DNA from: Argyresthia goedartella
Lineage: Eukaryota > Arthropoda > Insecta > Lepidoptera > Argyresthiidae
Assembly (NCBI GenBank): GCA_949825045.1
Contig: OX463808.1
Coordinates: forward strand, 32,735,674-32,799,673
Direction: 5' to 3'
DNA: 64,000 nt
This document shows, in pieces, positions 1 through 64,000 of this stretch (position 1 is its first letter; each line of letters opens with the position of its first letter). The translations under genes were made by a program, and so were the position numbers. The notes beneath the pieces are model-generated. The model searched no databases and was not told the origin of the DNA. It saw only the letters and a program-made list of their open reading frames with translations.

Positions 1-108
1 AAGGGAATAATGACAATTACTGTCATAGGATAGGTCATACGCTATCATGGTCCTATTTAGTGATAAAAGTATTATTGAATGATATGTTGCGTTTTTTGTA
101 TGTAACAG

Positions 109-641
109 ATATCACAAAACTGGAGGTCGATTCACTGAAGCGGTGATCCGCGGCGCAGGCCATATGTCACCTATAGATCAGCCGGCCCCAACACGAGGCC
201 TCATCACGAGGTTTACTCACCATCTACCGATCTCTACCGATCGTGACAAACCAAAGGAACTCGAAGCTTCACCCGACTCCCACAAGCCAGACCAGAACGA
301 AGATGACGTCAATATCATTAATAACACTCTCGATGAAGATGAAGTTCCGGATATTGGGAAAGCGCTATTTCTGACTACTTACATCAAGAATGGACAGATC
401 GAGCTGGCACGCAAATTATCGGCAGTTGACCCAACCATTTTTATAGGCCGAAAAAGTCATTCCGGCTTCCTGACCGTAAACGAAACCTTCAGCTCGAACA
501 CTTTCTTCTGGTATTTCCCAATGGAAGCAGCAACAGCTGACTCGTCCTTGATCATCTGGCTGAACGGTGGCCAGTCCAGTATGTCGGGGGTATTTGAGAA
601 AATAGGCCCCTTTTCTGTTGATGAACGTGGTGTTTTAAAGA
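109..641 (+). CDS. Fused exon: end of S10 domain 1 joined to start of S10 domain 2
   Basis: The acceptor is TGTAACAG at 101-108 and the donor GTTAGT starts at 642. The exon begins YHKTGG and the intact His box, equivalent to the start of the terminal exon of the gene at 4858 (WHKSGG). Normal S10 proteins end a few dozen residues after this box. Here the frame continues through an Asp/Glu-rich linker to SHSGFLTVNETFSSNTFFWYF and WLNGG, which are N-terminal S10 landmarks. One exon therefore encodes a domain boundary, as expected if a tandem gene duplication fused through loss of the upstream stop codon. Confidence 0.85.
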
Positions 642-3600
642 GTTAGTATGATTTTATTTACTATTCACCTTTCTTATCACAGTGACGTGATATTTCGATT
701 TCCCTTTTCAGACCACTCAGCTACTTGGTTACGGGATCACTCGCTGTTGTTCTTAGACGATGAAGTGGGATCGGGGTACAGTTTCACGGATGACGCAGAT
801 CGATACGTCACCGGCATGGATATTGTAAGATCATCGACTTTATGAATACACCTCGTATAATATGATGGTTACATTGCGCAAATTAAGTTGAAACGACTAT
901 GACCTTCTAATTAGGACAAAACGTAGGGCGTTATGAAAATGTCCTCCTGTTATGGATCAATTACTTCCTTAAATGCAATTCGTTTGAATTTAGTTATACC
1001 TATTAAGACGGATTGACGGCTTGCCCTATTTCACCACGGCGGCGGCGCGGTTCACGTGGCTGCCACCATTGTACGGTGGCGTCGTCGTCGCATGTGGCGG
1101 CGCCGTGCTGTGGTGAATGGGAATGCCCTGAGGGCCAGTCGGTTGTTTTTTACCGCTGGTACTAATGTTTCTGTTGTGGTTGTCCATGCAATGTAGTACT
1201 CTATGCATCTGTATGCGTGCGTGGAGCAGTTCTTGCGAGTGTTCCCTGAGCTGCGCGGGGCGCCTCTGTACGTAGCCGGTGAGTCGTACGGTGGCAAGTA
1301 CGCGCCCTCGCTGGCACTGCAGCTGCACAACCATAAGACCAACGGCGACATTGACGTCAACTTAAAGGTAGGTATATAAGTTCTATTAATAGTCGCGTAT
1401 TAGTCAATTATACCTTTTCGAGTTTGTATTGTGGATACCGGTGTTAATTTGTATGTCATTTAATTAGTAGGTATAGTAATATAGATGTTCCAGAAAGAAG
1501 TACTGTACATACTAAATATTAAGGGGTTATTGGAGACACTATTCTGGATACTTTGAATCCGATTTGACCATGGCTTAGCTACCTACTTATTTTGCACACA
1601 CCATACGTTTTGGCCCAAGCGGCCTACCGAGTACCTACAAAATTAATTGTACCGATTTGTTTTTCACCTTTTTTTTCAGGGTGTTATAGTAGGTAACTCT
1701 TTAGTGGACCCGAGGATATTGATAAATATGCATCTTCCTTTCTACAACTATGGACTCATAGACCCGGAACAAGTGGCCGAGTTGAAGCCAGATCTGGAAG
1801 CTTTAGGAGAGGATATAAATGCCAACCGGAGCAACACTGCAGTGATCGTAAGCACATTTTTATTCATAACTATAGCAACCGTGGTATGCGCATGCAATGC
1901 CCTTGCAAAGTACTTGACCTCCTTCAATTTCCAGACATTTGACAACAGCTGAATCTATTGTTTCAGAAATCGTCAGATATCCTCAAAAAGATATTAACGT
2001 TCACACATCAAGACCACCCACTCCATTTGTTTCGAGACAAAATTCAAACAGGTTTCTTTGTGCCTTTCATTCGGCGGTCTGATGTGAAGAAGGCGCTTCA
2101 TGTTGGAGACCACAGCTTTGTACACGACAACACTGTCGCCAGGGGTCACTTGACGCAAGAGCTATTGGCCAGCAGCCAGAATAAGTTCGAGACCTTGCTT
2201 GAAAGCTACGATGTTCTTTCTTACTGGTTGGTTTGGCATCTATTTAACCAGTTGAAATATGATTACCTACCTACTACTCCTCGCTGTTGCCACTATAAGA
2301 TTATTTTATGTTTCCAGTGGACAGTTAGACCTGTTCATTCCATGTGAAGCACTCGGTAGGATATACCGCTCGTGGTCCTGGTCTGGTCGTTCCCTCTTCT
2401 TAGCGGCTCCCCGACATCCCATGCAGTTCTTCCACACTCTTACTGGGTAAGTTATGGCTGGGCACCCCGACACCTGAACTTAGAATTTCACCTTCTCCAG
2501 TGGTCAAATGTAGAGAAGAGGCAAAAAATAACATTTGCTAAGTATATGTAAATATCTACAGCAATAAATACATTTGAACTTTGGACTTTGGTGTAAGTTA
2601 TACTCTCAGGGGTACTAAAAACATACTAACAAATAATAATAATAATAAATCATTTATTCAATGCCCCAAAACCACAAAAACAAATAATACAAAGAAATCT
2701 TAATATAACTTAAAAAAGAAGAAAACTTACCAAACTTACGTACCTACACAATGACCTACACCTACCAGCATGCAGTACACGGTTAACTTTATAGTGAATA
2801 CATAGGTAGGTACCAGATATAATTTTTACATTGTACTTGATAAAGAATAAGAAGGTAAGTATTAAATAAAGATAAATAAATAAAGTAACAAATCGTAAAT
2901 ACATACACGTTTACGACGTTTACCTTTCTGTGTTTTTTTTTTTTTACTTTATTACTGTAGATATTTACATATACTTAGCAAACGTCAATTTTGCCTCTTC
3001 TCTACATTGGACCACTGTGGGAGAAGTAGGGCGTGGAAACTCCCACAGATTGATTTTTAGATCTCTTTTAAAAATAGGTTGTGCTTAACTAATACAATTA
3101 TGATTTCTTTTTATTTAATGAGCAGGCAATAATAAATAATTACAAAATTATTAACAGCAAGGTCTGTGTTGAGCTAGATTAACCCCATACAGTCCTGTCA
3201 TTTAAGTAATCTTGAACATTGTAATATCCCTTTTTTGAGAAAGTCGCTTTAGCATGCTTTTTAAATTGCTCAAATGGTAATTTCAAAATCTCCAGAGTTA
3301 TCTTATTATAGTAGAGAATACACTGACCCTTAAAAGAATTGCTAACCTTCGCGAGTCTGAATCGGAACGCACACAGACTGTGATTATTTCTTAGGTTAAC
3401 ATTACAGCTATCGCTAAGTTTGGAAAATGTTGTAAGGTTCTTGCGTACATACATTATATTTTCGAAAATAAATTGACTAGCTACTATTAGTATGTCAATT
3501 TCTTTAAAAAGCTCTCTTAAGGAGTCTGTTCGTTTTAAATTATAAATTGCTCGAATAGCTCTTTACTGTAAAATAAAAATTGTTTGAATATCCGCTGCTT

Positions 3601-5065
3601 TCACCCACAACAAGATACCATAGGACATCACACTATGAAAGTAACTAGGATATACTAGCCTAGATGTAGCCATATCCGTGCTTTGTCTGATGTTCCTAAC
3701 AGCGTAAGCCGCAGAACTTAATTTACCAGCCAATTTATCTATGTGGGGTCCCCACTGCAATTTGCTATCAATGGTTATTCCAAGAAACTTCGTATCATTT
3801 ACTAGTTCTAACGTGCTGTTGTCTAACACTAAACTGGTCTCAACTTGCCTGACATTTGGAAGTGAGAATTTGATACACTTGGTTTTACCAGCGTTTAACA
3901 ATAAATTATTAACTGTGAACCAATTCAAGGTGAAAGACTATACACCATTAACATAATCAAAATCTGCTTTTTGTCTTTCAATTTTGAAGACCATCGAAGT
4001 ATCATCAGCAAATAACACTATGTCAGTTAATTTCTCCACCATGAAAGGCAGATCGTTAATATTACCAGGAACAAGAAAGGACCTAATATGGAACCTTGTG
4101 GAACGCCAATTTTTACACCCGATCCATCAGATTTAACGCCGTTAACTTCTGCCTTTTGAATTATATTGCTTAGGTATGATCTTAGTAGATCCAACGCTTT
4201 ATTTCGAACTCCGTAATGATTTAATTTAATTAATAGCATATTATGATCAACACAATCAAACGCCTTCGACAGGTCGCAAAAAACTCCGATAGCATCCTGT
4301 GCGGCCTCCCATGCAGAATAAATTACATGCAGATTTACCCCTAGTGAAACCGTATTGTTTGCCGTGGAGTTGTTTTGTACGGTTGAAGTGTGAGAGCATT
4401 TGATTGAGTATAATCTTTTCAAATATTTTACTTAGTGTTGGAATAACAGATATTGGTCTGAAATTTGAAGGATCACCCTTATCTCCTGATTTGAACTGAG
4501 GTATCAGTTTACTGTGTTTCATGAGGTCTGGGAAAGCCCCATCGTCAACACATTTATTGAATATATAAGCTAAATGTGGTGTTGATATAAACTAGGGACT
4601 AGATTATCAAATTACGCTTAAAATTCACGAATGCCAGCTGACTGACTAGTATAAAGAATAAACTACTTATTTTGCGAAACTTGAAATTTAAAAAGGCTGT
4701 TTTGGCCTAATGCGTCGCCTTAAAGGAAGTTGTTTTTTTTGGGACTTCCTTTCCTTCCTTTACTTTCAAAACATTTCTTCTTTTGTGTTTCGTTATAATG
4801 TTTCTTGGGGAAAATTCTATATTTTGATGGTTTTTATAATTCACCATTTACTTACAGATGGCACAAATCTGGGGGTCACCTCACGGAAGTGGTGATTCGC
4901 GGGGCCGGCAATGCTGTGACTATGGACAAACCACACGTGCTCCAAAGCCTTGTTTCCACGTGGATACAACATCGTAAAATCCCGGGGAGTAATCCGTATG
5001 CTTTCGAGATGATTGTGAATAGTTTATTGAATAAATCTACTGCCCCACACACAATAATGGAATAA
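109..5065 (+). CDS. Serine carboxypeptidase (S10), tandem-domain protein, 5' part outside window
   Basis: This is a secretory-pathway serine carboxypeptidase related to insect venom/vitellogenic carboxypeptidases and CPVL, enzymes that remove C-terminal residues. Seven exons join with matching phases and GT/AG sites: 109-641, 712-824, 1197-1367, 1680-1847, 1967-2226, 2318-2446 and 4858-5065 (526 codons, stop at 5063-5065). The first exon carries the His box of one S10 domain (RGAGHMSPIDQP, His at 161-163) and continues without a stop through an acidic linker into the N-terminus of a second S10 domain. Domain 2 has the nucleophile box GESYGGKYAP (1278-1307) and an Asp box, YCGQLD, formed across the 2226/2318 junction. 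Its His box reads RGAGNAVTMDKP, so Asn (4910-4912) replaces the catalytic His. Earlier exons lie left of the window. The family is certain; activity of domain 2 is doubtful. Confidence 0.9.
2490..2585 (+). repeat. LINE tail A, sense copy in the carboxypeptidase intron
   Basis: The stretch from CCAGTGGTCAAATGTAGAG to ACAGCAATAAA is the 3' end of the Jockey-like LINE whose longer, opposite-strand copy lies at 2936-4600 in the same intron. Other copies lie at 16868-17118 and 25672-26285. The shared landmarks are the GTAGAGAAGAGGCAAAA box and TATATGTAAATATCTACAG before the tail. Confidence 0.7.
2936..4600 (-). mobile_element. Jockey-like non-LTR retrotransposon, 5'-truncated and decayed
   Basis: The element lies antisense in the large carboxypeptidase intron. 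A T run at 2931-2945 is its poly(A) tail read from the other strand. Reading leftward it encodes, in broken frames, the reverse transcriptase finger and palm (KLIPQFKSGDKG at about 4500; FCDLSKAFDCVDH at about 4270; GVPQGSILGPFLF at about 4090; an FADD box near 4005), then thumb and C-terminal sequence (KFLGITIDSKLQWGPHID at about 3770) down to 3179. The endonuclease and ORF1 are missing. The tail sequence recurs elsewhere in the window. Confidence 0.85.
3179..4522 (-). pseudogene. Reverse transcriptase remnant of the Jockey-like LINE
   Basis: At least three frame changes divide the reading frame into 4256-4522, 4027-4422, 3563-3928 and 3179-3454. The RT motifs are recognisable in the correct order, but no single frame covers the domain, so this copy cannot make an enzyme. 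It is an insertion in a host intron and appears unrelated to the carboxypeptidase function. Confidence 0.85.
4858..5065 (+). CDS. Terminal exon of the carboxypeptidase (His-box exon, His replaced by Asn)
   Basis: The acceptor is CTTACAG at 4851-4857. The exon starts in phase 2, so the GG at 2445-2446 plus its first A complete a Gly codon. It encodes WHKSGGHLTEVVIRGAGNAV and ends APHTIME. It aligns to the start of the 109-641 exon, where the same position is His. About 2.4 kb of intron, largely LINE sequence, separates it from the preceding exon. Confidence 0.85.
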
Positions 5066-5794
5066 ACAAAAATAGTACTGTAGCAAGTTTTGTTATAATT
5101 TATTTACACTCGCTGGCAATGAACTGGAATCACTTCATCACGCGCTGCTCAAAACTAATCCTCACAACTTCCATACAAGGAACCATGAATTGTGGTATAT
5201 AACTTGAAATGAAATTTTGTTGACTTTCAAAAAGATTTAAAATTAATTTAATTTCCTACCATTTTTTTTTCGAATTATTGCAACAGTTCGAAGTAGACGT
5301 CTAAATGAATAGGAAATAATATGAAAATGTATTTTTTTCATTTTAAATTTATTTTATTTCCCCCATCAATATTTTCGGTTATCCCCTCTGGCCCTAATGA
5401 GTCTGTAAACGGTTTTTCATTGACTGAATGAGTTTCCCGATGGAATCCTGTGGGATTTTCTTCCGCTCTTCGACTAAAGCAGTCCTTAAAAAATCAAGAA
5501 AAGGGTGTGTTTACGTTGAATAATTCTGGTAATTGAGATAGTAAAAATTTAGTTATGAAGAGTGGCAAATCAACGTTTTAATAGATTTTAGAAAATAGGT
5601 AACAATTTCGCTTGTTTTAGGTGTTGGAAGTTTGTTACACAAACATTCACCCTCATCAACTATACTCCAATTGCCGTAGTTTGTCTTTTCCAATTTTCTT
5701 TTAGCTTCAGTGTTCCTAGTGACGTGAAACATTGGACAGATGACCAATTTTCATAAAAGATTGTTTCAGGACTCCCAAACAATATTAATATTCA

Positions 5795-6075
5795 CATTAT
5801 TTATTGCACAGAAATCATAATGGTAAGATAACAAAACATTTTGTGGAAAAAGGCGAACTTATCACTAAAGAGAGACAAGTTCGCATACCAGGACAGGAAA
5901 AGTTCTGCAATAGAAGAGTCCTAGTGCGCAATAAAACTATATCTGTAATTATTTATGAAACTGAAACATAACAATATCTAGTATATTAATTATGTATATG
6001 CTATATTCAATACAATAGCACTCAAATAAAATATGTATCAAATATGTATATACTTCCCATATATGTATAAAAGTA
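5795..6075 (-). repeat. LINE tail B remnant
   Basis: A box reading AGGCGAACTTATCACTAAAG (about 5850) and a preceding TTTATTGCACAG stretch match the 3' ends of LINE copies at 30525-31125 and 61050-61560 (GGCGAGCTTATCTCTAAA box). Only non-coding tail sequence is left here. It lies in the intergenic space between the carboxypeptidase and the channel gene. Confidence 0.55.
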
Positions 6076-6099
6076 TTTACTTTATACATACAAGTTGAC

Positions 6100-6240
6100 A
6101 TTTAATTAGCTGACCATATTTTGGGGAATGGGGAACAACTTTCCCAAAGAACCATATGTTCGAAAATATTTTTCGTCCCTCCCTCCCGATCAGCTGATTT
6201 AAATCACTATGGGAGACAACATTTTTTTTTAATTGAATGC
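6100..6240. repeat. Dispersed repeat shared with 36885-37045
   Basis: Both places read TTAGCTGAC-AT-TTTTGGGGAATG, then AACAACTTTCCCAAA, then CCCGATCAGCTGATT, with divergent spacers. The family was not identified and no coding capacity was seen. It is a low-copy interspersed repeat, possibly a non-autonomous element. Confidence 0.5.
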
Positions 6241-6559
6241 CGTATTTGGCTTGCCTGTCCGTCAGAGTGATCCCGTGAATATGAATACTAATTCGTATAT
6301 TCATTCGCAATCGCAATAGAAAAGCTACGTACCCAGCGCTGTACCGTGTAACTAGTCAGTAGTTATACCCATGTGCTTTGGCAAACCATTCGCTAAGTAT
6401 CGACCCAGTTCGTAACTAACCCCTTCGATGCAATCGTTCGTTACCGATATCGTTAAGATAAAAGCAGCACGCTAACTGATTAGGTAACAAGCTTTTTTCG
6501 GCATAGCTACTTATAGGGACAGCCCGAATTTAAATATGTTTTTAATATTTAAACCTTTT

Positions 6560-6725
6560 TTAAGTTTGAGGAAATGTCTTTTTAGAGATATGGTCGCCTT
6601 TGAACAAGTAGTGTGAAAGTTTGTTGAAAGAAATCCCTTTTTAGAGATAAGCTCGCCTTTGCGCATAAATGATAATGTTTTTTACTCATTATTTATCGTG
6701 CAATAAAGTATATTGATGATGATGT
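6560..6725 (+). repeat. LINE tail B, sense copy with internal duplication
   Basis: The box TTTTTAGAGATA-G-TCGCCTTTG occurs twice (about 6580-6606 and 6636-6662). It is the reverse complement of the tail-B box seen at 5850, 30590 and 61080. The stretch ends CAATAAAGTATATTGATGATGATG, an AATAAA signal followed by a short (GAT)n run, as expected for a LINE 3' end on the + strand. Confidence 0.55.
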
Positions 6726-7670
6726 AGTTATTGATTGAGGGAAGGTACATGGTACTTTTTTTTTGCTTATAGCATTTACGTTATGGACAAAAAAGTTCTT
6801 AAAAAGTTCTTGGAGGCTAATAGCTGTTTTGATAAAATCGCGTGCAAGAAAATGTCTTCGGTATAAAGCTGAATAACTGATAGTTTAGGGAACATTAATT
6901 AGCAGTATAACTATAATGTTATTTGTAAGATCAATATCGCGTGTCGCCCCGATCCGAAACCGCGGGAACGCAACAAAGCATTTTATTGCTAGTAAAAGAA
7001 AACTTTAACAAAGAGTTATATTTTTTTATTTTCGTTTTAAACCAGTTTGGAATTTGGGATTTTTTGGCTGGCTTTTTTATACATTACCTACCTAATGCTT
7101 TTGAGCGAATTACAACGATGTCGTGCTACAGCGTTTTTGAGTTAATTTATGGATATACTGATATAAAGATTTGTCTGGGGATTTTTCTTCTAGTATTTAA
7201 TGGTACAGCGAAAATACTGATTTGCGCAGCAAAAAAGGATCAGCGAAAACACTTTTTATGTTTTAAATATTTAATGAGTACTTAAGTTTATGTTTTAAGT
7301 ATTTGTTGTTGTTCTTACATGTTGAAACTAACACGAATGATAAAGGGGGCTTCGCTTTGCTCACCCCTTTACCTTTCACCTAAGCTACTGCAGCAAATAT
7401 AAGGGATATTTGCTGCGCAAATCAAAATTTTTGATAACGTACAGTTTAATATTTCCCATTTTTTAACAGGAGACAAAACGCTAACAATCTTGTAATTATT
7501 TGTTTATTATTATTAAAGGTATCCAAATACCTACGTTTACACATACGTATGTTTTCCTACCTGAATACAGTAAGTATCCATTCTTACAATTTTACTTATA
7601 ATAAAATTTCCTGGTATTACATTAAGTTTATCACATAATTGTTATCAAGATTTTAAAGCTTTGAGGCGAA
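6726..7670. other. Intergenic, no gene recognised
   Basis: The stretch is AT-rich. A 114-codon open frame at 6941-7285 resembles no family known to me and has skewed, hydrophobic composition, so it is not called as a gene. A small perfect hairpin lies at 7390-7416 (GCAGCAAATAT, loop AAGGG). Confidence 0.5.
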
Positions 7671-7671
7671 G

Positions 7672-7779
7672 CTACAGTGTTCACAAAATAAAAGGCCCGG
7701 TGGCCCAAACTAAATTCAACCTTATTACATAAGCGACACGGACGCTGTCACCGGGCCTTTTATTTTGTGAAGACTGTAG
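7672..7779. repeat. Long hairpin, 31-bp stem with one mismatch, 46-nt loop
   Basis: Arms 7672-7702 and 7749-7779 are reverse complements except for one G-G position. The inner part pairs CACAAAATAAAAGGCCCGGTG with its complement. It lies 116 nt beyond the channel stop codon, either within the 3' UTR or just past it. Each arm contains AATAAA on one strand. It could be a foldback element, a structured 3' UTR element or a hairpin-RNA precursor. Confidence 0.75.
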
Positions 7780-7894
7780 GACACATATTTATTTCAGACG
7801 CATTTGAGCCATGGTCATAGTTTAGCCTCAAGGCTTTGCACTTATGAAAACATTCGTTTATTCTATTACCCATCCCTCAGGATTTGTTTTTGAT

Positions 7895-10744
7895 TCACTG
7901 GCTCGTGAGGACAATCGTTGGTAGTGGTGAGCGGGCCACGGTGGAAATTGATGCCAGAGACGTGTTGCAGGGCTGCGGCTGTAAGGAAAACTGATTAGGA
8001 TGCCTCATTGTGAAAGTTACTCCTTAACTACACCTTTTTTCTCTGTATTTTGGGGGATACTTGAAACCAGAAGGACAGCAAGAACTTAAGGAAAATAACT
8101 GCTGCTCTCCAAACCATTCTCCCATCCATTCCCATCCTACCCATTCCATTTTCCCTATATTAACTTAAGACTGCACAGTAGGTTTATAGAAATCATCCAC
8201 CTTTCCATCCTTACGAGCAGGTCACTCCCCTTTTCACCATAATCACTCAGAAGAGCGTACTTATCGCGTTCAACGCGCGTCGACCGAAGGTTCAAAATCC
8301 GCCGTGTGCAAATATTCAAGTCTGCAGCACCGTAGCATCAATCTTGATTTAATTTATTTGAAATTTAACTTAACAACAAATCTTAGAAGGTTTCTGGACG
8401 AGATCGCGACTACATACCTGTTTCTCCGAGAGCACCGACAGTCTCCTCTTAGACAGCGCACTCACTGAGCGCTGTTTCCTCGCCTCCGCCCCGCTGTCAG
8501 TACTGGACACGCTGGATAGCCGGCGGGTCCTCACTCCCGACACACTGCCGGCTAGGCTCGCTGACTTCCGCACTTGTCTGTCAGCTATTCGCTGCTTGGT
8601 CTGCCTCGCTGCGTTCTCGCGGATAAGAACATCAGCTCGAAGTCGCAGAAGCTGGGCCGGTTCCTTGTGGTGTTTTAGAGCTGCGTTCAAGTCGCTGCGT
8701 GATAATGCGAAGAGGGAGGAGTAGCCTCGAGATCTGGATGAAAACAAACTGTTGGTGACTGACAGCACCGATGATCAAGAATCTACAATGTGTTTAAGCA
8801 GTTTCCTTTTTTAAGTTCTTTTACCCCGATGAAGGGTTTGAAGCCGTTAGGAGTCATCTCTACTATTTATCTCTGTCTTTGGCCATTACTTTGAGCCCAA
8901 CTCAGACTAATTGTTTATTGATTGTCTTTGGCATCTGCCATGTTTGGGTTTTTATTGGTAGAAAATTACCTGACAGTAGCAGTCCTTCGTCTTAGTCCCT
9001 CGATTCCAAGTAAGCTAATCTCCCCAAAGACGGCACCTTCTCGGAGAGTCGCAAGCACTTTATTTTCTTCTTGAGATATCACCTGCAAAGTACCGAAACC
9101 CTGCGGTCTGAGAAGCCCTATTGTTTACGACTACTATTATCATATATCGAGTGATATAATGAGGAAAATGCTCCGGGTTTCCAAGAGTCTGTATATCCTG
9201 ATGGTTATATGGTAGGGGTAGGTAATATGGTAGGGATAAAGTTTCAAGGCAGGAAGTTCACCGGCGCATGGAGTTGTTGAAGCCGCAGAAAAATGCATTT
9301 GGCAACCAGATTGCATAGCATCTGGCATTGCATCTGGAAAAATTGCAAGAAGCTCTTTTCGACTAAATATACATATGTGAGGTTCTCTTGACTCACGTAG
9401 AGACTTGATGCTTAACATGTGATGTCCCGGAGCAGGGAGTCGTCGAAGCCAAGAACAATAGCTCCTATGAAGTATGCGAGAAACTCTTTCCGTCTAAATG
9501 AGCCAGCATGGGGGGATTCTCTTGACTCACGTAACACTCGCCAGACTTGATTATGTACATGTGGTGCCCCACGTCCCCCCTCCGCACTACCACGTCGCCG
9601 GGTAGGAAGGAGACCGGCCGCAGCTGCAGCACCAGGTCGCGGAGCAGGGAGTCGTCGAAGCCGCAGAATAACTGCACCTGGGGTGAATGCAAAAACACTC
9701 TCGAGTGCAATTTGATGACCTCTGTGGCGTTTCGGTTCAAGGCTTTACCTCGCAAGCGAGAGGTCCCGGGTTCAAATATCTGGCTGGGGTGTAAGTGTGT
9801 GTGTGTGGTGTGTGACTTCGCTGTATCTGGTACCCACAACACAGTGTAGTGTGGTGCCAAAAGCAATTTATGTGCCTGTATAAAATGTTTCTGTTCATGT
9901 ACAGTCCTAAGACTGGTGATGGAAAATATCGTGAGCAGACCTTCATATCTCCATAGCTGCGCCGATGGGCAGCATCATGCCCACTGTGTGTGTCTGTGCG
10001 TCTACGCTATATTTATTGTGTTTAAGTATTGTTTGTTACTACTACTACTAGTAACAAACTACTACTACTACTTGTCACGACGATCCCAAGTTGACAGGGT
10101 ATCCCTCCTTCTTGGATTGGTTACCCAGTGAATTTACAATCAGCCTTTGCTGATTTTAAATTCACTTGATAAAGAAAGCCAAAGACTCTCTCAGAAAAAT
10201 ATGTGCAGCCAAGTGGAAAACGGAAATCCAGGAAATAATGATGGAGAGCTCTAGAAAAATAAAATTCACGGTGAACCAAGTCCAAATAAAGTACAGTACT
10301 TTATATGTGTCCTACCTTGCTCAAAGTCGACATATGTACTTCGAGCGCCACGTCTCGCTTCATGTTGTACGGCAGAGAGTCCAATATCCTTGTGTCGTCT
10401 GTAATGTACATACACAGATACATACTTATTATTCCAACTACAGTTTTATGGCATGGCATAGATGAGGTCCATTTAGGTTAAACCAGATCCTTGAAATCTG
10501 GGATTAAGTGTGTGTTGTTTACTCGTACAGTCAGATTGTGTTTTTGTTGAAGTCCGTTTGTTTCCCTTTCACTTCTCAAAAAGTTTCATAGTACCTATCA
10601 GATGGAGAATATCGTCTTACCAAAGCACCTCTGCTGATTCCAGGTGTAGCTGAACCAGTTAGTCACTCGCTTCTGAAGTGCAGTCGGCATGTTCAGCTTG
10701 CGAAGATACCTTGAGCAACCATCCACTGTTTGACGATATTCGGC
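7895..10744 (-). CDS. Channel C-linker, cyclic nucleotide-binding domain and tail exons
   Basis: 10621-10744 and 10316-10398 encode the C-linker ([38 protein letters not shown]). 9531-9677 and 8970-9082 encode the nucleotide-binding beta-roll, with [20 protein letters not shown] and the phosphate-binding cassette region [20 protein letters not shown]. 8418-8733 encodes the last helix ([20 protein letters not shown]) and a basic, Ser-rich tail. 7895-7978 ends PTIVLTSQ and a TGA stop. All junctions are GT/AG and in phase. Confidence 0.9.
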
Positions 10745-13700
10745 CTGTAAGAAAACAGCCATGTTGGTATTTATTGTTCCACGGGAGTTGTTTAATCCTG
10801 TGCCTGTGATGTTTCGTCTCCTAACAAAACCACCCGTTAGTATTTTGTCTGAGACGTAAATTAAATATGTTCTTAACGCACTCTGACTTTACCTATCTTT
10901 AGTCCCAAAGATCATAACTAACCTAACTAACTTCAACTCTGCGATATACTAAGCTACGAAAGCTAACTAAAACAAACAAAATCTAAATCGAACCATGCTT
11001 CTTGCTTACAGGCTTCTCTGTCTTATTTCATGGACATAATTTGCACGACGAATACTTCTTTTCAACTTCAAGCGTAGCTGACCTGACTCCGGAGTTGATT
11101 GCACTACCCAGGATGTTACAAAAAGTTGAAGTAAAATTGGGGATTACTCTTTTTGAGGCAGTTTTACCGATATACCTGCGCCCTGGTGGCTGTCGCGATA
11201 ATATCGCGGATCTGTCCAATGAGCAGCGCGAAGACGAACACTCCCATCAGCCACGCCGCCGTCATGAACAGATACTCCGCCTCGTTCTCTGGTTTAGGGT
11301 TCTTGCCTGAAATTATTTCCCTTTTAAATGAGCTCTGTTGAACCTCTTAACGACTAAGGATTTTTGAGGCATCGCGATGTTGAACCTCATGCTATGGTAA
11401 TAAAATTCAAAACCTATTACCGGAAAATGGCATCATATGTTTAAAAGTATAGATCTAGCTTGCTTAAGATTTTTCTTCATATCAGAGAATGGTTGTTCAG
11501 GCCAGGATCCGAGTACCTTTGAACAATTTTCAAGACAAGAAGTCGAAGGCTGTCCAGGGAAGAGTCGATAATGGTACACGATCATTGGATTTGTTTTCTC
11601 ATGTTATACTTTAATGGCTATAATAGCACCTTGCCGATGGCAGCCTATAACTATTGCAGCCTAATGGCCATTGCAGAGAATCGTCCAGCGATCAGTGGAA
11701 TTTGCACAGCTTAAACTTGGAGTATTCAAAGATATGCTTTTGAGGGAGAAGTTTAGATGAAAGAACACAGACGTCATTGACATTGGTACCTATAGATGTG
11801 GCAGTCTTAGTTGCGAAGTAGAAGCACCGGATGTAAGCACTGCCTTCGTCATCGTAGACCCATCCGTTGGAGCCTAGCCCTTCGTAGGCGCTCATGGCAT
11901 AGTAGGCGCATGCATTGAGGTGGATCAGGTAGAAGATGTAGAACAACGTCTTTCCTATTCTTACCTGGAAAAAGTTGATATTATATTGTTTTCTTAAGTA
12001 ACTCGGGACAAAATTAATGGCCTTAATGGAAGTCGTCTCACAAAAAAAATGTTATATAAGCAGGCTCGGCTAGTCTGCTCTAAAATACATAATATGATGT
12101 AATTTATTTAAATAAAGTTATAAATCAATATTTCATTGTTGTACACACAAGTAAATCTACATTAAAATCGCGCTAAATAATTAACCTTTTTTTGTAAGTT
12201 TTAGGAGTGTTAGTAGGTTCCTACATAATTTTCTCAAATATTTTGTAATTGACATTTTCATCCCTGGGAGGTCTGTAGACAGACAATAATATGACTATCT
12301 AACTCAACACAGAATAGCTCTATTTGTCTTTCTACATTAAGTCCAAGAATGTATTTTCGTTGTTTTACTTTAATATTAATTTTTACTAAGATTAAAGAAC
12401 CACCTCTATCAGCAGTCTTTCTATTGTAGGAACTTCAACTGAAAATGTATGTTAAAAGACATCCTATATTCTTTCTGTAATAAAAATAACATCGGTGTCA
12501 GAATTATTAGGAAAAAAATCTAAAACTGATTTGTAATATTACAAATCAGTTTTAGATTTGTGTCACATATGTGATGAGAGGTTGTTGGAATTAACAAAAA
12601 ATTTTTTTTTCTTTTCTTATTTTATTTTCTAAGTATTTCAAAGTTATATATTTTAAATCCTCGCAACAAACCCCTTTTATTTGACACGTCACACGGTACC
12701 TATATATAGTTTGAAAAACCCTCATAATTACCCTCCAAATTAAAAATTTACTTAGAAATTTTATGAAGACTTTTCATGTACACAGACTTCATTCGCATCC
12801 CGACCGGGGAGGAAGAAATAGGGCTTGAACTTGAAGTATTATTTTTTAAGTTTTTAACTTGGTGAATTATTTGTTAACAGAACGTAGCCATTCATGATAT
12901 GAGCTGGCGTTTATGATGATTGTTTACATTTTAGATTGAAAGCGATACAAACGAATCAGTCTGGTTAGGTCGAATATAATTGATAAAATCAGGGCAGCCC
13001 ACTTTCTAGGCAGTCATTCCTGGGCAGTTTTGTAGCTAAACTCTAGAATGTTTTTTTTTGAGCCGGAAGCATATGAGGGCGGAGGCAAACGCGCACTGCT
13101 TCGCACCGAGCGAGACATAGCGGTCGAGGTTGGTGGGTGGAGACCAACAAGCCAAGGCTGCGGAGGAGACCGTAGGTGCGCTATAGTGCAAGGGCATCGC
13201 CGTAGCCCCATAGTCGCCGGAGGTAAGGCGATTTCGAATCTAGTATCTTAAACAAATAGCTGATTATCAGGTTATGGTTTCCCCCCTCCCCCTGACCCCT
13301 CAAGCTCAAAAATTACTATACTAATTTGTTGACCATTGACCTTGGTCAATGTTCAACAAATTAGTATAGTAATTTTTCAACTTATTTCGAATCAAACCTC
13401 AATCAAATTTTATTTTATCTCCGAAAATATATCTCCGATACTAGGCATTTCCTCGGGGCTACTCCCAGCAGCGTGGCTTTTTACGACCCCCCTGCTACTC
13501 CCTCCTCTCCCCCAAGGTCAGGGTCAGTGGTCAAGTTTTAAGGTCCTTCCCAATTACTTTATGATCTAAAATCTACAATCTTACCTATTCACTTTTCACT
13601 AAAATTATATAGCCTATATAACTCTCACGGTCTCCACAAATCCAGCAACTCATTTGTTAAAATCTGTCAAGGCGTTTGGTCTGTAGCGTTTTTTTTGGAC

Positions 13701-16700
13701 ATTTTCAACCCCAAATCTCTAGCATTATATAACATTTTCAAAAACTGAATCGACAAAAATATCCATATATAATTACCGGACCTGCCTACAAAACTTCACT
13801 GAAACAGCGACGTTTCACTTGCTCGGTCAGTGAATGAATGAATGTATGTGGTGAATGGTGCCTCTCCAGTCTTTTCGCCGGCATACCAGAGGACACAGGG
13901 GGGGGGTAGAGACCTGCTTGTGAGGATGCAAAAGGAGAGTGATTTCAGTCGACCGACTCTTCAGACTTATGCCACAATAGGATATGTGGGATGGGGAGGA
14001 TGTGGGTATTGGAAAGCAACTGTTGTTTTATTCAAGTTCTTGCTATTCTTCTATCTTCAGGTATTATTGGTTTCCTAAGCCCTGGTGGGATGGGTTATCC
14101 GGTGAGCTCTCACTTTCACTGTCTGTTTCTGGGATTGACTCGAGACCTCTTCATCCCTGTTGTGTGCTGATTCTGTCCATTAACTATGTTCTTTACCATA
14201 TTATTCATTGTCATGTTTGAGGGATTTCTTGCCAAGTGTTTATGGGTCGGCCGACTTTCTTCTTTTTTCTTCATACTTGAATGCGGCGTGAAGTAGGTGT
14301 TGTTGTGGGCGTCGTCGTAGAATATGTGTAGGCACATCCTCAGTTTTTAATTCGTTTGGTTATTGTTCTACCCTGTAGTAATCGTGAATCTTTTGGTGTC
14401 TCGGGGCCTTCGCTAGCATATCCCTCAGGATCCAGCGTTCATATTTTCTTAGTCTAGAACGGTAAACTTTTGTGAGGGGTGCCGCTTATAGTCTGTATGT
14501 TATAAACGGTGAAATAACCATTTTGTAAATCAGGCGACCTATTTTCCAGTCCATGTTGGATTTCATTATAAACATTCAGTTGTCGATATTTTGATTAGGG
14601 CTTTCAGATGCGTGACGATTTGGTCTAGGTATTGTAAATCTTGACAAACGATGATGAGGTCATCCGCGAAGGAGAGAATAAGTGGTATAACATTTTTTTC
14701 ATCTTGACCCAGTTTAATGTTGGGGATTTCTTCTTCTAGGATTTTGAGGACATCATCCATTAATATTTTATCTTAAGTTCTACTTGTGTTATATAACAAA
14801 ATACCGCATGTAAAACGTTGCCGTTCAACACTTTTAAAAGTAAATTATTCCATTGGCTCCACGCAAAACTGTTATTATTCTGTTGACGAATTTCTTAAAT
14901 TCAAACGTACGTGAAACCTACGTTTCTTGTTTGTTGTTTGCTATTTTTTTTTATTTGTTATTTCTCATTTCCCATTTCCCATTTAAAATTTCCTATTTCC
15001 TATTTCTCATTTCTCATTTTTTATTTCCTATTTCTTATTTCTTATCCGGTGTAGTCATATCAGGCATGTCTTCTATTGATGTTGTAGTTGATTCTGAAGA
15101 GGTCGTGGGTGTTGCTTTAAGTATCGGGGAAGGTTAAATGTTAAGCAATATTAAGTGTTGTCTGTTTAGATATCGCTTGCCTGGTGCGGATATATATTTT
15201 GACATTAAGCAATTATACGCTATCGTTGTGGTTTCCTGTAAAGTTGAGGTAGATGGATCCCACTGCATCCGCTGGGATCTTAGGCGCGATGTGCTATGTT
15301 GCTAGTGGATTGTGGCATTAACTATACCTTGTCAAATTCGTACGTAGCACTCCCATGGTCTGCAGGCGACGGGGGACAAAAATGAGGGGGCGGGAAAGAA
15401 GAGCGCGGGCGGTTCTTACTACGCGCCCCGCCGCCCGCGCTCTTCTTTCCCGCCCTCGCAGCCACCGCATCTTTCGTCCCCCGTCGCCCGCAGACCATGG
15501 GAGTGCTGCGGCTGCTATTATTAAATCGCATGTGCCGTTATTGTGCAGGTTTGTTTGTAGTTATTGAGGGCTTCTTTGGTTCGTCCATTGCAAGATTTAT
15601 GCTATGTTGATCGCTGTTTGTTTCTACATATTTAACTCGGTCTTTTTGAATGTCAGTGTGGTCGAATGGTGATTTCTATAGGTGATTAATTTCATCAGAA
15701 ATCGCGCAGAATAGGTCGGTATTGCTAAGGTTTCCAGTATGTTATTTTCTTGAGATTGTGCTGTGGGGAAGAACTTAGTAGGTGAGTTATTGTACTGGTT
15801 GTTAATCGTACGGATAGCGATCGCCAAAGTTAACCCTTCTTCTTACATATAGGTCCTTTGTACTCGGTATTGTTAAGAGAGTTGTGGGCTGGCTGGGTCT
15901 GGGAACAATAAAAGGTGCAAGATGTATGAGAGTGCTGTTTAGGACGCAGGCTCTCAAATTATTTATTATAGTTCATCCACGGTGGTCATTTGTTAATTGC
16001 CTTTATTCTGGAAGATGGTGAGGTTCCTTTTATGAAGTGCCCATGATTGGGTTTCTCGCTAACTGTCGGAGATTTTTCTTAGAATATGCAGTTATGCAAT
16101 AAAGTAATTCTAGAATTGTTTTTTTCTTCTTGAATTTGTAGTTTGTACTATGTCTATATGTGTATGCGGGCTTATGTACTTAGTTTATTTAACTGGCCAG
16201 GATAAAACATAAACATAAACATTGCATACAGGCACATACATTGCTCCTGGCCCCACACTATCCTGTGTCGTGGGAACCAGAAACAGCGACGTCACGCACA
16301 TATAATCCAAGACCTGGGTTTTTTTTTACCCCCAGCTGGGGATCGAACCCGGTACCTCTCGCTCGCAGTGAATACTTTTGAACAGTAAAATAGGTGCCCA
16401 CCCAGTGCTACTCGATTTAACGTTTTTGGGTTTAACCTCTTGAATACCGCCAGCGGCTAACGCCACTTTTCCGTTATAGGTTTTAAATTTTATTACCATG
16501 GCATAAAGTTCAAAATCGCGACCCGTCCCAACTACCCTCGGTCTTTGAGAGTTTAAGGTATACCTATATTCTACCTATCTACCGGCATACCGTAGTGGCA
16601 CGGCTGATTTGTGCTGCTGGTTTTCGGCCGCCCAGCCTAGGCTGCTAAGACCGGCATTGAACAGATAAGTAGGTACCTAGATGTTTCACTCACTTTTACT

Positions 16701-19700
16701 AAGCACTACACTGATATTATAGTCATCTAATTCACTATTGATTGCATATAAACAAAGGCGCGGTGCGGCAGGGGTGTTTTTAAGTATTGTTTGTTTATTG
16801 CGTTCGCTCGAGACCAGGGGTGAAAAAGCGACTGTCCGTTTTAGTCCAAAGTACAAAATTCCAAATGTCTTTATTACTGTAGATATTTACATATACTTAG
16901 TCATCGTCATTTTTTGCCACTTATCTACATTGGACCACTGTGGGAGAAGGAGGGCGTAGAAACACCCTCAGATTGAATTTTAGATCTCTTTTAAAAATCA
17001 AATATTATTATATCGTTATCATAATTTATATGCAAGAATAAATAATTACAAAATTATTAACAGCATGGACTGTGTTGAGCCAGATTAGTATCTGTGGCCA
17101 GATTAACCCCATACAGGTGTTGTTACCAAAGCAACCTAAATGGTGTTGTTAGCAATTGCATGAACAAATACTAAGTATTCTTCAATAACATTTTTAAAAT
17201 TATTATTATCATAACTTAATTTACTCATTTTCTATAGAAAATCTCTATAGATGGTGATAAAAATAGGCTGATGCCTTTGATCGGAGTTCAATTCTAAAAT
17301 CCTTCGCTCCGATCTAGATTAAAGAACACTCTCGCCTTAAAAGTAGTTCTTTACTCCCTTTGTAAGCAATTTACTATTAACCCTTTAACGCACACCCTTA
17401 CATATTTTGAAAATTCATTATTTTTCCTGTTAATTATTATTCTTTGAACTAAATTATAAAACTTTTACTATGGGTAGCACTCATGATTGATATTAGTTTT
17501 ACAGAAAATTAAAAAAATGTTGTGGCTATTAAACTGACCAGTGACTGTTAGGAATATATGTCTGTCAGGTTGCAATCACTGGCTAGTATACTGACCACCC
17601 ATTTCTTTTTATTTCTGTTAAGGATAATGTGTTTTTATGAAAAAAAAAATATATATTTTAATCAACATTTATTCTTACACAATGAGCAAAAACAAAAACA
17701 AAAACATTTCTTCAGTAATGTTAACAAAATCACTCTTCTCCTGTTTCATTTTGAGATCCAGATTTATTGAGATCTTTTTATTATTAAAACTAATTATATG
17801 AAAAAAATAATTAGGAACTTCTTCCATAAAATAAACAATAACTATTCGGGCATTTAGTTAGGTAGGTACTGTAAATTTTAAAACTGATTATTTTGATTTC
17901 TTCTCTTTTCCTGATTCATGAAATGGCACAAAACATTCTACACACAAAGCGACATTGCAGCTAATGCAATCGTAAACAATTCTCTTTGGCTTAGCTGTTG
18001 TACTGCAATATCGACATCTGCGCGGATTTTTCTTTACAGATCTTATCAATTTATGATCACCTCCTTCTTGGGATTGAAAAATAGGCAATGATTGTTCAAC
18101 TTTTCCGATCAATTCATCAGCTAGTTTGCCTCTAAATTGCAAATGAGTGATTGGCTTATTACCTACAGGGTGAGCTTTTGTCCATGTATCCTTGTATATA
18201 ATGTATGCATTTACTATCGCAGCGTCTATGAGGTAAAACCAAATCTTCATCCACCATCGGCGTGATTTCCAGGAAATACTATATGACGACATGTGCTGGT
18301 CAAATTTGTCAACCCCCCCCCATGTATTTGTTATAATCAATTATAGGCTTAGGGCAAGAAACGCGCTCTTTTTCACCATGGGAATTAGTGCGACGTACAT
18401 GACCTTTCATATTAGGATTATGCATGTTAGATGCGACGCATACAGCCTTTTTACCGCGATCTCTCCATTTGGTGACAGATATATTAGATTTTGTCATAGC
18501 GCATGCACTCTCACTCATGGCCATGGTTTTATCCAGCGGTAGCTTGTCAGTTGGGAAATGTTTTCGCGATGGCATAATAGTACCAACAGCAAATATTTTT
18601 TTCTTCAAGAGTTTCACCAATAAAGGTAATGCAGTAAAAAAGCGGTCAAAAAATAAGCAGTAGCCAAAACCTTCAAACATAACGGCCAACTTCATCACAA
18701 CAGACTCCCCAAGACTTACTTCTTTACCACCGGTCAAACTTTTTCCTTCATATATCTCAAAGCCAAGCATATAACCAGTAACGGCACAGCAAATAAAACA
18801 CCTTGAAGCCACGTTTGATTGGTTTGAGAGGCATGTATTGTTTGAGTGTAGAGCGACCTTTGAAGGCTATCATGCTTTCATCGATTGATAGTTGTCTATG
18901 AGGACTGAAAGCAGATCTAAAAACCGCAGAAAAATGTCTCAACAGCGGGCGTATCTTGAAAAGCCTATCAAATCCTGGCTGTCCTCTTGAAACCATATTC
19001 TCATTGTCATTGACATGCAAAAATCTCAATATTTTTAGAAATCGGCGCATACTCATTACCCTGCTAATACGGTGAACATGAAAATTGGGATCTTGTAACC
19101 AGTAAAGCCTCATAGAAGGCAGGCTATGGAAACCCATAATAATCAAAACTCCTATGAACTTCTTGAGTTCATCTTCACAAAGGTTCAAAGACTGGCCATT
19201 TTGAGTGGCATACTTGTTGCTTTCTGTAACCATAAGATTGAAGAAGCCCGTCTTAAAAAATAGAAAAAGTACATTCAGCGGTGATGATAAGTCAACTTCA
19301 GCATTTATACCTGTGTATTGGTTGAAAACAGTATTTTTGTATTCAGAAGGAGTTCGGAATCGTTTGTTGCCCCATTTAGTGAGTAATCGTTGGTTGTCCT
19401 CAGCTGAATCTAAATTTGCTATGGGTGGCACATCTTGAGGCGTCGGTTCATGATATGTAGGTAACTCTTCATGTGTCTGAATATCTTGATATGAAGATAC
19501 ACTTCGAGTACTCGGTCCACTCCCTTCAGTAGTAACCGTCACGTTATGAACATCATCAGCGTCTGAATCACCACCAGCGTCTGAATTCATCGCTTGGTCG
19601 TCATTTATGGCAAACAATTCCTGCCAATCATCCTCAGTTAGCGCCTCTAAGTCCAGATTTCCACGATACATTCTAAAAAAAACAATAAACAAAATATATA

Positions 19701-22700
19701 ACGTAACGAGCTTCATTTTATATACGCCACTTACTTTAGGTCAAAATACGTAAATAAAACATACAATATTTTTCACTATCTATGTAATAATAACCAAACC
19801 AAACGTTACACCATAAATTAGGTTACACTATTCAAAATACAACAAAATAACCTTTGTAATCATGTATGTATCAAGCGGATTATGAAAATATTTATAACAA
19901 TAAAGTCGTGTCAAAGTGGTGTATGTAATTTTTAGGTTAGTTTTTTTTTCACGCTACCAAGATTTTGATTACACGAAAAACAGTTATTATTTATTTGTAT
20001 CTTTATATTTATGAGTAAAATAGAAGCAAAATATAAAAAAAAAACTATTATTACTTACTTTTACCGGTAAAAATAATAATTTGATATAAAAACACACAGA
20101 GATAAACTGCACTTGCACGTGGTTACTTCAAATGTAATTCGTTGAGTGCACGGTGGCTTGTATACTAGCCAGGTCAAAAATGGGCGCGAAACTTTTTTAT
20201 CATGCGTAAGCGGCGTTTGATGGTTAGTGTACTGGACGTTGTGCTTTATCTTGATGCGTAAATATCAATAAGGTTCAGACTACGATTAAAAGTCTATGAA
20301 TTATGACCCTTATTTTAGGTGGCCTTTTTATTAGCCACTTTGTATGACCTGTCCTATAAAGGGTTAATACACTTAGGACAGACACACGAATGGTTATACA
20401 AAGGTTCCATTTTTCCTTACGGAACCCTAATAAAAAGACTATTAAATACCGAGGTATATCTCAACAATGCAGAGTCAGGTATTTAGTTTCACAGACATGG
20501 CTAGGAAAACATCACTATTCACCATATTAATTATACTCGTAGTAGTTCTTTGCTCAAAATTGTAGGAAGGTATCGTAAGTAAATCGTAAGTAAATAAACT
20601 AGGTTTAAGACACTACATTACCAATGGACAATGATGAAAGAAGATATCTAAGTAAAGAGGTCGCAAAACAGTACTAACCACATAAGGTGAGGAAAGCACC
20701 CGGTCCATAGCCTGGTGGAACTCCCAGAAGGTCTGTAACTTGAGCAGCCGCGGCAACCGCAGGATGACCTTGTCAGCTCCGAAGTAGAGGTACAGGATAT
20801 CCAGCGGGGCCAGTGCTACAACGTCGAACTGAAACGAGTGATGATCACGTTAGTTTAGCTTTTGTCCTTATTCAAAAACATCATATTAATTATCACCGTC
20901 ACCATAATCATGATAATCATTGTCACCATCAACATCATCATCCCTCTCATCACCATAATCATGATGCTCATCATCACTCTTATCTTCATCCTCACCTTCA
21001 ACATCATTATCCCTATCATGACCATAACCGTGATAATCATCATCACCCTCATTATCATTCTCTCTCTGATACTCAATCCCTGTCCTCATCCGATCCGCGT
21101 TGAAAAATCCATTCCCATCCCATCATCCCAGTCCCTTGCTCGTCCTTAGATATCCTTAGTGAAGCTTCATCTTATAATTCCTTCTTGTTTCCGCATAACT
21201 AACAACCCAGAATATTTTTCACTCGTGCTACGTCTAGGAGATTAGTCTATGACCATCCAATAAGGTGTGCTTGCATGCGTCTGGTAGGGGAATGTGTTGC
21301 GAAGGGCGATCATCACTCCCGGTCATCATCAGCATCACCATAGTCACTATAACTATCATAATCATCATCATCAACAGCAACATCCTTACCACCACTTTGT
21401 AATGCTCAACGCCTATCCTTATCCTCTTTGAGACGTCCATCCAGTGTTTTCACTTGCTCGTCCTTACCTTATACTGAAGCTTCTTCCTATAATTCCTTCT
21501 CGTCTCCGCATAACTATCAACCCAGAACCCCTCATGCAGGAACATGAGTCTATTCTTCACCAGTGCCACGTCTAGGATATATACTACGTCACAGATATAG
21601 TCTGCTACCATCCAGTAGGGTGTGTTTGCAGGCGTCTGGTAGGGGAAGGTGGCGCGAAGGGCGATGCACCATGCGTTGTAGCTGTAGCAGCATGTGACTA
21701 GTAGCAGCCAGGATATGTAGCGACGACCTGCAATGATCATGTCAGATCAGGTCATATAGATGTACAAGTATACTCCAGGATTTGTTTGAGGTTTATTACG
21801 AGTACAACCTACCGTGGCCACATTTTAACAATAATCAGCAGAGATGTGTGCGATATAAAAAGAACAAAAGACTACCAGATAATCGGGAACTTTAAGACGT
21901 TTCAAAGTAAGCGGTCCGAGCTAATTACGCTAGAAGCGTATTGAGCATGTGATAGACCAAATAACTGGGTCAAAGTTTACTGGGGTCAGCAAAAAAGGTA
22001 ATAAGTACGTTGACTATTTGAACTACGCGGACAATTCTGGCTATCACCACGTAGACACCTATGTTGTACTGTATCGAGAATAATATCATGCGATAACGGA
22101 CATTGTTAAATTTATTCTTAACTATGTTATCACGTAAGTGGCTTAATGTCTTCAATGATAATAAAGATCGTTAAACCTGAAACCTTAATACCCTATCCGA
22201 AAATGTATGGGATTCAGAGTAATATAGGTTTTTGCACTATATTTTTTTCTTTCTTAAAGTCATAAAGATGTTAATTATGAAAAAACTCAATTTCTTTGGG
22301 TAACTCTTTGACTCTCAGGTGTTCGCAATATACCAATAATTCAGTGAAATAAATCTCTTGTTTATGATGTAGTGAGCCCATCAATTCAGGTGAGGATAAA
22401 ACTTAAACTAAAGCTCAATGTTATGACAGCCATTTAGTCTAAAAAATAATATATTGAACTGAGCGTACAAACTGGTATAAAACATCCCTGTTTTATCGGC
22501 TATCTAAAGTGGTAACATGTTTGCACTGACGTAAAAGGAAAAATTAATATCACAATAATTGCAAAGTAGTTGACAGTACCCAAGTAAGAACAAGAGTCAC
22601 TTTTGTACAGACTCAGACTCACCCATAAAGATGGGTTTCAAAGAAAAGTCTTTGAAAATGTATTTTATTGTATGGCACGAAAACTTAGTAGTGTCTGGAA

Positions 22701-25700
22701 GAAATAAACAATTTTGAGTTCTCCAAACAAAAGTGATCCTTGTTCCTTCTCGGGTTCTGGTTCTTCTCGTTACTTTACAATTATTGCAATAACTTTGTTT
22801 TCTTTATAACAATTTTTGAAAAAAAAGTTTACATCCTAAATTACTCATAAATTTTCGGATAGTTTTTGCTGAAATTTGGCTTTTCTTAACTCCTTACAAT
22901 ATCGAGCGGGTTTACAATTTTGGTGGACATTATTTAAGATGAGATAAAAATATTTTTTGGAATGGAAGTTTTTACTCAATTTGTCAATAATAATAACTTG
23001 TGTCATAATACAAAGTTTTTGGTGTTAATATCGATTAATTAATGTAATGGTTTAGCTGTAAATAACATCTGATATTGCTAGCGGGGAGCCTACTGTCTAC
23101 TGTTAGCTGTTACATTCTTATTGTAGAACAATTAATCAATTGAAGCCCAGCGGGGTAAGTACTTGTTCTAACTGCCCCTATATCGTGTGTGTTTATATAC
23201 TCAACATACACATAAGAAATAGAATTAGTTGGGTCTGGCTTTACATCATTACAATTATCATCATGTCAGTAACTAATCATTACCAAAATAATGTAATCGT
23301 ATGTACCCTAGCATAGCTATCGATACACATTCGAACGAGTATTACTGGCCACGCTACGTAGAATAGGGAAACTACGTTTCTGTGTTAACTAAAAGCAGGT
23401 TAAGGCAATACCTCGACCGTGCAAAAGTCCCCGTTACTCCAAGCGGAAAGACCCGCAGTGTGAGAGGGACGGAATCAGGAAAAAATTAAAAAACGTAGCG
23501 CTAAACGACAGAAAAATTGTTTAAAAATAAAATACGCTATTTTTTTTAAAAGTTTTTTAATGAGATTTTGCAAATATATAATATCTACATTTTGAACGCA
23601 GTTCCACAATGAAACTAGTTAGGAATTCAGAATGACAGGAAAAAATAAAGCAATTTAGAGGTGTTTTCGTAATTAAATTCTATGGAGAAAATTTCATCCA
23701 ATCGCGTTTTCCTTTAGTGAAAATCTTAATCAAATACTCAATAAATTTTAACCCAAAAATCGAATCTGTAGATGACTTCATGGTGGAGTAGCACCTTAGT
23801 TGCAGTTGTAGGCTAAGTTAGGTACCTATACGGCTAAATCTATCTCTACTATTCGCGTCAGCAACTGAGTCTTAGACGGTCTTAGAAGACGTTTATGGCC
23901 TGTCCGATGACTCAGTTGCAAACGCATTTGCCATAGTAGCATCACGTACCCTGAGGGTCGATGGGCTCGAGGGGATCGCACAGCGCCGGCAACCGGAACA
24001 AGCATTTCTTGTCTCTAGACGGCGAAGTCGGCACTGGACTTTGAGGGGTCTCCCATACCGGCGCCACTTTACTCTCTTCATTCTCTGGACATGGTCTGGT
24101 CGGATAGGATTTCTTTAGTGACCTGAACTTCACACCTTTTCCCATAGTTGCACCTACGTTTACGCTTTAAATTGATACTCCATTTTGCGTGACGGGGCTA
24201 GCCCATCGCCGCAGCTTTGGTGAAGGTTTCCTCAAGATGATGTTTTTCATTACCGTTAGAATGTTCGTATATAGTACGAAATATGAATAACATTAACGTA
24301 AACATTTATATACAGATACGTAAATTGGTCTGACCCCACACTAGGATACCCTGTGTCGTGGGAACCAGAAACAGTGTCATCAGACACAGATATAAACAGC
24401 TAAGACCTGGGTTTTTTTCGATTATGAGATGATAAGATTTGGGGATCGAACCCGGGACCTCTCGCATGGTAGGCAGAGCCACAACCGCACCCCCACAAGG
24501 TCGACAAAACGTAATTCATTGATACACATTACCACCGTGATTCGAACCCGCTTATACTACATGACAGACGAATGGATAATCCCTAGACAACGGAACAATC
24601 AGGGCTATTGCGATGTACAATATTGATTGACGTAAATTCTTACCTTTCAGAAGGTTTATCTTTGAACTTGTGTTTCTTTATCTCCTCTAATTCTATCGGC
24701 GCCTCCTGGATGAGGTCATCTTTCGCTGAATACTGCGGCGGTGGAGTCTTTGTGAATAGACGGACGGTGTGTTGCTGGTCCCCAGAACTGAAATAAATTT
24801 AGACACCAACCAAAGGTTTGGATGCGGTTTCGGCCAAGTTTCGGCCAAACACGAGGTTTCGGCCAAGGTTTCGGTTTCGGCCCAAAACCGGTGGAAACTT
24901 CGGCTCAGTCGTAACATTATTTTGTAGCTGATATTCGTAGGTATGGTACTCCTGGGAGCTGCGTCTAACATGTATTTTTTACCACGACGAACTAATTTGC
25001 ACTACTCAAATAACAAGTAGGGGGAATTGAGTACATTTTAATAAGTTTAAAAAGTTTTCGGCCGAAACTAGGGGTCAGAAAACTAAGGTTCAGTTTCGGT
25101 TTCGGCTGTTTATCCAATTTCGTTCGGTCACTTCAAATAATTATGTTAAAATGTGATGTAGGAACGCGTCCATTCTCTAGCATTTGATTTTGGTGTCACA
25201 TCCCAGCAACAGCGAAATAAAATTGGGTATAGGTGCCGTCATTTGACTCTAGCGCTGACCTTGGCTAAATGAGATAGGAGGGAAATATTGAAATAAAGAA
25301 CGTGAAAGAGACGCCCTGCCAAGGATAGCGCTAGAGTTTCGTGCCGCTACTAGTATCTTATATAAGCTCCAACGATTATCTAAAATAGTATATCGTATAC
25401 ATGTTAGGGATTTAATCAAGTCCCTAATATTATCATATCCCTGCAACACAGAGATCCATTATGATTATGGGAATTAAATAACTACACTATAAATGTAATG
25501 TATACCTTGGGTTATCTGGAGTGAATTCGCGGTGATCCGCTTTTAAAGCGACGTTGGAGCTTGTAGGAGATCTGAAAAATTACCAAGGAAGATAGAATGA
25601 GAGAAACACTACACACATCTTTAATGTAGATAATTTCCACATATTTAAAAGTCAAAGTTCAAAGTTCAAATTTCTTTATTACTGTAGACATATGCTTAGC

Positions 25701-26887
25701 AAACGTTATTTTTTGGCTCTTCTCTACATATGAACCTTTTAAAATTGGTTGTGTTAACTAATACAATTAACTAATACAAATATTACAGTATTAATTATTA
25801 TAATTAATAAGCAGGAATAAATCATTACAAAATTATTAACGGCAAGTTCTGTGTTGAGTTGAGTTAGATTAACCCCATACAATCCCGTCATTTAAGAAAT
25901 CTTGAACATTGTAAGTAATATCCCTTTTTGGAGCAAAGCAGTCACAGAGGGTGGCCAAGGGGAGCAACAAGGCCAGTGTGCAGACCACCTGCCCGATGGT
26001 CCGACGATATACTAAAGTCGACAGGATCTCAATGGATGCGGACGGCACAGGACCGTAGGGGTTGGCGCTATAGAGAAGAGGCCTATGCCCAGCAGTGCAG
26101 TATTCGCATAACATAGTTTTTAAATTGCTCAAATGGCAATTTCAAAATCTCCAGCGGCATCTTGCACTGACCCTTGAAGGAATTGCTAGCCTTCGCGAGT
26201 CTAGCCCGGGGCGCAACTAGTCTTTGATTATTTCTTAGGTTGAGATTACAACTATCGCTATATATCCGGTTTTTAACTAGAAGCTAATTCACGAAAAGCC
26301 AGAGGGACATAACGCCGCAGGCGCTATTCTCCACGCGCTATTCAGACGATGAGCACTGGAAAACCCGTGTGGTACAACGCAGCATCGCGCTGCATCACTC
26401 TGGCTTTTCGAGCGGTTCGAAATTCCGAAGCCCGTCGGGCACAACACGCTGGGCCGGCCCAACGTTATTGTACAATTGTTGTAAGGTTCGAATCGCGCCT
26501 ACATGTTTATTGACGTCACTGTTTCTGGATCCCACGATACAGGGTATCCTAGTGTGGGGCCAGATGAATGCAAGCAATGTATGTGCCTGTATGTGAATGT
26601 TTATCTTTGCCCGACTAAAACAAAAAATGGAGGGACAAAAATCAATAAAGTAAAACTAAGTAGCCATAATTAAAATAGCTTTCTTTGAGTTTATTGTAGT
26701 TAAGTAGCAACTTCTATTGATTAATACTCGCAATTAACAAATATATAGATAGACTATAGATTTATCTATAGACTCACGTGGCATGTGAAGGTGTGACGCC
26801 AGGACTGCACCAGGATCCGTAGGCGCTCCCGGAGATAGGTACCCTGGGATTGGACCTGGTGGCAGGCGTTGTGGGGTGCACGGCATG
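7895..26887 (-). CDS. Cyclic nucleotide-gated cation channel subunit (modulatory/CNGL-like)
   Basis: This is a plasma-membrane cation channel opened by cGMP/cAMP. Fourteen exons, read leftward, join with matching phases: 26778-26887 (tentative), 25506-25571, 24644-24787, 23950-24122, 21468-21727, 20679-20828, 11790-11964, 11176-11306, 10621-10744, 10316-10398, 9531-9677, 8970-9082, 8418-8733 and 7895-7978 (stop). They give about 691 codons, and the start lies further upstream. In order they encode a polar N-terminus, S1-S4, S5, the pore, S6, the C-linker, a cyclic nucleotide-binding domain and a Ser/Arg-rich tail. The filter region reads ATSIGKNPKP and lacks the Glu of the conducting CNGA filter (TIGE). 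This suggests a modulatory subunit of the insect CNGL/CNGB type. The S4 exon and S5 exon are 8.7 kb apart, with piggyBac in between. Confidence 0.9.
8045..8260 (+). repeat. 3' end of the OTU-LINE family in the last channel intron
   Basis: The run from GGACAGCAAGAACTTAAGG through CTGCTGCTCTCCAAA to GAGCAGGTCACTCCCC matches 62220-62380, the 3' end of the OTU-endonuclease LINE, and the reverse strand of 13900-14050. It is non-coding and lies antisense to the channel within the 7979-8417 intron. Confidence 0.65.
9240..9460 (-). pseudogene. Decayed tandem copies of the channel nucleotide-binding exon
   Basis: Sequence of the real exon (9531-9677) and its downstream intron recurs in degraded form. 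CTCTTGACTCACGTA and AGACTTGAT at 9387-9406 match 9519-9552, GGAGCAGGGAGTCGTCGAAGCC at 9430-9451 matches 9641-9662, and TTGAAGCCGCAGAA at 9276-9291 is a further partial copy. Internal deletions remove the reading frame. The copies lie downstream of the real exon in the same intron and look like failed exon duplications. Confidence 0.7.
9735..9885 (+). repeat. tRNA-derived SINE fragment
   Basis: CAAGCGAGAGGTCCCGGGTTCAAATAT contains a pol III B-box-like GGTTCAAAT. It is followed by a (GT)n stretch and TGTGCCTGTA, as in the SINE copies at 16200-16400 (-), 24300-24500 (-) and 26440-26615 (+). It lies in a channel intron, antisense to the gene. Confidence 0.5.
11176..21727 (-). CDS. Channel membrane-domain exons (S1 to S6 and pore)
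   Basis: 21468-21727 encodes S1 and S2 ([30 protein letters not shown]). 20679-20828 encodes S3 and S4 ([34 protein letters not shown]). 11790-11964 encodes S5 and the pore helix ([36 protein letters not shown]). 11176-11306 completes the filter and S6 ([35 protein letters not shown]). S4 has few basic residues, as is usual for this weakly voltage-sensitive family. Confidence 0.9.
12263..12424 (-). pseudogene. LINE endonuclease-domain fragment
   Basis: One open frame reads [20 protein letters not shown] and then [20 protein letters not shown]. This matches the middle of the APE-type endonuclease of Jockey/CR1 elements (pattern GG-A-FVK ... E-C-IEL ... IVCVYRPP). Catalytic ends are missing on both sides. 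It is a relic in the channel intron between the S4 and S5 exons. Confidence 0.55.
12516..12559. repeat. Perfect 44-bp palindrome
   Basis: The two 22-nt halves meeting between 12537 and 12538 are exact reverse complements with no spacer. The left half begins AAATCTAAAACTGATTTG. It lies immediately upstream (on the - strand) of the LINE endonuclease fragment. Confidence 0.9.
13308..13377. repeat. 70-bp hairpin, near-perfect
   Basis: Positions pair symmetrically about 13342.5. The outer arm AAAAATTACTATACTAATTT and inner CATTGACC/GGTCAATG pair fully, with one C-T mismatch and a TT turn. There is no coding potential. It may be a terminal remnant of a foldback element in a channel intron. Confidence 0.85.
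13828..15140 (-). mobile_element. Decayed copy of the OTU-LINE family
   Basis: Reading leftward, 15045-15135 matches the linker between the OTU and endonuclease parts of the copy at 60650-60740. 14566-14760 encodes [20 protein letters not shown], the RT catalytic FADD box. 14100-14340 matches the 3' coding end at 61900-62100, and 13828-14060 is the 3' tail ending in a (CATT)n run (GAATGAATGAATG at 13832-13844). Large internal deletions have removed most of the endonuclease and RT. Confidence 0.7.
15343..15510. repeat. GC-rich 168-bp foldback
   Basis: The arms GCACTCCCATGGTCTGC (15347-15363) and GCAGACCATGGGAGTGC (15490-15506) are complementary. Pairing continues through GGCGACGGGGGAC/GTCCCCCGTCGCC and GGCGGGAAAGAAGAGCGCGG with its complement, around a turn near 15425. 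It is strikingly GC-rich inside an AT-rich intron. Open frames across it are artefacts of the foldback. Confidence 0.8.
15520..16190. other. Channel intron, nothing recognised
   Basis: AT- and GT-rich sequence without recognisable coding, repeat or structural signal. Confidence 0.5.
16200..16400 (-). repeat. tRNA-derived SINE, antisense orientation
   Basis: GGGGATCGAACCCGGTACCTCTCGC (about 16338-16362) is the complement of a pol III B box (GGTTCGATCCCC). Upstream CAGGCACATACATTGC and CTGTGTCGTGGGAACCAG match the copy at 24300-24500. No A box was resolved. Confidence 0.55.
16868..17118 (-). repeat. LINE tail A (Jockey-like 3' end)
   Basis: TTTATTACTGTAGATATTTA, CATTGGACCACTGTGGGAGA and, further on, GATTAACCCCATACAG match the 3' UTR and end of the coding region of the element at 2936-3185. 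It is 5'-truncated just inside the reading frame and lies in a channel intron. Confidence 0.65.
17381..20363 (-). mobile_element. piggyBac-family DNA transposon
   Basis: The element is bracketed by TTAA at 17377-17380 and 20364-20367, the obligatory piggyBac target duplication. It starts CCCTTTAACG and ends CTATAAAGGG, so the terminal inverted repeat is CCCTTTA. A 13-bp subterminal inverted repeat, CTGGCTAGTATAC, lies at 17579-17591 and is inverted at 20160-20172. It carries one transposase gene on the - strand. It sits in the 8.7-kb channel intron between the S4 and S5 exons, in the same orientation as the channel. Confidence 0.9.
17888..19716 (-). pseudogene. piggyBac transposase, two single-base frameshifts
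   Basis: DDE/DDD-type transposase that would cut and paste at TTAA. The frame from 19716 to about 18812 has an acidic N-terminus and the first catalytic Asp ([12 protein letters not shown], about 18860-18895). After a one-base shift near 18812 the frame continues with [11 protein letters not shown], the second Asp. A run of nine C at 18312-18320 adds a base, and the last part holds GGVDKFDQH (third Asp) and a Cys-rich C-terminal finger ([20 protein letters not shown]) that binds the ends in this family. Translation probably starts at [10 protein letters not shown], as TTTTTTTTAG just before it looks like a splice acceptor. Only two shifts, one of them in a homopolymer, mean the copy is recent or mis-sequenced. 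Confidence 0.85.
20875..21070. repeat. (CATCAT)n-type imperfect microsatellite
   Basis: Degenerate CATCAT/CACCAT/ATAATC repeats fill the stretch, and a second, shorter block lies at 21308-21380. Long open frames rich in His/Asp/Ile/Met over it are low-complexity artefacts. It lies in the intron just upstream (5' in the gene) of the S3-S4 exon. Confidence 0.8.
21135..21320 (-). pseudogene. Decayed duplicate of the channel S1-S2 exon
   Basis: CTTGCTCGTCCTTA, GAAGCTTC, TATAATTCCTTCT, TTTCCGCATAACTA, CAACCCAGAA, CTACGTCTAGGA and GCGTCTGGTAGGGGAA follow the order of 21452-21660, the start of the real exon and its donor side. The copy has lost the GTAAGG donor and frame and stops short of the 5' third of the exon. 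The unit copied includes the neighbouring microsatellite, so it arose as a tandem duplication of about 300 bp. Confidence 0.8.
22584..22749. repeat. Candidate MITE with 23-bp imperfect inverted ends
   Basis: 22584-22606 and 22727-22749 are inverted copies sharing AACAAG--TCACTTTTGT with about five mismatches. There is no coding capacity in the 120-bp interior. No target duplication was identified, so the element call is tentative. Confidence 0.35.
22750..23940. other. Channel intron, nothing recognised
   Basis: AT-rich intron sequence between the S1-S2 exon and the 23950-24122 exon. No repeat family, exon or structure was recognised. Confidence 0.5.
23950..26887 (-). CDS. Channel N-terminal exons
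   Basis: Four exons precede S1. 26778-26887 reads [15 protein letters not shown] and is low complexity; it was chosen because its phase fits the next exon. 25506-25571 encodes [16 protein letters not shown]. 24644-24787 encodes [17 protein letters not shown]. 23950-24122 encodes [16 protein letters not shown] through [18 protein letters not shown], the conserved stretch that leads into S1 in CNG channels. Donors read GTGAGT, GTATAC, GTAAGA and GTACGT. The first exon has weak support and the initiator exon was not found to its right. Confidence 0.65.
24300..24500 (-). repeat. tRNA-derived SINE, antisense orientation
   Basis: GGGGATCGAACCCGGGACCTCTCGC (about 24440-24464) is the complement of a B box, and CCCTGTGTCGTGGGAACCAG matches the 16200-16400 copy. 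The pol III A-box side runs through CATGGTAGGCAGAGCCACAA at 24465-24484. Confidence 0.6.
25672..26285 (-). repeat. LINE tail A copy, split by another insertion
   Basis: TTTATTACTGTAGACATATGC, GATTAACCCCATACAATCCCG and, beyond the insertion at 25930-26112, AAATTGCTCAAATGGCAATTT and CGAGTCTAGC match the C-terminal coding end and 3' UTR of the element at 2936-3370. Frameshifts are present. It lies upstream of the 25506-25571 channel exon. Confidence 0.7.
25930..26112 (+). pseudogene. RTE-clade LINE C-terminus nested in LINE tail A
   Basis: The frame at 25928-26116 encodes [20 protein letters not shown] and [18 protein letters not shown], the conserved C-terminal end of insect RTE-type endonuclease/reverse transcriptases. 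Only this 3' end is present and it interrupts the tail-A sequence cleanly, giving the relative order of the two insertions. Confidence 0.7.
26440..26615 (+). repeat. SINE remnant
   Basis: GTAAGGTTCGAATCGCG resembles a B box, followed by GGATCCCACGATACAGGGTATCCTAGTGTGGGGCC and TGTATGTGCCTGTATG, the 3' body shared (inverted) with 16200-16400 and 24300-24500. A separate 13-bp inverted pair, CGAAAAGCCAGAG, brackets 26292-26410 just before it. Confidence 0.5.
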
Positions 26888-26994
26888 CTGGAAGAAAGTA
26901 AGATAGAGGATGGAATATTAGGAACTGGGACCGCATATATGTGGATGCTCAGCAGACGGAGTTAGACGAGCGCTTAAAGTAAGGCAGCCACTCA

Positions 26995-27262
26995 GGAAAT
27001 GAAAAGGATAGCCGAGTCGGCAATGACCCTGCCTACAAACCCAAGGGTCCCGGGTTCGAGTCCTGGTGGGGGCAAATATTTGATTGGCGAGAACGGATGT
27101 TTGTACCCTAGTCATGGTTGTTTATCTATCTAAGTATAATATTTATCTATATAAGTATGTGTATCGTTGTCTAGACCCAAGATACAGGGAATCCTAGTTT
27201 GGGGCTAGATCAATGTGTGTAAATAGTGTCCTAGGTTATTATTATTATTATTATTATTAAAG
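26995..27262 (+). repeat. tRNA-derived SINE, most complete copy
   Basis: GGATAGCCGAGTCGGCAATG supplies an A-box-like TAGCCGAGTCGG and GGGTCCCGGGTTCGAGTCC a B box, spaced as in a tRNA-derived pol III promoter. The body ends GATACAGGGAATCCTAGTTTG and an (ATT)n tail at 27237-27260. It is a SINE rather than a tRNA gene because no cloverleaf acceptor stem or anticodon arm was found. Confidence 0.75.
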
Positions 27263-27789
27263 CTGTATGATATTTAGGCGACACTTTAACCCAATCTGCG
27301 GTGTCCTTGTCTGATTCAGGGGTGTCTTAATATAATCGGTCAGTTTGTATCTAGGTTGTCCGAATCGACGGCCGCTCGACCCAAAATAAATGGATCGATA
27401 TATAAATCGGTAAGTTCATAGTGAAATTGTTCATTTCAGAATAATGGTCATAATGTTTGTTATGGAAGAACCCCTTAAAATATCATATTTTGTTACCTTA
27501 CACTTTCTGCTATGGATGCCTATATTTCTACTGTCCAGTTTCACGCAACCAGGAACAAACAAAAAAAATGTTCCTATTTAGCACAGATTTTATGGCGTCC
27601 ACATGCTATCTTAGTCTTTGTCTCTGTGTCCCTTTCTTACAGTTGCTTGGGAGAATAATTGTGAAATTTTCAACAATTTGCGTGATATTGTTTTTAAAAG
27701 TGGTGGGGACTGCTGTCTGACTCTTACAAACTATTTTCTCGTGATTCTCTAAAAATGGCACCGATTTACACTATAGACGAAATTTAGAA
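27263..27789. other. No gene seen
   Basis: AT-rich sequence between the SINE and the BEL/Pao LTR. An 87-codon open frame at 27457-27720 is unrecognised and compositionally unremarkable, so it is not called. Confidence 0.5.
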
Positions 27790-28257
27790 GAAAGCTCAAT
27801 TCGAGGCAGGAATACGGGATGAGGAACACCAGGGTGGGGGGTGAGGAGAATCGAATCTTACTCTCGTCGCAGCCCGCTGCTGTCGCCGTCGTGATGCTTG
27901 CCGACACAAGGGTCGCTATCCGAACGCGACGAATTGATCACCGAATCACTACAACCTTTCACAGCACAAAGCACTCACTCCGATGACGTGAAATCTACTT
28001 ATTTCCCGACGATTGTTCCGTGATTATTACAATTAACATTCCGACCAGGCCCCGATACCTGTGTTAGACAATTATTACAAATAACATACAGCCAAAGCCC
28101 GAATGCCTGACGCCGACATTTTACCATGTGCCAAAGTTAACCTCTAACTCGTCATTTCGTTTCTATGCAAGTGACAGCTAGCTAGTTCCGTTCCGATCAC
28201 TAGCGGTCCGATCGCGCAACAAAAAAAAGGTGCGTTCCGAAGCATTAATATTAAACA
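27790..28257 (-). repeat. BEL/Pao 3' LTR
   Basis: Matches 35300-35737. It retains a 31-bp segment (GTGATGCTTGCCGACACAAG and following) that is absent from the other LTR. A purine-richer stretch (GGGCGGGTGAC on the - strand) just inside it is the candidate polypurine tract. Confidence 0.85.
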
Positions 28258-28288
28258 GTCACCCGCCCGGACAGGCCCGAACCTGCCC

Positions 28289-29617
28289 CTAATCAATAGG
28301 AAGGCTAGAAAGTGTTGCGACCGCTCTCTTGAGGACCGAGTCCCCCACCTTGACTTCTGCTGATCGAGGCGTGCCATCCCGACCCGTGTACAAATTGACG
28401 ATCCGTCCTCGTCTCCATCTCAATGATGGCAGGTTCGCATCCTTAATCAGCACCAAATCACCGACTTGAGGGGGGCTCGTCCGGTCAGTCCACTTAAGGC
28501 GCTGCTGCAAGATGTGCAAATACTCAAGGGACCACCGTTTCCAAAAATCTTGAGCCATCTGCTGCAACATCTGCCACCTAGTTAACCGACTTAACTTAAC
28601 ATCACCGAATGGGTATTCTGGCAGGGCGTTAAGGGGCTGACCTATCAGGAAGTGACCCGGCGTCAACGCTTCCAAATCATTTGGATCCGAACTGAGCGGG
28701 CACAACGGACGCGAGTTCAGTGTCATTTCAATTTTACAGAACAGCGTCGCAAGCTCTTCAAAGCGTAGAGAGGTCTCACCGATGATCCTCGTCAGGTGCG
28801 ACTTAGCCGATTTAACCGCAGCCTCAAAAATTCCTCCCCAATGAGGACATCCCGGCGGACTGAAAACCCATTCAATCCCTCGTCGGGAGCAAGCCGTACC
28901 GATGGCGTCCTGGTTACCGTTCAGGAATTGAGTGACCTCCTGCAGATATCGCCTGGCTCCGACAAAATTTGTGCCGTTGTCCGAACGGATTAATGTAGGG
29001 AGGCCCCTTCGTGAGACGAACCGATCCAGACATGCGATAAATGCCTCCGTAGTGAGGTCACTGACCACCTCCAAGTGGACTGCCTTCGTGGCCAAGCCGC
29101 ACAAGTATGCCTTCACTAATCTGGCGTTCCGTAGCTGTGAAGACTTAACCATGAATGGTCCCGCGAAATCCGTTCCGACACCCGCAAAGGGCCGGATTTC
29201 GTTAACCCTATCCGAGGGCAAATCGCCCATCTGGGGCTACATCGTAGCCGCCTTGGCCCGATAACAAGGCAGGCACCGAAATACGACGCTACGCACTAAG
29301 CATCTTCCCGATAGAATCCAGAACTCGCGCTGGAGAAACGCCATCAAGGCGTGGCATCCGATATGCCCATTCCGAATGTGTCGATCCTGTATCAACAGTT
29401 CGACCAACTTCCCTTTCCTAGGGAGTAACAACGGGTGGCGAGCCGCATAAGGCAGGTTGGCATTCCGCAGCCGACCTCCTACCCTCAGCAATCCTTGAGG
29501 GTCAATAAACGGCTGGAGCCGAGCCACAGCTCCCTTCAGTTGGACGCGTCCGCGTCTCAGAATGTCCAGTTCGGACTTAAAGTGCACCGTCTGCACGTTC
29601 TGTACCAATGCGAACAA
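28289..29617 (-). pseudogene. BEL/Pao integrase
   Basis: 29617-29237 contains the end of the polymerase region and the His/Cys zinc-binding domain (RHIRNGHIGCHALMAFLQRE and a downstream Cys pair). 29230-28289 contains the catalytic core with all three acidic residues (VGTDFAGPF, RSDNGTNFVG, GGIFEAAVKSAK), then the C-terminal chromatin/DNA-binding part (GDLVLIKDANLPSLRWRRGR). A single TAG at about 29237 separates the two parts in the same frame. It would splice the cDNA into the genome; this copy cannot be translated as a whole. Confidence 0.85.
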
Positions 29618-29668
29618 CGCATGGTTTCATTCCCGTGGTGTCAGGACCTGTGTCCGCACCCGTTGCGC

Positions 29669-30475
29669 CTAAGAATTGCGACAATTCCGCGCAAATCGGA
29701 AGATCCAGGCGGTCACATTGACCAGATTGTCGAGCGAGCTGTACCGTTCCAGCAGGCTGAACTCCTCTTCCGGCTCTGGTTGCGTCGTACAGACACCGAC
29801 TGTCAAGGCGCCGTTCGCCGAGGTAACGCGTGGACTCATTGGCCAATCCGATTCGGCTTGAGTCAACCATTTTGGACCCCACCACAAGGGATGTCCAACT
29901 AACTCCGAAGCGTGACACCCACGAGACGCACAGTCTGCTGGGTTCATTTCCCCTGGAACATGTCTCCAGATTAAGGGAACCTCCGAATTCAAAATCTGCG
30001 AAACCCGATTCGCCACAAAAATCTCCAGCTTGTGAACTGAAGCCTTCAGCCAGCATAACACGATCTGACTGTCCGTCCAAGCGTAGACCGTATCTTCTAA
30101 CGCTATTGACCCACGAAGAACCGTCATCGTGTGGTTGAGCAGACGAGTCAGGAGAGCCGCTCCTGAAAGCTCTAATTTGGGAATGGTCAGGCGAGTGCGC
30201 AACGGCGCATCCTTGCTCTTGGCCATGACCAACCGCACATCAACCTCCCCCGAGGAGTCGACCGTACGCAGATATACCGCAGCTCCGTAGCCCTTCTCCG
30301 AGGCATCGCAAAACCCATGCAGGGTGGCGGTGTATCGTTTGGTGGGGACCAACCTCCGTGGCAGTGAAATCCGATTGATGCCAGGGAGGGTCGAAAAGAA
30401 CGATTCCCACTCTGAGCTTAATGACCCGCCGATCGGGTCGTCCCATTTCAGCTCAGCAGACCACAATTGCTGCAT
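29669..30475 (-). pseudogene. BEL/Pao RNase H region
   Basis: The frame contains LHGFCDASEKGYGAAVYL, KLELSGAALLTRL and YAWTDSQIVLCWLK, the acidic-residue boxes of the Pao-type RNase H, and RHVPGEMNPADCASRG just before the integrase. It begins at MQQLW, directly beyond the nested LINE, and ends in a shift near 29669. Long + strand open frames here are its shadows. Confidence 0.85.
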
Positions 30476-30524
30476 AAAACACTTGAGCTGAAATGTTACC
30501 GGGGTGATCCCTTTCTCTTTATTC

Positions 30525-31125
30525 TTTATTGCATAGATAATATAAAGTTACAGACAATTAAAAGTAATGTAATAAGCAAAGGCGAGCTTATCTCTAAAAA
30601 GAGATTTCTTCCAGCAAACCTAGGCAGGACAGGAGAGTTAATTATACAGGAAAGTCCTAGTTCGCAATAACACTATACATACGGACGCAAATTACTTTAA
30701 AAATATATATAAACTATACCAAATATAAAATAAAAAAATAAATATATATACTTCCACTACATAAAATACAATGTATAGCATGAACATACATAAACTATAA
30801 TAAATCATACATATACCTACATAAATATGGTACCATTTAGGGAAGAGAAAGGAAATGCACTTTCAATCTTTTCTTAAAAGTGAAAATTGAGGGACTTTCC
30901 CTAATAGCGCAGGGAAGTGCGTTCCACAATCGGATTGCCCTTAACCTAAACGAGTGTTCGTAAGCGACAGTGTTATGCCAAGGAGTTGAAAGGAGAGACA
31001 CCGTGTGGGATCTCGGATTGCTATCCCTGGGGAAAAGAAAGTCAAAACGTTGGCGTAGATATGTGGGGTATCGGGGATTTCGCAAAATATTGAACAGATA
31101 GGAGAGAATGTGCATGTCACGGCAT
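30525..31125 (-). mobile_element. 5'-truncated LINE (family B) inserted in the BEL/Pao polymerase
   Basis: The frame 31125-30837 encodes the C-terminal end of a Jockey/CR1-type reverse transcriptase (EHSFRLRAIRLWNALPCAIR). It is followed by a 3' UTR with the GGCGAGCTTATCTCTAAA box and an end read as CAATAAAGAATAAAGAG on the - strand. BEL coding sequence stops at DPNGW on one side and resumes at ITPVTF on the other. ATCC occurs at both junctions and may be a 4-bp target duplication. Confidence 0.8.
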
Positions 31126-31910
31126 CCACCCGTTTGGATCAAATGTCCTAGCCACCGTTGAAAGGACGTTCTGTTTCGTCCAGACCTTCGGGGAGTCCAA
31201 CTCGACCCGATACGAAAACATGTCTGACACCGGCTGGTACTGGACGCCTAATACCGACAACATATTCGGATTTTCCAGATTTTTGAAAATGTGGGGATCC
31301 TGCTGGTAGTCATCCGGAAGACCAGACAGTAACTCTGGAGAGTTCGACATCCATTTCCGGAGCTCGTAACCTCCACCCCGTAAGAGCTCAACTAGCTCGT
31401 CCCGTCGAGCGAGCGCCTCCTCTACGGAATCTGCACCGGTACAGATATCGTCCACGTAGAGATCCTGCGCCAGGATCGCTGCTCCTCTAGGGAAATTTAA
31501 CCGTTCTCGATCCGCTAACTCCCGCAGAGTGCGAATCGCCAAATAAGGACTAGACCGTAGCCCGTACGTGTTGGTGTTCAGCTCGTACACCTTGATGGGC
31601 TGATCTGGGCTCTCTCGCCACAGGATCAGCTGATACCGTCTATCGTCAGGGTGAATGACCGTCTGCCTAAACATCATCCGGTTCAACACTGGTTCAGGTT
31701 CATGCCGTTAGATGTTGATGCCAATCCATCGAACACTACCCGTATTCTGCCCTCAGGTGTCCTCAAGATCGCGTGATGAGGCAGGAAGCAGTGGTCTTCA
31801 CGCTTCCAGTCGATACCCGAAACCGACATGTGGCCGAGGGACTCGTATTCTCGCATGAAGTCGACGTACTTTTGCCGGAAAATCCCGTCACGCTTCATGC
31901 GTCGTTCCAT
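31117..31910 (-). pseudogene. BEL/Pao reverse transcriptase with internal deletion
   Basis: 31910-31683 holds the region before the active site (HHAILRTPEGRIRVVFDGLA) and ends at LNQC. 31689 onward resumes at MFRQTVIHPDDRRYQLILWR and contains the YVDD box (LYVDDICTG). Compared with the intact element at 42515-50152, about 38 residues between these points are missing, including the segment that carries the first catalytic Asp. The enzyme is therefore dead independently of the LINE insertion. Confidence 0.8.
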
Positions 31911-32653
31911 CGACAGAAGCCGCGTCTCGGCTGCATGGTGTGAACTGCCCAGCGGCGATCACTCCGGAATGGAAGACGAGTGAGAAATCTACCTGACCGA
32001 AGGCGACCAGTATTCTTCCGATAAAACTGTTCACACTCTTCTTCAACCGGGTCCAACCGGCGGACCGTAAGTGGTTCCTCCATCTCCCAAAACTTCTGTA
32101 TCACCTCCGAGAGTACAGAACCGAATAAGGGACTACTAGTCGCTAGGCGTGGGGCAGCCGACATGACCGGACCCATTACCGCATGGCCCAGTCTGGTGTT
32201 GACCGAAACCAGACCAGTCGACTGCAACACGTGGACACCTGGCACTAACAGGTATCCCAAGGCATCGACACCCAATAAAATGTCTACTGGGCCCGGAATA
32301 TCAAACTCCGGGTCAGCCAGTGACAACCCAGCGACCAACTGTCGCACCGAGGGCGACAACCGTACGTGAGGGTGTGAGCCCATCACATTAGGCATGACTA
32401 ATGCCGTGACCGTCAGTTTCACCGATGAATCCACCCGTGACGAGAGAGTAATCCGACATACTCCCTTAATGGAACCGACTTCCGTGTTCCCAATTCCCCG
32501 AATGGAATGTGGATACTCCCTTACCGAAATGCCCAACCGTCTTACAAGGTTGCACGAGACTAAGCACCCCTGGGCCCCCAAGTCCAATAGTGCTCGTGCC
32601 ACACATGATTTGCCGTCCGAACTCCACGCTATCACAGAGGCGGTGGGGAGCAT
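31895..32653 (-). pseudogene. BEL/Pao aspartic protease region
   Basis: This is the retropepsin-like region found in BEL elements (DUF1758 type). ARALLDLGAQGCLVS is the active-site segment, followed by GLSLADPEFDIPGPVDILLG. The D-x-G motif has Leu in the middle; BEL proteases vary at this place (the second element has D-Q-G). The frame continues into the start of the polymerase (QFYRKNTGRLRSGRFLTRLP). Confidence 0.75.
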
Positions 32654-32698
32654 GACCGTCTGTGGAGTGGCGGCACCCTGTAAGTGGGCGGCGTGTCC

Positions 32699-34465
32699 CT
32701 AGCGGGAACCTCCGCGGGATCCGAACCCGCTGAGACCTCCGTCGGCCTCGGAGTAACTCGGCTGCTGATATGCAACCGGCATATCAGACCGTATGTGCAT
32801 CAAGGGGTCCCAACCCGTATAATTGGCCCCTCGCTGTCCCTGCATCCGACCATACCGGACGGTGTACGGTGTGCCCGGTGCGCACCGTGGATGAATAGGG
32901 GAGAGCTGATCCAACCTGGGGCGCTCTAGGAATGGGGGCGACATCCGAATGTTCGCCTCCCTGTTCGCCTCCCAGAGCGACGGGCAGGGTGGCGCAGAAG
33001 GTGGTGGACTCCCAGCCTTCACGCTACTCATAGGTGCCATCTGACACCCGCCCGTAACACGCGGTGAGCCAGCGGCCCGAAGTCCTCGCTGACCGTGGAC
33101 AGCGGCGACCGAACCCCGGCTATCCCGCATGTTACCCCCCGCGCTGCACCCTTCCCCTCGGGGGGGGTCCCGTCCGCGGGTACCCCAGTCACCCCGTTGG
33201 TGACTCCCGTTGCCCGGAGGGGGACTGGGTCCAGCCCTGGTTGGGCCCTGTGGCCGACCAACCTGAGCCCGGCCCTGGTGACCATCCGAAGGGCCTGACC
33301 GATTCAGGCACAACACTATGTGATGCTTGCCACCACAGCACTCACAGGGGGTGGCGCGCGAGCACTCGCTCAGCGTGTGCGGCCCCAAACAACCGAAACA
33401 CAATCGGTGGCGGAAGACTATCTTCCTGCGGGCAGCCACCCCGAGCGCCTTAAATTTGGCGCAACTGGTCACTTCATGACCGGCACTGTCGCAGTGCACA
33501 CAGCCGTCACCCGACGGCGCGGCATTCAAAACGCCAAATTGTTTCGACCTCCCTCCCCCCCGTGGGGGCGGGGGGCGCGGCCCCTCCCGCATCGGCGCGG
33601 GTCGGCGCTGCACACTGGCCTCCGTGTCCAGTGTGTCACATCGCCTACATTCACCATCCAAAAAATCCGTCAATTGGACGAGCGTGGGCAGTTCCGTGCT
33701 ACTGCCCCCAGCTGTTCAAACCGACTTTGTACAGCTGCAGGCAACCGTGACAAAACCATATGTAAAATAATGTATGACCATTGGTCTACCGGAAGACCAA
33801 GGTTCTGAAGGGCCTTAGTGGCCACCAGCACAGGGTTGAGCACCTGTACTCGGATGTCAACATCCCGGGCTAGGGATGCTAAACAGCTTCTCCAGCTGCG
33901 CATCAACCAACCGCCGTTTGTGTTGGTAGCGGTCAAACAATATGGACCTTGCTATCTCATAATTGCCCGCCGTGACCGTTAGGTGACCGACCAACTCCCT
34001 CGGTTCACCCCGCAGAGCCATCAATAGTTGGGCCAACTTGTAGGCGTTGTCCAGGTCGTCCCGACCGTGGACCAAACTATCAAATAAATTGATGAAGGCT
34101 GGCCACTCATCAATTGCCCCACTGAAGGCCGGAATCTCCAGGTGTGGCAGCCGTCCAACAACACCCTTGGGGGGTGGGTCTCCGTTACCCTCCCCACGGT
34201 CATTCCTTCGCGACCGCTTAATTTTCTCCGCGCGACGCTCGATGTCACTCAAGCATTCCATCGCTTGGTCAGCATCCGCGCAGAGCTGTTTCACTGCAGC
34301 CAGCGAGGCTTCATCAGTTAGCCCGAGAGCTTCAGCCTCCGCAGCCAGCCGACACACCTTCCCGACGCGTATCATTGCGTCCTCCACAAGCTTGAGCACG
34401 ACATCATCCATGTCCGGTCGCTCCACATACTTATGAGTATGGGCGAACCATCTCCCGGACACCAT
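32699..34465 (-). pseudogene. BEL/Pao gag, frame-shifted
   Basis: 34465-33857 carries the capsid-like region (LEIPAFSGAIDEWPAFINLF; NYEIARSILFDRYQHKRRLV), DUF1759 in BEL gags. The frame shifts near 33880 and 33670. 33673-32699 then carries three nucleic-acid-binding knuckles (CVHCDSAGHEVTSC, CFGCLGPHTLSEC, CECCGGKHHIVLC) and a Gly/Pro-rich tail. The region is GC-rich, which creates many spurious + strand frames. Confidence 0.8.
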
Positions 34466-34485
34466 GCCGCAGTACCGTCAAGGGT

Positions 34486-35299
34486 GAAGGTGCCATGTTG
34501 ACCGATTTAATATAGTCTAACTGAAACCGAACTAAGTATAGCCAGAGACCAGCACTTGCCCGTCAGCGCTGGGCACAGAAATTAAAACTAAGTTGTCAAA
34601 ACTAAGGCAACCACTAAAACAATTAAATCCTAAAAAATATTTAATATGGTCGCCCTGTGGACATACACCTTGTAACTATACACTCTAAATCAATTAGAGA
34701 ATGCCACCATAAAGCACAATACAAAATAACACACAAAAATGTATTATAAAAAAAAACTATTTTTAATATAGTGTAGGTAGCCGTGAACCTTCTAGAAGTG
34801 GCCTTTCCGAGTTGACCTGCACTTCTACTGAGGTCAGCAAAATCAGCTTAATACCCCTTAAATAGCCTGACCCTGCTCTGTAAATCGAAATAACACTGCA
34901 ATACTATAGGACCCGACTGCAATACTATAGTCCGACCGAATGACTGTTCCTTATGCACACCGAGTAGTTTCCGACTACAATTTTATAATAATTGTTAACT
35001 AAATCGTCAATTATACGTTCACTAACCGAAAATGAACCTAAATTGTGGTATACCGACCACAAGACTCACTCACAAAATGATTGCCGACCAATCTGAGGTA
35101 CCCACCCTCTCCCAGCTACAATGTGGCAAAAAAACAACCCTACAACCGTCCGTGAATCGATTTCCTACTAGGAAACCACGCTCTGCTACCAAACTGATAA
35201 ATTCCACGACTTAACCGACAGGGCGTGGAATCTTGGTAGGGTTGTTTTTCAGTGGAATGTCAAAAGTAGTACTGACCTTGACGCCGTAGACCGGCATTC
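34486..35299 (-). other. BEL/Pao 5' leader
   Basis: Non-coding leader between the 5' LTR and gag. It contains inverted repeats at 35130-35143/35236-35249 (AAAAACAACCCTAC) and 35201-35208/35224-35231 (ATTCCACG), which could fold the leader RNA. No primer-binding site could be assigned with confidence. Confidence 0.6.
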
Positions 35300-35737
35300 G
35301 AAAGCTCAATTCGAGGCAGGAATACGGGATGAGGATCACCAGGGTGGGGGGTGAGGGGAATCGAATCTTACTCTCGTCGCAGCCCGCTGCTGTCGCCGTT
35401 GAACGCGACGAATTGATCACCGAATCACTTCAACCTTTCACAGCACGAAGCACTCACTCCGATGACGTGAAATCTACTTATTTCCCGACGATTGTTCCGT
35501 GATTATTACAATTAACATTCCGACCAGGCCCCGATACCTGTGTTAGACAATTATTACAAATAACATACAGCCAAGGCCCGAATGCCTGACGCCGACATTT
35601 TACCATGTGCCAAAGTTAACCTCTAACTCGTCATTTCGTTTCTATGCAAGTGACAGCTAGCTAGTTCCGTTCCGATCACTCGCGGTCCGTTCGCGCAACA
35701 AAAAAAAAGGTGCGTTCCGAAGCATAAATATTAAACA
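35300..35737 (-). repeat. BEL/Pao 5' LTR
   Basis: Matches 27790-28257 over its length except for a 31-bp deletion at about 35399 and scattered substitutions. On the - strand it starts TGTTTAATATT at 35737. Confidence 0.85.
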
Positions 35738-36884
35738 GATCGTGTGTAATTTGTACAAAATGATATTGTCGACAAATTTTTATTAAAAGGAAATTTATGA
35801 CAAAATTTCCTATACATGAAGATCATGAAGTACACTTGGCTAAAATAATAAAGTATTTTGTCTCCTTGAACTATCAGCGAGACTAAAATTATACTCATGA
35901 GAAAAAATATTTGTATGTTTGTAAACAATAGTGATGTAAATTTTCACTCTATCGATAAAGAATTAAGTATTTGTCGATAAACTTTACTTCATGATGCTGT
36001 TATAGTGGATATTTTGGAATAGTTTTGCATAGATGTTGTTGCTTACAGTCAGAGACAAGACTCTTTACACTTTTTCTTATGATCACATTTTTCATTTTGT
36101 AATTTAAATTAAACATGTGATGAAACTCTATGTAACGCCCGCGCGGAGTTTTATTGAAATTCACGGAGAAGTCGACAATCTCCTTGTCCACGCGGACGCA
36201 TATAAATCGAGCCTAAGTCTCAATCTTCTTGTTCTTTTGTAAATTGTATAACTTTAAATTGATGTTGTTAATTGTAAGTAAAAATTTTAGTATTTATTAA
36301 TTGAAAATTTGTGATGTAAATAATTAAAAAAAAATATTGTCTTATTGTTACGATAAATGTTTTCTCATATGATAAACACAGGTTGCCCCTGACGATAATT
36401 TATCGATATCGATTTAATCAGGAACTACATTTTGCCATCCCTAATTGTACTCGTAATGTTGGTATGACGTATTTTGACTTTTAAATTTTTGCTGTATTGG
36501 TATTGCTAGTTGTGCTAAATAGATTCCATTTCCAAGTAAGGAACTCCCGTCTCTTAAAATGGTAGTGATTATATTCTCTTTGCTACTGTCTACGATATTG
36601 ACATGATAAGTCTACGTCTCGACTGAGATTAAATTCTTCAAAAACTATAATTCGTACTAACGCGAGCATATACTCGTTGTTATGATAAAAGCTAACGAAG
36701 CTTTATGCCAGAGTTATGTCTCTTTTTATTGGAGCCGTAACATGTCAATAGAATTATACTTATAATCCTATGAGTCCTCTAAACACTAACTTATATTTGA
36801 CTCCGTTCCCCCACGTCCAGTTTCAAATATTTGTAACAAAGACTTTTTAGACATTCCAGCGATTGTATCATTGATTTTACAGGT

Positions 36885-37045
36885 GACTTCTTATTAGCTG
36901 ACTATGTTTTGGGGAATGATAGTAACCATCATTATGAACAACTTTCCCAAAAGAAGATACGGTCGCAAATGAATGAAATGTTCACTTATCTCCAGTACAA
37001 TGACCCGATCAGCTGATTACAGCCAGTACCGCATTATCCAGTAGG
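36885..37045. repeat. Dispersed repeat shared with 6100-6240
   Basis: TTAGCTGACTATGTTTTGGG, AACAACTTTCCCAAA and CCCGATCAGCTGATT occur in the same order and orientation as at 6100-6240. The family is unknown. Confidence 0.5.
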
Positions 37046-40000
37046 CAGAGTAGGGGCCCCGCATCGGCTGGGGCCCCGTGCACCGACGAAAAGTAAATGT
37101 TTTCTTATCAAAACATTTGGATTTTCTTTTGTTTTTTTTATCAAAACATTTTGGATTAGATTTGAATGATTTTTTTAAACGAAAAACATCCGTTCATTCG
37201 TATGTTTGCCAGCTATTTATGAACATCCCTTAATAGCAGCTAATTTATTTTTATTTAATTTGGTTTCTCATGACTTAACCATAAATAAGAGCCATATATA
37301 ATTTACGGGTCTGCGCCGCCCTTCATAGCAGGTCTTATTTATAAGTGACTCTGGTTATAAGTGGCTTCCGCCGCTCCTCGTAGGAGGTCAGGTGGTTTTT
37401 TCTCGACTTGCTAACCTCAAATATCCTCTGACTCTCACGTTTTTTTAAATTAGTAGGATATAAAAGGGCGCCACATGCATGACCATCTTGTAATAAAATT
37501 ACCAATTATTTCTGTTATACCTATAGAAGTCATGTCAATATCTTTTGATAAAGGAGACCATAGGGGGTTTGTAGGAATTTTCAAACTTGTAAGGGGTCGC
37601 GTACGTACCCACAGTCCTCGTACCGTAGAAAGATTGAAAAACACTGATCAAAATTACAAAATCATAATTCAAAATTCTTTATTTTCTGTATATATTAACA
37701 TATGTTTAGAAAATCATAGATCATATCAATATGTTATCATTTATCATTTATCTTTAAAAAAGGTACCCTATGGTACCTTTTTTAAATTTCCTAAGACCTA
37801 CTTGCACTTAACAAGCCGATGAGGTGCAGGGCACCAACTGGTTATTGTGTCATAAACTGTATTTCAGGAAGTAAGAAAAGGGGGCCCAGAGATTTGGCTA
37901 CGGGCTTTGGCTAGTAGTAGGCGGGCCCATCCGCCCCTTATTACATGTTTACTATGGGAGACCCAAAAATATTTTATCGAATGACACTATTATAGGTTTC
38001 TAGGGGAAACATGTTCGTTATTTCATCCCAAAATTTGGTCAACTAAATGAATGTCACCTTGTATTTGTTTGATAAGCGGCAGATTTTCCCATTCTCAGAT
38101 AACGGTAAACTGACTATTTCTCTGACGAATTTGACAGAATTGTACCTGTGTTATTACTAAAGTTTTCTGACTGTTGATCTGGGGGTGGGACAATCGCCCC
38201 TAGAGCAACTAAAAACTGGCAGACCTACGCATATACAGTGATGAACATACAATTAAATACACCTTGTTTCACCATACTTACCAATGCATTTCACGTCTAG
38301 CACGTACTTACGATTACCATCGGCCATACGAAAGCACTTACAGTGGTAATAACTTAATTTATATTCAAAAGACATCACAGATCGACATGGAGGCTTAAAG
38401 GGCAATCGACTGAGACCTTGATATTCAGCGACCACTGTTTAAGTGGGTGTTATTTAATGTCTGCTCATTTTTATGGGACCCATGGTGGCATGGCATTGGG
38501 AAAGGAACATCTGAGCAACAAACACTTTGACGAAAGGAGCTATTTCATGTGTTTCTAAATTCTTGCTCTAGGAGTATGAGTTGATGTGCATTGAATGTTT
38601 TTATTTTAGTTCGTTCAGAGTTGAAAATAAGATCTAGAGTTCAAAAAACGCAGAGGTTCTTGACACTAGAAAATAGTAAGTGTACGCATTAAAGTGATTA
38701 GTGGGGTAGGCGCGGCGAATTAGCTAAGTACTTAACTGTTTTATGATCAAACAAACATATTAATTACTAAAGCTATTGGTTGGTGTAGGCCCTCTAAGTA
38801 TAGTCTGGGTGATATTGCTATAAGAAAGTAGTATCTAAATTTTCCCCCTTATTTAGGGATGACCTTTGGGCCCTATTTACGTGATGGACTATCATCAAAT
38901 TAAAGTGAACGTCAGATTCTTGAAATCATAGTTTATGAAAGGACTTAAATTTGAATGGAAATAAACAGTCCTGACATATACAACTACTAAAAAGACAATA
39001 CTGAGGCAAAGACTGTAACCTGTACCTCAGCGTGTACGCGAGAGATCAGAAACTGTCTAGGAAATTTCGTGAGAAACTCGCTTTTTTAATGGTTGGTTAG
39101 TAAATAAAGTATATATTCGGATAAAAGAAGTACATAGGTAGGTATATCATCATCATGCATCCTAAAATGTTTTATTATTAAAAAGCTTGGTTACATAAAT
39201 ATATATATATACTCGTAAATCATTCACATGCTTACCACATCCACTTTCACTTCGATCATTTTCATTGCTAATTCCGAAAACTATCATACAAAACTAAATA
39301 GCTATATTAGTCTCATCACACCGTCATCACCCTTTTCAATCACTCTAAACTGGACAACTGCCGCTTCAACTACAAGAAAAGTTTTTAAGTTTGTAAGTTG
39401 AAAAGCGGTGAGTATTTTGCAGAACGTGCGGCCAGCACGCAAGTGGCTGGGCTACTGCAAGCAGTTAATATAGGAGTAGTACTGGCAAAGTAACAAAGAA
39501 GGTTGTAATTTTTCCGGGTGTCAGTTGGTATTCTGATTAAATTTTCTATTGGTTGAGGAGTAATTAACTGTGCAGCTGGGCCAAGAACGAGTCAGCAAGT
39601 TAGTCTTACGACCCTAATAATTACTTATAGATAAACACCAGTATTTTGTAGGGTATCTAACCTATATACTTACGTAAAGTTATGAGTTATTTATTGCTTT
39701 CAAAACATCAATACCAGGGCGTTATTATATTACCTACTCTATCTACTAACTTAACCCAATTTATTATTTTCAAAACACCCATATTATCGTGTGGACGACG
39801 TCATTATTCTCCTCAATGGTTTCTGTGGATACAATAACTTTCACAGTCTGGAATCTGAATCTTTTGAGAAATATCAACGATTACGTTCTAGGTAATTGTT
39901 TACTTACCTTTCTCCAAAATTGCATCCTGCTTGTCACCATTCCTGCAGCTTAATTAAACCCACAATAATTAATCTGTCTGTATTCAACAGGTAACCTCCA

Positions 40001-41105
40001 TTTTTACCCGAACCCAAAACAAGCAGAAATCAGAAACCGATGCCTATCACCCTGACAATTTTATTACGCTAAACGATTTATTGCTCGAACAAATGAAAAA
40101 TACTAACTCTCCGTATAAACAAGGTTTATTTACGTAACATCTTAATTTAGTCGGATAGTAATGTATTGGGCGGCCGTAGTTGGGCGGGCGGGAAGTAAAT
40201 ATTTGCTATGACAACCATTATCCAAACACAGTCCTTTATCCATACATACTTATAGGTATAGTGCATTATCTTGTGTCAGTTTTAAAACAAGCCATCAGTT
40301 TTTTCGCAGTTTGCTGTTCTGGGGGTTTTCCACTATTTGACGGCTTAAATTAAATTATGTCCGTTTCTCCTGTTTTATAAAGAGTTCATTCGTTCAATTT
40401 TCGTTCTCAGCGTTACTCACGTAAACTACGTGTTAACGTCGTCGAAAACGAATAAGAGCTCCATTATTATTGGCATTTAGACTCAAATTGGATTAATTGA
40501 CAGTGCGATAAAAGTCCTTTATGATTCATTCGGACCGCAGCACAAGATTTTCCAAAAATCAATATGTTACGTTTAGCTTCCGGAAAATCAAAGTTATCCG
40601 ACCTTTCATTAACGGAAATTCGTTAATACGTTATTCAACTACTTGTAAAATATGATAAGTACTTACTTAAATATTAAACAAATTTATATTTTGTAGTGGT
40701 TGATAATTACTGTGACTTAGAAAAACAGTAAATCTAAACAAACAATCATAAATTGACCTCTACCATATGTCGGTAAAACAGTGCATTTCCGTCTGTCAGT
40801 CAATTACAGCACCTCATGCCAACAAACGTCAAAATGACAGATTTAACGTTTTGACATTCTAAACCTGTGTTACCAGTAGGGTGCGATTAAACTTGCACCA
40901 AGTATTGAAAAAAACAGTTGCCAAAATTCCTAGTGCAAAGAATACTAGACATATACAAACTCCTTGTGCAAATAACTGCTCGAGATTTGATACGTCGATA
41001 TTTTCGATAAGCATTAGAATAAAAACTGTTTAGTGTTCTTTGCTGTCATTAATATATTGGCGCTATTTTGAATACTGTAAGTTGTACGAACACAAAGTTT
41101 AGTGT

Positions 41106-41230
41106 AACTTATTAAATCGATTGAAAATGCATTTAAGTGATGCAGAAGATGGGTTAACACCTGTGCTGAGTTCATGAAAGAGATGGTCACCGATATAGTA
41201 GAAAACTTGCTACCCAACAAATCACGGCTG
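41106..41230 (+). pseudogene. Possible tyrosine-recombinase (Crypton-like) fragment
   Basis: One frame reads EMVTDIVENLLPNKSRLVY and, after a shift, VYDEFCK. The pattern ENLLP-KSR-VY--AY--F resembles the N-terminal helical part of insect Crypton-like tyrosine recombinases. Stops surround it and no catalytic part was found. The call rests on a short resemblance only. Confidence 0.25.
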
Positions 41231-41625
41231 GTTTACATCAGTCTACGATGAGTTTTGCAAATAGAAAAATGAAAATCAAGCTTGTGGCCATCGACAACAA
41301 CTAAACATCGCTTCACAAGTTGACGATCCTAATAATAATAATAAGAAAATTACTGTGTAGAACCGTACAGGTCAAGCCAAGAAGCTCAAGGACGTATTCA
41401 CGACATGTCATCACGCCTATGTTAGAATAGGCCTCTGTATCGCACCCTCTCTTTCTGACACAAGCGTTTTGACGTATCGTACTTGAGCTTATTGGTTGTT
41501 TGAACCTATATGGTTCTACCATGTTCTAATATGGTATTATGTATCATGCCTTCCCGCTTCCCGGTACCCGCCGCGTCGTCCCAGGGGGGGGGGGGACCAA
41601 ATCGGCCTCCACACTTATGAGTGCC

Positions 41626-41661
41626 CACGTCGTCTCAGGGCTATGGCCCTGAGACGACGTG
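41626..41661. repeat. GC-rich hairpin, 16-bp stem
   Basis: ACGTCGTCTCAGGGC (41627-41641) and its exact complement (41646-41660) flank a TATG loop, with one more pair outside. It lies in a GC-rich patch (41530-41760) that starts with a run of G and carries no recognisable gene. Confidence 0.75.
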
Positions 41662-41991
41662 CGCTGCCATCGGATACCCGAGGCAGACGTGCTAAAGCGC
41701 CAGCGAGCGCTTGGGCCCGCGCGACAACCGACTCCTTATGCGATTCTGAGTGGAAAGAAGTACCAACCGTAAATACCACGTTATCGTTTTCCGCTAAAAT
41801 CTTGTATAATTTTTTTAACCCTAAATTGAACTGAAGGATTTTACATCCCACCAGATTTTCAACCTTAAGGCTTGGTAATAAATGCGAAAACCAATTAAAA
41901 ACTCTGTAAGCTCATGCCCAATAAAGGTTTAACACAAGTTTCATAAAAAATATTAGTCAGGCGTTATATGTATGCGAAATGGATATCACAT

Positions 41992-42246
41992 TGTACGGCT
42001 TCGGGCCGTGCACTCTTGATATTGATTGATATGATAAATGATAGAATCGATATGTTTAAAAGTCTTGTATTGATTAAGAACAATTAGTTAACACACGAAT
42101 AATTATGATAGAATGATATTGATATGAGCCACACGGTGTGCTTGCTGTCCGTACGTGAACTGGTAATAATGATTGATAGGTAAAGCAGGCAACCCGTGTG
42201 ACCTCAATTACTTACAACTAATGCTACGGTGGCAGTACACCGTACA
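41992..42246 (-). repeat. BEL/Pao 3' LTR
   Basis: The + strand copy runs from TGTACGGCTTCGGGCC to GTACACCGTACA. It carries TG/CA ends and is preceded by the target duplication CACAT. Confidence 0.95.
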
Positions 42247-42514
42247 TGCTCCCGAGGGCAGAAAAGGAATAATAACACTTCAAAGAAAATTACTCGATTA
42301 CTACTCTAAAAATGATATAATGCTAATGTTCCTATAATACCTATTAGCTTGATGTAGGTATGCAACTTGATATAAAGCTTGCTAAGAAATGATTTTATAT
42401 TAGGTACAAACTAAGTTCATTTAAAACTAATCTCTACCTAAACATGAAATGTAAACTTATGTAAAATTATGATATAAAAACAATTTAACCAATGCTGGGT
42501 AGATACTTATACTA

Positions 42515-45500
42515 CTAAAGTCTCATTGATAATGATTTTTTATAAGATCTAGTGAAAGTCGGTGACGACGCTTTGTCTGTTTTACTAGCACTCATTGGTT
42601 TTTTAACACAACTTTTCATCTCAATTTGCTCACTGATTTGTTTCTTAATATGCCTATCGGACTCATTAACACTGACACTCGCGCACTTTTCACACACACT
42701 GCTCACACTGCTGGGCCCCGGGGCGGGGCGGGTGGCGGGGGCGGCGGACTGAGCACCGAGTCGAGACTCGGGCGCCGCCGCCTCCTCTGCGCCTGCGCGA
42801 GGTCCTTGCCGGGGCCGACGTCGCTGCTGCTGCAGTCGTCTCCAACACAGCACTGCTACTACAGCGCATACGATACACACCAACACATAAATTGCTATAT
42901 AGTGGTGTACTTCATGATAAGAAATTCTGCTTGATAGTTCTGAGTTATCCTTTATCATCTTGATATTGTCTTTAATATCCTGTAACTCCTGAATCGGTCG
43001 GCTATCCTCTGTTTCTTCTGCACTTAAATGGGTTGATATTGGTACGTTGATAATGTTGTTAATGGGTGATATTTGTGGGATCAACAAATTTACTTCAGCG
43101 TCTAATCTGCTGTAGTCCTGCTTATGGCCATGTAAAATGACCTCATTGGTTTTGATTATGCATCCTTGATCAATGCTAATGATCCCAGTAGCTGTCAGCT
43201 GTTGCGCAGACACTTGATCGCCGCACATGACTCTCAGCTGACATATATCACAGCAGAAATAAAGGTACTGATTCAGCTTATTCATTTCGACCCACTTATT
43301 AGAGCACGGGCTTGAAACGGTTTGACATGAATTTGAGAGCTGCTCTGCTACGCATAAATCTTGATCTTTATTCATTTGGCGAATCGGCTTCCTGCTCCGA
43401 CATAAATAGGTATCTCTAAATGCTTGATGTAGACATTCCTTGACATCTACTTCCGAGATTGATAAGTAGGCGTCTTTCTTTAAATTAATTGCTAGGTATT
43501 CTGATATTGGTATGACGTTGACCATTTGTTGTTTAATTTTCTGTGGGACTGATATGCTTTTGAATATTTCGTAGGTATCTCTGTTTAGTAATGGGATTTT
43601 TATTTCCATTATGAGATACTTTTCCATCATTTTGGTTTTGACTGAGAGAAGCTGATATATTTGTCTCAAGTCTTGATTCTCTCCAGCGGGCAACGTCATG
43701 TCTGATGATAAGTGGCCAGATATAATTGTCAACTGTTGATGAAGATGATCTGGCGGCAATAGATGAATGATAGTTTTCCCCTTGTAAACATTTGTGGTAA
43801 TGTCCAACAATTGTTCTTGAATGGCTTTTAGATTTGATAAGAAGTGGTTTGCTATAGAGAGCGATAGCCATAGCTCTTGGCTTCGCTCGACATTTTGGAG
43901 TTCTATATCCATTTTGCCTAATTTATTATTGATTTGATTTAAATGCTTATTGATCTGCTTGTGTTGCTTCTCCATTACTTGTCCTAAGCGACTCAAAACG
44001 CTATATTCTGCTTCGATAACCGATGTTTGATTCTTCCACATTGCTAATAAATGATTTTGATTATTTCGAATTAATTCTATGTCTTGCTGATATTGTTGGG
44101 CGAACCGGTCATCCAATACTCCGAACAGTGTATTTGTTAGATACCCGACACCATTGATAAGCCCGCGTCGCTGTCTAGGTAGCGACGCGCGCGTGCCGGC
44201 GCCGCCGGAGTGCTGCGTCAGGAGAAGTTCATTGTAGTATTGCAGTTCGGAGAATCCGTGTAGTAGTTGGAGTATTACTACGTCATAGCGGGAATCCCTG
44301 TCTGCTTGATATAGTGCACATGCTTGCTTCAAATGATCTTGGTAGGCACTCAATGCTTTAATGCCTTCCCAATACGGTTGTAAATCGTAGTACATGATGA
44401 TTTTCCAGTCTTCTGTAATAAGTTGCATGTTCGAAACCTTGTCCAAATAAAGTCCTTGTTGATTTCTTAATTTGGTGACATTAGTCATGCACTGTGAACT
44501 TGATATCAGTGTCATAAACGTCATTAATGCCATTGCCAATGAAACGAAACTATACCCCTTTTGTTGCTTGATAGGTTTGTTTTGAAATGTGACACAGTTG
44601 GTTGTTTCGTTGATGGTGGTGGGTTGCGATACTTGATTTGATTCGCTACCATCAGAGTCTTTGCCTGTTGGCAGTACCGACAACTTGATAATCGGCCGCT
44701 TCATGTACCCATTCTTGGTTTTTAACGTGACGACTCTCACCAACGAATCCTTTCCACTATGTAACTCGACGACGCGCCCCATAGCCCACTTTCCGGTAGG
44801 TACATTGTCGTCGTGAATCAACACCACATCGCCGATCTTGATGTTGGCTTGTGGGTTCATCCATTTGCTTCTTGCAGACAACTGCGCAAGATATTCGCTC
44901 TTCCAACGCTTCCACAGATCTTGGAATACCTTTTGTGCTAGTTGCCATCTTGTCCGTTTATCTCGCTCTGTTTCAAATATTGATAATGTTGGCCCACCAG
45001 TTAGGAAATGTGCCGGGGTCAAATATTCAAGGTCGTCCGGATTTTCTGATAATGGACATAGAGGCCTTGAATTTAAGCACGCCTCCACTTCTGCTAGTAC
45101 CGTTGATAATTCTTCATAGGTCAAAACTTGCTCTCCTATGACTCTTCTTAAATGATGTTTGAGGCTTTTCACTCCAGCCTCCATTAGACCGTTTGCTGAT
45201 GGCCATGCAGGAGCAGTAAAATGCCATTGAATCTCCATTTCAGTGACTTCCTTAAAAAAATCTTGATTATATATCTGCTTTAACTCCTCATATTCTTGCT
45301 GGAGGATTCTGTTGCTATGAGTGAAGTTGGTCCCGTTGTCGCTGTATAAGTGGGATACTTTTCCTCTGCGCGCCGTCAGTCTTTTCAGGGCTGCCAGGAA
45401 TGCTGATGCAGTCAGGTCGGATACCAATTCCAAATGAACGGCCTTGGTTGCCATACATACGAATACTGCAACGTATCCTTTCGTTGTCCTGATCGATCGG

Positions 45501-48500
45501 GCAGTGCTAGATCGCACTTTTATATGACCTGTATAGTCCACGCCTGTGTGTTCGAAAGGTCGTGATGGGTTGCACCTTGCTTGTGGCAGATCCCCCATCA
45601 TTTGATGCTGCTTGCTAGGTGCGTGTCTTCGGCACTTAACGCACAGTCGAATCCATTTTTTCGTAGTCCTGATTCCACTGACAATCCAATATCGTTGCCT
45701 GATGAAACTCAAAGTTAGTCGCGCTCCTCCATGATAAGTGAGTTTATGTGCTTGATCTATTAATAACTCAGTGAAGCGGCTATCTTTAGGTATGACAATC
45801 GGATATTTCATGTCGTCACTGATCGATGCATTTCGCAATCGTCCGCCGACGCGAAGCACGCCGTTGCTATCCAAAAATGGATTCAAACTGTTGAGCCTGC
45901 TTTTTGCGGATACGTGTTGATTTTGCTGCAATTCATTTATTTCTGCTCCGAATTCTTTTTGCTGTGTATATTTTATAATAAATGTTCTTGCTTTATTTAA
46001 TTCCGCGACAGTTAGGTATGATTTTGTTGGACTTTGATGCTTGCTATTTGATATGAACCGTAATACCCATGCTAGTACATTTACGACTTTTGTAAGCGAG
46101 CTGTAAGAGATCAACAGGTAGTTGATGACGTCACAATCTTGCTGAGTGACTGCATTCACCTGATGCTGTGTCGCCGGACTCTTGATTTCTTCCTGTGTCT
46201 CGTAAACTGGTTGCTCCTGTTTCTCTGCTTGATAGTTTACTAGCCACGCCGGTCCATTCCACCACAGGGAATGCTCATTTAGTTGTGTGGCGGTTACACC
46301 TCTACTGGCGCAATCTGCTGGGTTTTCGGCTGATTTGACGTAACGCCAGCACGCTGCAGGCATTACTTTGATTATTTGCTTCGTCCTGTTTGCGACAAAT
46401 GATTTCCATCGCCCTGGGTCACCCTTGATCCAACTCAGGGCTACCATTGAGTCGCTCCAGCCGAACGTCTTGATACTGTAACTTGATAGAGACTGCGTAA
46501 CTTTCTCCATTAGTCTTGATAGTAGATGTGCACTTAAAAGCTCTAGCCTTGGTAAGGACACATCTTTGCTCACTGGTACGAGCCTTGCTTTTCCGACCAC
46601 CAGCACGGTGGAACCTTGTTGCTCCCCGTTTCTCACGATTTTACAATAAATAACGCACGCATACGCCTTGATAGATGCGTCGCAGAATCCGTGTAATTGT
46701 ATTTCATCTTGCTCTTTTGTACCCAACCATCTGGCAAGTCTTACCTTGTCGATGTTATGGATATCTGATTTTATTTTGATCCACTCTGCTGTAATATCTT
46801 CCGGAAGTTTCTCGTCCCACTGGAGCTCCGATTTCCAAACAGATTGGAACAGGATTTTGAGTTTGGTTGATACCGGTGATAGCCAGCCCAAGGGGTCGAA
46901 TAACTTCGATATTTCCGACAGAAGAGTCCTTTTGGTATATTTTGCTGCTGATGATTCAATCTTTGATAAAAAGGTGAAATAATCTTCCTGAGGGTTCCAT
47001 GATAACCCCAAAGTCTTCGTTGATTCCGCCTGCTTGAAATCGAAGCTTTCATTGGAGCTAACATTTTTCAGGAGCTCTTTCGTGTTTGAGCTCCATTTCC
47101 TTAAATTGAATCCTGCGAACTGCAGTAGAGATATCAACTCCTTCTGTAGATCCTGTGCTGCTGCTACCGAGTGCGAGCCATGAATTAGGTCATCCATGTA
47201 GAAGTTTTCCTCGAGAACTTTTGCTGCTACACTCTCTGGTTTGCTCTCTTTCTGCTCGTGAGCTAAATGCTTTAGAGTCATCATGGCCAAAAATGGTGCT
47301 GCTTTTGTGCCATAAGTGACTGTGGATAGAGCGTATTCCTGTATGCTTGCTGACGGGGACTCTCTCCAAATGATCTTCTGATACTTTTGATCTTGCTCAT
47401 TGACCCAAATCTGACGGTACATTTTCTCAATGTCCGCGGTGTATGCAAACTCGTACTGACGCCACTTGATAATCAGTGCTTGCAAATCCTGCTGCAAATT
47501 TGGGCCCCTCTCCATCAAGTCATTCAAACTTTGACCCGATGACGTCTTCATACTTGCATTGAACACAACTCGTAATTTTGTAGTCGTCGAATCGGCTCGA
47601 GTTACATGATGGTGCGGTAGGTAATATTCCAATTTACCGCTACCTACTGCCGGCGTCATATGGCCTAGCGATAGGTATTCCGCAATAAATAATTTATAAT
47701 CTTTTGCTATATTTTGATTTCGGTCGAATTTGCGTTCGAGACTACGAAACTGGGCAATCGCTTTTGATTTTGATGAGCCTAGATTCTCTTCAAAGTTCGG
47801 TTTTAGGGGGAGCCGAACTTCATATTTTCCATCCTCCCGACGTGTGGTGGTAGACTTGTAGAAGTCGACGCACTGTTGATCACTTGATGATAAACTTGAT
47901 GGCTCTGTGATGTCTTCTACTTCCCAGAATCTCTGAATGTCCTCGATGTTATTTAGGACGACGTTACACTGGAACGTTTGGACGTTTCCGCATAAAATCC
48001 ACCCCAAGCGCGTCTGCTGAGCTATGGGCTGGCCTTGATCTGCTCGACATATACCTTCCATGATGATATGAGAGTATACGTCCGCCCCAAATAAAATATC
48101 CACCGGGCGACTAATGTGAAATTCCGGGTCTGCTAAACTGATGTTGTAGATATGTGACCACGCCGGCTTGTCGAATGTAAAACTAGGCAGATTGTTAATG
48201 AGAGTTTTCATAATGTAAACTTCCGAATTAAAAGTGTATTTGCTGTTGATGGCTTTGCATGCTATGCTCATCATCCCCTTACAGCTGCTTTCTTTGACTC
48301 CAACTCCTGATATCACCCCTTTGCATCTCTGACGTCGCAGGCCTAAACGTTGAGCTGCATTTTCCGTGATAAGGGATGTTTGTGAGCCCTGGTCGAGAAG
48401 GGCCCGCATGATATGATAGTTCCCGTCCGATCCTTGAATTTGTAACATCGCTGTGGTCAACAAGACTTCAGGAACTTCTCGTTGCAATGATACATGTGTG

Positions 48501-50152
48501 TTACTTCTCCCTTGCTGTGATTGATCATTCGTAGGGCCGGACGAGTTGTTATGGGCTTGCTTGAACGCTTCACAAAGAGTGCTATTATGAAACCCACGGC
48601 AAGTTTGGCATCGCTTTTCCGAGAAACATGTTTTACCTCCATGGTCATAAAGACAATTTTGGCATAAATGTAGTTTTTGTACCAAACTGCGTTTCTTTTG
48701 TGGCGTCAACTCTAAATAATTCTTACAAAAATAAATGCCATGTTCATTATTCTTGCAAAGTGGACATTTGAACTGTTCTAGATTATATTGAGAGCGCTGT
48801 TTCCCATGTTGCGAAACTGTAGGCACTCGACTACTGCTAAATGCTTGTTTGTTAACTCGATCGTATTTTTGATTGTGATATTTTGATGATGATTGATGTC
48901 CTTGATTATGAATTTGTTTCTGCGAAGGGTTTTCTTGCTTCCTTCGGGAGAATTCCAGGCTGGTGAACTTTCCTTCCAGGAACTCCAGAAACTCATTAAG
49001 TGATGGCAGCTCCCTTGGGGCCTTGATGTAATCGATGTAGTCATCATGCGTATCTGAGTCCAACTTTTCTGATAATATATAGACAAGTAATATGTCGTTG
49101 GCTATGTCACCACCCAGGTTTTTTACGGCATTTAGACACTCGACCGTTGTGTCGTGCATGCGTTTGATAGCATTGACTGAAGCTTGCTGTATGACTGGCA
49201 AACTCATTAAAATTTTGACATGAGAGTTGACAATTTTCTTTTTGTTATCATATCTTGCAGTCAAAATGTCCCAACAGGTTACATAATTTTTCGAGCTTAT
49301 CTGGAGATGTGAGACTAATCTCTCCGGCTCGTCTCTCAGCTTGCTCCTGAGATACTGCATCTTTTGTGCATTGCTAAGTGATGGATTATTATGTATCGCT
49401 TCCGAGAATAGATCCTTAAACGGTATCCATTGATTAAATTGGCCGTTGAATGTCGGGATGTCTATCTTCGGGGTTGATCGCTCGCGGTGCACCATTGACC
49501 ACAGTTTGCTATTGATTGCTCTTTTGATGTTATTGTAGATAGTTTCCGACTTCGTGAACGACCTCTCATAGTCTTGATCTATGCCCTCAAGTTCACTATC
49601 TAACTCCCAGTGAACTTTGTCGATAACTTTCCAACGCTCGCCGATGGTACTAAGCAGATCTTCTAACTCCCACTTTTCTGATACGGTCTCCAGATTGATG
49701 TTGGAGACAGTGCGCTGGAATGCTCGGAAGTTACTTGCTTGCTTCCGCAGCATCTCATCCGTCTTGCTGTTGCTTCCTGTTGATATCATCGGCTCGCCAA
49801 ATTGATCTTGGTTTTGCTCTCCCCCCGCCGCCGCTGGTGCAACTTGCTTCACCACGTCGGCTTGTAAATCTTGATAATTTTCCAAGATGTCCTTGATGCT
49901 TAAGTACTTTTGCCTGACTACCTCGTAGTAATTTTCTGAATAATATTGATGGGTTTTATCGGTTTCACCACAAAGAGTAATATGATTTACTTGGAATTCA
50001 TTCCAATAGTCAGATAAAGTGTTAACGCGCTTTTTTAAATAAGAAGAAGTTTTCCTATCGCGACCGTCCTTTTTGAAATTTTCGAGGAGCTTATCCATAG
50101 CTCTCTCTAATTCCTGCTGCTTGCTGATCAGATTCATGGTTTCTGCGTCCAT
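42515..50152 (-). CDS. Gag-protease-RT-RNaseH-integrase-envelope polyprotein
   Basis: One 2545-residue frame contains all functions of the element. Approximate residues: capsid-like DUF1759 228-375; three Cys/His knuckles 460-525 (CQNCLYDHGGKTC); protease 580-710 (ALLDQGSQTSLI); reverse transcriptase 850-1025 with TADIEKMYRQ and a YMDD box (FYMDDLIHG); RNase H about 1150-1290; integrase zinc domain 1466-1508 and core with VDYTGHI, YSDNGTNF and LMEAGVKSLK; envelope from about 1867. The envelope has a hydrophobic signal-like segment (1867-1889), a furin-type RQRR site near 1992 followed by a fusion-peptide-like stretch, and a membrane anchor (about 2418-2438). This arrangement resembles baculovirus F and errantivirus Env. 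No stop separates integrase from envelope. Confidence 0.92.
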   Translation of the reverse strand: MDAETMNLISKQQELERAMDKLLENFKKDGRDRKTSSYLKKRVNTLSDYWNEFQVNHITLCGETDKTHQYYSENYYEVVRQKYLSIKDILENYQDLQADVVKQVAPAAAGGEQNQDQFGEPMISTGSNSKTDEMLRKQASNFRAFQRTVSNINLETVSEKWELEDLLSTIGERWKVIDKVHWELDSELEGIDQDYERSFTKSETIYNNIKRAINSKLWSMVHRERSTPKIDIPTFNGQFNQWIPFKDLFSEAIHNNPSLSNAQKMQYLRSKLRDEPERLVSHLQISSKNYVTCWDILTARYDNKKKIVNSHVKILMSLPVIQQASVNAIKRMHDTTVECLNAVKNLGGDIANDILLVYILSEKLDSDTHDDYIDYIKAPRELPSLNEFLEFLEGKFTSLEFSRRKQENPSQKQIHNQGHQSSSKYHNQKYDRVNKQAFSSSRVPTVSQHGKQRSQYNLEQFKCPLCKNNEHGIYFCKNYLELTPQKKRSLVQKLHLCQNCLYDHGGKTCFSEKRCQTCRGFHNSTLCEAFKQAHNNSSGPTNDQSQQGRSNTHVSLQREVPEVLLTTAMLQIQGSDGNYHIMRALLDQGSQTSLITENAAQRLGLRRQRCKGVISGVGVKESSCKGMMSIACKAINSKYTFNSEVYIMKTLINNLPSFTFDKPAWSHIYNISLADPEFHISRPVDILFGADVYSHIIMEGICRADQGQPIAQQTRLGWILCGNVQTFQCNVVLNNIEDIQRFWEVEDITEPSSLSSSDQQCVDFYKSTTTRREDGKYEVRLPLKPNFEENLGSSKSKAIAQFRSLERKFDRNQNIAKDYKLFIAEYLSLGHMTPAVGSGKLEYYLPHHHVTRADSTTTKLRVVFNASMKTSSGQSLNDLMERGPNLQQDLQALIIKWRQYEFAYTADIEKMYRQIWVNEQDQKYQKIIWRESPSASIQEYALSTVTYGTKAAPFLAMMTLKHLAHEQKESKPESVAAKVLEENFYMDDLIHGSHSVAAAQDLQKELISLLQFAGFNLRKWSSNTKELLKNVSSNESFDFKQAESTKTLGLSWNPQEDYFTFLSKIESSAAKYTKRTLLSEISKLFDPLGWLSPVSTKLKILFQSVWKSELQWDEKLPEDITAEWIKIKSDIHNIDKVRLARWLGTKEQDEIQLHGFCDASIKAYACVIYCKIVRNGEQQGSTVLVVGKARLVPVSKDVSLPRLELLSAHLLSRLMEKVTQSLSSYSIKTFGWSDSMVALSWIKGDPGRWKSFVANRTKQIIKVMPAACWRYVKSAENPADCASRGVTATQLNEHSLWWNGPAWLVNYQAEKQEQPVYETQEEIKSPATQHQVNAVTQQDCDVINYLLISYSSLTKVVNVLAWVLRFISNSKHQSPTKSYLTVAELNKARTFIIKYTQQKEFGAEINELQQNQHVSAKSRLNSLNPFLDSNGVLRVGGRLRNASISDDMKYPIVIPKDSRFTELLIDQAHKLTYHGGARLTLSFIRQRYWIVSGIRTTKKWIRLCVKCRRHAPSKQHQMMGDLPQARCNPSRPFEHTGVDYTGHIKVRSSTARSIRTTKGYVAVFVCMATKAVHLELVSDLTASAFLAALKRLTARRGKVSHLYSDNGTNFTHSNRILQQEYEELKQIYNQDFFKEVTEMEIQWHFTAPAWPSANGLMEAGVKSLKHHLRRVIGEQVLTYEELSTVLAEVEACLNSRPLCPLSENPDDLEYLTPAHFLTGGPTLSIFETERDKRTRWQLAQKVFQDLWKRWKSEYLAQLSARSKWMNPQANIKIGDVVLIHDDNVPTGKWAMGRVVELHSGKDSLVRVVTLKTKNGYMKRPIIKLSVLPTGKDSDGSESNQVSQPTTINETTNCVTFQNKPIKQQKGYSFVSLAMALMTFMTLISSSQCMTNVTKLRNQQGLYLDKVSNMQLITEDWKIIMYYDLQPYWEGIKALSAYQDHLKQACALYQADRDSRYDVVILQLLHGFSELQYYNELLLTQHSGGAGTRASLPRQRRGLINGVGYLTNTLFGVLDDRFAQQYQQDIELIRNNQNHLLAMWKNQTSVIEAEYSVLSRLGQVMEKQHKQINKHLNQINNKLGKMDIELQNVERSQELWLSLSIANHFLSNLKAIQEQLLDITTNVYKGKTIIHLLPPDHLHQQLTIISGHLSSDMTLPAGENQDLRQIYQLLSVKTKMMEKYLIMEIKIPLLNRDTYEIFKSISVPQKIKQQMVNVIPISEYLAINLKKDAYLSISEVDVKECLHQAFRDTYLCRSRKPIRQMNKDQDLCVAEQLSNSCQTVSSPCSNKWVEMNKLNQYLYFCCDICQLRVMCGDQVSAQQLTATGIISIDQGCIIKTNEVILHGHKQDYSRLDAEVNLLIPQISPINNIINVPISTHLSAEETEDSRPIQELQDIKDNIKMIKDNSELSSRISYHEVHHYIAIYVLVCIVCAVVAVLCWRRLQQQRRRPRQGPRAGAEEAAAPESRLGAQSAAPATRPAPGPSSVSSVCEKCASVSVNESDRHIKKQISEQIEMKSCVKKPMSASKTDKASSPTFTRSYKKSLSMRL

Positions 50153-50623
50153 GCTGCTTGATAATAAGAGTTAAAATTGGAAATCTCTCACTTGATCAGA
50201 CGAGATAAGATGAAACGATAATCCTGTTATCTTCGCTCCTCGTCTGCTGCTCCTTGATTGAGTAGCTGGAACGGGCGCCTTGCTGCCTCCGCTCCCTGAT
50301 AGCGGCAGCTCCTTGATTGAGCCGGGCCGTTGAAGATGCTGATGTGCCGGAATGAGAATCTACTGATCCTCGCCCCACTGACAGTAGCTCCTTGCTTGAG
50401 CTAGCCCGTCGCACTTGATTGCTATTGATTATACGATTCGATTCCTTGCTTGAATCGAACGCGCACTGATAGTTTAATAATCCTTGATAGTCACTTGATT
50501 CTGATCCGTCCACGCACAATCACTATTCGTATTCACAAATATGACGTACGCTTTTACACGCCGGAGGTCCAAAGTATGTCAAATGTTCCACGCGACGCGA
50601 CGGTTTCGAAGGACCAAAAAAGA
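50153..50623 (-). promoter_or_regulatory. BEL/Pao leader with repeated motif and candidate primer-binding site
   Basis: The leader lies between the 5' LTR and the polyprotein start. Read on the - strand, variants of TCAATCAAGGAG/TCAAGCAAGGA occur at least four times (about 50252, 50307, 50387 and 50441 on the + strand). GGTTTCGAAGGACCA at 50602-50616, read on the - strand as TGGTCC..., starts eight bases inside the LTR and is the candidate tRNA primer site. The matching tRNA was not determined. Confidence 0.5.
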
Positions 50624-50878
50624 TTTACGGCTTCGGGCCGTGCACTCTTGATATTGATTGATATGATAAATGATAGAATCGATATGTTTAAAAGTCTTGT
50701 ATTGATTAAGAACAATTAGTTAACACACGAATAATTATGATAGAATGATATTGATATGAGCCACACGGTGTGCTTGCTGTCCGTACGTGAACTGGTAATA
50801 ATGATTGATAGGTAAAGCAGGCAACCCGTGTGACCTCAATTACTTACAACTAATGCTACGGTGGCAGTACACCGTACA
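50624..50878 (-). repeat. BEL/Pao 5' LTR
   Basis: Identical by eye to 41992-42246 apart from TT in place of TG at its inner edge, and followed by the target duplication CACAT at 50879-50883. Confidence 0.95.
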
Positions 50879-51004
50879 CACATGTTAGATAGACGTAAAG
50901 AAAAACGTTTTGTAAAATTTTCATGCACTTCAGTAAATGATTTATGTTTACGAATGTAATGGTAATTTATTGGTTTCGTGTGTTTTTAAATAACGACTTG
51001 TAAT

Positions 51005-51880
51005 TCAATCAATTCAATTCAAAATGTTTATTGCAATAAATAACATCTCATAAGTTCTTAGATAAATACAGTTTAGTCTCAATGTCATTTTACCCATAGG
51101 GCGTAACAATATTAATATACAGTCACATATGTCATACTAATAAAATATAGGTAATAACAATTTTTATAGATTGAAATTAAATAGCATTAAAAGTTATAAT
51201 TAAAGAATTCATTAAGGTCATAGGGGCAGACTTTAATAAGTACCTGTCTGAGTTTATTAATAAGATTAGAGCTAGGAAGTAATTTCATTTCGTCAGGAAG
51301 CTTATTATAAACTCTTATGGCTACCATCCTCGCGCAGCGCGAATATGCAACAGTCCTACAGATTGGCACCTACAGATTGTATTTATACCTCTCATTTAAT
51401 CGATTGCTGGATCCCATAGGCCTTACAGGGAACTTTGACGGGTGTCGACTCACAAATTTGCAAAGCTCAACTATGTACAGGGCTGTAATAGTGAGGATAT
51501 TTAACTTGACGAAGGAGTCTCTGCACGATTCCCTGCTTGACTTGAGCCCGTCCATGATGCGCACACATCTTTTTTGTAGTAGAAAAATATTTTTAATTTC
51601 TACGCAGTTCTATTGCTAAACCATAAAGCACCCTAGACTAAAAGAAAGCGTAGTAAGCTTGCATAGTGGCTCTTGAAGTTGAAATTGTCGCTAAGCATCT
51701 CAAGGCATAACAAAAGCTGCTTACCCTACCTTCCAGGCATTCTACATGTTTCTTCCAGCTCATGTTTTCTTCACAATATATCCCTAAGAATTTAGCATTC
51801 GATACTGTAGAGAACTTTTTACCATCAAAATCCATATCCAAAGTCACAACCCGAGTGTTGTAATTTCTAAAATAAATGAC
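51005..51880 (-). mobile_element. 5'-truncated CR1/Jockey-type LINE
   Basis: Reading leftward, 51847-51638 encodes AKFLGIYCEENMSWKKHVEC, 51564-51370 encodes LNILTITALYIVELCKFVSR and 51369-51187 encodes MVAIRVYNKLPDEMK and KVCPYDLNEFF. These are the thumb and C-terminal landmarks of LINE reverse transcriptases. Shifts and a stop separate the parts. The 3' end reads TTATTGCAATAAACATTTTG on the - strand. Confidence 0.8.
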
Positions 51881-52245
51881 ATTTGTTGTAAAAGCAAGTA
51901 TATAAAGTACTTACTTCATTGTTTATTCACCAGAAGAAACCACGCAAAATCCCTTTATGTACAAAGCAACCAAGCTGTTCAGGTGGGCAAAATTAGAACT
52001 ATGGCCCTTCATCCATCATTTCGAAAACGTCATTCCGCTGTTATTTTCTGTATAAGTGAGTGCTCCCGTATTTTTTGTTTAATTTCATTGTGAAAAGTGC
52101 AAATAAAATGCCGAAACCTCTCAAAAGTGATGCATGGCTAGTTAGTTTTAAACGTTTATCTTTTATGACAGAAGAGAAACGCCTCCAAGCTCCAATAATA
52201 CTATTCGAAAAGCTGCCAGATATGGGAAAATTAAATCACCCATTT

Positions 52246-52450
52246 ATAGGGTTCCGTACCCGAAGGATTCCAAACGGGATCCTATTACTAAGCCTCCGCT
52301 GTCCTTCTGTCTCCGGGCTCTAACGGATCAACCGAAATAGGTAGAGAGTTGAAATTTTCACAGAGGGTGTATTTCTATAGCCGCTTTATCAACATAATGA
52401 AACATACCTGTTTTTAAGAATTAAAAGAAGTACCCATACAATAAATTATT
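52246..52450 (+). repeat. Common lepidopteran dispersed repeat
   Basis: GGGTTCCGTACCCGAAGG, CGGGATCCTATTACTAAG, CTCCGCTGTCC and GTTGAAATTTTCACAGAG appear in the order seen in a repeat that is very abundant in moth and butterfly genomes. The 87-codon frame upstream of and into it (52060-52323) is not a recognised gene. Confidence 0.65.
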
Positions 52451-53074
52451 GGTATGGCCATTTTCTTAGCCATTTCGTTTTATTTGTTTATTGGAGAAAA
52501 CTGGACTCTACCGATCTTATCAGAAAATATCTTTAATTGTTGTTATTCAAGGTCAAAAGAGTCAATAGTCGTTATTCGCAAATATTTCGCTTGCTTTGCT
52601 TTCGATCGTGATCGCCTCTTAATAACAATTGTTAAGTATGAAATTCTCTACAAATTAACATTCAAACATTTTTTATAACCTAACCCTATAAATAATTTAC
52701 TCTATGGTTTTTGACACAGAGCGCGGAGAAACGCGCAGCTCTGCCAAATATGGCCTTTAGCAACGTCGATCGTGTCGCGGGAAAAAATACATCGCCTACG
52801 TGTAAGTTAAGTTATTGAGTTTTGTGCTTAGTAATTTGTTATTATACGATTAATAATTACTCATTCGAATTATAATAAACATTATAAAGTTTTTTATCGT
52901 ATTTGATTTATTTCTGTAAATTATGTTCTCAATTTTTGTCCACTTCCGGTTTCAATGGGCAGAGTTTCGTTAACCTGAGTACATTGTTCAATACTTACAT
53001 ACCCCTAACACAAAACTCTTTTTCAATATTTCGCTTTACGGCCTTGACTGTAGTCCTACGTAGTATTTAATGTT

Positions 53075-53100
53075 TTATTATTAAAAATTAAAAAGGTATA
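53075..53100. repeat. 26-bp direct repeat, left copy (candidate target duplication)
   Basis: This A/T-rich 26-mer ending AAAAAGGTATA is identical to 62460-62485. The right copy directly follows a (CATT)n LINE tail, so the pair is best read as the target duplication of a large insertion, 53101-62459. Confidence 0.75.
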
Positions 53101-53189
53101 GAGGTGGCGTTTGTGTTGCCGGACCGAACGGACGTGTCCCCCTGAGATCTCCCAAACGCATTTAAACAAACAATAGTTTTCAACCCCGG

Positions 53190-53580
53190 TGCGCGCCTTT
53201 CGTTCTACCTCCGGAGGCCCGAAAACGAGCCTGGCTTATAGGCTGGCTTATACCGCGTGTTACTGTAAGGGTTACCTGGGGAATCTGCGCGATCCATCTA
53301 GGCACCCCATCTGTGCAATACCGCGCATTTCAGTGATTGTGATGATACTAGTGCGGTCAAGTGTAATGAATGCCCAGAGAACTGCGCGATACTCTTAGGC
53401 ATCCCATCCGTGCAAGCCCTAGAATTTATTCTAGGCCAGGTGCACGTCTGAGTCACGCAGCGACAGGCCGGCAGCGAGCGACGCCTACGCAACACACCCT
53501 CAACGCTACTGCCTCCACCACCACCGCCGCTAAACACACCAACCTGGTGAGATCATTCCGATTAGGACATCATTGATAGT
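53190..53580 (+). pseudogene. Gag-like zinc-knuckle remnant
   Basis: In broken frames the sequence reads HLCNTAHFSDCDDTSAVKC and CNECPENC, then a Thr/Ala/Pro-rich tail. This resembles the paired CCHC knuckles and downstream linker of Jockey-superfamily ORF1 proteins. Several shifts and stops are present, and the assignment is moderate at best. Confidence 0.4.
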
Positions 53581-54257
53581 GATTACCTACCTCTAACTTT
53601 ATTTCTCTCAGCACCACTCGCCGCCTGACAATAATAAACCACCACTTACCGCGGCCGCGGTCGCCCCTATTGACTAAGGCATAATCACATTTATAGGTGC
53701 GTCATAGGAAGGATATAACAATTCCCTACAAAACATTATTATAGCTACATACATACTTATATTGCTTTGCCTGAAAATAAATTCGAGATAATTCTCCTCG
53801 AGATTTATTTTCTCCTCATCTTCGAAAGACCATTCAAAACAGTCATTAACAATAACCATTCACTAAACCCTGAAACTCAGTGAATAAGCCAACCCAAAAC
53901 TTAACAATCCTAGAATTATTTTTATGTAGCTAAACTGCAAATATACTAAACCCGACAATAAACAAAAACTAAACAAGTGCATGCCATAAAAAGGCCATCT
54001 CACCAAACTCCCAGAAACTAGACAAAACAATTGACTGCTATTTAGGAACAATTGAAAAAGCTTCGAAGCACAAAAGGCTCACAACGTTCCCTCACACATC
54101 TGGCAACCATTCTATGGTGTCAGCCCAAAAATAGATCGTAAAAAGCCAAACAGCGTCTCTCATCATACCGGCCGTACACCACTTAGAAACAACCCACACA
54201 CACACATTCATATTAGCTAAAATACCACGAGGCTTTCTCCTGTAGTAATATCTCACA

Positions 54258-54791
54258 ATGGAAACTCTACCAATGCCCAGAGATGGAAACTGCCTGTTCC
54301 ATGCAATTGCAGACCAAATCAACCATCTGTTTGGAGCGACATTCAACAATACCCACATCAGAAGCGACTTAGCTAGATACGTGGAAGCTAACAGCAATTA
54401 TCCACGCATCAAACATGCGATCGACGCACCAAACGCAGAAGCTTTCACTGAGTACATAAAAAATCTCTACATACAGGGCACGTGGGGCGGTGAAGAAATT
54501 ATCATAGCAGCCGCGGAGTTCTACGTAATAAGTGTAGCGATCCATCAACAAAATGGCCCATCAATCGTATATAGCCCCCAACAAGAATATAACTCAGTCG
54601 GAACTATCAACTTGACCTTTTCCGACAGCCACTACGACAGCGCATACATAATAGAGCCCCAAAACGTAATCAACAACCTATCAACAACCAGTCAAATCTA
54701 CATCGCAGCATCTCACTTTTCCCATACCAAAATACAGCGTGACTACCAAAGTACCCTCAAGTTCCATCCGCCCCAAAAACAGATAATATGA
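54258..54791 (+). CDS. OTU-family cysteine protease domain of a LINE
   Basis: A 177-residue open frame opens with METLPMPRDGNCLFHAIADQ, the OTU Asp-Gly-Asn-Cys active-site box. It continues with TWGGEEIIIAAAEFYVISVA and ends the domain with SHYDSAYI, the catalytic His box. OTU proteases normally remove ubiquitin. In retroelements the domain is thought to process or protect element proteins. The closest relative in the window is the OTU segment at 60211-60620, which runs on into a LINE endonuclease, so this is called retroelement-derived. Sequence after the stop still resembles that copy (54880-54960 against 60670-60720), so this copy is probably truncated by mutation. Confidence 0.75.
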   Translation: METLPMPRDGNCLFHAIADQINHLFGATFNNTHIRSDLARYVEANSNYPRIKHAIDAPNAEAFTEYIKNLYIQGTWGGEEIIIAAAEFYVISVAIHQQNGPSIVYSPQQEYNSVGTINLTFSDSHYDSAYIIEPQNVINNLSTTSQIYIAASHFSHTKIQRDYQSTLKFHPPQKQII

Positions 54792-54799
54792 TAGCGGTA

Positions 54800-55401
54800 A
54801 ATCTAAACACCTTCCCCCGGCCTACCCAAAATGCACAACTCAAGATAAGATGACCAATGACTTTGATACTTACCGTACCGACACATACACTCACACGCCA
54901 CAAACACATGCATCCCCCTCCGCCGGGTCAGATACAACCGGGTACTTCATCTTTAGGGCCTTGTTCACGGACTGAACCTCGACCCGAGTCACGGACCTAA
55001 CTAATATGCACTAATGAAGTGAATTGAAGTAGGTGATATCAGTGCAATGAGTCTCACTAGCTGAGCAACAACCTGGTGAGATCGCTGCGATTATGATAGC
55101 CCTAACTCAGATCAAAAGGCAAAACGAACTCTATATCTGGCAGGTAACCCCCTTCGTAATGCTAAATACCATTTCATAAACAGATACCACAGGCACAGTG
55201 CCGTACTAGTAGGTAGGAAATAGGTTTACCTAAATACAAAACTAAGCAGGAACCTACCCAATAACAGTAAAACAAAACTTAACCATTTCTAACTTTATCC
55301 GGTCCGACAAGCCCACAAAAATAAAACAATAATGCAAGCCCGTCTACTACATAACTGCATATTCTGAGAAATAGCGAGAAACAGCAAACAATTGCACATC
55401 A
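54800..55401 (+). other. Decayed OTU-LINE sequence, no open frame
   Basis: Weak similarity to the OTU-endonuclease linker occurs at 54880-54960. ACAACCTGGTGAGATCG at 55068-55084 repeats 53540-53556 (CAACCTGGTGAGATC). Otherwise nothing is recognisable up to the poly(A) end of the PHD-type LINE. Confidence 0.4.
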
Positions 55402-55607
55402 TTTTTTTTTTTTTTTTTTATTTATTCAGAAACAAAGAAAGAAACAACAGAAAATTTGTATACAATACATAAACTCTTTATAAAACATAGACCTACAGTT
55501 TCCTAATTTAGTAAAAACATCTTTTATAATAGTTTAAATATCAAAGAAATAATAATGATGAAGAAGCAACATAAAAAGCATGATACATAAAAAGAAAGTT
55601 AAAAATT

Positions 55608-58517
55608 TCATACATGTTCAGTTTGATTTTCAGAACAATTTGAAAGACACTCCAAAGTTAAACTTTTGAAGCGTTTAAGAGATTCACTAAATATATCTAT
55701 ATTTACTAACTTATCATTGTACAACCTGCAAGCACGTCTTATGGAACTATTTCCAGCGTAATTTGTGCGACTACGGGGTATAACAAAGAGAGGCTTGCTT
55801 CGACAACTACGCTCACGACGACGAGGCACTCTAAACGACAATAAATGTAACAATGGGGGGGAATCGATTATATTATTAATTATTTTAAAAATTATTGATA
55901 TATCAATACAGTCACGACGACAACTTAATGAGTACATTTTTGCCTTTTTCAAGGACGTCACATAATCCGAATATGTGTTTCCAGTACGATATTCAAGGGC
56001 TCGAATAAAATTTTTCTGCACCCTTTCTATCCCGTCTATATGAATGTTATAAAATGGGTTCCAAACAGCACTGGCGAACTCGAGATGACTGCGAACATAA
56101 CTATTAAACAGTACCTTGTAAGTTAAGGCTTTTTTGAAGGGCTTTCCTACGCGGAGTATAAAACCAAGTTGTTTAAGAGCTTTATTTATAATGTGGTTCA
56201 CATGAGGTACGAAAGTGAGCTTGGAATCCATTATTGCGCCTAGATCACGAATTTGATCTACGCGGGCTAATTCTCTTTGACAAAGTTCATATTTATAATT
56301 AATGGTTTGTATTTTTCTACTGAAACTTATTACAAAGCACTTATCTGGATTTAAAAATAAGTTGTTTGAATTACAGAAAGATTCGAAATTATTAATGCCA
56401 TTTTGCAGGACATCACAATCTCCCACACTTCGGATAACCCTAAATATTTTTGTATCGTCGGCATATAAGAGTAAAATAGAGCTGTTTGTAATTTCTATGA
56501 CGTCGTTTAGGTAAAGAACGAACAACAAAGGTCCTAAATGTGACCCTTGAGGGACACCCGAAGTGATGGGTTTGAGATTTGAAGTGTACCCACCTACTGC
56601 TACAGCCTGCGATCGATTTTCGATGTAGGATTTTATCCATCGAAATAGATCCCCGTGTATACCCATCTGCCAAAGTTTCAAGAGCAAGCGTTCATGACAA
56701 ATTTTATCGAATGCTTTAGCAAAATCAGTATACACGGCATCCACTTGATAATTTTTGTCCAAGGCTTCAAGTATAATTTCTGTATAGGATAAGATATTTG
56801 TTTCAACACTTCGACCTTTAAGAAAACCGTGTTGATGAACAGTAACATGACGGCGTACAGCGGCAGACAATTGGTCAGTAACAATCTTCTCCAAAATTTT
56901 GCCAAATTGACATAGTTTAGAAATTGGCCGATATTTCTCAATGTCACAGCTGATATCTCCCTTAGGTATCGGTGTAATTAGAGCACGGTTCCAAATAGAG
57001 GGAACACAACCTTCGCGAAGTGATTTTTCAAAAAGCAAAGTGATTGGAATTGATAACTCAGACGCACATTTGTTAATAATAACAGGATGAATGCAATCTT
57101 TTCCGGCACCTTTATTTACGTTAATAGACTTAAGGTATTTATGAACAAGGTCTTTAGTTAAACATATTGTATCCATCTCAAAAACTGTATTATGTACCGG
57201 CGGAAGATTGTTCAAATCAATCATGTTATTACTAGGTTTTTCAAAAACAGAGTGGAAATGTTCATTAAACATGTCACAAATCTGAGAACCAGTTGAAGCT
57301 GAAATACCTTTATAGTACATTATTTGTGGTAGACCACTCTTCGCGTAGATTGACTTCATGTAAGACCAGAAAAATTTCGGGTTTGATGTGATTTTATTTT
57401 CAGTTGAGTTTATAAAATTTCTATAGCATATAGGTTCCAATTTATCAACTCTTTTCCTTAGACACCTAAAACTGTCACGATCTAAAGGATTTCCGTATGT
57501 CTTCCATAGTTTGTGGTACTTTCTTTTTTCATTTAATAACCTTCTAAGTGGCTTTGTGTGCCAAGGAGGCCTATTAATGGAAGTGCGTAGAGGACGCTTT
57601 GGGACATGCGCGTCTATTAAACGATTTAGTATTGTATATAAAATTAATGTACACTCCTCCAAAGACTGACCTGAAAATTGTGCAAACCAGTCTATTTCAG
57701 ATAGTTCGCGATTAATTTCATCAAAATTAGAGTTAAAAAAGCAATATCTAACAGTAGGAGCGGGCTTAAGAGTAGGTGAGTAATCTAAACTTAACTCAAT
57801 TTCAACGGCTTTATGATGCCGGTCCTCTTTTATTAAAGGGTTTGGGCTACTAATAACGGCGCAATTTCTATTACTTAAAATAAGGTCTAATAACCGATGA
57901 TTTATATTAAAACTACTGTTAAATTGTTGTAACCCTGTAAAGCATAAAAACTCTTGCAATGGCTCCACTGTTGGTTCGGTACCATTATCAAGACACATAT
58001 GTCTACAACTCGAGTTCGACCACTCAGCATCTGATACGTTAAAATCTCCAGTAATAAGGAAAACATCGTCAGAATGTTCTGTTACAATCCGACTACAAAT
58101 CTCAAAAAAGTTAATTAATGCGCTTGTATATAAACGCCCTTGCGGAATGTAAACACAACAAATATGCAATGATTTATGCCTACTGTTATTAGATAACGGT
58201 ATTGATACCCAGACGCACTCGGAGGACGCGGCGGAGGGGCAGGGCCAGTCCCGGCGCACGGGCTGGTAATCACGGTGAACCGCCACCATAGCGCCGCCAC
58301 CTCGCTCCAAATCAGTCGCCTCAGCCGATCGATCGCAACGATAGACTAAATATCTACTGTCAAAGATTTCCCCGTCGTAGAAGTTTTTGTTTAGCCAGGA
58401 TTCCGTTATACAAATGAAATCATAATGAGACTGTGCTACCTGTGAATAAAATCTATGTGTTTTTGTACGAAGTCCGCATACGTTTTGGTAATAACCGCTT
58501 AGGGTAATGTTAGCCAT
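55608..58517 (-). CDS. LINE ORF2: APE endonuclease and reverse transcriptase
   Basis: An intact 969-residue frame. The N-terminal APE-type endonuclease shows YYQNVCGLRTKTHRFY, the Glu box ITESWLN, VYIPQGRLY and the Asp-Asn box ITGDFNVSDAEW. It nicks target DNA to prime reverse transcription. The reverse transcriptase follows with WNRALITPIPKGD, DFAKAFDKICHERLL (about residue 600), SGVPQGSHLGPLLF and YADDTKIF (about residue 683), then thumb motifs (IRDLGAIMDSKLTFVPHV). Its ATG overlaps a TAA stop (TAATG) of a 94-codon frame in the ORF1-ORF2 spacer. Confidence 0.93.
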   Translation of the reverse strand: MANITLSGYYQNVCGLRTKTHRFYSQVAQSHYDFICITESWLNKNFYDGEIFDSRYLVYRCDRSAEATDLERGGGAMVAVHRDYQPVRRDWPCPSAASSECVWVSIPLSNNSRHKSLHICCVYIPQGRLYTSALINFFEICSRIVTEHSDDVFLITGDFNVSDAEWSNSSCRHMCLDNGTEPTVEPLQEFLCFTGLQQFNSSFNINHRLLDLILSNRNCAVISSPNPLIKEDRHHKAVEIELSLDYSPTLKPAPTVRYCFFNSNFDEINRELSEIDWFAQFSGQSLEECTLILYTILNRLIDAHVPKRPLRTSINRPPWHTKPLRRLLNEKRKYHKLWKTYGNPLDRDSFRCLRKRVDKLEPICYRNFINSTENKITSNPKFFWSYMKSIYAKSGLPQIMYYKGISASTGSQICDMFNEHFHSVFEKPSNNMIDLNNLPPVHNTVFEMDTICLTKDLVHKYLKSINVNKGAGKDCIHPVIINKCASELSIPITLLFEKSLREGCVPSIWNRALITPIPKGDISCDIEKYRPISKLCQFGKILEKIVTDQLSAAVRRHVTVHQHGFLKGRSVETNILSYTEIILEALDKNYQVDAVYTDFAKAFDKICHERLLLKLWQMGIHGDLFRWIKSYIENRSQAVAVGGYTSNLKPITSGVPQGSHLGPLLFVLYLNDVIEITNSSILLLYADDTKIFRVIRSVGDCDVLQNGINNFESFCNSNNLFLNPDKCFVISFSRKIQTINYKYELCQRELARVDQIRDLGAIMDSKLTFVPHVNHIINKALKQLGFILRVGKPFKKALTYKVLFNSYVRSHLEFASAVWNPFYNIHIDGIERVQKNFIRALEYRTGNTYSDYVTSLKKAKMYSLSCRRDCIDISIIFKIINNIIDSPPLLHLLSFRVPRRRERSCRSKPLFVIPRSRTNYAGNSSIRRACRLYNDKLVNIDIFSESLKRFKSLTLECLSNCSENQTEHV

Positions 58518-58822
58518 TAGTGATAAAGGGAAAATATATTAATATTAAAAGTGTGTGTAATTAAGATAGGTTGTGAATATGTATTGCGGAACACATAGAT
58601 ATTTTTAAATTTTGGATAGTAATAGTTAACTGATACAAAAATATGTAAGACGTAAATAGTTTCAATAATAGTGATTGCAGGCTGAACTTTCCATTTAACC
58701 AATTGTTGGCCTTGTTTACATAATAATAACGTGAAGTATGCATACAATATAAGGTAGGTGTGGGTATGAAAACAAAGTAACAAATGTAGGAGTGAAAACA
58801 AATTAACAAAACAAGTACATAG
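58518..58822 (-). other. Spacer between LINE ORF1 and ORF2
   Basis: About 305 bases separate the ORF1 stop from the ORF2 start. A hydrophobic 94-codon frame (58801-58517) covers it and stops at the TAATG that starts ORF2. It resembles no known protein and is probably chance AT-rich sequence, but the overlap could matter for reinitiation. Confidence 0.5.
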
Positions 58823-59799
58823 TCACTTTATCTTGTCCAAATCGAGATTCTTGTTTATCAACGTAACCTTAGAAGTTTCCGTCTTTCTCGCGAGAATTTT
58901 GCAGTCTCGGACCCATAAATATGCGAGTTTTCCATCTTTTTTCAATTGGCGAGCACGTTTAAGCAGTAGCTTGGTGGTCGGTGTCAGATGCTCACCCAGA
59001 AACAGGTTAACAGCTGGACCGTCGAACCCTAAGGAAGCTGTTGTGATGCCCCTATGCGCCCGCACTGCTGATAGTAGTTCATCCTTGTATATGCGCCGAG
59101 TGAATTTTACTATGACGGCCGGAGTGTTAATTGTTGTGTTTTCGTCATTGTTGTTACCAACTCCAGTTACGTAACGACGTACCCGCTGTATGCAGTCAAT
59201 GGAATTTACGTCCATTGTAAGTCCAACGACAGTAAATATACTTTGAAGGATGCTTAATAAGTTTTCATTTTTTTTAATGGCAAGCCTGAAATCTCAACAT
59301 TATTCATCCTAGAATATTGCTCTCGTGTATCATTTTGTTGTTGAAGGGTAGATATTGTGTTCTTCGCAGTAGATAATTCGGACTGCAAGGTAGGTATTTC
59401 GTCACATACTTTCTCGAGCTTGATTAATCTATTCTCTAAGTCAGAGAAGCGGTTTTCCATTTCGGTAAATTTTGTATTTATATTATGAATACCTGTAGAA
59501 CATGATTGAATATCGGATTTCAGGCTATTTATGTCCGACTTCATTGAGGAAAAATCAGCTCGAAATTCTTTTATTTCTTTGAGGACGGCCGCAATACCTT
59601 CAGTCTCATTTAGGGATCCAGGAACAGTCAGATTAGGCAAGTTACGACAATTCGGACACCTCCATGCTGCTTTTCTGTCGGCGCCCATACGTCGGTATCC
59701 AGACTCCGTTACACCAGCACAGACATAGTGCAGAGACCTATGGCATCCATTACACACAACTGCATCAGGCACTTCATCATTACACATGCTACAAATCAT
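58823..59799 (-). CDS. LINE ORF1: PHD finger, coiled coil and FP-like domain, one frameshift
   Basis: The first part (59799-59254) starts MICSMCNDEVPDAVVCNGCH, a PHD-type Cys4-His-Cys3 finger ending at AAWRCPNC. A heptad-rich coiled coil follows (FSSMKSDINSLKSDIQS onward). A shift at a run of eight A (59268-59275 on the + strand as T) ends this frame at KKMKTY. The adjacent frame continues to 58823 with FLGEHLTPTTKLLLKRARQL and KLAYLWVRDCKILARKT, similar to the baculovirus FP/25K domain found in insect CR1-type ORF1 proteins. It is the RNA-binding chaperone of the element. Both parts are otherwise open, so the shift is either one recent indel or slippage. Confidence 0.85.
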
Positions 59800-59911
59800 T
59801 TTTCTTCGATGTAAAAGCTTTGTTACACAGCGACGGTCGGATGTTTACGCGATAACGATGTAGGTGGGTATTCGCGTAATTAGCGCAAGCGCACGTAACA
59901 CAACCGTCTAC

Positions 59912-59953
59912 TGACAGCGCAGAGCGACACTGTGACAGCGCAGAGCGACACTG
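59912..59953 (-). repeat. Two perfect 21-bp tandem units in the LINE 5' UTR
   Basis: TGACAGCGCAGAGCGACACTG occurs at 59912-59932 and again at 59933-59953. Tandem units in LINE 5' UTRs often carry promoter function; that role is inferred here. Confidence 0.7.
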
Positions 59954-60210
59954 CGATCATAAAAGGATCATTTCACCATCTTCCAGAAAACAGGCAATTA
60001 ACAAAAGACTTCCACTGATGAACAATAACAACAATAAAATCGGAGACTTTTCGTCCTAAGCGGCTCTCTACCGAGAATAAGGGCGCACGAAGATACGCAC
60101 AAACTTTGACAGTCGCAACCCGTACGATCTGTTAATCGTAGACAAAGGTAGTTCAAATAAATCACGCTATCTCTAAGTTCTTTCTTTCAACAACATCCCA
60201 AGAAGATAAC

Positions 60211-61030
60211 CTAATGGAAGCCTTACCAACGCTGAGATGGTAACTGCCTATTCACCGCAATTGCTGACCAAATTAATCACCTATGTCAATTAACATGCAA
60301 CCACACTCACATTCGTAAGGACCTAGTTAAATATGTAGAAGAAAACGGCGATGATCAGAACAAAGCTCGCAATCACTGAACCTGAAATCCTTAACAACTC
60401 AACACTGAAAATCTACGCAATTACGGTACTTGGGCTGGAGAGGAGATTATAATACCAGCTGCCGAATACTTTTCTACTTAACGCAACAATCCACCAGCAA
60501 AATACACCATCGCTCAAATTCACGCCCAAGAATCCAGCGGATGCAGTGAAATCTATCAACCTCAACGTCACAGGACACCACTACGACAGCGTTTACTTGC
60601 TTGAATCGCCAAATTTACCCACGGATCAAGCAACTGATAACCAAACTGATAACACCATACTTTCCCCAATACTTAATGCAACACCCATGACCTCCTCAGG
60701 GTCAACCATAACATCAACAGAAGACATCCCAGACAACACCGGATATACGATGATACGAAACAGCCCCATATTTAAACCACAAGTCACATGCGAGCGTATG
60801 CGCATTGCTACTTGGAAGGTTAGAGGATGCGCCGAAATAACTAAAAGACTCAACATTGACGCGGAATTGACTAACAAAAACATACACATAGCCTATATAC
60901 AGGAAACAAACATGATACATATGTCAAAACACTATCTCTGGTATCTGTATGCTCGCATCGGACAAAACGTTATAAAGAAATACAGGAAAAAGGGAATTAT
61001 AGGAACAAACCTCCTTCACAATATTGCACA
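60211..61030 (+). pseudogene. OTU protease joined to LINE endonuclease start
   Basis: DGNCLFTAIADQINHL (about 60235) and GHHYDSVYLLE (about 60573) are the Cys and His boxes of an OTU domain. Shifts break the first part. From 60546 a single frame runs from the OTU His box through a Ser/Thr-rich linker to MRIATWKVRGCAEITKRLN and HIAYIQETNM, the first two landmarks of an APE endonuclease. This shows directly that the OTU domain precedes the endonuclease in one polypeptide. The frame is then interrupted by a LINE tail. Confidence 0.75.
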
Positions 61031-61049
61031 CAAATATTTTAAAAGTTAC

Positions 61050-61560
61050 ATCAAAAGAAAATGCATGTACAAGGGCGAGCTTGTCTCTAAAAAGAGATTT
61101 CTTGCAGCAAAACAAGGCATTACAGGAATTGCTATCATAAAAGGGTAGGCAGTGCACAATAATTACTATAACTAAAATGCCTAGGAATAAATTAAAATAT
61201 CTGTAAAATACAGATAGCAAATACGAAATAATTACCGATATATACATAAACCTTACATATAATAAAATAAATACAATAACTTTTACGAAAGAGACATGTA
61301 GAGCTCTTTGATATGTTTCTTAAAAGAAAAAAGAGTCGGTCTGTCTCTTATAGTGCAAAGAGGTGCGTTCCAGAGTCGGACCACCCGCAACCTGAAAAAG
61401 CGTTTATACGCAGCGCTGCTATGCCGCGGAGTAGCTAAAAGTGAATAATTAAATATCATCGGAGAACTGCTCATGGCAAACTTAAAAGTAGAAAGACGAA
61501 AATTCTTATAAGAGACCCCATAAACAACCAGTGAATTGGACGTAGTTCCAATACGAACCG
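61050..61560 (-). mobile_element. LINE family B 3' end inserted in the OTU-LINE
   Basis: Reading leftward, 61633-61283 includes KRFFRLRVVRLWNAPLCTIR, parallel to the C-terminus at 30837-31125. The 3' UTR has the GGGCGAGCTTGTCTCTAAAA box at about 61074. It separates the endonuclease start from the RT end of the host element. Confidence 0.7.
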
Positions 61561-62459
61561 TAAACGAAATCAAATATCTCGGCACATATATTACGGCAGG
61601 ACATAGGACACAATAAAAAAGAGGTGCCGGCAAGCCATATGCAATTCCAAGGCCCTAATGCATTTTATAAAGAAATCCAACATGGACTGAAATATAGTGC
61701 GCCTGATTTACAAAATGGTCATTGCACTGTTTATAAAATACGGACAAAAAGCGGCAACCCTCACTAAAGCAAACAGTTGACAGTCAGTATACGAACGCCT
61801 GATCCTCAGAGACATATTTGAGAACGCCAGAAGCTATCCAAGATACCACAAAATTCATGACTGACTACAGGGCAAAACGATAACCAAACGAATCAAAAAC
61901 CACCGGATATGTTACTATACATATTCTGCGACGCCCACAACAGCACGTACTACACGCTCCATTCAAATACGAAGCAAGGAAGAAGAAAGTAGGCCGACTT
62001 ATATACACCTGGAAAGATTTCCTTAAGCATGACATCAAATACTACGGTGAAGAACACAGTTACTGGACAGAATCATCACACAACAGGGACGAAGTCAGGA
62101 TGGCCTAGAGGCAAATATACCGTATCCCAGAAACAGACAGCAAAAGCGAAACTGGGAACTTACCGGATAACCCAAACGAACACGACTCAGGAAACTCAAC
62201 TAATAACAATAACTGAAAATAGAAGGAAAACAAGAACTTGAAGAAAACAACAGCTGCTCTCCAAATCCCACATCCTCCCCATTCCACATATCCTATATTG
62301 GCTTCAGGCTGAAGAGTCGGTCGATTGAATTCACTATCCTTCCCTTCCTACAGAGCAGGTCATTCCCCCCTCAAAACTTGTGCCCTCTGGTATGCCGGCC
62401 GAAAGACCGGAACAGGTTTAGAACCCTGGCTGGAGAAGCACCATTCATTCATTCATTCA
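61560..62459 (+). pseudogene. Reverse transcriptase C-terminus and 3' tail of the OTU-LINE
   Basis: TVNEIKYLGTYITAG at about 61560, KMVIALFIKYGQKAATLTKA and SVYERLILRDIFENARSYPR follow LINE thumb/C-terminal order. Stops and shifts are present. 61916-62100 resembles the reverse strand of 14116-14337, and 62220-62380 matches 8045-8260. The element ends in CATTCATTCATTCATT at 62442-62459. Confidence 0.7.
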
Positions 62460-62485
62460 TTATTATTAAAAATTAAAAAGGTATA
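62460..62485. repeat. 26-bp direct repeat, right copy
   Basis: Identical to 53075-53100 and placed directly after the (CATT)n tail of the OTU-LINE. Confidence 0.75.
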
Positions 62486-62639
62486 CTCGTACAAGTCTCG
62501 TTTTACTTTTTTCCGTGTATAGTGCTATGGAACCCTTCATAAGCGGGTGCAACGTCCTACTCGCTTTTGACCGAATTTTATTTAAAAGTCCACCTCAATA
62601 TATATTTTTGGTGTATTTATTTATAAATATCCTGATTTA

Positions 62640-63449
62640 TCAAACTCAAACTCAATTTGCTTATTGCAAGTAGGCAAAAAAAATGCACTTTTACATGTCA
62701 GCCACTTAAACCATAGACTAATAATACAAGAAGACTAGCCATCCCCAACAAAAAATCTAAAATTCCCGTCCAGGTACAGATGGCGTAAGCCCTTTTTGCT
62801 GACTGCGTAGACAGAGACGGCTGCCTATTTGTTGTACATTATATTTCCCTTGGTGGCGTCAGAGATTTATAAGAATACACTAGCGCCACCAGACTCAGAT
62901 TAGACCTCAATATCATTCAAAACATCATCGTAAATTACTTAGTTCAGTACAATTCAGTTCAAAGAGTTTTATTCATAATAGCACAAAAATTGAGACTTAA
63001 TGAACGTCATAACATAATCAAGCAAGCATAATTTAATATTAAATAGTGCCTAATTATTGCATAGTACATAATACATAGGGTGCAATGAACTGGTTTAATG
63101 CCAGATGCTGGTGTCTTGTAAAAAGCCCTTCGGCCGCGTATGTTACCGAAGTTTTGTAACCAGTTACCTAAGAAGAAAAAATGATCGTCATTGGATACTG
63201 GTTGGTATCCAAGTAATGAATGTTTTCCTTTCACGTAACCGAGTTACAAACTAGGAAAACTTCCTAATGATTACGAGAAATTACTTTGTATTCCTCGTAG
63301 GTATTATCAACCATGGCACTCAACATTCTTTATATAACTGACGTTTTCATAACACCTAGGTGGCAATGTCAATGTCAGTGGATATAAAACAGTGGTTCCT
63401 GATTTTTATCTTCTGTACAGAAAAAAATTTCAGTTGCGTAATATCCCAA
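62640..63449. other. Repeat-like intergenic sequence, no gene called
   Basis: CAAACTCAATTTGCTTATTGC at about 62645 and CAGTTCAAAGAGTTTTATTC at about 62952 resemble the ends of antisense LINE tails such as 51005. A 75-codon - strand frame at 63007-63234 is not recognised. The block TGACATTGACATTGCCACC (inverted, near 63360) lies just before the FLYWCH frame. Confidence 0.35.
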
Positions 63450-64000
63450 ATGACTGAAATTGAATTTATCTATACTAAGAGAGGAGGGAGAGCACTGTTG
63501 AGCGATGGTCGTAAGTACCATAGGAAAAAAACCTAATCCAATGATTCAACCTTTTGGCTTTGTCACAATATTAATAAGGGTTGTACCGGCAGTATCACTC
63601 TTAACGTTAAAAATGAGGTAGTAAAGGTGAAGACGCATAATGAAACCTGCAAACAAGATTTTGCTAATAATAGAATTCTGAAGGAGTTAAACAAGTTGAA
63701 GGAACAATGTAGTCATAATTTCGAGAGCATACAGAAGCAATATCACAGCATGGTTCATAGCCTCGAAGGTGAAGGGTTCGATATTGTACGAGAAATCCCC
63801 AATTTTCAAAATGTTAAGACTGGTTTGTACAACGAACGAAATAAAGTTTTGGGAGCACCAAGGTTGAGGTCTAAATCGTCCGTAGAAGCCGTAATACCAG
63901 AAAAATTTAGAAAGTTCTTGTTGGCGGAATTTTGTGATGACGAAAAGAAGATTTTACTATTTTGTTCCAAAGACCCTAAATCGATTGTAAAGTACAAGCA
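63450..64000 (+). pseudogene. FLYWCH zinc finger plus MULE-transposase-like protein, one stop codon, 3' end outside window
   Basis: From ATG at 63450 one frame reads MTEIEFIYTKRGGRALLSDG, meets TAA at 63534-63536, and continues open to the window edge. The next residues, FWLCHNINKGCTGSITLNV and KVKTHNETC, complete a FLYWCH zinc finger (WxC...C...H-x-H/C pattern). Sequence after it (LGAPRLRSKSSVEAVIPEKF; DDEKKILLFCSKDPKSI) resembles the linker before the catalytic domain of insect MULE transposases that carry FLYWCH fingers. The stop lies where the finger has an aromatic residue in relatives. It is either a decayed transposon gene or a polymorphic stop. Confidence 0.6.

What the first reader, a model, noticed from the sequence alone, without database searches (positions are those of the whole stretch)
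41992..50878. Strand-specific excess of the hexamer ATCAAG across the whole BEL/Pao element
On the + strand I counted about 42 CTTGAT (ATCAAG in the element RNA) in 8.9 kb, where about two are expected, against one ATCAAG on the opposite strand. CTTGCT (AGCAAG) is also over-represented, at about 25. Hits occur in more than one codon frame and in the LTRs, leader and 3' non-coding part, so protein sequence alone cannot explain them. The other BEL element in the window shows about one. A dispersed RNA motif could serve Gag binding, packaging, RNA localisation or interaction with a host factor.
Basis: seen in the sequence. Interest (0 to 1): 0.78.

Follow-up and report, generated by a model that had tools for sequence, protein, structure and literature searches.

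The report
Family-specific RNA word in insect retroelements
A virus-like mobile element in a moth-like genome repeats a very short RNA word hundreds of times along its whole length; its sister elements do the same with slightly different words, as if each family labels its own RNA for recognition.

Summary
ATCAAG is the peak of a broader motif in the element's RNA, A[U/G]CA followed by A and G; A[GT]CA[AG] occurs 226 times sense, 16 antisense. It exceeds synonymous and codon-plus-dinucleotide-preserving shuffles, lies in all codon frames, is densest in the non-coding leader, and makes codon choice depend on the neighbouring base. Sister families in the same genome, 55-60% identical in RT-RH protein, have it too, leaders included, although synonymous sites between families are saturated, so it is actively kept. 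The letters differ: in coding sequence mainly A[UG]CA in one family, CAAG in three, both in two; a second clade has weaker ACUAC/AACU words in leaders. Two env-less BEL families and the window's other BEL element lack it. Best reading, unproven: a dispersed, family-specific RNA code read by the element's own zinc-knuckle Gag to select and condense its genome. Rivals: a host RNA-binding factor; mutation bias of the reverse transcriptase.

The parts
41992..50878 (-). Env-bearing BEL/Pao element carrying the motif over its whole length; A[GT]CA[AG] 226 sense, 16 antisense
   Evidence: flanked by a 5-bp repeat CACAT at 41987-41991 and 50879-50883 (read)
50624..50878 (-). 5' LTR, 255 nt; differs from the 3' LTR at one of 255 positions
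41992..42246 (-). 3' LTR, 255 nt; A[GT]CA 14, A[GT]CA[AG] 7, ATCAAG 1
50601..50616 (-). Primer-binding-site-like TGGTCCTTCGAAACCG, its start shared by sister families (TGGTCCTTCGA)
   Evidence: role assigned by its place after the LTR (inference)
50153..50623 (-). Non-coding leader, densest stretch: ATCAAG 7, AGCAAG 3, A[GT]CA[AG] 20 in 471 nt
42515..50152 (-). Single open frame, 2545 aa, gag-pro-RT-IN-env (RNase H placed by recall); A[GT]CA 252, ATCAAG 31
49019..49450 (-). DUF1759 (Gag part)
   Evidence: aa 235-378
48518..48790 (-). Gag zinc-knuckle region: one C-X2-C-X4-H-X4-C and two C-X2-C-X3-H-X4-C; proposed reader of the motif
   Evidence: 11 of the 12 knuckle ligands invariant in 12 of 12 aligned sequences (the last is C here, H in most others); two or more knuckle patterns in 80 of 81 full-length sequences; RNA binding inferred, not shown (no PDB match)
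47099..47515 (-). Reverse transcriptase (RVT_1)
   Evidence: aa 880-1018
45617..45778 (-). Integrase zinc-binding domain
   Evidence: aa 1459-1512
42899..44539 (-). Env, baculovirus F-protein-like (Baculo_F)
   Evidence: aa 1872-2418
42247..42514 (-). 3' non-coding part; ATCAAG 2, AGCAAG 1, A[GT]CA 9 in 268 nt

Best explanation
The element's genomic RNA carries a dispersed linear code: short words with core A[U/G]CA and extension AG, one A[UG]CA[AG] per 39 nt on average, densest in the leader and mostly unpaired in predicted folds. I propose that they are low-affinity sites read additively by the element's own Gag through its three zinc knuckles, so that Gag picks out, coats and condenses its own RNA from among host mRNAs and the RNAs of sister elements in the same cell. 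Shown here: excess, strand, independence from codons, presence in non-coding parts, persistence across families whose synonymous sites are saturated, differing letters in sister families, absence from the env-less BEL examined.
For: RNA-level trait: ORF A[GT]CA 252 against 150.4 in synonymous shuffles, z 11.1; Ile ATC before A 42/71, otherwise 20/91; Ser TCA after A 50/97, otherwise 21/133; N/D/H/Y ending in T before CA 46/53, otherwise 202/367; all 7 motif tests p<0.05, against 0 of 7 in the LINE ORF and 0 of 6 in the other BEL. Sharp, protein-site-like motif: the 12 one-base neighbours of ATCA lie at 0.5-1.3 times base-composition expectation except AGCA, 3.0. Kept, not inherited: between the window element and S1 or S2 the third base at four-fold sites with the same amino acid agrees in 40 of 132 and 44 of 138 (0.30 and 0.32; composition expects 0.25 and 0.27), yet both have the excess, and words at the same aligned place are 17 of 94 (15.4 expected) and 33 of 94 (22.8 expected). 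Element-encoded reader favoured: in one host genome A[GT]CA followed by AG is 16 of 18 in the F56 leader and 1 of 17 in the S2 leader, p=6e-7, and coding z-scores split the same way (S2: A[GT]CA 9.1, CAAG 1.6; F56: 0.2, 4.6). Gag/packaging favoured: leader densest, 10 of 69 AKCAAG in 471 of 8,632 nt, p=0.004; sites more unpaired than with shuffled flanks, 0.656 against 0.571, p=0.004, 70 of 71 sites; env-less N1 and N2 lack it; zinc knuckles conserved.
Against: No binding data. The knuckle region has no PDB relative by sequence or fold and a middling model (mean pLDDT 77), so its RNA binding rests on the cysteine pattern. Words continue through env and do not concentrate in a region that only unspliced RNA would hold. 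Nothing visible in the knuckle sequences explains why F56, F64 and E3 favour CAAG and S2 favours A[UG]CA (by eye; E3's was not fetched). On the RT tree the CAAG families are not one group (E3+F64 90/94, S2+F56 86/86). Unpairedness is only marginally above that of the motif set at random places in the element (0.656 against 0.613, p=0.10). The env-less families are also the outgroups, so the env link is confounded with ancestry. One S1-group locus of 30 (L045) shows no strand excess (12.6 and 10.3 per kb).
Confidence: 0.5

Rival explanations
1. A host RNA-binding protein (an SR- or hnRNP-type splicing or export factor) is the reader: the words keep a long transcript unspliced, exported or localised, and families differ because they use different host factors.
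For: ATCAA resembles the core of the doublesex repeat element (resemblance recalled) and CAAG the TRA-2-ISS CAAGR (consensuses read in PMC4461909). Fixed letters with a U/G choice at one place look like protein recognition.
Against: Tested in the window element: CAAG is followed by A or G in 60 of 111, the base-composition level; the dsxRE consensus and RBP1 type A each have 0 matches, RBP1 type B 15 sense and 15 antisense. Different letters in families living in one host are unexpected for one shared factor.
Confidence: 0.25
2. Mutation bias of the element's own reverse transcriptase: context-dependent errors drive each family towards its words without function.
For: Explains strand bias, presence in non-coding parts, family differences and persistence across saturated sites. 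Post-insertion substitutions, made by the host, do not make the words (44 lost, 13 gained, about the ratio of random placement, 24.9 to 6.7), which leaves replication as the source.
Against: The words differ from their neighbours at all four positions, and the 42 words present in only one of two subfamilies differ at motif positions 1 to 4 in 7, 12, 10 and 13 cases, by transitions and transversions; one context-dependent error would hit one position. Motif codons avoid conserved residues, 50 of 442 against 460 of 1,957, though this would also follow under mutation bias with purifying selection.
Confidence: 0.1
3. Evasion or decoy: the words act on host silencing or RNA decay (piRNA, small-RNA or nuclease pathways) rather than on packaging.
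For: Strand-specific and dispersed; env-carrying gypsy and BEL/Pao elements of mosquitoes are piRNA targets (PMC13172572, passages only).
Against: Family-specific letters are hard to explain by a shared silencing machinery; no factor with this preference was met in the passages read, which is a weak argument.
Confidence: 0.1
4. By-product of composition, codon usage or protein sequence.
For: The sense strand is A-rich (33%) and the protein rich in Gln (6.8% against 5.7% in 80 relatives) and Ser (9.0% against 7.7%), which raises the ATCAAG expectation in the ORF to 12-17.
Against: Observed counts exceed every one of 500 and 200 shuffles; leaders show it without coding; LINE ORF z -0.4 and env-less families z -0.5 and 0.4 for A[GT]CA.
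Confidence: 0.02

Closest known systems
Dispersed packaging signals of icosahedral RNA viruses (MS2 and others; PMC6281560, passages read)
   Same: Many sites along the whole genome with one shared recognition motif for a self-encoded coat protein.
   Different: There the sites are stem-loops with degenerate loop motifs; here they are linear words, about 25 per kb, in a reverse-transcribing element, with letters that change between sister families in one host. Binding not shown.
Multiple capsid-binding sites of Semliki Forest virus (PMC7499256, passages read)
   Same: Selective packaging through many capsid-binding sites instead of one signal.
   Different: About 20 sites chosen by crosslinking with weak UUG/UGG trends; no genome-wide excess of one word is described in the passages read.
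Retroviral NC sites: UCUG linkers of the MoMuLV leader and exposed guanosines in HIV-1 (PMC7599994, passages read)
   Same: Zinc knuckles read short exposed sequences; the leader is the richest place.
   Different: Retroviral sites described there sit in the structured leader; here the words run through LTRs, ORF and 3' end, and contain a fixed A[UG]CA core.
dsxRE, TRA-2-ISS (CAAGR) and RBP1 splicing elements (PMC4461909, passages read)
   Same: Clusters of short words containing AUCAA or CAAG.
   Different: Consensus tests not met.
Ty1/Ty3 Gag and RNA encapsidation (PMC4974528, passages read)
   Same: LTR-retrotransposon Gag with a zinc finger needed for RNA packaging (Ty3).
   Different: No dispersed sequence code in the passages read.

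Membership tests
BEL/Pao (Belpaoviridae), env-bearing | gag-AP-RT-IN domains of BEL type in one frame between LTRs | tested here: met
   DUF1759, Asp_protease (25.2 bits, just under its cut-off 26), RVT_1, Peptidase_A17, Integrase_H2C2, DUF5641 in one ORF; LTRs and 5-bp target repeat
BEL/Pao (Belpaoviridae), env-bearing | env-like region | tested here: met
   Baculo_F 108.9 bits, cut-off 24.1
Dispersed packaging signals | many sites with a shared sequence motif along the genome | tested here: met
   226 A[GT]CA[AG] over 8.9 kb, all regions
Dispersed packaging signals | motif presented in stem-loops | tested here: inconclusive
   Sites tend to be unpaired, which fits loops as well as linkers; hairpin-loop placement was not examined
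Dispersed packaging signals | binding by the self-encoded coat protein | not testable with these tools
   needs a binding assay
Retroviral Psi / NC sites | sites concentrated in the leader | tested here: inconclusive
   Leader has 10 of 69 AKCAAG in 5.5% of the length (p=0.004), but words fill the rest too
TRA-2-ISS / dsxRE / RBP1 splicing elements | CAAGR, NMDNCRWNCWAYM, DCADCTTTA or ATCYNNA in excess | tested here: not met
   no preference for R after CAAG; 0, 0 and 15 sense/15 antisense matches

The most novel reading that the evidence does not exclude
Env-bearing BEL elements of this genome write a family-specific RNA identity code along their entire genome, coding sequence included, read by a fast-evolving Gag. 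Sister families in one host use different letters (A[UG]CA, CAAG, perhaps ACUAC/AACU), so that each capsid finds its own RNA: a self/non-self code spread through a whole retroelement genome, kept by selection on number.
Probability: 0.4. Interest if true: 0.92.

Novelty: new variant of a known kind. Interest (0 to 1): 0.83.

Why it matters
How a retroelement Gag finds its own RNA among host transcripts and near relatives is an old question, usually sought in one structured leader signal. If true, it also means that codon choice of a whole polyprotein can be shaped by RNA recognition, which matters for codon-usage and selection analyses of such elements.

Tried and rejected
Doublesex-type splicing elements (dsxRE, TRA-2-ISS, RBP1): consensus tests not met. 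Codon usage or composition: rejected by two codon-preserving shuffles and the leader. Depletion of the opposite strand: not beyond expectation. Unusual folding of the whole RNA: mean window z -0.45 over 44 windows, one window at -4.2. Regular spacing: gaps nearly random (coefficient of variation 1.08 against 0.98 +/- 0.07). Protein-only inference of the motif in relatives: dipeptide tests too weak. Searches for relatives' DNA in viral contigs and genome contigs found none. AUCAAG in print: 2 papers in the listing, both on SERPINA1 / alpha1-antitrypsin; AUCAAA with hnRNP G and RRM: none. ACTAC in the second clade is weak: z 2.8 in F66, but also 2.9 in env-less N1 coding, so I rest that clade on leaders (F73 CTAC 9/0; F66 AACT 9/1; F70 AACT 9/0), whose words were picked after looking. 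Strand asymmetry of CTAC in coding sequence was set aside because GTAG holds a stop codon. Withdrawn: I first read the balance of words found only in one of two subfamilies (22 and 20) against post-insertion losses (44 to 13), with the Fisher value, as proof that the number is held up; but the direction of those changes is unknown and decay on both branches from a denser ancestor would also balance, so I rest maintenance on the saturation test instead.
Full report
Observation. The element lies on the minus strand, so its RNA holds AUCAAG 42 times. It is a young, complete env-bearing BEL/Pao element: 255-nt LTRs differing at one position, a 5-bp flanking repeat, one 2545-aa open frame with DUF1759, aspartic protease (just under its cut-off), RVT_1, Peptidase_A17, Integrase_H2C2, DUF5641 and Baculo_F. 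Of the 120 protein relatives listed (4,659 had E up to 0.001) the rows that carry a species name are mostly Lepidoptera, with pseudoscorpion and spider rows as well, so the host is probably a moth or butterfly (inference).

What the motif is. On the sense strand ATCA occurs 178 times (50 expected from composition), AGCA 133 (44), CAAG 111 (44; 12 on the other strand), ATCAA 100 (16.5; 6). One-base neighbours of ATCA and AGCA lie at 0.5-1.3 times expectation, except that T and G are both good at position 2. For ATCAAG (11.8 times) the neighbours lie at 0-2.7, except G at position 2 (9.1) and any base at position 6 (3.7-6.0). So the motif is A[U/G]CA, then A, then preferably G. U and G share the keto edge, which fits recognition by a protein and not base pairing (inference).

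It is an RNA-level trait. In the ORF, A[GT]CA[AG] is 189 against 101.6 +/- 7.7 in 500 synonymous shuffles and 130.3 +/- 6.7 in 200 shuffles that also keep dinucleotides at codon borders. Codon choice depends on the neighbour where the motif can be made: Ile ATC before A 42/71 against 20/91, Ser TCA after A 50/97 against 21/133, Ser AGC before A 29/80 against 18/150, Ala GCA after A 43/67 against 30/79, N/D/H/Y ending in T before CA 46/53 against 202/367, K/E/Q ending in G before CA 42/64 against 168/452, four-fold codons ending in A before TCA or GCA 25/44 against 264/704: all seven p<0.05. Of six controls in the same ORF four showed nothing and two did (Val GTC and Thr ACC before A, p=0.006 and 0.007), so some general preference for C before A is mixed in. 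The LINE ORF shows 0 of 7 and the other BEL 0 of 6 (small samples). Motif codons avoid residues conserved in more than 90% of up to 80 relatives (50 of 442 against 460 of 1,957, p=3.5e-9), but are not richer in residues rare among relatives (34 of 442 against 174 of 1,957). Density is fairly even along the ORF and highest in the leader.

Structure. ATCAAG sites are more unpaired in local folds than same-composition words (0.618 against 0.476, p=4e-4; AGCAAG 0.537 against 0.445, p=0.09), and more than with shuffled flanks (0.656 against 0.571, p=0.004, 70 of 71 sites), but hardly more than the same word placed at random in the element (0.613, p=0.10).

Relatives in the same genome. The window's assembly (1.109 Gb, 89 contigs) could be searched. 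The LTR gave 306 candidates, of which 40 were scored, all 100% identical. A relative's RT piece gave 150 scored rows including sister families. Of 30 S1-group loci 29 have A[GT]CA[AG] at 14.9-21.8 per kb sense and at most 3.7 antisense; one, L045, has 12.6 and 10.3. In RT-RH pieces, sense and antisense per kb: window 23.9 and 1.4; S2 (60% aa identity) 28.2 and 3.3; S1 (58%) 21.7 and 3.7; F56 (60%) 10.6 and 3.4; F64 (55%) 12.5 and 3.8. Synonymous-shuffle z for A[GT]CA and CAAG in coding pieces: window 11.1, 3.8; S1 5.2, 3.8; S2 9.1, 1.6; F56 0.2, 4.6; F64 1.9, 4.8; E3 0.8, 3.3; F73 0.9, 0.2; F70 1.6, 0.3; F66 -0.6, 2.6; N1 -0.5, 0.1; N2 0.4, 0.8; LINE -0.4, -0.9. With the stricter shuffle the sister families fall to: S1 3.5, 2.4; S2 6.8, 0.4; F56 -1.3, 2.4; F64 2.2, 3.7. 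One copy per family was used.

Leaders, where coding cannot act (11 families; sense/antisense). A[GT]CA: window 21/2, S1 21/5, S2 17/0, F56 18/2, F64 7/0, E3 11/2, F73 5/1, F66 4/3, F70 4/2, N1 3/1, N2 6/4. CAAG in the same order: 12/0, 9/1, 3/2, 25/1, 4/0, 18/0, 3/0, 0/3, 1/2, 1/0, 3/2. The shuffle p is at its floor (0.002) for A[GT]CA in the window element, S1, S2 and F56, and for CAAG in the window element, F56 and E3. F73, F66 and F70 instead have CTAC 9/0, AACT 9/1 and AACT 9/0; these words were chosen after looking, and F73 and F70 do not reach p<0.05 in all tests. LTR and 3' parts of S1 (A[GT]CA 6/1 and 7/0) also show it; its env-side piece is weaker (50/20 in 2,514 nt). In the downstream piece of the F56 copy the excess is confined to the last 600 nt; that piece matches integrase at 43-49% and shows no env match, so another BEL element probably sits in it (inference).

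Env. Shown in the window element, S1, S2 and F64 (matches of 42, 42 and 37%) and E3 (fragment, 60% to a relative); inferred from open-frame length in F66 and F73 (2479 and 2513 aa); not shown in F56 and F70. N1 and N2 have open frames of 1742 and 1740 aa, too short for env (inference). On an RT-RH tree of 12 rows the six A[GT]CA/CAAG families form one group (96/97), F73, F70 and F66 another (98/94), and N1, N2 and the other BEL lie outside. The letters differ significantly: A[GT]CA followed by AG is 16 of 18 in the F56 leader and 1 of 17 in the S2 leader (p=6e-7; coding 15 of 31 against 18 of 151, p=1.6e-5).

Maintenance. Between families, synonymous sites are saturated: at four-fold sites with the same amino acid the third base agrees in 40 of 132 (S1) and 44 of 138 (S2), 0.30 and 0.32 where composition alone gives 0.25 and 0.27; yet each family has the excess. 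Words at the same aligned place number 17 of 94 (15.4 expected from synonymous shuffles scaled to the same number of words) and 33 of 94 (22.8 expected). So most words were made or kept anew in each lineage. Closer in, eight copies of an older subfamily, 92-93% identical, have 92-101% as many words as the window element (for example 157 against 156, 120 shared); random substitution of the window element gives fewer in seven of eight (129 +/- 6 in that example), the eighth, L068, being within 2 s.d.. The eight cover the same region and are not independent. Of 199 differences fixed between the two groups over 4,014 positions, 22 words are only in the older group and 20 only in the window element (random placement on the window element: 6.7 and 24.9); the direction is unknown, and decay on both branches would also balance, so this is only suggestive. 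The 333 private substitutions of single old copies lost 44 words and made 13, about what random placement gives: host mutation does not make the words.

Mechanism. Different letters in families of one host and absence from the env-less relatives examined point to an element-encoded reader. The best candidate is the Gag zinc-knuckle region (48518-48790): 11 of 12 ligands are invariant in the 12 sequences aligned (11 relatives chosen from the list), and 80 of 81 full-length sequences have two or more knuckle patterns. It has no PDB relative by sequence or fold, and the model is of middling confidence, so its RNA binding is inferred from the pattern and from retroviral NC, which reads short exposed sequences such as UCUG (PMC7599994). 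I do not see in the knuckle sequences of five families what would explain the letter changes.

Known systems. Dispersed packaging signals (PMC6281560) and multiple capsid sites of an alphavirus (PMC7499256) are the nearest kind; they work like this but are stem-loops or a score of sites. I met no description of a genome-wide word excess in the passages found in papers on insect ERVs (PMC13172572, PMC12992720); term searches inside a BEL/Pao survey (PMC3118150) returned no passage, and the listings showed none by title or abstract start. Most subscription papers are not in the library.

Limits. One copy per family for leaders; families are related, so the env link and the clade pattern are few independent events; words of the second clade are weak; gypsy elements and other species were not reached; biased reverse transcription is not excluded; no binding or packaging data.

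Noticed in passing
G000 contigs C58 and C71 (and C31:23414944-23426856): BEL RT hits repeat at a regular 3,813-nt spacing on one strand, dozens of near-identical copies, most with a 723-aa open frame: apparently a tandem array of a truncated BEL element.
   Followed up: no
G000, family of the window element: 40 of 40 scored LTR hits (of 306 candidates) are 100% identical, and 30 of 150 scored RT rows, assigned to this family by identity and frame length, have a 2551-aa open frame: a very recent burst.
   Followed up: partly
window 50153-50623 and leaders of S2, F56: Short stretch resembling AGATCTTTCC near the leader's 3' end in S2 and F56 with a looser version in the window element; in the window element and S2 it follows an AAGTGAGA that looks like a weak splice donor.
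   Followed up: no
window 50601-50616; L071-L074, L084-L086, L089: The primer-binding-site start TGGTCCTTCGA is shared by all nine families examined of the two word-bearing clades; N2 has TGGTCCTTCAG and N1 TGGGCCTTTAC.
   Followed up: partly
window 27790-35700: Second BEL/Pao element with broken frames and 98-100% identical long repeats at its ends, no Baculo_F hit in the four of its five longer ORFs scanned, and no motif excess.
   Followed up: yes
L077 (F56 downstream piece): Integrase matches of 43-49% in a stretch without the words, inside or next to an F56 copy: probably another BEL element inserted there.
   Followed up: partly
window 18757-19716: piggyBac-like transposase fragment (DDE_Tnp_1_7; the name piggyBac is recalled).
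   Followed up: no
window 55608-58517 and 59254-59799: LINE-type reverse transcriptase ORF, 969 aa, used as control, and an ORF with a PHD finger nearby.
   Followed up: partly
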